A DNA stretch of 64,000 bases from Romanomermis culicivorax (Eukaryota; Nematoda; Enoplea; Mermithida; Mermithidae), in the NCBI GenBank assembly GCA_963922205.1, contig CAWUHX010000094.1:124001-188000 (forward strand). Reading direction: 5' to 3'. The translations under genes were made by a program, and so were the position numbers. Each line of letters opens with the position of its first letter. Position 1 is the first letter of the stretch. Shown here in pieces: positions 1 through 64,000 of the stretch. Under the pieces are notes generated by a model. It saw nothing but the letters and a program-made list of their open reading frames with translations. It did no database searches and was not told the origin of the DNA.

Positions 1-15
1 GAGCGGCACGTGACA
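1..15. repeat. End of a further element-A-type LTR
   Basis: The first 15 bases are the same as the last 15 bases of the A-type LTR that ends at 29847, including the terminal TGACA. The window therefore opens at the right edge of another A-family LTR, probably a neighbouring copy or solo LTR that lies mostly outside. The next 80 bases (16-94) separate it from the first complete A LTR and contain short duplicated words (two copies of TATGTCCTCTTATG). Confidence 0.6.
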
Positions 16-94
16 ATGTTACATGTTATGTCCTCTTATGTCCTATGCCCCTCGGTATGTTAAAGGTATGTCCTCTTATGAGTTCTCAAAGTCC

Positions 95-1153
95 TGGGTG
101 GCTATAGGGAAGCCTATAGCTTTCTCTGGTGTTGTCCTGGGGTCTTGCTGTAGGGTAATGGACAATGCGGCCAGGTTAGGTGTGACAATCCCGGAGTCCT
201 GCTCAGTGAGAGTGGGGACAGGGTCACCCGTAAAATTACTTGATTTGTGGGACCCGATTATGAACCAGACAGTCCGTTTTTAGCCCAAAACCTAAGAGAT
301 GAGAGCCCTACCTATCTGGGGAGACCTGGGAAACGGGCTTCAGAAGGGTTCCCCAAAAATACCCCACAATAACAATAATCCCCTGAGAAGACTCACCTAG
401 TCCTGTTCTTCAAAGGATTCCATGAAAGGGGCGGCAGGTCCCTGGAAACTTTTGGTTTTCGGACAAGGAACGGGGATGCGATCCACACGGTTCTAGGGCA
501 ACGGGTGTTGGCGATCGGGAGGCGACTCTCGATTATTTTCTGTTAACCGGGCGGTCGGAAACCTGGCACCGATGGGCAACGGGTACTGTATGTAGAATAG
601 GCGGCGAACGCAGTAAGATATGCAAGTCTATGCAAATTTATTTGAAATAAAAGGCAGCGGATGCAGACGGGTATATAAAAATATGCAAATTCGAGGAGCG
701 GGGGACGCGAGTTACAACAACCGAACGGAGGCTTGGGTGAACCCAAAAGTGAGTAAAAAGTTAAAGAATCATGTCCTTTTAAGGACATGTTTGGCTACAG
801 CTGCAGCTTGGGCGGAGTTTCTCGGCGTCCAAGCTAACTTCTGCTGCTAGACGCGATGCAGAGGACGCCTATGTGCACATAGACATTTTTCGCTAAATAG
901 CCATGTGCTCGTGGAGCACGTTTGGCGGAAGTTTATAGCTAAAGGGCCTACTGTAGCCAGCGTGCATGAAGAAATAAAATACAATGAAAACGAAACATAG
1001 AAATGCATGAAAAATATAAAAATGAACGCAAAATGCATGTGCAGAAACAAAACGAACGAAAAATGAATGATTAATAAACAAAACATGGAGAAAAATAAAA
1101 TGTTGACATGATTTGGATCACGTGACGTTGGAGAAATTGAGGGGCATGTGACA
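95..1153 (-). repeat. Element A 3' LTR (left copy)
   Basis: This stretch is repeated at 28801-29847 over its whole length with scattered substitutions and small indels. It begins TGG and ends TGACA, so the terminal TG...CA rule holds. It contains a short palindrome next to the left edge (CTATAGGGAAGCCTATAG). Being on the left of a minus-strand element it is the 3' LTR. Confidence 0.75.
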
Positions 1154-1841
1154 CAGGGGTCCTTCGAAAAAGGGCGTCACCGTCCTTGCTGTGGTTAGTG
1201 GTGAGGGTTGTGCGGCATGTCCGTGGTCCTTGGTTATTTTGAGGTGTGACGGCGAGTGGTCGAATAGGTCCGTTGGGTTGTTGGTGGATGAAGCCTTCTT
1301 TGATCGTGGTTTGTTCGACAGTATGGTAACCGGAAATCATTGATGCGTGAAGTTGCGGACATTGAATATCCTGTGCGAAAGTCTAGAACAAAGAAAAGAA
1401 AAATTTTCAGGGCCAGATGTAGGCTATCGCAGGGTTGCGCCCAGTGAGGTGTAGGCTATTGCAGGGATGCGCCCAGTGAGGTGTAGGCTATCGCAGGGAT
1501 GCGCCTATCATGTGATGCTCTGGTTGCTGCACATTCTCTTCTATCCACTAAGATCCAGCATGGATAAGAATGGATAATCCGTGAGGGGCACGGCGGTCCT
1601 TCAAAAAAGGACGTCCTCGTCCGTAAGCAGGGACAATGAAGAGAAGAGCATCTTGAAAATTGGTCGGGGACCTCTGCATCAAGATGTGGGTCAATCAAAT
1701 TGGTGTAAAGTCCCGACTTGTTGAAGGAAACAACAAGGGTGCCGAATCCGCTGCCTGCGAAGTGGGAGGTGTATCCTCTGCTTCGCTCGGTGGGTCAGGG
1801 GACACCTAAAGTCGAAGCTGGTTGACATGTACAGTGTCTTC
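1154..1841 (-). other. Element A 3' non-coding segment between integrase and 3' LTR
   Basis: There is no credible coding frame. The segment contains the 32-bp tandem repeat at 1418-1510 and two copies of a palindromic word of the form GTCCTTC-A-rich-GGACGTC, near 1163 and near 1590. No convincing polypurine tract adjoins the LTR. Confidence 0.5.
1418..1510. repeat. 32-bp tandem repeat, about 2.9 units
   Basis: Units start at 1418, 1450 and 1482. Each begins TGTAGGCTAT and continues with CGCAGGG-TGCGCCCAGTGAGG. The units differ by one or two bases, which points to recent tandem duplication inside the 3' non-coding part of element A. Confidence 0.85.
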
Positions 1842-2927
1842 TTAATCCATCTCAAGACGAAGTGTGACATTGGGATATGCCACACTTGTTACAAAATAGG
1901 GCCCATCGTAGATGGGCAGCAATTTAGGGGTGAGCCCACATTTGCTGGAAGTGCGCAGTTTGAGCACCTGATCCCCTACTTTGTATGAGACATCTTGTGC
2001 CCTCCGGTCGTAGGACTGTGCATAAGCCTCCTGTGCATTCTCAATCCGACTCTGGATTAAGGTCGATGCATTCATGAAATGACGTTTGACCTCCATATCA
2101 TATGGGGAAACATTAATGATATGGGCCGGAGGGTTGAATGAGAGCGTGGCGTCTATAGGGAGCATGGGTGTGCGACTGTACATGAGTTCAAAGGGGGAGT
2201 ACCCTGTTGATTCATTCATGCTGATATTGATGGCAAACACAGAGTATGGTAGGTGTTCATCCCAATCCTTATGTCCGTGGTGAACATACATACGTAGCGG
2301 TGTGGCTAGCGTCTGATTAGCTCTTTCCACCTCGCCATTGGTCATCGGATGATAGACAGTAGAGTGGATCTTCTTCGTTGAACAGATCGCAGTGATATCA
2401 ATCATCAGTTTTGATGTGAAATCAGTGCCAGGATCAGACTGAAGAATCTGCGGTGCCCTGTGCCGGTAGACAATTTGCGTTACAAATAGTTGGGCTATAG
2501 TGTGCGCAGTAATATGCGGAGTAGCAAAAGCCTCGATCCATTTCGTAAAGTAGTCGATGAAGACTACGATGAAACGGTTGCCAGCTTCACTAGTGGTCAT
2601 TGGTCCCATACAGTCGACAGCTACCCGATGAAATGGTCCCGTGATGGTGATGGGTTTCAGGGTCACAGTGGTTTTCTGTCGAGCAGGCTTATTCCATTGG
2701 CAAAGATCATATCGCTTAGAGAAGGACTTGACATCCCGACTGAGGGAAGGCCAGTGGTATCTGCGAGCAATGAGCCGCGCAGTACGTTTAGCACCAAAGT
2801 GTTCAGCTAAGATGTCATCATGATGAGCCCGGATAATGGTAGTAACCATGGATCTGGATATGACAATCTTGTTGGACTCGCCTGTCCATTTCTGAAGAAT
2901 GTTATCCAACAGATGGTAGCCTCGCAC
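1842..2927 (-). pseudogene. Element A integrase
   Basis: This is a retroviral-type integrase, which would insert the element cDNA into the host genome. In the 361-residue frame the zinc-binding region shows His36 and His43, but the first Cys of the HHCC motif is Tyr73; Cys76 is present. The catalytic core has Asp105, Asp165 and Glu201, with the classic 35-residue spacing between the second Asp and the Glu, and the motif NGEVERANQTL around the Glu. The C-terminal part resembles the GPY/F module (DGPYFVTSV near the end). It follows the RNase H linker on the same strand with a short gap containing stops. The DDE triad is intact but the zinc finger is damaged. Confidence 0.85.
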
Positions 2928-2971
2928 ATCATTCTGGTTGCCTAGGGGCTTAAGTGAGCGAATGATGTTGG

Positions 2972-3535
2972 CTAATTCCGGATCCTCCAGCTGAGCAGCG
3001 AGGAGGTCGGGGTGCTGCCCACCAACTGATATCTCGGCATAAGACTCTGATCGTACCCGCGCTCCGGGCCAGCAGTGATCGGTGCTGAAATATTTGAACG
3101 CGCCAGGTGCTGCACACCATCGGTCAAAGTTCTGGATCTCGCCAGGTGCTGCACACCATTGGTCATAGTTGTTGATCTCGCCAGGTGCTGCACACCATCG
3201 GTGATCATCATAATATGTCCCTCGGGTCTGTAAAGGGGAGTATCATCAATACTCTGACCAGTGAGGGAGGTAGGACCCGGCAGGCGTGATAATGCGTCAG
3301 CATTACCCTTAGACTGACCTTTTCGCAGCCGAATTGTCAGTTTGAATTCAGCGAGCGCGAGTCCCCATCGAGCGATCCGAGCAGAGGGGTTAGGCTTCTC
3401 CAACACTGCTTTGACCGCTGTATGGTCAGTCTGAAAGACCACCTCCTGCTGGAAGAGGTATGGCCAAAAGTGCTTGATGAAATGGATAACAGGGAGAGTT
3501 TCCAGTTCTGTAATGGAATAGTTTTTCTCGGCCAC
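2972..3535 (-). pseudogene. Element A RNase H C-terminal half and linker with 13-residue repeats
   Basis: This continues the RT frame past a TGA at 3545-3547. Recognisable RNase H/tether motifs are NYSITELETL, QTDHTAVKAVLE and GNADALSRLP (residues 5-85), as in Ty3/gypsy pol. The linker that follows carries three tandem 13-residue repeats (core DGVQHLARS) encoded by a 39-bp DNA repeat at 3101-3217. The segment would connect RNase H to integrase. The upstream stop separates it from RT, so no full polyprotein can be made from this copy. Confidence 0.8.
3101..3217. repeat. 39-bp tandem repeat x3 inside pol
   Basis: Units begin at 3101, 3140 and 3179 with CGCCAGGTGCTGCACACCAT. The 39-bp period keeps the reading frame and gives three 13-residue protein repeats in the RNase H-integrase linker. 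Confidence 0.85.
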
Positions 3536-3544
3536 TGTTAACCC

Positions 3545-4852
3545 TCAGCTGGCGTACAGGACAGGATGGTCATATCCGAATTCATCTAACTGGCTTAGAA
3601 CCGCTCCTATCCCTGAAATACTTGCGTCTGTCTGGAGGATAAAGGATTTCGAGAAGTCCGGGTGGTGCAGGATATGAGGGTTGGTAAGCAATCTGCAGAG
3701 TTCGTCGAACGCCTCCTGCTGAGGTTTGGACCACTGGAAAGTGATTTCCTTCCGTAAGAGCTTGGTTAGTGGCTCGCTGAGCCGGGCACAACCAGGGATG
3801 AAATGCCTGTAGTAAGACACGAGGCCGAGGAAGGACTTGATGTCTTTGGTGTTTTGTGGAATGGGTAGATTTTGGACGGTGGCCAGCTTGACTTTGTCTG
3901 GTTCTAGGCCGCTCTGTGAGATGCGATAGCCTAGGTACTCTACCTCTGAGTGCGAGAATTTGCACTTGCTCAGTCTGAGCTTCATTCCACCCTGGTGAAG
4001 ACAGGCGAACACATCTGCCAGGTGCTCAAGCATTTGGGTGTGGGGGTTCCCGAACACCAAAATGTCATCGAGATAGGTCAGAACCGTGCGCCATTGGATT
4101 CCTGTAAGGAGAAGGTCCATGAGGCTTTGGAACGTCCCTAGTGCATTGCACAGACGGAAAGGCAAGTAATTGAACTCGTAAAGTCCAATGGGCGTGTTGA
4201 ATGCCGTCTTCTCTTTATCTGCCTCGGCAATCAGGATTGACCAATAGGCGTTAGCCTGAACAAGGGTAGTGAAGTACTTCATACCCTTGAGTGTGTCAAG
4301 GATGTCATCTATCCGTGGGAGAGGGTAGACATCCTTTTTCATGACCTCGTTAAGACCACGAAAATTGACACACATACGGTGAGAACCGTTTTTCTTGCGC
4401 ACCAGGACAGTATTAGTAGCCCACGGTGACATGCTCGGCTGGATAATACCTTTCTCCTGGAGTGCCTTGACCTCTTGCATGATGAGATCCTTTTTATTAG
4501 GTGAGGACTGGTAAGGGAAACGGCGGACTGGGCGGGCATCACCCGTGCTGATTTCATGCTGGATGAGATCAGTGGAACTTGTGTCCTTTTCATCAAGAGC
4601 ATAAAGGTCAGTGTATGCAACCAGTAGGTCGAGTAAGGCTGCCTGGTCCCTAGGGGAGATGTCTGGTGAAATTACAGCATTGGCCTTGACCCATTGATGA
4701 TCGAGGATGGTGTCTGAGTCAACCGGTGATCCCTGTGAGGGCTCACTATGCATCTGCACATGACCAATGGTCATTTGTGGGTAGAGAACCACAGAATGAG
4801 TATTCCGGTTAACTACTTGAAGTGGTATGCGACCGTCGGTCACGCTACTCAT
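3545..4852 (-). pseudogene. Element A reverse transcriptase and start of RNase H
   Basis: This is an RNA-directed DNA polymerase of Ty3/gypsy type. In the 435-residue frame the fingers motif RMCVNFRGLN, the core YLDD (residues 260-263), SKCKF-EYLG and the connection FLGLVSYYRHFIP are all readable, followed by the RNase H start QTDASISGIGAVLSQ. Motif A, normally TTLD, reads TTLVQANAYW, so the first catalytic Asp is Val198 (GTT in place of a GAT/GAC codon). The motif before YLDD reads PFRLCNALGTFQ where PFGLxNAPxTFQ is usual. The frame ends at a TGA just after LYAS. It is in frame with the protease upstream, across a TAG at 4895. This copy cannot polymerise. Confidence 0.9.
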
Positions 4853-4894
4853 GCTCCCAGCAAAATATACATTTCCGTGAGATCCTGTGAGGTG

Positions 4895-5770
4895 CTATGC
4901 GAAGAAAGCCACCTCAGGTACTTTCGTATAGATTGGCGGTACGGGTACAGTGAATCGTGTCAGCGAGCGAGGCTCAAGAACCACAAAGTCCTCCAGGGGC
5001 AAGGCGCCGCGAGCAGAAACTGGGCTGTGGATGAGACCATCACAGGGGATTTTACTCTCCTTGAACTGGAGAAAGGATTTCTCCCAGTTCAAGCTAACAC
5101 AATTGAACCATCTGAGGAAGTTTGTTCTGAGGACCGGTTCAGCTGAACAGTTCTCCTGTATCTGGACCTGAATCTGTTCAGAGACATCAGCCACTGTTAC
5201 CGTGATGTAGGCTGCTCCTAGCAGTGGGATCGGGGACTCGTTGGCTGCGATAGGAGGAGCCCTAGTTTGTGTGAGCATCAATTTGGGCAGCTTGGCCGCT
5301 AACTTGTGGTCCAGGAGTGAGAAAACAGCTCCTGTGTCGACCAGTGCCTTTGCTTCTACCCAGTTGTTGAGGAGAACTTTGATATGGGGTGTCCGAATAT
5401 CATTTGGGTAGAAAGCGGAGACCACATGACCTGAATCAGCTGTGGTGACACCACTAGTGTGTTTAGTCTTACCGGACCGCTTTGGAATCAGCAGTCCCGT
5501 AGGACATAGTAGACCTACTAGAGCATATCTAATGGAGGGGTCTGGGTCGCTTAGATGGGTCGACTCATCCTGTACTGTGAGTACGTGGTCTGAGCAGTCC
5601 CGTGGGCTCTGAGTAGCTCCTAGTGATTCAATCTCGGTGTCTGATAGTGTTGGCATGTTCAGCACGGGGGATGCCGGGGCATCTGAATCACTTGGCTCAC
5701 GGAATCCGCCTTTCTCTAGCATAGCTGGAGAGTTTCCAGGTGGAGGTCGAGGGCAACCTGCCCCTTGCAA
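4895..5770 (-). pseudogene. Element A retropepsin 2
   Basis: This is an aspartic protease domain of retroviral type, which would mature the polyprotein. The 291-residue frame has an acidic, Ser/Pro-rich N-terminal 120 residues. The protease core then has the active-site DTGA at residue 145 (near 5338) within ALVDTGAVFSLLD, and a flap/C-terminal lobe ending in VLRTNFLRWF, the equivalent of the usual LLGxDFL. The frame is open up to a TAG at 4895-4897 and continues in the same phase into RT, so protease and RT were once one frame. A second, separate retropepsin lies immediately upstream (5855-6415). Confidence 0.75.
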
Positions 5771-5854
5771 GGTCGATGAATGACGACTTGCACGCCTGGA
5801 GGAAGTTCGGTATCCCCTGGTTGACCCACATGATGAGGCAACTGAGGAGGCCCG

Positions 5855-6415
5855 TTAGTGTGGCTGAGAGACGGGCGAAGCCCTGGACTGCGATCGTGAT
5901 CCCAATCTGTGTGAGTTCCTAGATAGTGAACGTGTGTTCTCCCACCAGGGGTCGATCTGGTCAATCTCTGGCGTGGTCAGGAGGAGGGGCAATTCTACCG
6001 CGTCCAGCCCACAAACATTACGTTGGTAGTCAAACATAATGTTCTTGAACTGTTCCAGGAAGTCCAGTCCGAGTATTAGGTCAACAGGTGCCCAGAAGGG
6101 AGACGTAGTCTTGCACACATGGAGATGTATATCGATCCGTGTGTTCTGCTGGCGGTTTCTGGGCAACATGATTTCATATGGTCCTGAAAGGATGGTATGA
6201 ACGGCTTTACCATTGATGCTCATCAATGGGTTGAAGTCGTGATGTTGCTGGAATGCCATGACCGCCTACAGACTTTCTTTAGCCAAGGCCTTGTGAAGAC
6301 ATTGGCTAATGATAGTGCGGGGGCAACCTGTATCAAGAAAAGCAGGAGTTTCCTTGGTATCCAACAGCACTACGAAACATGGTGTGATTTGATCGAGCTG
6401 GGACAGCATGTCATT
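5855..6415 (-). pseudogene. Element A retropepsin 1 (broken by TAG)
   Basis: The frame starts directly behind the env-like stop. It contains an active-site DTG near 6326-6334, in the context FLDTGCPRTIIS, and then a second lobe with LILGLDFLEQF near 6045-6075, the canonical retropepsin C-terminal motif. A TAG at 6266-6268 separates the two lobes. The part after the stop is open for 134 residues and ends in an Arg/Ser-rich tail. Together with the domain at 4895-5770 this makes two retropepsin-like domains in series. It could be an unequal duplication or the remnant of a recombination junction. Confidence 0.7.
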
Positions 6416-6421
6416 TTGCAC

Positions 6422-8263
6422 CTAGTGAAAACCAATCCAGTGTTGGACTTTGCGGTAAAGACCCAATGGGGAGAAACAGCTAACAAACTGGACCTGTTTG
6501 TTCCACAGACGGTAGCTGAGATATTGAGATACACCAAGGTAGGCTAGGTATCCGACACCGACCAGCACCGTCAGGGTAATTAGTGTGTTAAAGATCAACT
6601 GAACTGGCCTGCTCAGGACAGCATGGAAGCCCTGAATGAGGTTGTGTTGTTGACCAGTAATCACATGGTTTGCTGCCAAACCGACACCTTGCAGGGAGGC
6701 CTTGATGTAGGTTCCTACCCCTGCAAAAGCCTGGTAGATGGCGTCCGGTTGCAGGGATAGACCAGCGGTAAAGTTTACCAGCTGGTTTAATACCGCTTCA
6801 ATTTGCTCAGTCTTATAAACGTACTGTTTAAAGAAGGCAAAGTTTGAAGGGGTCATTGCCAACTGGTCATGGAAGAGTGCTGGTGCATCAAAGTGAGTGA
6901 TGTTTAAGTGCTGCTTTGAGAAGAGTTCCAGTGGGATGTGGCTCACATGGACCGTGCTAGACTCAGTAAACCAGCCCAAGCGATTTCCGAAAATCCCGGT
7001 AAAGTGGTGGTGACACGGCACAATTGGGCTAGATTTAATAAGATCTGGACCACCAGGGGTGGCGAAAAAGATGGTGCCACCAACCTGTATGGGGAAGTAC
7101 TTGTAGCGGACGTTTCCCACCCGGTACGAGTGGTAAACGTAGGTGGCGTTGACCTTCTGACACCGCCATATTGTCAGTGCATCGCCTGTGAATTCCGCCG
7201 TCAGGTCATTCCTCTGGAGGAATGCCCGGGCACCCAAGGTAGGGTCGAAGCGAAGCAACTGCCAAGTCAGATCAAGATAGCGTTGAGCGTGAGAGCAGAG
7301 CTCAAGCCACGTGAACCGGAAACCATTAATTTCCGACTCCTTGATCTGCTGAGCCAGATAGTTCAGTTTAGCATTGATAGGATCGGGAGGTGTGTCCTTT
7401 GCCAGCCTGAACAAGTTTTGGGTCAAATTGTATCTCCCGTGGATGCGTAGGAGAAGACCCTGATCCGTCCAGACTGTGGTGGAACATAGATCTGGGCACA
7501 GTTGGAAGACGTGGGAGTTTCCCGGGATCTTGAGGGCAACCTGTAGATCATCGATGATGACCTGGTTCCCTGACATGGACGCAGTGTAATTTCCCTTTGG
7601 GTGATAATTACACTGCGCCGTGAAGTTTTGTGCAGGCCAGACAATGACCCCATCTAGAGTAGTGCACTGACCTGCAGTGGGACTGCATCCACCTACATTG
7701 CCTAAGGTGCTTAGGGCCGTAGTGCCATCCCATGAAGCGATTTGTCCCTCCTCGATGAAGAGGTTAGTCACTGTCTTGCAGACGTTGCTGCAGCACCATT
7801 CATACATCACTTCCAATGTTTGGTTTGTGCTATAAAAGCCAGGGCGAATGCCGACAAGTTTTTGTGAGCCAAACATTTTAGTGCGATGTGCTAGCATGCA
7901 GGCCGCAGGCGCTAAATGCTGAGTGGTAATGACGTCTGCAGTGATGCCCCTAGAGCGGAAGAAACCAGTGGTGGTGCAGACTTTGCGGGTGCGCAATGTG
8001 CATTTCCATGCTGTGGTTGTAATGGGGTCTGAGCTAGGAACATACACCATAACATTCATGCATTGTGGACTCCATGAAGATTGCGGTAGTTTACACTCTA
8101 CACGCTGGGGTAACTCAAGTGGATGTCCACTTCTTGAGAGACCACAAAATTGATACTGAGCTGCCGGTGCTGACAAACTCACCCCTAGAAACAGTGATGT
8201 TACTATGGTCAATTTTAATATCAAAGACAACTGTACAAACATGGTTTGTAAGTGTTCACACAT
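6422..8263 (-). CDS. Element A envelope-like membrane glycoprotein
   Basis: From the ATG at 8263 this is an uninterrupted frame of 613 residues. It has the layout of a type I viral fusion glycoprotein: a hydrophobic signal peptide (roughly residues 8-32), a Cys-rich ectodomain with about seven N-glycosylation sequons (for example NQT, NFT, NYT, NLT, NAT, NIT), a C-terminal transmembrane helix around residues 555-580, and a tail of about 29 residues. It would sit in the cell membrane. It lies between gag and protease rather than 3' of integrase. The family is not certain: env genes captured by metaviruses and BEL elements come from several virus groups, and no sequence search could be run. The frame is intact while all neighbouring frames are broken. 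Confidence 0.65.
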   Translation of the reverse strand: MCEHLQTMFVQLSLILKLTIVTSLFLGVSLSAPAAQYQFCGLSRSGHPLELPQRVECKLPQSSWSPQCMNVMVYVPSSDPITTTAWKCTLRTRKVCTTTGFFRSRGITADVITTQHLAPAACMLAHRTKMFGSQKLVGIRPGFYSTNQTLEVMYEWCCSNVCKTVTNLFIEEGQIASWDGTTALSTLGNVGGCSPTAGQCTTLDGVIVWPAQNFTAQCNYHPKGNYTASMSGNQVIIDDLQVALKIPGNSHVFQLCPDLCSTTVWTDQGLLLRIHGRYNLTQNLFRLAKDTPPDPINAKLNYLAQQIKESEINGFRFTWLELCSHAQRYLDLTWQLLRFDPTLGARAFLQRNDLTAEFTGDALTIWRCQKVNATYVYHSYRVGNVRYKYFPIQVGGTIFFATPGGPDLIKSSPIVPCHHHFTGIFGNRLGWFTESSTVHVSHIPLELFSKQHLNITHFDAPALFHDQLAMTPSNFAFFKQYVYKTEQIEAVLNQLVNFTAGLSLQPDAIYQAFAGVGTYIKASLQGVGLAANHVITGQQHNLIQGFHAVLSRPVQLIFNTLITLTVLVGVGYLAYLGVSQYLSYRLWNKQVQFVSCFSPLGLYRKVQHWIGFH

Positions 8264-8291
8264 TTTCAGGAATCTGGCCCGATGGGCATTG

Positions 8292-9400
8292 TCAGATTTC
8301 TTCTTCGTCGCTGTCAGACGAGATGGGTTCCTGACCGGGGAAATCAAGGACCAACCCCCCGCATGGGTGGATTTCCCGGAGGATGCCGACTCTTGGCGAC
8401 CGTGGGGCGACTGCCGTTGGGAACGGTGATTCCTCAACAATGCTGACATCTTCATTAACCGGACGTAGGATCTCATCGACATCCATGTGTTTGATGACGG
8501 GCGACTTGGTCGCAGCGGTCGGAGATGTCTCTTGGGCTGGCGCTGGCGATTTGGTTCGGGCTGCTGCCGACGATGTAATTTGGGCTGTTGCCGGCAGTGT
8601 GGGATCAGTTGTTGGTTCCTTGGCTGGAGGCGAGGAAGCAATAGTGACCATTTTTGTTGGCGGGGTAGCGGCAACAGGTGGCGCTGCTGTCGGTGGTGTA
8701 GCAGCGACAGCAGGCAGGAGGATCCAACTGGCCTGTTCGACTGCACAACAGACAGCATCGACTGCCCGCGAGGACAGTTCCCCATCCAATAAGAACTTCT
8801 CGATGGGCGAGATTGTGATAGTCCCATTGGCGATGAACTCGAGTGCCCATTGGGTGACGTCAGGTCGTAAGAGTTGCATTGATACAGGTGCTGCGAGCAC
8901 CACGTCGGTGGCCATGAGCGCTTCGACTTGTGACGGCTCGTTGAGCAGTGTCCATGGCAAATGCGGGTATTTCTTGGCCAGGTCAACTGACCAGATGGCC
9001 AACATTGCGTCTTAGATGGGGGATGGTGCTGTGAACAAGAAATCGATAGAGTCGTGGACTGAGATAGATTTGTAGTTCCTTTTCTAGGATCACCGGAAGA
9101 AGAAGGTAGTATACCTGTCAAGTTCATCGGCTCGACCTGGTCGATGACTTCCATAGCCGAATCCATAGGGATCCCGGGCGGTGGTCCTTGAGTGACAATG
9201 CGGGGGGATGGCGCCAAAGACGTTGCATTTGTGGCTGGAGCTGGCTCGACAGTCGTAGTTTTTGGGATGCAATACGATGCTAGGATGTTAGCGTGGCCAA
9301 CAAACTGCGGTGTCATCGAGGGGTCCATGGTGACTGGCATTGCATACCTTGGTGGTGGCAGTGGTATGTCCGATACATTTATCGGTACTGGTACCTGGGC
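8292..9400 (-). pseudogene. Element A unidentified Pro/Thr-rich ORF, frameshifted
   Basis: Two consecutive pieces read as one degraded protein. The upstream piece (about 9400-9060) is Pro/Thr-rich and contains VGHANILASY. A frameshift near 9060 and a TAA near 9012 lead to the downstream frame 9005-8292 (237 residues). That frame starts with a folded-looking segment (AIWSVDLAKKYPHLPW and a following helix-rich part), then a long Ala/Pro/Thr-rich linker, and ends in the acidic tail SSDSDEEEI. I do not recognise the family. By position it is either the C-terminal part of gag or an accessory ORF before env. Its end lies about 30 bases from the env ATG. Confidence 0.45.
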
Positions 9401-9410
9401 TGCTTGGACT

Positions 9411-9842
9411 TCAGTCAGGATAACACTGTTGTGAAGGATCTGTCAGGTGTTCAGCAAGTGCCTCATCATCCAGATCAAGAGGATCTGGGTGAGGAGGGCC
9501 ATCGGTAGCCCCAACGGCGTTGTTGCGATGTATGGGCTGCCGATATTGGTTCTCCATCCCATTAGGAGGGTGATAACCATTTCTCTGATGATACACATTT
9601 GACCCCTGGGAAGAATAACCAGTATATTGGTAGTCATTCTCACCCTTTTTGCCGGATTGGGCTGCCGACAGGCAGTTGATCAGTGCACTCGCACTTGACG
9701 ACAATGAGGGCATGGCCTATCACATCGGTCCGTGGGGTGGGCACGTGTATGGCAAAAATAACAGCGACCACCGTTAGCGGTGTTGTTACCAGGAGCAGCA
9801 CTGGTGGGACGCTGGGCCCGACAATCGGCGTCACTATGTGTA
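9411..9842 (-). pseudogene. Element A gag, 3' part with zinc knuckle
   Basis: This is the part of gag downstream of the B insertion. It encodes a standard CCHC zinc knuckle (CYFCHTRAHPTDRC, Cys-x2-Cys-x4-His-x4-Cys) followed by a second Cys pair, CPHC. A TGA at 9680 and a frame change then lead to a Gln/Asn/Pro-rich tail (9713-9411) ending in an acidic stretch. Zinc knuckles bind the genomic RNA during packaging. The frame runs into the CACA insertion site of element B, and its upstream half lies at 24014-25090. Confidence 0.75.
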
Positions 9843-9846
9843 CACA
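9843..9846. repeat. Target-site duplication of element B, left copy (CACA)
   Basis: CACA directly precedes the left TGTT terminus of B. The same four bases follow its right AACA terminus at 24010-24013. Four- to five-base duplications are usual for Ty3/gypsy elements. Confidence 0.7.
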
Positions 9847-10438
9847 TGTTATATTTTATTTTGGCCGGAGCGGAGTTGATACCGCGAGAGCAGGATTGGG
9901 ATTCCGAGGTTGCGTCCTTAATGTACGTGCATCCCACGCCCACGTTTACCCGATAACCTAATTCCTGGTACTTAAACCCCGACAACAATTAACCCAACAA
10001 TTAAAGAAAAGCCTAGTTTCTTTAATTGTCTCCCTTTTGTTCAGTACCAAGAGATGAAGGAGCTTTCCTACTTATTTATTATAATACGATAAAAGTACGA
10101 AAACTTACGTGACAAAAACGCGACGGGCGAGGCGAGGAGGAAGTAATAACAATAAATCGACCCCCATGCATGGGCGAGAAAAAGACGAGAAGGCGTGGTG
10201 GGAGGCTGCTAATATGAACTAGTGGTGGCCGGCGGGGCACACAACTAGTAAGAAAATAAACGCACACAAAGAATACGCTAATCGATAAGTGAATAGAGAG
10301 AGACCAGCGCACGCGTACCGACGTGCGCTACAGTAAGATGGCCACTGGTGGTCCGCGTTGCTCTCTCCACTTGCCACCTGCTGGCCTATGACGCGTTTTG
10401 ACAAAACAATAAAAATCGGCGGAAAACACACTACAACA
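9847..10438 (-). repeat. Element B 3' LTR (left)
   Basis: 592 bp, TGTT...AACA, matching 23418-24009 with about 18 substitutions and no indel seen. It contains a perfect stem-loop at 9998-10028. On the minus strand it should carry polyadenylation and promoter functions, but no TATA box was identified. Confidence 0.92.
9998..10028 (-). promoter_or_regulatory. Conserved LTR stem-loop
   Basis: The arms CAATTAAAGAAA and TTTCTTTAATTG are perfect inverted repeats around a 7-base loop. The same hairpin with a different loop is in the right LTR of B and in both LTRs of C (31109-31139, 47018-47048). Conservation of pairing with a changed loop suggests an RNA structure in the R/U5 region, perhaps for polyadenylation or packaging. 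Confidence 0.6.
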
Positions 10439-10509
10439 CCCCTCCCCCCTTGCAGTAGATTGCCCTAAGCGATCGTTAAGAAATACCGAAATAAGTGCAA
10501 GGGGAAGGG
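10439..10509 (-). promoter_or_regulatory. Element B polypurine tract and complementary upstream tract
   Basis: On the minus strand the sequence next to the 3' LTR is TGCAAGGGGGGAGGGG (10454-10439), a textbook polypurine tract for plus-strand priming. The stretch 10509-10496 reads CCCTTCCCCTTGCA and is nearly perfectly complementary to it. The RNA can therefore fold into a hairpin that pairs the PPT. The arrangement is shared with element C at 46545-46614. Confidence 0.75.
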
Positions 10510-10847
10510 CTCCACCACTACAGGCCGTCGCCGGGGTTGCTGAAGAATTCTTCGGCGTCACACAGCGGGGCCAGCGGAGTTGTTGGGGTAGTTTGAGCCG
10601 ATTTTTGGGGCGGCGACGAGAGTGCGTCCAGCGGCGAAGTGTACGGACAAAACGGGGCAAGTGGGGGCGTGTAGCGGGTCACCGGCGGTCAACTTACTGT
10701 GTGTTTGCAGCGTCGGCTGCACATGCGCTGGAAACTAGTACAAAAGTATAAAGCAAAACGAGATTAGAAATAAAACAACCGGATCAAAATGAGGTTAAGA
10801 AACACAAAAACGAAGAAAAACAATGTTACTGTACAAAAAGCTCTTGT
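10510..10847 (-). other. Element B 3' untranslated region
   Basis: This lies between the ORF3 stop and the PPT hairpin, with no coding frame. It includes the near-palindrome CCGAAGAATTCTTC near 10540-10556, which is a perfect 18-base palindrome in element C. Confidence 0.6.
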
Positions 10848-12039
10848 TCAATGGCGGCGGCGGCGGTAACAAGTATCAGATGCGGAGCGGTGATTTCGTG
10901 GGGGATCGCGGCGGTCGCGTTCATTTCGTCGGTAACCATCGTTGTGGTAGCCATGGGGATCGTACGGGTCGTCGTGGTCATCAAAACGGATGTTACGGGA
11001 ATAGCGGGATCGACCGTAATCAGAGGTATCCCGGCGGCGCGACGATGAGGTTGACGTTTGAAGTTGAAGCGGCGAGAGCGGGTTCACGCCTGGTGGTGGT
11101 AACTGAGTGGCAATTAGCGACGGTCGGTCGGACGGCATCCCTGTTGGCGGCAACGGTCGCGGTGGCAAAAGATTCCACCGGGCAGAAAAGTTGTGCCGAT
11201 GCAGCAGGGGCGGGGGGCGATCCGTCTCGCTGTGATATTGCAAATAACATTTTCGGATGTCGGCGATTTCGGGCGGCTGTGGAAACGGTGCGTAGCTCGG
11301 GTAAGCCATCCAGCTGTCGATGAGTCCGACAGCGGTGTTGTAGGCTTGAAGTAGGCACGAAGGGTTATCCAGGCCGCGGGCTTTGTATAGGAAAAGGGTC
11401 AAGTGGGCGGTGTGAACGGCGTCAACGACGCCGAGCTTCTCGGCCCAAAGACCGGCAACCCATTCCAATATCAACGTGGCAACGGCGTGCGAGATCCGGG
11501 GTTGTTGTTCTACGTATGCGGGGTGATAATGGTCGCGGAAATATTGGTACAGCGCCAGCGAAGCGTTTGTGGCGCGGATGTGCACGGGCATGATGACATG
11601 AATGCGAAGGCGCCCAAAAAAATTGATCAGCACCATTTCGTGCAACGTACGCGGTGAGAAAAACTCGATGGCTGGGTCAATATGTGGCGGGTAGCCCGGT
11701 GTGACTATCGTAACGCAGTGCGGCTTATCGGTGGTTCGGAATCGCGTGTAATTTGGCAAATGTGTGGCCTCGCTAGGCAACCGGGGTTTTATGGCTGGTG
11801 CGGAACTTGGTGGCAACGGAGCTCCAAGGACCGGTCTAGTGGCGATGATCACCGGCGGCTGTTTGAACGCAGTAACCGGAGCCGACGTCGGGGCCGTAGG
11901 CGGCAGCGAGGTGGTGTGGGTTGCTGTGGTCCTTATGGCGGTTGTCGGAGCCGTAGACGGCTGCGACGTTACCGTAGGCGTAATCGAGAGTGTTGCGGGT
12001 TCCACGTCCATAGGAGGCCGTGGAAGCGGGGCTTTGAAT
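10848..12039 (-). pseudogene. Element B ORF3, C-terminal region (novel domain plus Arg/Asp/Tyr-rich tail)
   Basis: The open frame is 387 residues after a 1-base insertion in an A-run near 12058 has knocked it out of frame with the exonuclease part. It has a Thr/Pro-rich leader, then a compact, probably folded domain of about 150 residues (from [14 protein letters not shown] through [19 protein letters not shown] to [17 protein letters not shown]), a Pro-rich linker, and a tail rich in Arg, Asp and Tyr ([16 protein letters not shown] and onward). The tail looks like an RNA-binding low-complexity segment. I do not recognise the folded domain. Element C carries the same protein in frame with the upstream part, so this is the natural C-terminus of ORF3. 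Confidence 0.65.
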
Positions 12040-12651
12040 TCATCTTTCGGCGGGTTTTTTTAGGGCTTCCAGGGGGCGTTGGATTTCAGCGTCCCTATGC
12101 AACGGGCTAATGAAGTCCGTCAATTTGGGCGGCGACCGGTCGAACTGATGGCGGTGTGCTTCTCCGTAAAAACCGGTCGTATGGACTTTGCGTGTTTGCT
12201 CGCTTTGTGTACGATGCGGTGGTGCGTCATCACGGCATTCGTGTTGGCGGCTATCCCTGCCGGTTGGTGGAGTTTGTTTCGTTTCTTTACGGTGGCGATC
12301 ATCACGAGAGTGAGACTTGTGGCGTGAACGATGGCTATCGGGTTTGTGAGCAGGCGGCGGTTTTGTTGCCGACGCTGCTGTTTTCGATGAATCGCGCTTG
12401 GGTTTCGGCATTGACGTGGCGTGCCAAGAGCGTTCGGCTTCTTCGCGGGCTCTCTGTTTATCGCGTTGTTCGCGGCGTCGAGTTGTGCATTTGCTGGGCG
12501 TGCGGCCGCGCTCAGCACGTGAAGTGCTGGGTGGCGGCGTACGCCGCGTACTCGGTTCGTCCGTTGTTCTTGTTTTGTGGGATTTGCAGTACGCCGATTC
12601 TTCCTGGAGCTGTTGTTTTCGTTTTATTGAGTGTTCATACCCGCCGGGTCT
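12040..12651 (-). pseudogene. Element B ORF3, Arg/Lys/Ser-rich basic region
   Basis: This open stretch lies between the TGA at 12652 and the frameshift near 12058. It is rich in Arg, Lys, His, Ser and Thr (for example [18 protein letters not shown]), resembling an RS-type or nuclear-localisation/RNA-binding segment. It continues ORF3 directly, as shown by the equivalent region of element C. Confidence 0.6.
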
Positions 12652-13230
12652 TCAGATAGGATTACCATAGCGATCTAGAGCCGGCACGGACGTGCTGGAA
12701 GCCTGTGGGGTTTGAACATCCACAGGCGCCGTCGGCGGCGCTAGAATCGCTGGTTGCGGCGGTTGCGGAGTCGGTTGCGGTTGCGATGTGACCGGCGGCG
12801 GTTGTGGAGCCGATGGTCGCACGACGGGTTGGGCCACCGCAGGAGCCATTTGGGCGAACGTCGGTGAAGGCAACAAAATTTGTTGTATCTGTTCTTTCAA
12901 CGCCTCGGGGTAGTCTTTCCAATGATGTTCGGGAAACAACATACCAGGCGGCGGTGGCGGAAAATGATATGCGGCGAGTGCTGCGGCCAAGGCGTCCCAT
13001 TGCTTAGCTGAAATAATTTGTTGAGAAAAACGTATGGGAGCACTATACCTGGCTGCGGCAACAGTAGCAATGAGCGGAGGTCCCGGCAAGGCTGCCGGCG
13101 TCGCCAAATATATTCGTGGATCCACGGCGGGTGCCGTGGTCATTGTCGTAGCGGCCGGTTCTGTAGAGACAACGTCCATAGACGTGGATTGATCCACCGT
13201 GCTTTCTTCGGGTATGTCGGTCAACATTTG
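12652..13230 (-). pseudogene. Element B ORF3, Pro/Gln-rich middle region
   Basis: The open frame is about 190 residues between a TAG at 13231 and a TGA at 12652. Element C has Glu and Arg codons at these two positions, so both stops are point mutations in B. The protein is dominated by Pro, Ala, Gln and Val, with one more structured part ([22 protein letters not shown] and onward to [19 protein letters not shown]). It is a linker between the exonuclease and the basic region. Confidence 0.6.
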
Positions 13231-15821
13231 CTAGGACGTTAACCTCTCGGAATCAATCGCGGCGGGTTGGACGGGTGTAGACTCGTCCATCGGAGCCAGG
13301 GCGATGTTGGAAATTTCATCGAGCGTCAATTTCAAGAAATCGTTGATTTGCGTGGCGGTTGCGGTTATATCGGAGGGCGCGGCTGCCATAGGGAGGGCCG
13401 ACACGTCTGTTGGCGGCGGCAGCTTGGCTATGTTGAGGTCGAAGATTTGCGTTTCGAGTAGTTCGTCGTCGGCGGGTTCGACTTCGACGTCGATAGGGCG
13501 GTTGAGAAGTTCCTCGGCGGTGAGCGTTTGCACCGAAGCCGTAGTCGGCATGGGGTACGCATACACTGGCGCGGGGAACGAAAAACGGTTTTGGAAATCG
13601 ATGAGCGCAATGAACGTTGAATAGAAATGGAAACAGCTGTGTGGATTGGCCGTATAGTCGTTTTCATCGATATCAATTTCTTCGACCGACGTTTCCATAT
13701 GGAAGTCTTCATTGAACACAATCGGGCGTAACGCAAAGCGATTGCAAATATACGTGCCTGGGTCGCTAGAGAAACTGGGTTCGCGTTCCGGGATACGGTT
13801 CATCCAATTCGTGAGAAGCGAATTGGGGTTGCCGTCGCTGCGGTACCACATGCACTCGTAAAACGCGGCGCGGATGTCTGGCATCATAGATTGAGCGTGG
13901 CAGAGAAGGATGTCATTGACGAAGGCGTATTCTGCGGCAGAACACGGTGAAGCGAGGAGCGCGGCTAACGGCATGAAAGACGTTAGCTTGCGGAACCACT
14001 CTCTGTCAACCTGTAAAAAGTCAAGGATGGTGGAAGGGTGATAACGATAATGAGTACCGTTATAAGTGCGCTCGCGTAGGGGTTGGTCAGCGGCTACGCG
14101 TTCTGTCCAAAGATCGTCAACTTCGTGAGGGAGTGGCGGTAAGTTGGGGTCGTTGTATGGCATACGATCGCGGACGGCCAACTTATATATCGGCGAGAGC
14201 CGAAAGTTGAGCAAGTCGAGAATCCGATCGGTGAGGTTGCTCTTCATGGCCGACGTGACGGCTGCTTGAAGGCGTTTGGGATCATCAAACACCGATCGTG
14301 GTTTGAGAGCCGGATCTTCGTCATCGGAAACGTCTGGTGACTTGTTCCATTCATCCTTTTGTTTCTTTTTCTTTTTCTTCGGCACTTTTGGAACGGGGAG
14401 AAGCTTCGGGTGAGTTGTTGGCGTCAAGGGTTTGACGTCCCGGAAGCCGTTGGGAACTGTACCTAAACAGAAAGACCGACCGTGGTCAGACCATGTGCAA
14501 TCATACATAAAAAATTTATAAGCCGAAAGAACTTGGTCTTGCATTATCGTGGGTAAGGCCACTTGCGACGTCCTCGGGTATATTCGGTTGGCGTAGTCGG
14601 GGGGCAGGACATCCGACAGCGGGACGTTGTGAAAAGTTGCGATGACGTATTCGGTTTGATGGTCGATTTCATCGGCATCCAACGAGTCGTGGGGAAACAA
14701 GGCGGGAGCGTTGTAGACCTCGGGGATGAAGCCGTAACGACCAAAGGCCAAAAACAATAGCAGCGGATAATAGGCGTCGAGGGCCGCGTAGGCCAGAACG
14801 TCGGATTGCAAGAACGACGTTGTTGGGTTGTTGAAAAAGCGTAGGGCTCCGGGGAAGCGTAGAGTGAGCTTTGAAACCTCCAGCGCCCACATGGCGGAAA
14901 CTGTTGCTTTGAGCGTGCGTTTTTCCAGAAAGAAACCAATCCGTCGTGCCACCTCGTACAGTGACGGGGATATGTCGATGTTTCGAATGACGCGGTACGC
15001 GTCGAAGTGGATTGCTTTTACGACGGGGTCTTGGTTCTTCTTTTGTCGGTCGGTTCGAAATTGAGTGCCCAGAAGCGCATATATTCCCGCCCAGTCGTCA
15101 GCTCCATCGAAAGAGACTACGATGGTGTGGTCGCCGTCGACTAGGGCGAAAAGCGCGGTCCAGTCTTCTGGGGTGGCGGTGAACGTTTCAAAGACAAATA
15201 TCGTGCCATTCCGGAACGCGAGTTGAACATAGCCGGGGTAGCTAGACGCCGTGGGGTCGGCTGGCATTTGCACGGTGAATTGAAACTGTTTGAAGTCAGC
15301 GGCCATGATCGATTCGGTGTCAAAGCCGACCAGCGTGTAGCCACGGAAGTTTGGTGTGGGTTGGGCGGCCAAGGCCTGCCCCAAACTTCCGGGTGAAAGG
15401 AATATCGGTGGCGGCAAGACATTCGGGGGTTGCGCGTACATGGAAATGTACCACGACTCCAAATCGGCGACGCGGGTCAGGCGTTTGACGTTGTTTTCTA
15501 AACAAGAGCGAATGCGATACTCATCATTGACATATGGGGCACCAAATCGAAAGAGCGAAATGGGGATTAAAGGAGGATTTAAACGTGAACCAGGAGGGAG
15601 GTGCGGTGTTGCTTTCGATTGGTTAGGAGGACACATGCTCTGAGGAGGCGTTGGCTTGGGCGGTGATGTCACCTTGATGGGCGCATTTTGACAACTGGAT
15701 CGGGCTATGATAGCGAGATAACGAGAGTTGTCGTATGTGGAAATCAAAGCAGCGGCCGGTTGTGGACTGAGGAGGCCACAACTTGACGATGGCGGGGATC
15801 GCGGCGGCTGACCATGGGACT
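13231..15821 (-). CDS. Element B ORF3 exon 2: DEDDy 3'-5' exonuclease domain protein
   Basis: This large frame encodes a DnaQ-superfamily exonuclease of the RNase D/WRN (DEDDy) type. Motif I is GFDTES (Asp at 15319-15321). Motif II is [10 protein letters not shown], the WRN-like form (Asp near 15096-15094). Motif III is [14 protein letters not shown] (YxxxD, Asp at 14776-14778). The domain spans roughly 15325-14750 and would cleave nucleic acid from 3' ends. About 170 residues, partly Pro-rich, precede it. About 500 mostly uncharacterised residues follow, including a Lys/Glu-rich patch near 14370 and acidic patches. It lies directly 3' of integrase, where retroviruses carry env. The frame ends at a TAG that is GAG in element C. 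The splice acceptor is at 15822/15821. Confidence 0.8.
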
Positions 15822-15901
15822 CTGGCCCAAAACTACAGAGTGGGGGAGGTGCCCATGGAGTCCCAAGCAAAAGCATGCAAGTATAAAAAATGAGAAAATA
15901 C
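15822..15901 (-). other. Predicted 80-bp intron of element B ORF3
   Basis: The donor is G|GTATTTTC and the acceptor TTTGGGCCAG|AG on the minus strand. Splicing joins codons G+AG in frame (Asp-Glu-Ser-His). The same donor, acceptor context and phase occur in element C (38801-38898). An in-frame ATG inside the intron of B is not conserved in C, which favours splicing over direct initiation. Confidence 0.6.
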
Positions 15902-16040
15902 CGTCGCAGGCGAAACTTAGATTGTTTTGGTGGGGCTGCTGCTCGGCCCAACGGACGTATCGTTCGTTGACGTTTATCGATTCACGATACGGCGGAGGCT
16001 CGTCGGCCATGGAGGTTGATCCAGTCGACGGCGTCATCAT
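15902..16040 (-). CDS. Element B ORF3 exon 1 with PPPY motif
   Basis: A 139-base exon from the ATG at 16040 encodes 46 residues including [20 protein letters not shown]. The PPPY is a PPxY-type late-domain/WW-binding motif, usually found in retroviral Gag. The exon has the same length and phase in element C (38662-38800) with the motif retained. The ATG lies 512 bases downstream of the integrase stop, so ORF3 is probably made from its own or a spliced transcript. Confidence 0.6.
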
Positions 16041-16551
16041 TTTGAAAAAATAAAATTTTTGGGAGCGGCTGGAAAATGCGACTATTGCTGATGGAAGCGA
16101 AAGATGGAAATGAAATAGTAAAAAGAATAAGCCGCTGAAAGGTGAAGAAAGTGTAAAGTAAGAAAATGCAAACACTATCGTCACGAAAAGCAACACAAAC
16201 ACCACTATGTTAATGGAGAGTAAAATCAACCTTTCCCAATTAGTCTTATGAGAGTGATAGCGGCCAGGGTCGGGCGGAAGTAAACCGAATGGCCTCGCGC
16301 CAAACAGAACCTAACATTAAAGAAGAAACCCCCTCTTATTGCAAAAGTGTGGGAACCGGGGCAGGATGTAAAGTGATATTGTAAAGTCAGCCAAAGGCTA
16401 GTAAAGGACGGGTTGAATGGAAATATGTCGAAACTGCCGTGCATCCTTGCTCGTTAACGTTGTCGCCATGATCTAAATTAAACAAACATAAAGATTATTT
16501 ACAACGCGGCGGGATGAGCGCCGTATCACAAAAGAAAATTTTCAAAGCGAA
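16041..16551 (-). other. Element B inter-ORF region between integrase and ORF3
   Basis: This is non-coding by comparison with element C, since indels shift all frames. It could contain the ORF3 promoter or splice acceptors, but nothing specific was identified. Confidence 0.4.
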
Positions 16552-19321
16552 CTATTGCCAGCGAGAAGTGTGGGGCGTGCAGGGTCCACCTTCTTCTTTT
16601 TCAAACGCGTCTTTTGTCGGTCGTGGGACAAACGGTTTTAGACGTGTTATGGAGACGGTCTGCAGGCGGCCAGGCGCGTCGAGTGAGTCGATGGTAACAA
16701 CGTTTTCGGCTGCGCGAGAGGCGTCCGTGATGAGGAAAGGCCCGATGAAGTCGGGTTGAATTTTGTTGGCTTTGCGCGTGTTGGTTAAAAGAACTAAGTC
16801 ATTGACGACGAAATCACGTTTTCGAGCTTTGCGGTCAAAATATTCTTTGCTGGCGGTGGCTGCGGCATCGAGGTTAGCTTTAATCTTTTCGTGCATCTTG
16901 AGTTGGGCTTGCGTTAGGATATGTTGATAAGCGTCGTAATTCAACGGCAAGGTGAGGCGGCGGGCGCAGTCGTAGTCGAAGGTGATGCGCGGTTCATATC
17001 CTCGTAATAGACTGAATGGCGAATGGCGTGTGGCTGTATGCAGCGTGGCGTTGTAAGCGAACACAGCGTAGGGCAGGTAGCGCTCCCAGTTTTCTGGGTC
17101 CTCGGCAGTATACTTTTTGAGCTGGGCGATCAATGTTTGATTGAAACGTTCGACCATTCTGTTGCACTTGGGGTGGTACGCCGTTGTTTTAACTTTTCTA
17201 ATCTTGAGAAGTTCGCAAATATCTTGCATGAGTTTTGACGTAAAGCATCCACCTTGATCGGAAAGGAGTACGAGTGGGCTGCCATGCGTGAGAACGACGT
17301 TGTTGATAAAACATTCCACTATTGTTGAAGCTTTTTGATCTGGTATCGGATGCGCGGATACAAATTTTGTGAAGTAATCCTGAAAAACAATAACGTAGGG
17401 ACGTTTCTCACCTACTGGCGAAATGTTGTTGATGTCAGTTGCCACGATTTCGAATGGGTGTTTGGGTTGAATTGGCAACAATGGCGGAGGCGGTGACGTG
17501 GGTGGTGTTGTTAGTTGGCAAATTTTGCAGGTTTTGATCCAATCTCGAACGTTTTCTTCCATGCCGGGCCACCAAAAGTGAGCTTTAATGGCTGCTAGCG
17601 TACGATTTGTCCCTTGATGGTTCAAAATTTTTGCACCGTGGAATTGATGAAGAGTTTGGTCGACCATGGAAGCGGATACGACTAATTGCTTGACCTCTTT
17701 AAGTTGACGGTATGAAATTTGATCTTCGAGGAAGAAAATCGGTGGGTGTTTGACAGCGTTGTCTGTTTTGAGGGAGGCGATAATTGTTGTTATGGCTGGA
17801 TCCGCGGTTTGAGCTTTTAAAACTTCTTCGTGGGCGGCGATCGTAATGACTTCGACCGGAGGGGGTTCCTGGTCGGCATCTTTAGGCATTGAATTAGAGA
17901 GTGTGGGTGAACTGATGGTCTTTCTCGTCATTGCACGAGTGATGGCGTTGATTTCGGCGTCGACTTCCGTGGGCAGTGAAGCCACTGCTGGGCGTATTTC
18001 GGGTACCATTAAGTTGGTTTCCTTAGTTGCACCAGCAGGGTGAAAATTCTCACGGAAAATCGTTGCGGTCAAGTTTTCAGCGTTCTGGATCGGGCATTTG
18101 TCGCGGTCATCTTTCCTGGACAGAAAATCGGCGCAAGCGTTATCTTTACCTTTAACGTATTCGACTTTGTAATCGTAGTCTTGGAGGCTGATCGCGAAGG
18201 GTTGAAGGCGCGAGTTTCGGTGTTTTTCATCTTTGAGCCATTCGAGTGGCTTGTGGTCGGTGCCAACGATAACTTTCTGGCCGTACACAAAGTGGCGGTA
18301 CATCCGGAAGCCGTAGACAATGGCGAGGCATTCACGCTCAGTTGTACTGTAGCGGGTTTCGGCATCGGTGAGTACGCGACTATTGTAGGCGATGACCCAT
18401 TGATCGTTTTTGTTTTCTTGATACAAAATTGCTCCGATGGCGGTCGTACTAGCGTCGGTTTGAATAATGAATTGAGCTTTGCCATCAAAAACCGGGTAGC
18501 GGAGAAAGGGCGAAGACGTAAGGGCGTTCTTTATACCTTTGAATGCGGCGTAGTGTTCATCCGTGGCGAAATATTGGGCGTCTTTGCGTAGGAGTCCGTA
18601 CAAAGGACTGGACAATGTTGCCAAATTCGGGATGAATCGTTTGCACCATTGGACTAAACCTAAAAAACTTTGCATACCTTTTTTGGTCTTCGGGAATTCG
18701 TATTCGGCGATCGCTTTGACTTTCTCCGGATCGGCAGCGATTCCGTGGGCGCTAAGTAGGTGTCCCAAAAATTTGACTTGCGGCGGCAAGAATTCGCATT
18801 TGTCGGGCCGAAGCGTAAGATTGGCCGCGCGGAGGGCGTCGAAAACGATTTGGAGATGTTCCAAATGTTCTTCAAACGAGTTCGAGAAAATGATGATATC
18901 GTCGATGTAAACCAGGCAGATTTTCCAGATATACGGGCGGAGGATTCGTTCCATTAAGCGTTGAAATTCGGCGGGCGCGTTCTTCAAGCCGAAGGGCAAA
19001 ACTTTGAATCGAAACAAACCTTCTTGGCAGATGAAGGTTGTTTTATCGCGGGACTCGGCGTCGAGGGGTACCTGCCAGTACCCGGCTTTGAGGTCGAGTG
19101 TGGTGAAGAATTTTGCGTGGCCCATTGCGTCTAAATAGTCGTTGATGCGCGGGATCGGGAATTTGTCGCTCGGCGTAACGTCATTTATTCCGCGGTAATC
19201 GACAACGGGTCTCCAAGAGCCGTCTTTTTTCTTTACCAAAAATAGCGGTGCAGCCCAAGGTGAGCGGGATGGTTCGATAAAATCATTGTCAAGCATTTCT
19301 TGAATATGGCAACGGACAATC
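16552..19321 (-). CDS. Element B reverse transcriptase, RNase H and integrase
   Basis: An open pol frame of more than 900 residues. RT has [22 protein letters not shown] (catalytic Asp near 19093), [14 protein letters not shown] and YIDD (near 18900). RNase H has [13 protein letters not shown] (near 18456), [15 protein letters not shown] and TDHKPLEWL. The integrase zinc finger is near 17650-17520 (HQ-GT, HFWWPGM, CKICQ), and the catalytic residues are in VATDI, LLSDQGG and MVERFNQT. The C-terminus has a GPF module ([17 protein letters not shown]). All catalytic residues are present. The frame is preceded by a TGA at 19324 where element C has AGA, so it was originally continuous with gag-pro. 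Confidence 0.92.
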
Positions 19322-19323
19322 GG

Positions 19324-20965
19324 TCATTGTTCCATCGCGGCGCGGTAGTAATGGCGGGATACGGGCCTTGCGGTGCCGGTGTCGATGCTGACGGTCAACT
19401 CGCTAGTAATAGTTGGTTTGTCGCCGGGGAGGCTGAAGACATCGCGGTGTTGTCGAAGCATCTTGAGGGCTTTTGCTTTTTGCGCGGTAGAAACGTAGGT
19501 GTTTTCGGTCATTTTGTTCAGGGCGTATTCCAGCTTTTGTTGTGCGGTGTGGCCAAGGAATGATTTGTCCAGTGCGGCCGGCTCGTGGTCAGTTAAGTCA
19601 CGGTCGGCGGCAGCGGTTGCTATCTGACAATCGGCGTGGGCTTCGGAATACTCCAGCGCGTGCTTTGCCATCGCGATGAGCTGATTTGGTCCGAGTTTGA
19701 TACTGTTTGGCGTATTGTTGATGAAGAGGAGCGGACAATGACCGTTGGTGATGTTGACCACTGCCGTTTCGACTGGAAGTTCTGCGGCAACGTTATATGT
19801 GGCGAGTGGTTGTACGATCACGTCGGGCACTGTCGCCGATGTTGTGGGAAAAACGCTACTTTTGACCCATTGTTGGCAGTGTGGTGAAATCGAAACAGAC
19901 GCTTGGGCGACGAGAAAAATCGGTTCGGCCAGCTCGGTAACCTCCAGCCGCCGAGGGGGTGGTTGGTGTGGACTAGGTTGAGCCTGCGGTATCGGTTGTT
20001 CAACTTCGATTTCTTCGGGTTGGCTAAAAATATCGGATTTATCATCATAAGAACTTACTCGTTCGTCCTCTGGTGTTTCTTCTAGGACGTTGTCGTTAGC
20101 AGCGTTGAGAAACAGTCCTGTTTGCGGGCGGACCGAGGCGATTACCTTGAGCGGCAGTTTAATGTCTTGAATTTCGATGTAATTGTCTTTGAAATTTAAA
20201 ATGGCGTGGATATGGGGATGCGCGAGGAAATCGGTTCCAATGATGAATTGATCGTTTCCGTCGTCATCAAGGATTACACATTTGATCATGTGCTCTCCGA
20301 ACGTGGATTCCATCGTAACAACTACCAGGCCGTGAGCGTTGACTACGGCGCCATCTGCTACTTTGATTTTTCCACAAATCGGGAGTTGGAGCGATTGCTT
20401 GTCGAAAGCGCTATTGACTAATCCTGATGACAGGACGGAACATTGGGCACCTGTGTCGATTAGCGCGTGTGCTTTGACGGCTCCCATTTTGATTGGGATT
20501 TGAAAGGCTCTCGTAGAAGCGTACTTGCGGACAAACGATTTGGAAGATGGCATGAGGTTATCAATTTGACAAACGGACGAGCGGATGTGACAGGGGTCTT
20601 GAAAAGCGCGGCCCGTTGCGTTCCAACGGACAATGCTGGGGCAAACAATCGGCGCGGCAGAAGCGATTTCTTTGGATGGAACAACCATATTGGCCGTTGA
20701 CGTTGATTGATTGTTAACGCGTGTTTCGAGCGCGGGTATTGACGCCGTATTTGGTGCCGGAAGGGCGGGTAGGGTAATTTGCAATTCTGAAGATTGGGAG
20801 CTAGCGCGCGATGAATCCGTCGGCGTTGTGACGTATGGGGTCGGTACCGCGTTGTAATGGATATGTTGTTCCCACGGCGCCGGAAATTGATGGTTCGGGT
20901 AAACGGCATAGGTATTCTGAACAAAATCATTTGGGCGTTGTATAGGGTTACCTTCATAAAAATGG
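19324..20965 (-). pseudogene. Element B retropepsin region of the gag-pol frame
   Basis: The open frame lies between TGA codons at 20968 and 19324. The active site ALIDTGAQCSVLSS is near 20457, and the second-lobe motif FIIGTDFLAH follows about 80 residues later, giving a complete retropepsin. The remainder, a Pro/Glu-rich spacer and a connector ending in AMEQ, leads into RT. The bounding stops correspond to Arg codons in C (CGA and AGA), so this copy would need read-through to make pol. Confidence 0.85.
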
Positions 20966-20967
20966 TT

Positions 20968-23280
20968 TCACGCGCTGCGGGCGTAGTTCGCGCCTCGTTG
21001 GGGCGCTCCTCCGCGGCGGGGTCGCCAATCGCGTTGTCCACGGACATCGTTTGAATTGTTTCGAAAATCGACTTGCCGTGGTTGGGCGGCATAATTTGGG
21101 CGGTTTGGTTTAAGTCGGGTTGACTGTTGAGCGTTTTGCCGCTTGAGCCAGACGCAGTCTTCGGTATTGTGGGTGCGGGATTTGTGGGTGTCGCACCTGA
21201 GGCCTGAAGGTTGCGTCGTGTGTGCGCGGTCTCTGCTGGCGGATCGGTCAAAACGATTTGGGTACGGCTCTCTGTTCTGAGATAGATGGCGCGGGCTTTG
21301 TTGCCGATTGTTAGGTATCGTTTCTTCAGGGCGTTGTCGAGATTTTCGTTCTTCATAGTCGCGGTCGTATCGTTGAATCAATTGTTCCAAAAGTATCTCC
21401 ATGCGCGGCGGTTGCGGCGGCGGTGGCTCAATCGCTTGTGGTTGAAAAGAGACGAATTTAGTGGGTTGCGGCGCCGAATTTTGCGTCCTACGGTCCATTG
21501 AGGGAGAGCGCTCGCGGTAGCGATTTTGAGGGCGGTCCATGCTGCGGCCGCGTTCCAAACTGCAGTCAAACGGTTGCGGCGACTTCGGTGGTGGTGCATC
21601 TTGATCGGCTTGGTTTACAAGGATGGGTCTTTCTGCGGTTCCCATTTCGGCTTTGGTTGCATTGAGGACACTATGGGCTTTGGCTACGGCATCCGCCAAT
21701 TGTTGAACATTTGTGAAACCCTTTGCTTGCTCGCCAATTGTGAGTTGATAGAAAACAGGCATTTTGGTCAAAAAGGTGTCAATTACTTGTTTGTGCCGGA
21801 AAGTTTGATCTTCATGCTGATACAATAGTTGTACATAAGTCATTACCTTACTCAGAAACGCGGCGGGCTCTTCTCCAGCTTCTGGTGTGATTGACGCAAG
21901 TTCGCGTTTAAGAGTCATCGGGTTGCAATTGGGCGCCAACTGGAACATGAGTAAGTGTTTGGCGTCTTCGTACCGCGTCATATCTTGGATCATATCGCTT
22001 GGTGTATCGCGGGTGAGTCGGCGTAGGGCGCTCATCTTTACGTGATTGGAGGCGTCGTAACCGAACTCATTTTCCAGTCGTATGAAGAAGCGTAGCAGGC
22101 GTTTATTTGTTGCGGTGCCGTCAATAATCAGCGGGTGCATATTGTCGACGATTGTTTTGATGCGGCTATCTTCCTCACGATGAGACATGCGCCGCATGTC
22201 GTACCGAGGATGCGGATGTTCATAATAATCCTCGGGTGGGTAATCTGAGAAACCTAACTGGTTTGCGGCGGGCGGTGGGCGTCTTTGAAGCGCGGAACGG
22301 TGTAAATCCTCGTCGGCTCGCGTAGTGCGGGCGAATGCGTTATTATATAAGGTATCTGTCAACGGTGCTTTGGGTTTGACTTGGTTTGGTAGCCTGCCAA
22401 AGACTGGAGCCGGTTCAGTTTCACGGAGAGTTTCGTTTGGGATATAAATATCTCTTGTTTCCTCGCCGTGGAACCGTGAGGACACCGGCGGCAGTCTTGG
22501 TGTAGGCGGATTACGCGCGTGCGTCGCGGCGGCGGTTGTGGAAATCAATTGTTGCATTTGCTCAGTGAGTGCGGCGAAACGCGCGTTAGTGGCTTTTGTT
22601 TGTTCTTGTATTTCGAGGTGGACGCGTAATTGCTGGGCTTGGAATTGATCGGAGACGGCACCGATAATTTGATCGATGGTTTGTACCGTAGGGACATTGT
22701 TGGTTATACGCGCGGCGGCGGTGTTGAGTTGTACCAGCGGGTCGCGTGCTTCGATTCGAAAATTTTGGACTTCGTTGGCGTTTGCGATGGCTAAACTGCT
22801 GCGGTGATCGTTTACTGAAGCACGGGTGGCGGCTGGGGCTTGCGGTGGTTCAATATTGACAAAGGATTCGGAAGAGTCGGTTCTGGCGATGATTTGGTCG
22901 TTGTTACTTTGAGTTGGCGCGTTAGGCGGCGGCATTTGCGGTGCGGGCGGCGCGTTAAGGCGATTTTCGGCCGCGGTAAGGAGGGTTTGATTTAGCGACC
23001 GCGGGGGTTGAGAACTAGTCGTCGCTGCGGTTGCGGGAATGAGCGGTGTTTGCGGTTGTGCTGTCCCGTCCAGCGCGGGAGTGCTGAAATTAGACAAGGG
23101 CGGATTATGGGGTGGGAGGCTTACCATGGGTACCACTGTCGATTGGGTAATATTTGACGGTCGCGGCAACAGCATCTGATCAAAATTTAAGGTGCGGCGT
23201 GCGGCTGTGGCGTTGTTCGGGGAACTGGAGCGCGACGGAAATGGAGTGAAGTCCGGCGGTGTGTGGCTTACCGTTGGCAT
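20968..23280 (-). CDS. Element B gag
   Basis: From the ATG at 23280 the frame gives about 770 residues. The same frame is open further upstream into the 5' LTR but without an ATG. The N-terminal 300 residues are Pro/Ala/Thr/Asn-rich. A capsid-like helical region follows (from [15 protein letters not shown] through [12 protein letters not shown] to [13 protein letters not shown]). Near the C-terminus is a knuckle [14 protein letters not shown] (Cys-x2-His-x4-His-x4-Cys), the variant common in Ty3/gypsy gag, flanked by Arg-rich segments. It forms the particle and binds RNA. The stop at 20968 is TGA, where element C has CGA and reads through into protease. Confidence 0.88.
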
Positions 23281-23397
23281 CTTTCTTCTCAAGGTATAAT
23301 AACCTCTTTTATACCCTTTGGGGCAGCTACGGCGGGGTCGAATTTTGAACTCTTTGGATTTTTTCGGATGCAACGCAACAGCGGGGAGCGGCAACGT

Positions 23398-23417
23398 ACA
23401 ATCCAAACGGTCACCAC
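23398..23417 (-). promoter_or_regulatory. Element B primer-binding site
   Basis: Immediately inside the 5' LTR the sense strand reads G then TGGTGACCGTTTGGATTG. TGG one base after the LTR is the expected start of a tRNA 3'-end complement. Element C has TGGTGACCGCTTGGATTG at the same place. The tRNA species could not be assigned by eye. Confidence 0.65.
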
Positions 23418-24009
23418 TGTTATATTTTATTTTGGCCGGAGCGGAGACGATACCGCGAGAGCAATATTGGGATTCCGAGGTTGCGTCCTTAATGTACGTG
23501 CGTCCCACGCCCACGTTTACCCGATAACCTAATTCCTGGTACTTAAACCCCGACAACAATTAACCCAACAATTAAAGAAAAGCCTAGTTTCTTTAATTGT
23601 CTCCCTTTTGTTCAGTACCAAGAGACGAAGGAGCTTTCCTACTTATTTATTATAATACGATAAAAGTACGAAAACTTACGTGACAAAAACGCGAGGGGTG
23701 AGGCAAGGAGAAAGTAATAACAATAAATCGACCCCCACGCACGGGCGAGAAAAAGAGGAGAAGGCGTGGTGGGAGGCTGCTAATATGAACTAGTGGTGGC
23801 CGGCGGGGCACACAACTAGTAAGAAAATAAATGCACACAAATAATACGCTAATCGATAAGTGAATAGAGAGAGACCAGCGCATGCGTACCGACGTGCGCT
23901 ACAGTAAGATGGCCACTGGTGGTCCGCGTTGCTCTCTCCACTTGCCACCTGCGGGCCTATGAGGCGTTTTGACAAAACAATAAAAATCGGCGGAAAACAC
24001 ACTACAACA
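23418..24009 (-). repeat. Element B 5' LTR (right)
   Basis: 592 bp, TGTT...AACA, paired with 9847-10438. The gag frame is open through its last 140 bases, but no ATG is present there. CACA follows at 24010-24013. Confidence 0.92.
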
Positions 24010-24013
24010 CACA

Positions 24014-25090
24014 GTCCATGGAAGGAGCATGTTTGAAGGTGTGCTCCTGATGAGCATCACCTGACAGACTGATTTGGTGTCGACGGCTGTGAAGGCGGCA
24101 TCTGCTGGATTGGTGCTGGTGCAGGTTGTTGGGCCGTAAGCTTTGCTACGTGGGCCGTTAGCCTGGCCATTTCCTGTTTTAAGCAGCGGACCTCATCGGT
24201 AGAGGATGACGATGTTTGAGTGTTGCTCTGACGACCGTTGGGGCTTCTGTTAGGCATGTCGGGATTATATCTGGCAGGTGTAGGTTCTGAAGAGAAAATG
24301 GCCTTAGATGGTGCCATATACCGAATCTCATCCCAGAAGATTTGGGATTCTGCGTAACAGGCTGCCTTGAGAGTCTCTTCAAGAGTCATAAACTCCCTAA
24401 ACTTGATACTATCTCGGAGGACGGGTTTCAATCACGCAGAAAGATAGGTTTGATGATAGAATCTTTGACATCCGTCGCGAGATCTGGATATGCTACCCTG
24501 GACAATCTCTTGAGGTGCTCAAGGTAGACTATCGCAGACTCAGTCGGCTTCTACAGGTGATCTTGGATCAGCTGCTGATGCAGATCAGAGTCACGCCCTA
24601 CTGGAAAGTCTTTCCGTAGAAAAGCCGTAAACTCTTCGTAGCCGGTAGGTTGTAGAGTGCCGCTGCTAAAGTCCCAGTAGGAGGCAAGAGCAGGAGCCAT
24701 AAGGCATGACTCCAGAAAGGTGATTTTATATGCATGATCCATTTCACTTACACCCTGGAGTGTAAAGAAACGAGTAAGATGCGACATAAAATTGGTGATG
24801 GACTCACCAAAAGCACCCAAAAAGGTTGGAGGGGCCATAAAGCTGGACATGGGAGGGTGCCTCCGACCATTTATGGCCTCTAACTTTTGGTTGAGGGGTC
24901 CAAGAGCATTCTCAAATGCTGCCTGGACCTTGTTCTTGATCTGTTAAGGGAGATCAGTTTCTGACTTCATATCCCAGGATTTGTCCTCCCGTAAGGTGGT
25001 TAGAACAGACGTTCTTGCCCGTGAAGCAATTGAGTCAGATTGAATAGAGAGCGGCTCACTGGTTTGTACAGGCTGGGTACTTAGACGGCA
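24014..25090 (-). pseudogene. Element A gag, 5' part (matrix/capsid)
   Basis: Degraded frames in sense order are an open stretch from about 25090 to a TAA near 24953, a capsid piece at 24850-24551 (FMSHLTRFFTLQGVSEMDHAY, FLRKDFPVGRDSDLHQQ) ending at TAG, an open piece with SAIVYLEHLKRLSRVAYPDL, and a shifted frame 24431-24057 ending at TGA. The last piece is Ser/Gln-rich with a predicted coiled-coil heptad (VRCLKQEMARLTAHVAKLTA). The pattern is that of a retrotransposon capsid. It runs up to the B insertion site, and the zinc knuckle follows on the other side of B at 9842. Confidence 0.75.
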
Positions 25091-26439
25091 GGAACGACGA
25101 GGTGTCTCTATTGTGTAAAGTGAAAGTGAGTACTACTTTTCCGAATTCGCGGCGAAAGAGCATGTGAATTCGAAAGATGCATGCGCGATGGCATTTGTGA
25201 CGTGAACTTGGTTTAGTTTAAGACTAGCCACCACAAAATGGAGCTAGAATGGGAACAAGATTGTAGGATGCAAGACCTAACAGAGTACATCAGGGTGACG
25301 CAGAAGGGAATTTATCTGGTCGCCTGTGATGGGTATAGGCATGGCCTGATACATGGGGAATCGATCCCGACTGAAAGGATGTAGAGGTGGGGCCTGGACC
25401 CGGCAATTGGAAGAGCCGTAAAGAGAGAAAGAGAGATAAAAAAGAGAGAAAAGATGGTTTCCCTGCGGAAAAATGAGGAGACCGATAAACCTGCTCAGGA
25501 GGGATTTTTCCTGGAGGTTCAACCATTTGTATTAGTTTACAAACCTTGGGGCGAGGGGGACTCGTGGCCGACAAGGTCCTACTCACCAGGAGTAGCGCAT
25601 AAAGTGGCATAAAGTGAAAAGGATGTGGACAACTGAAAGTGAACTTAAAAGCGAGCAATAAATAGGGACAAAACTAATTTACAAACAAATTTAGGCAAAG
25701 GGGTAGCGCAGTTACCCAACGGGCCTCACTCACCAGGAGCAATTGCCATCTCTGTACAGTGTGATAGACTGTACAGGAGGTTCCGTGCTGGATGACATTC
25801 GCAAATAACTTACAGCTGCGTTTGAAACGGGAGCCCACATTCCAAACAGAACGGACACTTTCCAGGAGTATTATGTACAGCTGGTGGCCGGGTTGCCAAC
25901 AACTGAGATGCAATGAGGCTCGCAGGTCACACAGTGGAAGAGAGAGAGAGCATGGGTACCAAGGGTGCTATTCTGACACACTCAGTCAGTTAAAATGTAT
26001 TTACTCTGGATGTTTTGAGCGCACACCCGAAAACATCTAAGGGATCATGGGTACAAGGTGTCCCTGGGTGAATTATTGAGTGTAAATAACTGAGGCGAAC
26101 CCAGTTATGCATTGAGGCGTACTCAACACCTTCGCTGAGGCTGACTCAACAGTGCCTTTATATTACATGACTAACAGGGGCGGACTGCGGAGGCGGACTC
26201 TGGGTCAGTGGCGACTCTAGCGTGGGCATTGTTAAGCCAGTTAACGAAGGCGTTCAAGTGAATGAGTAGATGACAGGGGGTCCTATACACTCTAGGCCCA
26301 ACCGGAGGCTGTGCCGCGGTCCCTTGGGAACCACTACGGCGGGGACACTAAAGAAGATCTATGTATGACAGCTCAGTGAGATGAAAGAGATGAGTGAATT
26401 TAGATAAGAAATTTACAAGAAGGCTGCTGGACCCTTGCA

Positions 26440-27451
26440 GACGTCAGACACAGGCAGTACGAATGCCCGCCATTTACATGAGTCAAGCAACCAACCCGGC
26501 TGAGGCCGAGTGTAACTCGTTCAAACCTGCAGTTAAAGCCTAAAGGCAGCCAGGTGCTGATCAATAGTGCCGCTACCCGGGCGGACAACCTGATCAATAT
26601 GCAGACTAGAGAGCATCTCAGGTGGTGTATGTATGTGGACTGATGTTTCCCAGGCATCAGTCCCCAGACACACACAAACCCTTGGACAAGAGCAGTAGGT
26701 GATAGGACCATGCGCCAACAACCACCTACGACTCAAGTGGAATACTCGAAGGACCGACAGTAACCTGGTGCTGACGTCAAAAGGTAGGGGTATGAACCAA
26801 CACATGACCTTGGTGCTGACTGCAGGTGCCTGGGATAAGAGTACCCAAGTATCATGTCGCAGTTGCAGACGCCAGTGGTAAGTGCCTAAGGCCAGCAGAC
26901 CCCTACAGTAACACGTAATGTTGCCATTGCAGATGTCAGAAATAGGATTGTGTAACCTCAATTCCTGCTGTAGGAACATGATACATTGTCATTGCCGACG
27001 TCAGCAATAGGGCCCTATCTGTATACAGTAACACGTCGTGTTGCGGTTGCTGACGTCAAAAGGTGGAACCGAGGGTCCGATACCCTAGGTCAATGACATG
27101 AGATGCAATTGATGCAGACATCTGGTGTGGGATCCGTAAGCCCTGCACATCTTTGAATAATGACATGTTGCGTCACTATTGCTGACGTCACAGATGGGGT
27201 GGGGGAGACAAGCCAATCCTGCTGTAACAATGTGAGCTTCAGCTGTTGCAGACGTCAGGAGTCAGTACTGCAGGAGTATCAACCTAAAACAACAACACCT
27301 AGTGTTGCCATTGCTGACGTCAGGAGTAGAACCCGGAGGGCTACCCACCCCTTAAAGCAACAGCAGGTGAAATGGCTGTTGCAGACGTCAGTGGTTGCAT
27401 CCGTGAGGCTGAACCACATGACAACAAGGCGTAAAGTTGTTGTTGCTGATG
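26440..27451. repeat. Array of GACGTCA (CRE-like) motifs, period about 65 bp
   Basis: Exact GACGTCA occurs at 26440, 26773, 26998, 27052, 27184, 27251, 27316 and 27384, with degenerate copies (GACGCCA, GATGTCA) near 26868, 26933 and 27445. Four are full TGACGTCA palindromes. Each is preceded by TTGC(T/A) or similar, so the unit is a diverged tandem repeat of about 54-72 bp. TGACGTCA is the CREB/ATF bZIP site, so the array may be a transcriptional enhancer in the leader. Confidence 0.7.
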
Positions 27452-28107
27452 TCAAAGAGCATGACCCATAAAGTCCATGGTCCAGATGCAACAACCCGAA
27501 AATAGAAGAGAATAGACTTTTACAGTAAGTTAAAATGAAAAAGAGAGAGGCTTACGTAAGGGTGTCATACTGTAGTGGTGGCATAAGAAAACAAAAAATT
27601 TTTTTTTTTACCACTCAGATGATGGAGGAAGAAAAAATGGATGGAAAATAACAAAACGCAGAAGAGATGAGATTGGTACATAGGCGTGTTAAAGGTGTAA
27701 ACAGTAGGTGTAAAATTTTTGGGGCCGGAGAAGTGAGCAACTCTGACAGATTCCAGCGAAATACAAAAATACTGTACACAATTAACAGATCCCTGCCACG
27801 TATGACGTCCAGAATCATATGTGGAGGGTGTACTGTATCATGGGGTCATGGACCACCAACAGTCAGGAGAGGCTGTCAACCCCTAGAGCTGTGATACCAG
27901 TACCTGCATATGGGTATACTGTAGTTACAGTATGGGAATGAACACAGGCGTACTATAATGGCACCCACCCGGAGGGGTACAGTATACCACCCAAAAGGAG
28001 AGAGAGACAAAAGAAGAGAAAAGCATGAGGGAATTTACAACACAGACTAAATATGTAGGAGATACAAGATTACGCGGAGGAGGAATACAGAATACTTGAT
28101 ATATAAT

Positions 28108-28260
28108 TCAACTCTGGGGGCTCGACTCTGAGGGAAATTTGACTCTATGGGACAAATAACTCGACTCTGAGGGCAGATAACTCGACTCTGAGGACATTTA
28201 ACTCGACTCTGAGGTCATGGAACTCGACTCTGGGGACAAATAACTCGACTCAGGGGGATT
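28108..28260. repeat. 21-bp periodic array of (C)TCGACTCTGAGG units
   Basis: Seven copies of CTCGACTCTGAGG or close variants occur at about 21-bp steps (around 28121, 28139, 28160, 28181, 28202, 28223, 28245), separated by short A/T-rich spacers. Two helical turns per unit would place all sites on the same face of the DNA. Confidence 0.7.
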
Positions 28261-28339
28261 TATTACTCATAGGGGTGATACACACACATGAGATAATTAG
28301 TGACACATATAGATCACATTTAGACCACTTGTAAGGGCG

Positions 28340-28600
28340 ATTTCTGTCTTACAGTAATAACACACGATTTCAAGGGGAAAATTTCCGACTTACAGTGGCT
28401 GTAATCCAAAATAAGGGGCATTCCCGACTCCATAGGCAGTATACCCGAATTGGGGGGGTCTCCGACTTATTGGATGGCTAGTACCCGATTTTAAGGGGGC
28501 TTGTCTGACTTAAAATGGGAATTGACCCGACCTGGGGGTGGTTCCGACCCAAGGGTGAAGTTTTTGCACTTAAGGGCGAGTGCCAGACTTAAGGTCGATT
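28340..28600. repeat. Degenerate repeats with CCGACTT / ACCCGA words
   Basis: Units of about 55-65 bp alternate CCGACTT(A) with ACCCGA(T/C) and G-runs (for example near 28387, 28430, 28465 and 28545). The region borders the 21-bp array and shares its GACT core, so both arrays may have a common origin. Confidence 0.4.
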
Positions 28601-28800
28601 TTCCAGCCTGGCCATGTCACGTTAAACGGGGGAGTTGGGGAGGCTTGGGTATCGCTTCAGGTAGAACCTTGTTTTACCAGTCACATTGATGGTGAACCAT
28701 ATCAGATTGATCCTATTACAGTGAGTAATAGGCTATGACTCCTGATGGATACTGGCAATTTCCCCATACTCCCTGTTTATTTGGGGGCCTAACCCGGATC

Positions 28801-29847
28801 TGGTGGCTATAGGGAAGCCTATAGCTTTCTCTGGTGTTGTCCTGGGGTCTTGCTGTAGGGTAATGGACAACGCGGCCAGGTTAGGTGTGACAATCCCAGA
28901 GTCCTGCTCAGTGAGAGTGGGGACAGGGTCACCCGTAAAATGACCTGATTTGTGGGACCTGATTATGAACCAGACAGTCCCTTTTTAGCCCAAAACCTAA
29001 GAGATGAGAGCCCTACCTATCTGGGGAGACCTGGGAAACGGGCTTAAGAAGGGTTCCCCAACCCCACAATAACAATAATCCCCTGAGAAGACTCACCTAG
29101 TCCTGTTCTTCAAAGGATTCGACGAAACGGGCAGCAGGTCCCTGGAAACTTTCGGTTTTCGGACAAGGAACGGGGATGCGATCCACACGGTTCTAGGGCA
29201 ACGGGTGTTGGCGATCTGGAGGCGACTCTCGATTATTTTCTGTTAACCTGGGCAGTCGGAAACCTGGCACCGATGGGCGATGGGTACTGTATGTAGAATA
29301 GGCGGCGAACGCAGTAAGAGATGCAAGTCTATGCAAATTTATTTGAAATAAAAGGCGGCAGACGCAGACGGGTATATAAGAATATGCAAATTCGAGGAGC
29401 GGCGGATGCGGAGTTACAACAACCGAACGGAAGCTTGGGTGAACCCAAAAGTGAGTAAAAAGTTAAAGAAGCATGTCCTTTTAAGGACATATTTGGCTAC
29501 AGCTGCAGCTTGGGCGGAGTTTCCAAGCTAACTTCTGCAGCTAGACGCGATGCAGAGGATGCCTATGTGCACATAGACATTTTTCGCTAAATAGCCATGT
29601 GCTCCTGGAGCACGTTTGGCGGAAGTTTATAGCTAAAGGGCCTACTGTAGCCAGCGTGCATAAAGAAATAAAATACAATGAAAACAAAACATAGAAATGC
29701 ATGAAAAATATAAAAACGAACACAAAATGCATGTGCAGAAACAAAACAAACAAAAAATGAATGAGTTATAAACAAAACATGGAGAAAAATAAAATGTTGA
29801 CATGATTTGGATCACGTGATGTTGGAGAAATTGAGCGGCACGTGACA
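28801..29847 (-). repeat. Element A 5' LTR (right copy)
   Basis: This matches 95-1153, beginning TGGTGGCTATAGGG and ending CGTGACA. The copies differ by many point changes and small indels, consistent with an older insertion than B or C. Confidence 0.75.
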
Positions 29848-30705
29848 GATGTGAGTCGAATCACTCGAAAAATTTCATCAATCAATTTACAATGATGCCT
29901 CAGAAGAGATGCATCAAAAATTTCTCTTTTCAGTAATTTGACCGGAAAAAAATTGAAGCTGAGATTTTAATGTTACAAAATAAATGTCAGCCGTCTGACC
30001 ATGACCTATGCTGTAACCTGTGCGAAAGTGCTCTATAGTTGAAGGCATCCCGTTTCATACCATGTGATGTTGGCCAAACGAAAATAGAGCAAAGGATAGT
30101 AGATTGCAGTGCCCTTCCAACAAAGCAAAGAGTATCGGAATAACTTTTGCCGTTTTTCTGTAAATGGATTTGAAACAATCGATCAATTTCTGAAATTTAA
30201 TGAAAGTTTTCAAACTTTTGGATTTTTCATTTGAAGCAATTCGTTTAAAAACCATCAAACCTAGATCAATGAAAATTTGCCAGGCCTTCAAGTCACATTT
30301 TTTCACATAATATATTGGGTTAGGAGGCATCCTGTATTCCCAGAACTTCATTGATGAAAAATTCATCTAGATTCAAAAACGCATTTGAATGACTGTGCAG
30401 TGTATGCAAATGTCTACAGCTGCCAAAATGGCACATGATGATGAGATGTTACTTTCGCAGCTACTGTAAGAATGTATTAACTAAAGAATAAAAAGATAAA
30501 ATTCTGCAGAATCGTAGGCGAAGGTGCTCGGGAGTGCCCTTAAGCAGGAGTTTTTTTTATTTTTGCTCCTCATTTTTGACTGTTCAAACTTTCTTGCGGA
30601 GTGTAAAATGTTTGCTTGTGAAACAATTAATACATCATACTATAGTTTGTTAGTTATTTGATAATTCTACAGTACATGTGATGAATATATCACAAGGGTT
30701 AGATA
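29848..30705. other. Host spacer between elements A and C
   Basis: AT-rich non-coding DNA with no supported ORF. Bases 30496-30640 resemble 47323-47470 on the far side of element C, sharing GAAGGTGCTCGGGAGTG (30520-30536 and 47354-47370) and a following CTCATTTTTGAC. A dispersed host repeat therefore flanks C on both sides. Confidence 0.5.
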
Positions 30706-31289
30706 TGTTGTAGTGTGTTTTCGGCCAATTTTTTATCATTTTGTCAAAGCACGTTAGAGGCCCGCAGGTGGCAAGTGGAGAGAGCAACGCGGATCACCGG
30801 TAGCCATCTTACTGTAGCACACGTCGGTACGCGTGCGCTGGTCCCTCTCAGTTACTATTATTAACGTTATAATTTTATATGTTTTCGTTACTAGTTGTGC
30901 GCCCCGTCGGCCACCACTAGTACATACTCGCCACCTCCTACCACGCCTTTTTCGTCTCTCTTTTTCTCGCCCGTGCGTGGGAGTTGATTTAGTGTTTTTA
31001 TTTTTCGTCTCACCCGTCTCCGTTTTTGTTCACGTAAGTTTCGTACATTATTGCGTAACATTAAAAGGTAGAAAATTCATCGCCTTTCAATCTTGCGTAC
31101 AAGGGAGACAATTAAAGAAAGCAGTTCTTTCTTTAATTGTTGGGATAATTGGTGTCGGGTTTAAGTACCAGTAATTAGTTTATTGGGTAAACGTGGGTGT
31201 GGGAAGCACGTACATTAAGGACATAACCTCGGAATCCCAATCTTGCTCACGCCGCATCATCTCCGCCCCGACCAAACCAAAATACAACA
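30706..31289 (+). repeat. Element C 5' LTR
   Basis: 584 bp, TGTTGTAGTG...TACAACA. It contains the conserved hairpin at 31109-31139 (13-bp perfect arms, loop CAGTT). Its first 300 bases match the B LTR family (shared GGCCCGCAGGTGGCAAGTGG and CATCTTACTGTAGC). Confidence 0.92.
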
Positions 31290-31290
31290 C

Positions 31291-31308
31291 TGGTGACCGC
31301 TTGGATTG
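31291..31308 (+). promoter_or_regulatory. Element C primer-binding site
   Basis: TGGTGACCGCTTGGATTG lies one base after the LTR. It is identical to the B site except for one base. Confidence 0.65.
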
Positions 31309-31426
31309 TATGTTGCTGCTCCCCGCCATTGCATTGCATCCGAAAAAACCCAAAGAGTCCAAAATTCGACCCCGCCGTAGCTGCGCCAAAGGGTACAGAA
31401 GAGGTTATTATACCCTGCGAAAAAAG

Positions 31427-34400
31427 ATGCCAACGGTAAGCCACACACTGCCGGACTTCACCCGCTTTCTGTCGCGATCCAGTTCTCCGAACGCCGCCAC
31501 AGCCGCACGCCGCGCCCTAAGTTTTGACCAAATGCTGTTGCCGCGACCGTCAAATATTATGCAATCGACAGCGGTACCCACGGTGAGCCTCCCGCCCCAT
31601 AATCCGCCCTTGTCTAATCTCAGTACTCCGCCATTGGACGGGACGGCACAACCGCAAGTACCGCTCATTCCCACAACCGCGGCGACAATCAATTCTCAAC
31701 CCCCGCAGTCGCTAAATCAAAACCTCCTTACCGCCACCGAAAATTGCCTTAACGCGCCGCCCGCATCGCAAATGCCGCCGCCAAGCGCTCCGACCCGAAG
31801 TAACAATGACCAAGTTGTCGCCAGAACCGATTCCTCCGAATCCTTTGTCAATATCGAACCACCGCAAGCCCCAGCCGCCACCCTTGCTCCAGTAAACAAT
31901 CACCGCAGCAGCCTAGCCATTGCAAACGCCAATGAAGTTCAAAATTTTCGAATTGAAGCACGCTACGCGCTGGATCAACTCAACACCGCCGCCGCGCGCA
32001 TAACCAACAATGTTCCTACGGTACAAACGATCCATCAAATTATCGGCGCCGTCTCCGACCAATTCCAAGCCCAGCAATTATGCGTTCAATGCGAAATCCA
32101 GGAACAAACCAAAGCCACTAACGCACGTTTCGCTGCACTTGCCGAGCAAATGCAACCATTGATTTCCACAACTGCCACCGCAACTAATGCCCGTAATCCG
32201 CCTACACCAAGACCACTGCTGGTGCCCACACGGTTTCACGGCGAGGAAACAAGAGATATTTATATCCCAAACGAAACTCTCCGTGAAACTGAACCGGCTC
32301 CAGTCTTTGGCAGGCTACCGAATCAAGTTAAACCCAAGGCACCGTCGACGGACACCCCATATAATAACGAATTCGCCCGCACTACGCGTGCCGACGAAGA
32401 TTTACACCGTTCCGCGCTTCAAAGACGCCCACCGCCCGCGGCAAACCAGTTTGGTTTCTCAGATTACCCACCTGAGGATTATTATGAACATCCGCATCCT
32501 CAGTACGACATGCCGCGCACGTCTCATCGTGAGGAAGATAGCCGCATCAAGACAATCATGGACAACATGCACCCGTTGATTATCGACGGCGCCGCAACAA
32601 ATAAACGCCTGTTACGCTTCTTCATCTGCCTGGAAAACGAGTTCGGCTACGACGCCTCCAACCACGTAAAGATGAGTGCCCTACGCCAACTCACCCGCGA
32701 TATGCCAAGCGATATGATCCAAGATATGACGCGGTACGAAGACGCCAAACACTTACTCATGTTCCAATTGGCTCCTGATTGCAACCCAATGACTCTCAAA
32801 CGCGAACTCGCGTCAATCACCCCAGAAGTTGGAGAAGAACCCGCCGCATTTCTGAGTAAGGTAATGACTTATGTAGAATTATTGTATCAGCATGAAGATC
32901 AAACTTTCCGGCACAAACAAGTAATTGACACCTTTTTGACCAAAATGCCTGTTTTCTATCAACTAACAATTGGCGAACAAGCAAAAGGCTTCACAAATGT
33001 CCAACAATTGGCCGACGCGGTAGCTAAAGCTCGTAGTGTCCTCAATGCAACCAAAGCCGAAATCGGAACCGCGGAACGACCCATTCTTGTAAATCAAGCC
33101 CATCAGGACGCACCACCACCGAAGTCTCCGCAACCATTTGATCGCCGTTTCGAATGCCGCTGCAGTATGGATCGCCCCCAACACCTCTACCGCGAGCGCT
33201 CTCCATCTACGGACCACAGGCCTCAAAATTCGACACCACAACCCACTAAATTCGTCTCCTTTCAACCACAAGCGATTGAGCCACCGCCGCCGCAGCCGCC
33301 GCGCACGGAGATGCTATTGGAACAATTAATTCAACCATACGACCGCGACTATGAAGAACGAAAATCCCGACAACGCCCTGAAGAAATGATACCCAACAAC
33401 AGGCAACAAAGTCCGCACCATCAATCTCAAAGCAGAGAGCCGTACGCCAATCGCTTCGACCGATCTGCCAGCAGAGACCGCGCACGCACGATGCAACCTA
33501 CAGGTCTTTGGTGCGATGCCCACAAATCCCGCACCCACAACACCGAAGATTGCGTCTGGCTCAAGCGGCAAAACGCTCAACAGTCAACCCGACTTAAACC
33601 AAACCGCCCAAATTATGCCGCCCAACCACGGCAAGTCGATTTTCGAAACAATTCAAACGATGTCCGTGGACAACGCGATTGGGGACCCCGCCGCGGAGGA
33701 CCGCCCCAACGAGGCACAAACTACGCCCGCGGCGCGCGAAACCATTTTTATGAAAGCAACTCTATACAGCGCCCACATGATTTTGTTCAGAATACCTACG
33801 CCGTTTACCCGAACCATCAATTTCCGGCACCATGGGAACAACATATCCATTACAATGCTGTACCGACCACATACGTCACGACGCCGACAGATTCATCGCG
33901 CGCTAGTTCGCAATCTTCAGAGTTACAAATAACCCTACCCGCACTTCCGGCACCAAATACCGCGTCAATACCCGCACTCAAAACATGCGTTAACAATCAA
34001 TCGATGTCAACGGCCAATATGGTTATCCCATCCAAAGAAATCGCTTCTGCTGCGCCCATCGTTAGCCCCGGCATAGTCTTTTGGAACGCAACGGGCCCCG
34101 CGTTTCAAGACCCCTGCAACATCCGCTCGTCCGTTTGTCAAATTGATAACCTTACGCCGTCTTCCAAATCCTTTGTCCGCAAGTACGCTTCTACGAGAGC
34201 CTTTCAAATTCCAATCAAAATTGGAGCCGTTAAAGCACACGCGCTCATCAACACAGGTGCCCAATACTCCGTCTTGTCATCAGGTTTAGTCAAACGCGCT
34301 TTTGACAAGCAATCGCTCCAACTCCCAATTTGTGGAAAAATCAAAGTAGCCGATGGCGCCGTAGTCAATGCTCAAGGCCCGGTAGTCGTTACGATGGAAT

Positions 34401-34450
34401 CCGCATTCGGAGAGCACATGATCAAATGCGTAATCCTCGACGACGACTGA
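31427..34450 (+). pseudogene. Element C gag fused in frame to retropepsin
   Basis: From the ATG at 31427, which is shared with B, the frame runs through gag into protease without a stop; an earlier in-frame ATG at 31310 is not shared. Gag has the Pro-rich N-terminus, the capsid region and the knuckle [14 protein letters not shown]. Protease follows in the same frame, showing that the ancestral element made gag-pro-pol as one polyprotein. The active site reads ALINTGAQ, so the catalytic Asp is Asn, and a TGA at 34448 (Gly in B) truncates the domain. This copy would yield particles at most, not active protease. Confidence 0.88.
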
Positions 34451-36218
34451 AATGACCAATGCATCATCGGAACCGAATTCCTCGTGCACCCAGATATCCA
34501 CGCCATTTTGAATTTTAAAGACAATGACATAGAAATTCAAGACGTTAAACTGCCGCTCAAAGTAATCACCTCGGTCCGCCCGCGAACGGAATTGTTTCTA
34601 AACGCCGCCAACGACAATGTCTTAGAGGAAATACCAGAGGACGAACGAGTAAGTTTCTCTGATGATAAATCCGATATTTTTAGCCAACCCGAAGAAATCG
34701 AAGTTGAAAACCGATACGGCAGGCTCAACCTAGTCCACACCAACCGGCCCCATGGCGGTTGGAGGTTACCGAGCTCGCTGAACTGATCTTTCTTGTCGCC
34801 CAAGCTTCTGTCTCGATTTCGCCACACTGCCAGCAATGGGTCAAAAGTAGCGTTTTTCCCACAACATCGGGGACCATGCCCGATGTGATTGTACAACCCC
34901 TCACCACCGATAACGTAGCTGCAGAACTCCCAGTTGAAACCGCAGTGGTCAACATCACCAACGGTCATTGTCGGCTCCTCTTCATTAACAATACGCCAAA
35001 CAGTATCAAACTCCGACCAAATCAGCTCATCGCGATGGCAAAGCACACGCTAGAGTATTCTGAAACCCACGCGGACTGCCAGATAGCAACCACCGCCGCT
35101 GACCGCGATTTAACTGACCACGAGCCGACCGCACTAGATAAATCGTTCCCTGGCCACACCGCACAACAAAAGCTGGACTATGCCCTAAACAAAATGACCG
35201 AAAAAACTTACGTTTCTGCCGCGCAAAAAGTAAAAGCCCTCAAGATGCTTCGACAACACCACAATGTTTTCAGCCTCCCCGGCCATAAACCAACTATCAC
35301 CAGCGAACTGACCGTCAGCATCAACACCGGCACCACAAGGCCCGTATCCCGCCATTACTACCGCGCCGTGATGGAACAAAGACCGATTGTCCGTCGCCAT
35401 ATTCAAGAAATGCTTGACAATGATTTTATCGAACCATCCCGCTCACCTTGGGCTGCACCGCTATTTTTGGTAAAGAAAAAAGACGGCTCTTGGAGACCCG
35501 TTGTCGATTACCGCGGAATAAATGACGTTACGCCGAGCGACAAATTCCCGATCCCGCGCATCAACGACTATTTAGACGCAATGGGCCACGCAAAATTCTT
35601 CACCACGCTCGACCTCAAAGCCGGGTACTGGCAGGTACCCCTCGACGCCGAGTCCCGCAATAAAACAACCTTCATCTGCCAAGAAGGTTTGTTTCGATTC
35701 AAAGTTTTGCCCTTCGGCTTGAAGAACGCGCCCGCTGAATTTCAACGCTTAATGGAACGAATCCTCCGCCCGTATATCTGGAAAATCTGCCTGGTTTACA
35801 TCGACGATATCATCATTTTCTCGAACTCGTTTGAAGAACATTTGGAACATCTCCAAATCGTTTTCGACGCCCTCCGCGCAGCTAATCTCATGCTTCGGCC
35901 AGACAAATGGGAATTCCTGCCGCCGCAAGTCAAGTTTTTGGGACATCTTCTTAGCGCGCGCGGAATTGCTGCCGATCCGGAGAAAGTCAAAGTGATCGCC
36001 AAATATGAATTTCCAAAGACCAAAAAAGGTATGCAAAGTTTTTTAGGTCTAGTCCAATGGTGCAAGCGATTTATCCCGAATTTGGCAACATTGTCCAGTC
36101 CTTTGTACAGACTCCTACGTAAAGACGCCCAATATATCCCCACCGATGAACATTACACCGCATTTGACGGTATCAAGAAAGCCCTTACGTCATCGCCCTT
36201 CCTTCGCTACCCGGTCTA
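34451..36218 (+). pseudogene. Element C protease C-terminus and reverse transcriptase
   Basis: This continues after the TGA with CIIGTEFLVH (Asp to Glu in the second-lobe motif). A frameshift near 34710 follows, then an open frame 34759-36218 with the connector and the RT core: [42 protein letters not shown] catalytic residues are intact. The frame ends at TAA at 36216-36218, where B has Phe. Confidence 0.85.
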
Positions 36219-38211
36219 AGACGGCAAAGCTCAATTCATAATTCAAACCGACGCCAGCACAACCGCCATCGGAGCAATTTTGTACCAAGAAAACGGAAAC
36301 GACCAATGGGTCATCGCCTACAATAGCCGTGTACTCACCAATGCCGAAACCCGCTACAGTACAACTGAGCACGAATGCCTCGCCATTGTCTACGGCTTCC
36401 GGATGTACCACCACTATGTGTACAGCCAAAAAGTTATCGTCCGCACCGATCACAAACCGCTCGAATGGCTCAAAGACGAAAAACATGGAAACTCACCCCT
36501 CCAACGTTTTGCGATCAGCCTCCAGGATTACGATTATAAAGTTGAATACGTAAAAGGAAAAGACAACGCTTGAACCAATTTCCTATCCAGGAAGGACGAC
36601 CGCGACAAATCTCCAATCCAGACTGCGGAAAACTTGACCGCCACGATTTTCCGTGAGAATTTTCACCCTGCTGGTGCAACTATGGAAACTGACTTAATGG
36701 TACTGGAAATACGCCCAGCAGCGGCTTCACCACCCACGGAAATCGACGCCAAAATCAACGCCATCACCCGTGCAATGACGAAAAAGACCATTAGTCAACC
36801 CACACTCTCTAACTCAATGCCTACAGCTGTCGACCACGAACCGCCCCCAGCCGAAGTCATTACGATCGCCGCTTACGAGGAAGTTTTGAAAGCTCAGGCC
36901 ACAGATCCAGCCATAACAAAAATTATCGCCACCCTCAGAACAGATAACGCCGCCAAACACCCACCGATTTTCTTCCTCGAAGACCAAATTTTGTATCGTC
37001 AACTTAAAGAGGTCAAGCAATTAGTCGTACCCGCCTCCATGGTCGACCAAACTCTTCACCAATTCCAAGGCACGAAAATTTTGAATCATCAAGGAACAAA
37101 CCGCACGCTAGCAGCAATTAAAGCTCACTTTTGGTGGCCCCGCATGGAAGAAAACGTTCGAGATTGGATCAAAACTTGCAAAATTTGCCAACTAACAATG
37201 CCGCGCACGTCACCGCCTCGGCCACTGCTGCCAATCCAACCCAAACACCCATTTGAAATTGTGGCAACCGACATCGTCAATATTTCGCCAGTAGGTGAGA
37301 AGCGTCCCTACGTTATTGTTTTTCAGGATTATTTTACAAAATTAGTATCCGCGCACCCGATACCGGATCAGAAAGCCTCAACCATAGTGGAATGTTTTAT
37401 CAACAACGTCGTCCTCACGCATGGTAGCCCACTTGTACTCCTTTCCGATCAAGGTGGATGCTTTACATCAAAGCTTATGCAAGATATATGCGAGCTTCTT
37501 AAAGTTTGGAAGGTTAAAACAACGGCGTACCACCCCCAGTGCAACGGAATGGTCGAACGTTTCAATCAAACATTGATCGCCCAACTAGAAAAATATACCG
37601 CCGACGATCCAGGCAACTGGGAGCGCTACTTGCCCTAGGCTGTGTTTGCCTACAACGCCACGCCACACACAGCCACACGCCATTCGCCCTTCAGCTTATT
37701 ACGAGGATATGAACCGCGCATCACCTTCGACTACGATTGCGCCCGCCGACTCACCTTGCCGTTGAATTACGATGCCTATCAGCATATTCTAACGCAGGCA
37801 CAACTCAAAATGCACGAAAAAAATAAAGCAAACCTGGATGCCGCAGCCGCGGCCAGCAAAGAATACTTTGATCGCAAAGCCTGAAAACGCGACTTCGTCA
37901 TCAATGATTTGGTTCTTTTAACCAATACGCGCAAGGCCAACAAAATTCAACCCGACTTCATCGGACCTTTTCTCATCACGGATGCCTCTCGCGCAGCCGA
38001 AAACGTTGTCACCATGGATTCACTCGATACGCCGGGCCGTCTGCAAACCGTCTCCATTACTCGTCTAAAACCATTTGTCCCACAACCGGCGAAGGACGCG
38101 TTTGAAAACAAAGAAGGTGGACCACGTATGTCCCCCACTTCTCGCCGGCAATCGTTTGCTTTGAAATTTTTCTTTTGTGATACGGCGCTCATCACGCCGC
38201 GTTGTAAATAA
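36219..38211 (+). pseudogene. Element C RNase H and integrase
   Basis: Aligned frames carry RNase H ([19 protein letters not shown]), a TGA at 36571 in the RNase H end, a Pro/Thr-rich linker, and integrase with [18 protein letters not shown] and [12 protein letters not shown] near 37637 and a TGA near 37882 break the C-terminal part, which ends with the GPF module ([12 protein letters not shown]). The stops at 36571, 37637 and 37882 replace Cys, Tyr and Arg codons of B. Confidence 0.85.
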
Positions 38212-38661
38212 TCTTTACGTTTGTTTAATTTAGATCATGGCGACCTCATTGACGAGCAAGGATGCACGGCAGTTTTGAAACACCTCCCTTCGACCTGTCT
38301 TTTACAAGCACTCTGCTGACTTTACAACATCACCTTACATCCTGCCCCGGTCCCCACGTATTATGATAAGAGGGGGTCTCTTCTTTAATCTTAGGTTCTG
38401 TTCAGCGCGAGGCCATTCAGTTTATTTCCGCCCGACCCTGGCCGCTATCACTCTCATAAGACTAATTGGGAAAGGTTGATTTTACTCCCCAATAACATAG
38501 TGGTGTTTGTGTTGCTTTTCATAACGGTAGTGTTTGCATTTTCTTACTTTACACTTTCTTCACCTTCAGCGGCTTATTCTTTTACTATTTCATTTCCACT
38601 TTTTGCTTCCATCCGCAATAGTTGCATTTTCCAGCCGCTCCTAAAAATTTATTTTTTCAAA
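38212..38661 (+). other. Element C inter-ORF region
   Basis: Counterpart of 16041-16551 in B. It diverges by indels that break any common frame, so it is non-coding leader for ORF3. Confidence 0.4.
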
Positions 38662-38800
38662 ATGACGATGCCGTCGACTGGATCAACCTCCACGGCCGAC
38701 GAGCCTCCGCCGTATCCTGAATCGATAAATGTCAACGAACGATACGTACGTTGGGCCGAGCAGCAGCCCCACCAAAACGATCTAAGCTTCGCCTGCGATG
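38662..38800 (+). CDS. Element C ORF3 exon 1 with PPPY motif
   Basis: ATG at 38662, 139 bases, same phase as B. It contains [20 protein letters not shown]. It is followed by the donor G|GTATTTTT at 38801. Confidence 0.6.
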
Positions 38801-38898
38801 GTATTTTTTCTCACTTTTATGCTTTTGCTGCTTATTCTTGCATGCTCTTTTGCTTGGGACCCCATGGGTAACTTCCCCACTCTGTAGTTTTGCGCCAG
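38801..38898 (+). other. Predicted 98-bp intron of element C ORF3
   Basis: GTATTTTTT...TTGCGCCAG. It joins G+AG in frame, as in B. The intron is 18 bases longer than in B while both flanking exons keep their lengths, as expected for a real intron. Confidence 0.6.
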
Positions 38899-39496
38899 AG
38901 ATCCATGGTCAGCCGCCGCGATCCCCGCCATCGTCAAGTTGTGGCCTCCTCAGTCCACAACCGGCCGCTGCTTTGATTTCCACATACGACAACTCTCGTT
39001 ATCTCGCTATCATAGCCCGATCCAGTTGTCAAAATGCGCCCATCAAGGTGACATCACCGCCCAAGCCAACGCCTCCTCAGAGCATGTGTCCTCCTAACCA
39101 ATCGAAAGCAACACTGCACCTCCCTCCTGGTTCACGTTTAAATCCTCCTTTAATCCCCATTTCGCTCTTTCGATTTGGTGCCCCATGTGTCAATGATGAA
39201 TATTACGCCCGCTCTTGTTTAGAAAACAACATCAAACGCCTGACTCGCGTCGCCGATTTGGAATCGTGGTACATATCCATGTACGCGCGACCCAGGAATG
39301 TCTTGCCACCACCAATATTTCTTTCACCCGGAAGTTTGGGGCAGGCCTTGGCCGCCCAACCCACACCAAACTTCCGTGGCTATACGCTGGTCGGCTTTGA
39401 CACCGAATCGATCATGGCCGCCGATATAAAACATTTCCAGTTTACCGTGCCCATGCCAGCTGACACCAGGGCGTCTAGCTATCCTCGATACGTTCA
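38899..39496 (+). pseudogene. Element C ORF3 exon 2, N-terminal part with exonuclease motif I
   Basis: This runs from the Pro-rich start to the first exonuclease strand. Motif I GFDTES is intact (Asp at 39399-39401). The frame is cut at 39496 by inserted DNA and resumes near 41798 with the second exonuclease strand. Confidence 0.8.
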
Positions 39497-41797
39497 TGTT
39501 ATGTTTATATCTCTGCTTAGATCCGAAGATGTCAGCAATATAACTCAAGTCCTATTGGCTTGTACCTAATCGACTACTGTAGGTCACTCAAAGGAGCTTC
39601 CTATTAGTAATCAACTAAACACAGTGCAACAGTTCTCAAGCAGAAATAAACACAACCTTCAGTTGCTATACAGCAACTGGAATCCAACAGCTTGCACCTG
39701 AAAAACTAGCAGAATACTCCAGAGAACCTTACCCAATAGTTCTTGTAAAAGTCGGGGATGTGAGACGCTGCTGCAGAAAAATATAAAGGCCCAATATAAA
39801 TCTCGATTGCCACCAAACAATCGATAAATAAACAACCAGCGGCCGTCCCACTTTATTGGCGTAACAGAACAATAACAAAGGATGACGGACGGGCGGCTCG
39901 CACAAAATAAACATAAAATTATAAGAAGAATGATCATCATGTATCACATATTGCCTTATAAAGGCAGTCATGCCCACGTAATGACGCCTTCTCGCCATTT
40001 TCACAATTTGCATGGAAGGGATGCCTGCTACCGTAAGTGCATCCCCAACATCCCTCGGGCCTTGAAACTGACCAACGGGAGGTGAAGAAGGAAACCGTGA
40101 GCAGGACTTTTACCTTTTACGGTGTGACCTACTACTGGATCCCAACTTTATAAAAAGATTATGATCCGACCCCGAAGGGTGTACGGGTCATAATCGTCCT
40201 GACCTGACCCCGAAGGGTGTACGGGTCATGACAACCTCCAACGTCAAGTCTTTTACAAGGTTACCCAGGTCTGTCCACTGAGATGCTGCGGCACGATCGA
40301 TCATTGATCCAGCATCTGACGGATCGACGACTCTGCGCCGGCTTGACTTTCCCTGGCTCCACCAGTGTGCCTTGAGGCTCCTAGGTACCCTCCTCCACAG
40401 TCGATCGTTTCGTCCCATCGAGTGATGTGGAGTGTCTTTGGTAGCAGGTCCATATATCCTGCATAATTGCGTTGTTATCGTCTTTCCCGCCAGTGTAGTG
40501 GGTGACATTTTTGAATTTAAAAAATCTAAATAAAATAGACATCAAATCACATGAAAAACAACCAAAGTATTAAAATAATTTGAAATCAAGAATAAATGTG
40601 TGATGTACACATAAATGAATTTTAAAAGATCAACAGCAAGTCAAAAAGTGTTTTGAAATTTGGATTTGAAAATTTATGAATTTTGAATGAAAAGTTGATA
40701 AAATTGAATGAAAATTTGAATTTTTGGCCAAAATTGTTGCGGTTAAATTACTGCTGTTGTCCACCGCCTTTAAACTGCTACTGTATCCTGGTATCTGTGA
40801 CCTTATTTTCAGCTTGGTTATGCCATTCTAGCTCCATAGCCTATTTTCCGGTGTACACTTCAACCTTTCAACATGAGCAGTTTTTTCTCTTCCACGAATT
40901 CAAAATTCTATGTGATACAGACTTCACTCCAAACATCGAGTTCCCTAAGCAACCATAGTTGCTATGCAGAGTCCTATTGGTTTGATGCGATCATCTGGTC
41001 ACAGATGGGGTCATTACTGCTTTGCAGGTATACCTGCAGTTACAGCTTGACTTACCATAAACATGAATAACTATCATTTAGATTTGACTCAAATCTGTAT
41101 GGACATATACACATCACTTTCCACCATGAACAGCTTCAATGCGGGAAAAAATTGTGATTGGTAGGTGCCATAGTCACAGAATTTGGTTGGCTAGTAAGAA
41201 AATAAGGAGAATGCCACCTTTACGGATACCCACACTCAATCCAAACTCTTACCACTCGACTCTGCAGTGTCTCTGTCCAACATTCTATTGACAACTCCAT
41301 GCCTCGGAATTCCAAAAATTGATTTAGATAGAACCCTTTCAGGTTCAGTTTTGAAATGAGAAAATTTGAAACCAAGGGCTTTAAATATATAGCATCAATG
41401 CAAATGGTTTGGTCAGTGACAAAATTTAAAGTTCTGGCATTTCTGCCGTGAGTCTGTAATTTTATCTTGACTATTCCATAGCATACTCTATCTGATACAC
41501 TTCATTTCTCATTTGCCCTTTGGTCGCCCATTAAGCAGTATGAGCATGAAGTCATCATTCCCATAGCACCTAAAATGGACTGACTCTTCCCACTGAAAAA
41601 ATTACAAAAAATAAACTCACCATCAGCATAGAAAAGAAAATTTGATTCATTGCCAATATCCTGGCTGACTTGCCTGATGTGCTCGTCCAATACAATTTCC
41701 TTCATGATCGAGCAAATTGTTCACTCGTTTTTCAATTTGGAAAAAAAAATCTAAATTTCTAAAAATTTCTAATGACAACATTAAGGCAGTAAGACAA
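39497..41797. mobile_element. Insertion inside the element C exonuclease, including a solo-LTR-like segment
   Basis: About 2.3 kb absent from B separates exonuclease motifs I and II. Its first part (39497-40506, about 1010 bp) starts TGTTATG and ends GGGTGACA, the shape of an LTR. Read on the minus strand it starts TGTCACCC. It contains two copies of GACCCCGAAGGGTGTACGGG (about 40168 and 40206). The rest (40507 to about 41797) is AT-rich and featureless. No target duplication is visible, so the insert may be a deletion remnant of a larger element. Confidence 0.55.
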
Positions 41798-44471
41798 CGC
41801 ATTCCCGAACGGCACGATGTTTGTTTTCGAAACGTTCACCGCCACCCCGGAAGACTGGACCGCGCTATTCTCCCTAGTCGACGGCGAACACACCATCATA
41901 GTTTCCTTTGATGGAGCCGACGACTGGGCGGGAATATATGCTCTTCTGGGTACTCAATTCCGAACCGATCGGCAAAAGAAAAACAAGGATCCCGTCGTAA
42001 AAACCATTCATTTCGACGCATACCGCGTTATTCGAAACATCGACATATCCCCGCCACTGTATGAGCTGGCGCGACGAATTGGCTTCCTCCCCGAAAAATG
42101 CACGCTCAAAGCAACCGTTTCCGCCATGTGGGCACTGGACGTTTCAAAGCTCACGCTACGCTTCCCAGCAGCCCTGTGTTTCTTCAACAACCCGACGATG
42201 TCGTTCCTGCAATCCGACGTCCTGGCCTACGCGGCCCTCGACGCTTATTATCCGTTGCTATTGTTTTTGGCCTTTGGTCACTACGGCTTCATTCCCGAGG
42301 TTTACAACGCCCCCGCGTTGTTTCCCCACGACTCGCTGGATGCCGCCGAAATTGACCACCTCGCCCAGTACGTTATCGCCACCTTTCACAACGTCGCGTT
42401 GTCGGATGCCTTGCCCCCCGACTACGCCAACCGAATATACCCGACGACATCGCAAGTGGCCTTACCCGCGATTATGCGGGATGAAGTTCTTTCGGCTTAC
42501 AAATTTTTCATGTATGATTGCACAGCGTCCGACCACGGTCGGTCTTTTTGTTTAGGAACGGTAACCAAGGGTTTCCGGGACGTCAAAGCTTTGACGCGAA
42601 CAACCCACCCGAAGCTTCTCCCCGTTCCGAAAGCGCCAAAGAAAGAGAAAAAGAAACAAAAGGACGAATGGAACAAATCACCGGACGTTTCCGATGACGA
42701 AGATCCGGCTCTCAGACCACGATCCGTGTTCGAGGATCCCAAACGCCTTCAAGCAGCCGTCCTGTCGGCCATGAAGAGCAACCTCACCAATCGGATCCTC
42801 GAGTTGCTCAACTTTCCGCTTTCGCCGACATACAAGTTGGCCATCCGCGATCGTATGCCATACAACGACCCCAATTTACCGCCGCTTCCTCAGGAGGTTG
42901 AAGATCTCTGGACAGAACGCATTGCCGCCGATCAACCCCTGCGCGAGCGCACCTATGACGGTACTCATTATCGTTATCACCCATCCACCATCCTTAATTT
43001 TTTACAGGTGGACGGAGACTGGTTCCGAAAGCTAACTTCTTTCATGTCATTAGCCGCGCTTCTCGCGTCGCCGTGTTCCGCCGCAGAATACGCCTCCGTC
43101 AACGACGTACTTCTTCGCCACGCTCAATCAATGAAACCAGAAATACGCGCCGCGTTCTACGAGTGTATGTGGTATCGCAGTGACAGCAACCCCAACTCGC
43201 TCCTTACGAATTGGATGAACCATATTCCGGAACGAGAACCGAGTTTCTCTAGCGACCCAGGCACGTATATTTGCAATCAGTTTGCGTTACGCCCGATTGT
43301 GTTCAACGAAGACTTCCACATGGAAACGTCGGTCGAAGAAATTGATATCGATGAAAACGACTATACGGCCAATCCACACAGCCGTTTCCATTTCTATTCA
43401 ACGTTCATTGCGCTCATCGATTTCCAAAACCGTTTTTCGTTCCCTGCACCGGTGTATGCGTACCCCATGCCGACTACGGCTTCGGTGCAAACGCTCACCG
43501 CCGAGGAACTTCTCGACCGCCCTATCGACGTCGAAGTCGAACCCGCCGACGACGAACTACTCAAAACGCCAATCTTCGACCTCAACATAGCGAAGCTGCC
43601 GCCGCCAACAGACGTGTCGGCCCTTCCTATGGCAGCCCCGCCCTCCGATATAACCGCAACCGCCACGCAAATCAACGATTTCTTGAAATTGACGCTCGAT
43701 GAAATTTCCAACATCGCCCTGGCTCCGATGGATGAGTCTACACCCGTCCAACCCGCCGCGATTGATTCCGAGACATTAACATCCGAGCAAATGTTGACCG
43801 ACATACCCGAAGAAAGCACGGTGGATCAATCCACGTCTATGGACGTTGTCTCTACAGAACCGGCCACTATGACAATGACCACGGCACCCGCCGTGGATCC
43901 ACGAATATATTTGGCGACGCCGGCAGCCTTGCCGGGACCTCCGCTCATTGCTACTGTTGCCGCAGCCAGGTATAGTGCTCCCGTACGTTTTTCTCAACAA
44001 ATTATTTCAGCTACGCAATGGGACGCCTTGGCCGCAGCACTCGCCGCATATCATTTTCCGCCACCGCCGCCCGGTATGTTGTTTCCCGAACATCATTGGA
44101 AAGACTACCCCGAAGCGTTGAAAGAACAGATACAAAAAATTTTGTTGCCTTCACCGACTTTGACTGCCCCGGCCCCGCAAGTCGCCCAAATGGCTCCTGC
44201 GGTGGCCCAACCCGTCGTGCGACCATCGGCTCCACAACCGCTGCCGGTCACATCGCAACCGCAACCGACTCCGCAACCGCCGCAACCAGCGATTCTAGCG
44301 CCGCCGACAGCGCCTGTGGATGTTCAAACCCCACAGGCTTCCAGCACGTCCGTGCCCGCTCTAGATCGCTATGGTAATCCTATCCGAAGACCCGGCCATT
44401 ATGAACACTCAATAAAACGAAAACAACAGCTCCAGGAAGAATCGGCGTACCGCAAATCCCACAAAACATGA
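41798..44471 (+). pseudogene. Element C ORF3 exon 2, exonuclease motifs II and III and linker
   Basis: The frame is open to a TGA at 44469-44471. Motif II is SFDGADDW (41919-41924) and motif III is AYAALDAYY (Asp at 42240-42242). The Lys/Glu patch, acidic patches and Pro/Gln-rich linker follow. Two positions that are stops in B (at 13231 and 12652) are Glu and Arg here, which proves the ancestral ORF was longer than either copy now shows. Confidence 0.8.
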
Positions 44472-46158
44472 ACAACGGACGAACTGAGCACGCGGCGTAC
44501 GCCGCCACCCAGCACTTCGCGTGCTGAGCACGGCAGAACGCCCAGCGAACGTACAACTCGACGCTGCGAACAACGCGATAAACAGAGAGCCTGCGAAGAG
44601 GCTGAAAGATCTTCTCACGCCACGTCAACGCCGGAACCCAAAGTCACGTCCTCTAAATCAGCAGCGCCGGCAATGAAACCGCTGCCTGCTCACCAACCCG
44701 ACAGCCACCGTTCACGTCACGAATCACACTCTCGTGATGATCGCCACCGTAGAGAAACAAAACAAACTCCACCAACCAGCCGGGATAGTCGTCAACACGA
44801 ACGCCGCGATGATGTACCGCCACACCGCACACAAAGCGAACAAACACGCAAGGTACATTCGACCGGTTTCTACGAAGAGGCACATCGCCATCAGTTCCGC
44901 CGGTCACCGCCCAAGTTAACAGACTTTATTAGCCCGTTGCATAGGGACGCTGAGATCCAACGTCGTCTGGAAGCCCTGAAAAACCCGCCGAAAGATGAGT
45001 TCAAAGTCCCGCTTCCACCGCCTCCTATGGACGTGGATGCCGCAACGTCGACTGCCACCACAATTACGCCAACAGTTACATTGCAACTGACTACAGTTCA
45101 GACAACTGCCGCTACGACTACAGTAACCCACACCACATCGCTGCCGCCTACAGTTCCGACGTCAGCTCCAGTTGCTGCATTCAAACAGCCGCCCGTGATC
45201 ATCGCCACTAGGCCGGTTCTTGGAGCTCCTCCGCCACCAAGTCCCGCACCAACTATCAAACCTCAGTTGCCTAGCGAAGCCATGCAATTACCAAACTATA
45301 CGCGTTTCCGAACCACCGATACGCCGCATTGCGTTATGCTAGTAACACCGGGCTACCTGCCGAACATCGATCCTGCCGTCGAGTTTTTCTCCCCGCGCAC
45401 GCTACACGAAATGGTACTGATCAACTTCTTCGGCCGCCTCGGCATTCGCATCATCATGCCCGTGCACATCCGTGCTACGAACGCTTCGCTCGCGTTGTAC
45501 CAATATTTTCGAGATCATTACCCCCCCCCCCCCCGCATATCAAGAACAACAACTGCCCATCTCGCACGAAGTGGCCACTCTGATATTGAAATGGGTCGCG
45601 GGCCTTTGGGCTGAGGAGCTCGGCCTCGTTGACGCCGTTCACACCGCCCACTTGACCCTTTTCTTATACGAAGCCCGCGGTTTGGATAACCCTTCGTGCC
45701 TACTTCAAGCCTACAACACCGCTGTCGGACTCATCGACAGCTGAATGGCTTACCCGAGCTACGCACCATTTCCACAGCCGCCTGAAATCGCCGACATCCG
45801 AAAAATTTATTTGCAATATCACAGCGAGACGGATCGCCCCCCGCCCCTGCTGTGTCGGCACGACTTTTCTGCCCGGTGGAATCTTTTGCCACCGCGACCG
45901 TTGCCGCCAACAGGGATGCCGTCCGACCGACCGTCGCTAATTGCCACTCAGTTACCACCACCAGGCATGAACCGGCTCTCGCTGCTTCAACTTCAAACGT
46001 CAACCTCATCGTCGCGCCGCCGGGATACCTCTGATTACGGTCGATCCCGCTATTCCCGTAACGTCCGTTTTGATGACCACGACGACCCGTACGATCCCCA
46101 TGGCTACCACAACGATCGTTACCGACGAAATGAACGCGACCGCCGCGATCCCCCATGA
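44472..46158 (+). pseudogene. Element C ORF3, basic region and C-terminal domain
   Basis: Counterpart of 10848-12651 in B. It has an Arg/Ser/His-rich region, a Thr/Pro-rich spacer and the unrecognised C-terminal domain ([32 protein letters not shown]). A run of 14 C at 45521-45534 shifts the frame. A TGA near 45742 (Trp in B) and another at 46156-46158 (Arg in B) follow. The protein ends in the Arg/Asp/Tyr-rich tail. Confidence 0.65.
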
Positions 46159-46544
46159 AATCACCGCTCTGCATCCGATACTTGTTACCGCCGCCGCCAT
46201 TGAACAAGAGCTTTTTGTACAGTAACATTGTTTTTCTTCGTTTTTGTGTTTCTTAACCTCATTTTGATCCGGTTGTTTAATTTCTAATCTCGTTCATGCT
46301 TTATATTTTTGTACTAGTGTTTCCAGCACATGTGCAGCCGACGCTGCAACCACACAGTAAGTTGACCGCCGGTGGCCCGCTACACGCCCCCACTTGCCCC
46401 GTTTTTGTTCTTACCTCCGCCGCTGGACGCCCTATTGTCGCCACCCCAAAAATCGGCTCAAACTACCCCAACAACTCTGCCGGCCCCACTGTGTGACGCC
46501 GAAGAATTCTTCGGCAACCCCGGCGACGGCCTGTAGTGGCGGAG
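46159..46544 (+). other. Element C 3' untranslated region
   Basis: Non-coding. It contains the perfect palindrome GCCGAAGAATTCTTCGGC at 46499-46516. Confidence 0.55.
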
Positions 46545-46614
46545 CCCTTCCCCTTGCACGTTTTTTGGTATTTCTTGACGATCGCTTAGGGCGATCTACT
46601 GCAAGGGGGAGGGG
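46545..46614 (+). promoter_or_regulatory. Element C polypurine tract and pairing tract
   Basis: TGCAAGGGGGAGGGG (46600-46614) abuts the 3' LTR. CCCTTCCCCTTGCA (46545-46558) upstream is complementary to it at 13 of 14 positions. A second small stem (GATCGC / GCGATC near 46580-46596) lies in the loop. Confidence 0.75.
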
Positions 46615-47199
46615 TGTTGTAGTGTGTTTTCTGCTGATTTTTTATCGTTTTGTCAAAGCGCGTTAGAGGCCCGCAGGTGGCAAGTGGAGAGAGCAACGCG
46701 GACCACCAGTAGCCATCTTACTGTAGCGCACGTCGGTACGCGTGCGCTGGTCCCTCTCAGTTACTATTATTAACGTTATAATTTTATATGTTTTCGCTAC
46801 TAGTTGTGCGCCCCGTCGGCCACCACTAGTACATACTCGCCACCTCCCACCACGCCTTTTTCGTCTCTCTTTTTCTCGGCCGTGCGTGGGAGTTGATTTA
46901 GTGTTTTTATTTTTCGTCTCGCCCGTCTCCGTTTTTGTTCACGTAAGTTTCGTACATTATTGCGTAACATTAAAAGGTAGAAAATCCATCGCCTTTCAAT
47001 CTTGCGTACAAGGGAGACAATTAAAGAAAGCAGTTCTTTCTTTAATTGTTGGGATAATTAGTGTCGGGGTTTAAGTACCAGTAATTAGTTTATCGGGTAA
47101 ACGTGGGTGTGGGAAGCAAGTACATTAAGGACGTAACCTCGGAATCCCAATCCTGCTCACGCCGCATCATCTCTGCCCCGACCAAACCAAAATACAACA
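46615..47199 (+). repeat. Element C 3' LTR
   Basis: 585 bp, paired with 30706-31289. The stem-loop is at 47018-47048. It is followed by CATA. Confidence 0.92.
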
Positions 47200-47883
47200 C
47201 ATAGAATGATTTCTATGAAATTTTCATAAGTATGCCTTCTTCAGAGCAGTGCAGCTCCCAAAACGGTACAGAAATATTGATGAAAATTTAACCAATGCAG
47301 TAAAAATGGATGAACTACAATATGACAAAATAAAATTCTGTGGCTTCCGATAAGAAGGTGCTCGGGAGTGACCATGAACAAATTTTTTTCCAATTTTGAC
47401 GGCTCATTTTTGACACTTTAAACTTTATGAAAAAGTGTAATACGCATTTATTTGCTGTGAATATTACATCAGAAGAGAGCTTATTCTCTCCTCTGTGAAA
47501 TGAATATTCATTCACCAATTAAGATCAATCTGATCTTGAAATATCGCTTAGCTAGCAAGATCACTGAAAAATGCTAGAAAATCATCAATTTTCAAACTAT
47601 GGTATACTGTAGCGGCGCTAATTTTGGTTTACAAGCAAAACGAATGGTACCATGAAACTCAGCGCACGAAACTACCCAAATTGTCTGATTTTGAGGTATG
47701 ATTTATTCTCAACTTGTCATAGGGAAAGTAGAACCTCTCAGAAATCGTGTCTCAAACAGCAAATAGTGAAAAATTCTATTTCAGTAAACGCACACAAGTT
47801 TATAAATTATCCGAGTTAGGTAAATTAAAATCTTTTTTTTCTAGTTGGGGTGATCTATTTTTAGTTGCATTTGGCCATCTAGG
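47200..47883. other. Host non-coding DNA right of element C
   Basis: AT-rich. It contains the second copy of the GAAGGTGCTCGGGAGTG repeat (47354-47370) and no supported gene. Confidence 0.4.
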
Positions 47884-48558
47884 TTTCACATGCTTTTGTG
47901 CTGCAGTTGCGGTAGGTATGTACGAAAAGACAATTCTAAAATCGCAAAAAAGTATGTAAGAGGAACGTCTGACAAAAAATTATGATTCCCGATGAAAGTT
48001 GTTTTGTAGGGGGCTCAATTGCCAAAAAAAATTAAATTGATAAAATGAACTAAGTAAATATAGGATGAAATGAATAAAATCATTGAGCAGTAAAAGCCGA
48101 ATAATAAAGAAAAGTAAAAAATAGAACAAAAATACACACAACCTGATCAAATTAAACAGAAAGGGGGTCAAAATAAGAATAAAAGGAAATAAATCAATAA
48201 AGGAAAGAAGAAGCAAAAAACATGTAAATAAGTTAATAATAAACAAAACCAGAATAAAAACTGACATGCGATAATGCCAGAAATCTGGCGATTGGTGCTA
48301 AAGTGTGTGACATGAAGACCAAATGGGCCGTGCGCCAAAACGTCCCTCCCCCAATCTCTATTTTCCGATAACTTTTTTGAGAATTCGTTATTTTGACAAC
48401 CTATTCTAATACTTCGCTGTTTTGAGATTTCGTTGTTTGAAGAATCGCTGCATAGAGTTTTCGTTGTTTTGAGAATTCGCTGTTATGAGACATGACTGTA
48501 TTGAGTCTCGCTATTTTGAGTTTCGCTGTTGTGTGTTTCGCTTAATAGGGGTGAAACC
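47884..48558 (+). repeat. Left arm of a large inverted repeat (dispersed element)
   Basis: This begins TTTCACATGCTTTTGTGCTG and ends TTTCGCTTAATAGGGGTGAAACC. The reverse complement of 52613-53403 follows the same course: ATGATTCCC, an A-rich block with many AATAAA-like words, then a run of (T)CGCTGTTTTGAGA units and the terminal GGGGTGAAACC. It may be a non-autonomous DNA transposon with a subterminal repeat array, present twice in opposite orientation. Confidence 0.65.
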
Positions 48559-49102
48559 TCTGTATTAAAGCAGTTCTGCGGATACTACAAAACCCACATC
48601 ATATTCTTTTGCGGCAAAAACGAAATGATCGCGTACCACTAAAGAAGTTATATGATGAAGGATAAAAATACGTGAACATTAAGGAGGAGAACTGATTCTT
48701 GGAATGAACCAAAAATATGTATTTTTAGGGGAATGGTATTTTTGGAAAAAGAAAATTTAAAGAAGAAAAGAAAAAAATGTATGAAAGTGTAAGCAGTTTT
48801 CTCATCCTTCACTAACCAGAATGTCACAATCGTCACATTATACCCTGACGAGAAAAGAAATGGAATAAAAAGTAACAGCCAAGAGAAAAGAAAAGAATGA
48901 AACAAATAGAAAATAAAATAACTATAGGAAACAGCACAAAAAGAAACATAAATCAAAATCGTGTATGTCAATAAAAGAATGCAGAATAAAATCAAAACAC
49001 CAAAAGCTTCAAAAAATGCAAAAACTCCTGTTAAAGTGAGGCACAAACAACTTAGTTGTACATTCTTGAGACATGTCCACAAATTAATTAGAGGATCTAG
49101 TG
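48559..49102. other. A/T-rich spacer
   Basis: A long A-rich plus strand (48730-49030) resembles the A-rich blocks of the neighbouring repeats. No gene was seen. Confidence 0.35.
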
Positions 49103-49224
49103 AAAATGTAACTTTTCTATTAGAACATTATTTGCACTTTCAATGGTGATGTAATTGCCATCTGGGCTGCATTCGGCGATGCTGATCAGTTGGAGCAGGG
49201 ATGGCCATTTCATCTTTGACTACT
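49103..49224 (-). pseudogene. Possible intermediate-filament tail-domain exon remnant
   Basis: On the minus strand a short frame reads ISIAECSPDGNYITIES, close to the start of the lamin-tail domain of nematode intermediate filaments (I-x-E-x-S-x-D-G-x-x-I-x-L-E-N). A TAG precedes it by about 15 codons and a TGA/TAG follows, so only a fragment is present. It lies about 1 kb downstream, in minus-strand sense, of the rod-end fragment at 50166-50384, the correct order for one gene. Confidence 0.35.
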
Positions 49225-50165
49225 CGCATACCTTCCAAAAAAGTGGCTGACAGCTTTCAGAAAAATCAAATTCTGAGTAACAGGCTGTTGTAAAAATAAA
49301 AATAGTTCTATAGTATATTAGTTCAATATTTTTCGCTAGGCTTTTTTCCAATGAGAAGTATGTTACAAAAAATTGACCATTGTTTGACGCTTGCTTTTCT
49401 GAAACATCATTTATTGCTGTTCTTTTTTAGAAAGTTCGGATAAAAATTTTTGAACGGAGCAACAAAGTTCTTTAAGCAGTCAATAGCAGGTCAGATCAAG
49501 ACCAATAGTTCAGTGTTTCCGTAGTCCATATTCTTTTATTATCTCAGTATCGTTTCCAGTTGTAAACTGGTTGAGCTGTTTTCTTCAATTCAATCATTCT
49601 ATAGTCAGTGGCCGGTAGTATTTGGTTGGATTTCTTAGTAGTTCAAAGGTTCACTAGTAATCGCTTCAAAATCGCGAGTTTATTGATGTTATTCATTTTA
49701 CCGGGAGATTGAAATCGACCAATTCTCAGGCACTTCGGTTTCAATACTTCTTGCGCAAATTTGGAATACAGTAGAGCAATAAAGCTTTAACTTAATCAAA
49801 GATCTTTTTAATCGATTAAAAAGCGAAATCCGTAAACTAATAAAAAATTAACGATTTAAATTTTTAATGCAACTTATGTTTTCACAACGGCTGTTACATG
49901 ACGCAGATTGGAACTCATTTTGGAATGACTTAATGCAAACCGGAAATTACCTCTGAATACCTGAAGTTATGCACTTCCATTACTGCAAATGCTTTCAGAT
50001 TCCAGAACTGTTTGACTTTAAGCATGATTCGATGATGTCAGAGGAATCTACAGCATTCCTCTCACCATTCAAAATTACACGAAACTCTTCACAATTCTGA
50101 AAAAATCACTCATCAACTGCTGCAAACTGTGAGTCCTGACCACTTGTTCGACAACTGTCGCTAAC
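49225..50165. other. Spacer between the two filament-like fragments
   Basis: AT-rich, no ORF. If the fragments belong to one gene this would be intron. Confidence 0.3.
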
Positions 50166-50384
50166 CTTTGCGATTTTCTTCGCCATCCAACATTTTGAAG
50201 GAGGTTGCAATTCCGGCGTCCAACGTTTGTTTAGTGTACAACATAACAACATTTGAAATTCGACCATCAACGATGGGCGTTCGCCACGGATCTTGCATAT
50301 TCGAGCGTCGCGGTCGTTCAAGGCCGCTCCGAGGTCTCCCAATTAGAAGGTCATCTGCATGACATGTTTTTCTAGCAGAGAGTG
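50166..50384 (-). pseudogene. Possible intermediate-filament rod-end exon
   Basis: This is a GC-richer island on the minus strand with a plausible acceptor (CCATTTTTCAG at 50385) and donor (CAAAG|GTTAG at 50165). The frame ends TLDAGIATSFKMLDGEENRK. The hallmark at the end of every intermediate-filament rod is TLDAEIATYRKLLEGEE, so the match is strong but with changes (Glu to Gly, Tyr-Arg to Ser-Phe, Leu to Met, Glu to Asp) at otherwise near-invariant positions. The preceding 45 residues do not look like coiled coil. The fragment is probably a decaying exon. The reverse frame is also open but has no splice sites. Confidence 0.45.
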
Positions 50385-52052
50385 CTGAAAAATGGCATCC
50401 TTTGGATACAGTAAGATTCTTCAGTTCTATGCCAAACATTTAAATCAACCATAGGCAATATTCTTAATAAACACACTAGTTGAATCATACATTCAAACTA
50501 TTACTACTACTAATATTGCTAATATAAGTATGGTAACCTATCACTACTACTAGTAACCATTTTTAATACTACTATAAGATTGTTTCTGATGCTCGACTTT
50601 CACTTTAAAAGTATTTTAATGTAATCTCGACGTGAACTTTAACGGATAAGGCAACAAAGGTAACCTTGAGGTAGTCTTAAAAATCCGCTGCGCTATTTGA
50701 ACCACAAGTGATTAAAAATGTCATAACTTCGTTTGAGGTTGCCTCTAAAGTCAAAAGGTATCTCCAAACATTAAAATTAGAATCAACTACATCATACATA
50801 GTGGCTCATAAAAAGAAATATCATCACGAACACTTTCAATTTCATTTAAGAATATTTGTACAGTAAAACTTGACGTGCTCATTCTTGAAAGTCATAATGC
50901 ATTTTGAATAAATATACTTGAACAGAGCAAAAATTTGCTCTACACTCCTTGATGTAGACGCTAGTTATACATACATTCAAGACAAATCAAAATAAGTTTT
51001 CAGTGAAATCATATTAAATCCGCTTTCATTAAATAAATAATAAATTTAAAAATGATTTTTTTGGTAGCGTAAATCTGCTTCTATTTACTTAAAACAACTT
51101 GTAAATTCCACAGTGTTATTTCGTCCATATAAATACATTTTAAATTTAAATTTACTGTATACAGTAAGCTCACTTAGTGGCAGACAGGGTTTGATGCGGA
51201 TGTAGAATTGCGTTCGTAAATGTAGCCATTTTCTAGATAAAAAAAGTTGTAAGCTTTTCCCAAAATCTGTAAGAATCTGAGAAGAGAAACAATACTTCGT
51301 AGAAAATAATAACTAAACAGTCATTATTCGAGAACTTTTATGGTCCGAAGCCGAAACAATTGTCAAGAGCTTGTCACTAACAACAACCGTAAGATAATTG
51401 GCGATTCTTTTATGTTTGACCTGTGACCAATGATGAAATCATTCATCTGAGAATCACAAATTTGTGCTAGCCAAAATAATAGGCGTAACCTGGCCAATTC
51501 GAAATCACCGCTTGTAATATTGTCAAGTTTACCTATCCAATAATCTAGCACAGTTCATCAGTTTATTTATGAATTATAGTCTACTTTTTTCCAAATGAGT
51601 GTCGGCGCACAGAAAGATGTTCATGCAAATTTCTGAGAAAAAGAGATTTAGGTCTACGATGCAGGTTTATTGTCTGCACACTGATTTCTGACGATTATTT
51701 TACTCTCCGAGGCTTATTTGAAAATGAATAGATTACACATATTGCTGTTGTGCGTGGTGTGCAACTTTAGTCGAAAAGAACGTTATGACGAAATTTCGAC
51801 CAGATTATTGAACGAGATTTTCGGTTCTTCTGTTTGCCTTTCACTTGACGGAGAAATTTTTCGATTGATTACAGTAATAAGCTTACTAGTTTTTTTTCTG
51901 TATTGAACATACTCTCATGGGACCGCAGTATTGATCATTTCAAAATAAATAGAGAATAGTCGCACTTTGGAAGGAAAAATTGTATACTATTCGCCTTAAA
52001 AATCACTCTTTGGGTGGGGTCAAACAGTTCATACAAAGTTAATCTGCCAAAT
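50385..52052. other. AT-rich non-coding DNA
   Basis: No supported ORF. Several TACTGTA/TACAGTA words occur (near 50408, 50857, 51155, 51869). Confidence 0.35.
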
Positions 52053-52231
52053 CCTAAAGCCGCATTTATACTTCACCGCACGGCCAAGGCCACGAAAGAC
52101 GTGACCAATCAGATTGCGCTAGGAAAAACTGACGTTTAATATGATTGGCTACACGTCACTTGCACTGAAATTTAACTGGAACCGGCTGCCCTGTCTGTGG
52201 CCATTCCGTGAAGTATGAATCCGTCTTAAGG
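52053..52231. repeat. MITE-like unit with terminal inverted repeats
   Basis: The left end CCTAAAGCCGCATTTATACT and the right end (reverse complement CCTTAAGACGGATTCATACT) match over about 33 bases with roughly 24 identities. The 179-bp unit has no ORF. No clear target duplication was seen. Confidence 0.5.
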
Positions 52232-52612
52232 TGTAATTCAGCTGCAGCTCGAATCCCTTTGATGAAACTAAAATTGCAAATCGAAAATCATCCGACAGAT
52301 TTTCGATTCCGTTTTTTACCCGCGGTCCGTTCGTTATGTACAAAATGATTGTAAATCGGAATATGACAAGAATTAGCACTGTCGTCGAAATCACATAGCA
52401 AAAAAAGTTCAAGATAGAACTCTTCTTGAAAAATTAAAGTTAATTGAGTATGCTCACTAACTTTGAGTCGTATGTCGCATTCGCTTTCCTCTGTTATTTA
52501 TCAGAATTTCAAGAAAATCAGATTAGAAAGACGGCAAATTATACAGTAACGAAACTGAGGTCGAAGAAAAAATAGATGTAACTGCAGTTCAATGAACACC
52601 TTGAGTTGGATT

Positions 52613-53403
52613 GGTTTCACCCCCTATTCAGCGAAACACAGAACAGTGAAACTCAAAATAGCGAGACTCAATACAGCGATTCTCAAAATAACGATGTCTC
52701 AAAATAGCATTTCTCAAAACAGCGATTCTCAATACAGCGAAGTCTCAATGCAGCGATTCTCAAAACAGTGAAGTCAGAATAAATTCTAAAAATTGCAAAT
52801 TTTCAAAAAAGTTATCTTTAGAACGGGAAAATGGAGATTGGGCGGGTTAGAAATTTTGGCCTAATTTGTTGGCCTAATAGACCTATTTGGTCCTCCATTT
52901 TGATCTGGTGGATGCTGGTTGTCACACATTTTGGCACGAATCACCAGATTTTTGACATTATGGCTGTATAGCCTGTGTTTTCACGACATTACAGCTTTTT
53001 ATCCTGGTTTGTTCATTATTTACATATTTACATGAATTTTTTTTGTTCCTTTTCTCCTTTATTGATTTATTCCGTTTTATAATCTTCTTATTTTGAGCCA
53101 TTTTTTAAATTTTTTTAGGTTGTGTACTTTTGTCCTATTTTTTACCTACTTTTTATTACCTTATTTTACTTTTCGTTTTTTATTATTTGTTTATTATTCT
53201 GCATTTACTGCTTATTTATTTTATTTTTTGTTTTATTTCATTAATTTATTTTTTGCAATTAAGCTAGCTCCCTTAGCGGGGAATCATGATAATTTTTTGC
53301 TTTTGTTTTTTTCAAACGTTTTTCTAACAGATAATTTTTTTGTGATTTTGGAATGGTCCGTTCGTGCATACCTACCGCAACTGCAGCACAAAAGCATGTG
53401 AAA
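52613..53403 (-). repeat. Right arm of the large inverted repeat
   Basis: Reverse-complement partner of 47884-48558. It starts GGTTTCACCCCTATTCAGCGAA and ends CACAAAAGCATGTGAAA. The arms enclose about 4 kb of DNA that includes the filament-like fragments. Confidence 0.65.
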
Positions 53404-53484
53404 TATACCTAATACATAATAATATACCTAATTTGCATATTTATTATAAAATGATGTGTGCATTCACTCTGATGCATAGAACTT

Positions 53485-60703
<7,219 letters not shown>

Positions 60704-61724
60704 TTGTACATTTTTGTGGTTACTAGTTTATTACTGCATTACTAACATTCGGCTTGGTCTTAAAAACATGTTTGTTACGTGTATTTATCGTCACATAGAA
60801 TAAAGTCGTCAAATCAGATACATTAAAAGTTTTTTGAAAACACCGTGGAAACTTGTGAAAATACGAAAAAAGTAACCGTAAATTCTGATAAGAATTTCGG
60901 TATGTCAAGTGTAGATTACAGGGTGTCCAGAAACTTCGAAAGAGGGGATACAGTTTAGAGAACAGCAATAGTGTAGAGTCATGGTATGAACTAGTTGACA
61001 CCATTATAGACTTTTTTAATGCTTTCAGATAATAAAGTAGGAAAGCAAGTACTATTTCATATTTTCTGCACTTTCTGCCGAGCGGTACCTCATATGGAAC
61101 TGAAAATTTTGTGACAACACTCAATTTATAACGATAAATTTTTCGAGTAAGAAACTCTACAGATATTCATGCAGCAGATTTTCAAGTCACTGTATATGTG
61201 CGTCATTTTTTATTTTGGAAACATTTTGTAATAGCAGACTATAGATAGAGCGCTCATTTTGTACAAAAAAAAACGTTCGTTTTCGTTGATTTTCGTCGTA
61301 TCCAAAATTGCAGATTCTGATATGAGAAAAGTGACCGACAGAATTGTGGCCGTTTCTTGGAAAATTTAAAGGAAGCTTGTGCCACGTTTATTAGTCGATC
61401 TTGGATTAACAAACGCTTGCCCACTGCGTCACAATGAACTGAAAGAAGTCAGCTGCTCAATGTGTGATTGATAGGTTGGAGTCGGCGATAATAGCCGATT
61501 GTCGTCGACAAAAATCCTAGGATTTTTTTTACTTCTGAATTGCGTTCAAGAGATCCTATCGATTTTGCGCAGTATTTCTTCGGCGATTATTCTTACATTA
61601 CAAATTACATTACAAAAGATTATGCATTTCACATAACTTCTCTGATTATCTTTCGTTTTTCCTGTGTTTCTCCAGTCGATTTTCAAATTTCTCCAATAGA
61701 CACACGGCGTACAATTATTACAGT
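60704..61724. other. Intergenic region between the two host genes
   Basis: No gene was found. It contains a CGACAGTCGG-type repeat fragment (61470-61540). It ends with a short pyrimidine-poor ATTATTACAG at 61713-61722, which might be a cis or trans splice acceptor for the next gene. Confidence 0.4.
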
Positions 61725-64000
61725 ATGGGTTCCAAAGAAAATTTTACCGACGTGGTTGAAAATTTGCTCTCGATCGGCAGCGGCTATTGGACACGTTCGG
61801 CGGTCGAAAAAGCGCTGAAAGAGTCCCAATACAACGCCCAAGTGGCCTTCGATAGACTGTCCAACGGCAGCGAAATCGCCGACGGCTGCCCTAGCCCCCT
61901 CCGTCCGAAGAATACCGGCGACCCGGTCATGAACGAAATTGAAAAAATACCGCGAGCGGCGCCGCTGTCGACGCCCCGCGTGCGGAAAATAGTACCCTCG
62001 CAAGGTCAGTGTGCGGCCGCCGCGGCTAGCCGCCCTCAATGCTCTAGGACCGAAAACTGCAACGTTTCCAAAGCTCGCCGTTTGATTCCGCGGCCGCTCG
62101 GTGAGTTGGATGCTTTGCAGTATTTGCTCGACCAGCCGGTTATATTGCCAGGTAAGATTTTGCATTCAAATGAACTTTAAGTTTTCTTGAAATACTTTTG
62201 AATAGTAGAACTGGGAAGCAAACTATCTGAATCTTATTGCAAATAAGATAGGCCACTCATTTGAACTCCAACATACAATTTTTTGGGTGTATAATTCAAT
62301 GATTTATAGTCGTATGTAAACGAGTATGACGAAAATTATTATTTCGAAATGGAAGATGCAGCGAAGCGTTGAAAGTACGTTCAATTCAGAAAAATAGTAA
62401 GTTGGTTACTGTAATCAATGAGAACAACTTTCTATTCCAACAGCTTTAGTAGACTGAGTGATATCTTTTCCAATGGTCTGGTCAAATGCTAGCAACATCT
62501 ATAACCTGCTTTCTATAAAATGCTTATAAATTGAAAAATGACAAAAAATCACTACCGCCCTGAAACTTGTTCACACAGAACTTTCACTGTAGGGATCACA
62601 AATTTTCGGTTCTATGTGACATATAGTTTAGCTGGATATTGAAAAATACTGCTTTCTACCCTTGATATTTACAACGTATCCCCCACCAGAAATAGTTGGC
62701 TATATGACTAGCTATTGGGTCACCTTCACAGGATTTTCCAATCATATGACTAGCCATATGGAAGCCATCATACTTTTGTTGGTAAAAATACTAAAAAATA
62801 ACATATTTGAACAAAAAAATGATCAAAAATGTCAATATTCTGTCAATATTTAATTACTTTTATTTAGACAAAAATTAATATTTTTTGATCGATAAAACCG
62901 CTTGACCCCTCTCCCCCAGACCTCGGGGCTCCGTTGAATGTATGTTGTGTTTACAAGAATTTCAGGAAAAACCGACTATGAATCGAAAATGCATGAGCAA
63001 GATGCTGTTTCTTTGATTTATTCTTTAATAGGCAGATTAATTTTCCAAATGCGAAAAACGTAAAATCTGACGCGATTATTGTACTGTATTTTTTGCTGGT
63101 GCAAAATGCTACGGCAACTCATCTCTTGACAAGGATCCACCTTCCGTGATATCCTGGAATGGCTCGACTGGGCAATACAAACACAATGATGTAGCTTTTC
63201 CATCCCACCCCTGTCTGATCGGGAATCCGAAGAAATGTTGATTTTTCTATATATTCTATTTCGCTACTTTGACCAATTAGTGGGAATGTTGAATCTTATG
63301 TTTTGAACTCACGCAATAACTCGTTTTCCGAAAATTTCTTATGAGCAGACATAGTCAATTTTTAATTTTTTTCTCATTTTGATCCAACCCTCTCGTAGTG
63401 AATTAATCCTGAAAAGCAACGCTCATTTGAGAAAAGCGTACTTTTTTATTAGAATAAATAAGAGCATTTCTTATTATACCATACTTTCAAATTGGAATTC
63501 GTGGAAGAGGATCCAAAATTTGAAGAAAATGCACGTTAGAGTCGGGGTTCATTAGTTTGTTAATCAAAACAAAGCAATTTTTTTCTCAATATGTGCACAT
63601 CATAAAACGAGACTCCTCGTATTTCAGATCACCTCAAAAACATTCGGGAAAACCCGTCGTACATAAACTTGAAAAAAGCGTTCTTCAAGGATCCGTCAAA
63701 ATTAGGCATAGCGGTTGCAGAAATCTATCAAAAAGATCCGATTTTCTACTCGGTAAACGAGTTATATTTCTATTGCCTACTATTTTTCGCTGCAAATTTT
63801 CAAAATATTAAACTTTTTAGTGTTGTGAATTTTGGAATATTAGTTCTGGTAAATTGAAATTTTGGATTTTTTTTCGTACGAGAGCTTCTTCGATTCATCT
63901 TTTTGTCAGATTCTCAAAGAAAATGTTCAAGAAATCGTCGGTTGTTTACACGAGCCCATAATAATCGATTCGGTGGATAATATCGACGATATATTTTCGC
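61725..64000 (+). CDS. RAD23-like protein with UBA domain and XPC-binding-like region (3' end outside window)
   Basis: Exons 61725-62151, 63628-63752 and 63910-64000+ join in frame (427 + 125 bases = 184 codons, then phase 0). Residues about 7-47 form a UBA domain (VVENLLSIGSGYWTRSAVEK, ALKESQYNAQVAFDRLSNG) that would bind ubiquitin. A Pro/Ser/Arg-rich linker follows. The stretch from LDALQYLLDQP through NLKKAFFKDPSKLGIAVAEI to LKENVQEIVGCL has the repeated helix-NP/DP pattern of the STI1/XPC-binding domain of RAD23. RAD23 acts in nucleotide-excision repair and delivers ubiquitinated proteins to the proteasome. The N-terminal ubiquitin-like domain of RAD23 is not seen; it could lie in an upstream exon or be absent. 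A second UBA would be expected beyond the window. Confidence 0.6.
62152..63627 (+). other. Intron 1 of the RAD23-like gene
   Basis: CCAG|GTAAGA to GTATTTCAG|AT, 1.5 kb, AT-rich. CATATGACTAGC is repeated near 62703 and 62747. No other gene was seen. Confidence 0.65.

What the first reader, a model, noticed from the sequence alone, without database searches (positions are those of the whole stretch)
13231..15821. A retrotransposon that carries a DEDDy 3'-5' exonuclease where env should be
Elements B and C both place a long ORF directly 3' of integrase, with an RNase D/WRN-type exonuclease domain: motif I GFDTES, motif II FDGADDW, motif III YAALD. Ty3/gypsy elements normally end with integrase or env there. 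A 3'-5' exonuclease made by a retroelement could trim cDNA ends, proofread, remove untemplated or tRNA-derived bases, or degrade host small-RNA effectors (WRN/MUT-7-type enzymes act in RNA silencing). I am not aware of a described family with this layout, but could not search.
Basis: partly seen in the sequence, partly recalled or inferred. Interest (0 to 1): 0.9.

Follow-up and report, generated by a model that had tools for sequence, protein, structure and literature searches.

The report
Nematode retrotransposon carrying an exonuclease gene
A group of jumping genes in a mosquito-parasitic nematode carries, where an envelope gene often sits, a gene for a protein of the 3'-5' exonuclease type whose active-site residues and sequence are kept by natural selection; elements of this general kind were already known from rotifers, so this is a new variant.

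Summary
Element B (9847-24009, minus strand) is a Ty3/gypsy retrotransposon with a large ORF3 between integrase and 3' LTR; element C repeats the layout. Single-sequence Pfam and PDB searches miss the domain, but intermediates from the same genome link it: window ORF3 to L040 ORF3 (BLASTP 3e-22), to L043 (7e-13), to PF01612 (31.8 bits, cut-off 23.6). In a six-sequence alignment of four families, five of six invariant columns are the DEDDy set. A partly confident model best matches Nibbler, WRN and RNase D. Between B and C the domain has the lowest dN/dS of the regions tested (0.09; RT-RH-IN 0.12). The genome, Romanomermis culicivorax by size and scaffold count, holds at least 50 copies of this family and further gypsy families with DEDDy ORFs on two distant pol lineages. 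Not unprecedented: bdelloid rotifer elements Juno and Vesta carry DEDDy ORF3s (Rodriguez 2017). New by my searches: nematode host, other gypsy lineages, no dUTPase found, intact DEDD, a conserved, apparently spliced PPPY leader. Role inferred only: an RNA exonuclease acting in trans, perhaps against small-RNA silencing.

The parts
9847..24009 (-). Element B, LTR retrotransposon of the Ty3/gypsy type that carries the exonuclease ORF3
   Evidence: LTR pair 96.8% identical; flanks CACA/CACA
23418..24009 (-). 5' LTR of element B
9847..10438 (-). 3' LTR of element B
9843..9846 (.). target-site duplication CACA (left copy; right copy 24010-24013)
23399..23416 (-). probable primer binding site: starts TGG, complementary to a tRNA-type 3' end ...CCA, one base from the 5' LTR (tRNA not identified)
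   Evidence: read from sequence
10439..10455 (-). polypurine tract next to the 3' LTR
   Evidence: read from sequence
20971..23559 (-). gag ORF by position, 863 aa
   Evidence: dN/dS 0.21 between B and C; no Pfam match at E<=1
19327..20967 (-). protease ORF, 547 aa; no dUTPase match
   Evidence: PF13650, PF13975; dN/dS 0.15
16555..19323 (-). reverse transcriptase, RNase H, integrase ORF, 923 aa
   Evidence: PF00078, PF17917, PF17921, PF00665; dN/dS 0.12
15902..16039 (-). candidate leader exon with PPPY motif, frame 2
   Evidence: 9 copies: pN/pS 0.19, no stops, followed by a GT kept in 9 of 9
15705..15901 (-). candidate intron (GT..AG kept in 9 of 9 copies; stops and frame-breaking gaps in all three frames); phase fit worked out by hand
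13234..15704 (-). ORF3, first and longest open piece in copy B (open frame reaches back to 15981)
14660..15340 (-). DEDDy 3'-5' exonuclease domain (approximate limits)
   Evidence: dN/dS 0.09
15310..15327 (-). motif I GFDTES (D-x-E)
15091..15111 (-). motif II FDGADDW; catalytic D is the one before W
14776..14790 (-). motif III YAALD (Y-x3-D)
12655..13230 (-). ORF3 continuation after an in-frame stop in this copy
   Evidence: open in copy C; dN/dS 0.40 from only 11 changes
12043..12651 (-). ORF3 continuation, same frame
   Evidence: dN/dS 0.21 for 12651-12060
10851..12059 (-). ORF3 C-terminal part, shifted frame in this copy; arginine-rich tail
   Evidence: dN/dS 0.16 for 12059-11400; 11399-10851 inconclusive (0.51, 18 changes); tail composition
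30706..47199 (+). Element C, second copy of the family
   Evidence: LTRs 96.6% identical; flanks GATA/CATA
38721..39569 (+). element C, start of the ORF3 frame with motif I (its end lies in the insertion)
41793..44471 (+). element C, ORF3 after the insertion with motifs II and III

Best explanation
ORF3 is a gene of the retrotransposon itself that encodes a DEDDy-type (RNase D/WRN/Nibbler-like) 3'-5' exonuclease domain followed by long linkers and a C-terminal region with an arginine-rich tail. SHOWN computationally: position between integrase and 3' LTR; full DEDDy residue set; DnaQ-like fold in a partly confident prediction; purifying selection as strong as on pol; ORF3s of this type after integrase in several gypsy families of the genome. 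INFERRED: it is made as a separate protein from a spliced RNA whose first exon encodes a PPPY-containing leader; it is catalytically active; it acts in trans on 3' ends of RNA, helped by the basic tail. For the biological role my ranking is: shortening or degrading host small RNAs or other RNAs used to silence the element (about 0.35), processing 3' ends of the element's own RNA or cDNA (about 0.30), proofreading or repair of cDNA (about 0.10), others (about 0.25). The confidence below is for the identity as an element-encoded, probably active DEDDy exonuclease, not for the role.
Against: No single-sequence match of the window ORF to PF01612 or PDB; the A4 profile (6 of 13 rows family A) reaches only E 0.0083 in PDB and also lists a cytochrome P450 at 0.44. 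First structure run failed (mean pLDDT 33); the second has mean pLDDT 54, 158 of 297 residues below 50, and its alignment includes family D, itself a PF01612 match, so the fold is not wholly independent evidence. Family D is not detectably related to A or F pairwise (21.2 and 17.7 bits, both below the shuffle maximum 23.9). With 20 rows (A5) the motif I E and motif III D are only 90% or more, not invariant: copy L004 has YAALE and L034 an altered motif I; annotated relative P0003 has lost motif II and III letters. The frame from 15704 to 15501 shows no constraint. No RNA or protein data; activity and role are untested.
Confidence: 0.87

Rival explanations
1. The DEDDy fold is kept only as an RNA-binding or scaffold module, as in EXD1 or Maelstrom, and has no nuclease activity.
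Against: Five of the six invariant columns of A3 are the metal-binding D/E residues and the motif III Y; an inactive module would not need all of them.
Confidence: 0.12
2. Fidelity or end repair in cis with reverse transcription: the exonuclease enters the particle and removes mismatched, untemplated or tRNA-derived 3' ends of cDNA.
For: WRN and A-family polymerases with this fold beside a polymerase are among the structural matches. Element B is large (14.2 kb); in nidoviruses an ExoN is credited with allowing genome growth (abstract of PMC7968707).
Against: ORF3 is not fused to RT and has its own, apparently spliced, leader, so packaging would have to be separate. The top PDB profile hit is a mut-7/Nibbler-type enzyme, though WRN is close behind.
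Confidence: 0.2
3. Envelope-like gene that happens to hold nuclease-like motifs.
For: Position of env; PPPY motif in the leader, a known type of retroviral late domain (recalled). Hydrophobic peaks of 1.72 (A, in the motif III helix) and 1.79 (E) over 19 residues do not exclude a membrane segment.
Against: No envelope or fusion family in Pfam for the ORF3 pieces, while the neighbouring element's glycoprotein is found by the same search. Nuclease fold.
Confidence: 0.03
4. A host exonuclease gene transduced by a few copies, evolving neutrally or decaying.
For: Most listed family A copies have stops within the match (43 of 50), many family F copies are degenerate.
Against: dN/dS 0.09; 28 of 33 listed family E copies have no stop across a ~1396-aa match. 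In the two protein searches all 5 and all 13 hits were R. culicivorax proteins; only 2523 and 7994 candidates were scored, and host exonuclease genes among the 119 matches were not singled out.
Confidence: 0.03
5. Chance resemblance of three short motifs in an unrelated protein.
For: No direct PF01612 or PDB match of the window ORF.
Against: Transitive homology to PF01612, motif spacing and invariance, fold match.
Confidence: 0.01

Closest known systems
Bdelloid rotifer LTR retrotransposons Juno and Vesta with DEDDy ORF3 (Rodriguez, Kenefick and Arkhipova 2017, PMC5408684)
   Same: Retrovirus-like LTR element; ORF3 after integrase encodes an RNase D-like DEDDy exonuclease; [quoted passage not shown] env lacking in most of these families (passages).
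   Different: Rotifer Juno and Vesta have a dUTPase between PR and RT, none found here; the paper reports DEDD changed to DEED, here DEDD is intact; no rotifer protein came up with profile A3; here a nematode host, many copies, PPPY leader. I did not see rotifer ORF3 lengths, so length is not compared.
Athena/Terminon Penelope-like retroelements of rotifers (PMC5408684, PMC6431247; passages)
   Same: Retroelements carrying DEDDy ORFs among accessory genes.
   Different: Penelope-like RT, endonuclease-deficient, up to 40 kb at telomeres; absence of LTRs and integrase is recalled.
Cellular DEDDy enzymes: Nibbler/mut-7, WRN exonuclease domain, EXD2, RNase D
   Same: Fold and all five active-site residues.
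   Different: Host genes; 10-18% identical to the model in the structural alignments listed; the element proteins are joined to long element-specific regions.
Viral ExoN of nidoviruses and arenaviruses (abstract of PMC7968707)
   Same: A parasite-encoded 3'-5' exonuclease, used for proofreading or for suppressing host defence.
   Different: RNA viruses; zinc fingers in the viral enzymes; no relation to the present domain was tested. That they are of the DEDDh/DEEDh type is recalled.

Membership tests
Ty3/gypsy LTR retrotransposon | Two LTRs with TG..CA ends and a short target duplication | tested here: met
   B: LTRs begin TGTT and end AACA, 96.8% identical, CACA duplication. C: LTRs 96.6%, flanks agree at 3 of 4 bases
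Ty3/gypsy LTR retrotransposon | pol order protease, RT, RNase H, integrase | tested here: met
DEDDy 3'-5' exonuclease (PF01612 superfamily) | Motif I D-x-E, motif II D, motif III Y-x3-D in order | tested here: met
   invariant in A3, 6 rows; motif I and II in 8 of 8 and motif III D in 7 of 8 family A loci, the window's included
DEDDy 3'-5' exonuclease (PF01612 superfamily) | RNase H-like (DnaQ) fold | tested here: met
DEDDy 3'-5' exonuclease (PF01612 superfamily) | Profile match over the curated cut-off (a detection criterion) | tested here: inconclusive
   window ORF itself not matched; homologous L043 ORF 31.8 bits and family D L041 ORF 41.7 bits against cut-off 23.6; L040 ORF 16.5 bits
DEDDy 3'-5' exonuclease (PF01612 superfamily) | Metal-dependent 3'-5' nuclease activity | not testable with these tools
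   needs protein
Bdelloid Juno/Vesta type with DEDDy ORF3 | DEDDy ORF3 downstream of integrase | tested here: met
   window B and C; integrase upstream in 55 of 60 loci
Bdelloid Juno/Vesta type with DEDDy ORF3 | dUTPase between protease and RT | tested here: not met
   no dUTPase match at E<=1 in the PR ORF or the RT ORF
Bdelloid Juno/Vesta type with DEDDy ORF3 | DEED variant of the catalytic set | tested here: not met
   DEDD; rotifer state from PMC5408684 (passage)
Bdelloid Juno/Vesta type with DEDDy ORF3 | Detectable sequence relationship of the ORF3s | tested here: inconclusive
   13 hits, all R. culicivorax; the search needs shared 5-residue words and scored 7994 candidates
Envelope-bearing gypsy (errantivirus type) | Fusion glycoprotein family match after integrase | tested here: not met
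   no envelope family in the ORF3 pieces of B at E<=1
Envelope-bearing gypsy (errantivirus type) | Transmembrane segment in ORF3 | tested here: inconclusive
   19-residue Kyte-Doolittle maxima 1.72 (A, in the motif III helix), 1.79 (E), 1.66 (D)

The most novel reading that the evidence does not exclude
Gypsy elements of this nematode have repeatedly taken up, or long inherited and diversified, a DEDDy exonuclease as a counter-silencing enzyme: it is translated from its own spliced RNA, reaches RNA through its basic tail, and trims or destroys the small RNAs that would silence the element. The A/E/F group and the D group would then be two independent captures on distant pol lineages, parallel to Juno and Vesta in rotifers.
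Probability: 0.28. Interest if true: 0.8.

Novelty: new variant of a known kind. Interest (0 to 1): 0.57.

Why it matters
A second animal phylum with DEDDy exonucleases in LTR retrotransposons, held under strong selection and in many copies, would turn a rotifer curiosity into a recurrent solution. It makes the question 'what does a retroelement gain from a 3'-5' exonuclease?' testable, because the families here are many and some copies have open ORF3s. If the target is small RNA, this would be a retrotransposon-encoded silencing antagonist in nematodes.

Full report
WHAT IS THERE. The window lies in an assembly of 359,112,060 bases in 595 contigs. This agrees with the published long-read assembly of Romanomermis culicivorax, a mermithid nematode that parasitises mosquito larvae (359.1 Mb, 595 scaffolds; Table 1 of PMC10879605, passages seen), and all 5 and all 13 hits of the two ORF3 protein searches carry that species name. 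The finding sits in element B, minus strand, 9847-24009: LTRs 96.8% identical, CACA on both flanks, a TGG-type primer site next to the 5' LTR and a purine tract next to the 3' LTR. It codes for gag (863 aa, by position), a protease ORF (547 aa) and an RT-RNaseH-integrase ORF (923 aa). About 5 kb of mostly open sequence follows, constrained as coding in most of the stretches tested. Element C (30706-47199, plus strand) has the same plan with a 2.3 kb insertion inside ORF3.

THE EXONUCLEASE. Pfam, at E<=1, gave nothing credible for the window ORF, and PDB gave no hit; one R. culicivorax relative (P0001) matched the end of PF01612 at E 0.13. A PF01612 search of the genome returned 119 matches at E<=10, most over the cut-off. 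Among the weaker ones (20.8 bits, below the cut-off of 23.6) was the place fetched as L040, a gypsy pol followed by a 1396-aa ORF3. Window ORF3 and L040 ORF3 align over 432 aa with E 3e-22; L040 and L043 with E 7e-13; L043 scores 31.8 bits against PF01612, and family D (L041) 41.7 bits. With 1000 shuffles each, A-E (89.4 bits), A-F (46.6) and E-F (58.2) exceed every shuffle, while A-D (21.2) and F-D (17.7) do not. In alignment A3 (one sequence each of A, E and F, three of D; 744 columns) six columns are invariant: motif I D and E, motif II D, one L, motif III Y and D. With more copies (A5, 20 rows) the motif I E and the motif III D drop to 90% or more. The alignment fixes the motif II aspartate as the one before W in FDGADDW.

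SELECTION. Between B and C the exonuclease domain (224 codons) has dS 0.536, dN 0.051, ratio 0.09, the lowest of 13 regions, against 0.12 for RT-RH-IN, 0.15 for protease and 0.21 for gag. Further along ORF3 the ratios are 0.15, 0.18, 0.40 (11 changes only), 0.21, 0.16 (12059-11400, in its own frame) and 0.51 (11399-10851, 18 changes, not informative). Wrong frames give ratios above 1 in the domain. Divergence is patchy: 12601-13800 and 10801-11400 are only 2-4% different, which suggests exchange between copies. In family E, 10 copies, 45 pairs, pN/pS is 0.15 in the domain and 0.08-0.32 in the six regions tested.

COPIES AND FAMILIES. Family A: 50 of 4276 first-look candidates were scored; all 50, the window's own included, cover at least residues 60-915 of the query's 916, 7 of 50 have no stop in the matched stretch, and open frames reach 1795 aa. 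In the 8 loci studied, 6 have stops; each has one at ORF residues 20-74 (five of these six in the candidate intron), and L006 has three more. Family E: 33 of 5018 candidates scored, 28 of 33 without a stop across the match. Family D: 30 loci fetched; motif II CDL in 30 of 30, motif III in 29 of 30, motif I in 26 of 30 (two of the four exceptions are matches that start after motif I). Family F: 136 matches listed from 2326 candidates, many of them degenerate, the last ones being more distant ORFs with open frames up to 1445 aa. An integrase lies upstream on the same strand in 55 of 60 loci: A 8/8, D 28/30, E 10/10, F 9/12. Pol identities are 48-57% among A, E and F but 23-34% between A and D, so DEDDy ORF3s sit on two distant pol lineages.

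LEADER AND TAIL. Across 9 copies (B, C, L003-L009), 16039-15903 is constrained in frame 2 (pN/pS 0.19, no stops) and encodes a PPPY motif; it is followed by a GT kept in 9 of 9. An AG at 15706-15705, also 9 of 9, would join it to the exonuclease frame (worked out by hand). Between them all three frames have stops and frame-breaking gaps. From 15704 frame 0 has no stops or gaps, but no constraint until about 15500, after which pN/pS is 0.21. A spliced leader is the simplest reading; initiation inside the ORF is not excluded. The C-terminal tails are arginine-rich in A (18 R in the last 90 residues) and RGG-like in E (11 R, 26 G), which points to nucleic-acid binding by inference. The C-terminal parts of A and E do not align detectably.

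MECHANISM. Shown: a conserved, element-encoded DEDDy-fold ORF. Inferred: active enzyme, separate spliced message, RNA as substrate, action in trans. Repeated association with retroelements in rotifers and here, separation from RT, basic tails, and the place of Nibbler/mut-7 and WRN at the top of the profile ranking favour an RNA target, with silencing RNAs or the element's own RNA ends as main candidates. Proofreading is possible but needs packaging with RT.

COMPARISON. Rodriguez et al. 2017 (PMC5408684; abstract, passages, section 3.1) already described DEDDy ORF3s in Juno and Vesta LTR elements and in Athena elements, discussed 3'-end processing and silencing roles, and noted acquisition at least twice. 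PMC6338049 (passage) calls the DnaQ-like domain a well-known accessory domain of LTR transposons. Differences here: nematode host, no dUTPase found, DEDD rather than DEED, PPPY leader, many copies. I found no nematode report in the searches. Hence: new variant of a known kind.

Noticed in passing
97-29847: An outer LTR pair (97-1153 and 28802-29847, 94.8%) bounds another gypsy-like element on the minus strand (by eye from translations: IN 3242-1842, RT 4894-3545, PR 5854-4895) in which element B is nested. Its ORF 9442-6422 matches a Monjiviricetes fusion glycoprotein (PF24664, 38.9 bits, cut-off 27) and lies upstream of protease and RT, to my knowledge an unusual place for an envelope gene.
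   Followed up: partly
39497-41797: A ~2.3 kb insertion splits ORF3 of element C between motifs I and II; no terminal inverted repeat seen and no ORF of 130 aa or more inside it apart from frames running in from ORF3.
   Followed up: partly
10801-13800 versus the matching part of element C (about 43000-46200): Patchy divergence between B and C (2-4% in some 300-base blocks, up to 19% in others) suggests template switching or gene conversion between copies.
   Followed up: no
L066 (C137:767700-768600) and other places: Further families of DEDDy ORFs (23-30% identical to family F) with open frames up to 1445 aa; a larger radiation that was not explored.
   Followed up: no
58785-59225 and 60149-60703: Exons of a host-like tyrosine kinase gene on the plus strand, by eye from the translation.
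   Followed up: no
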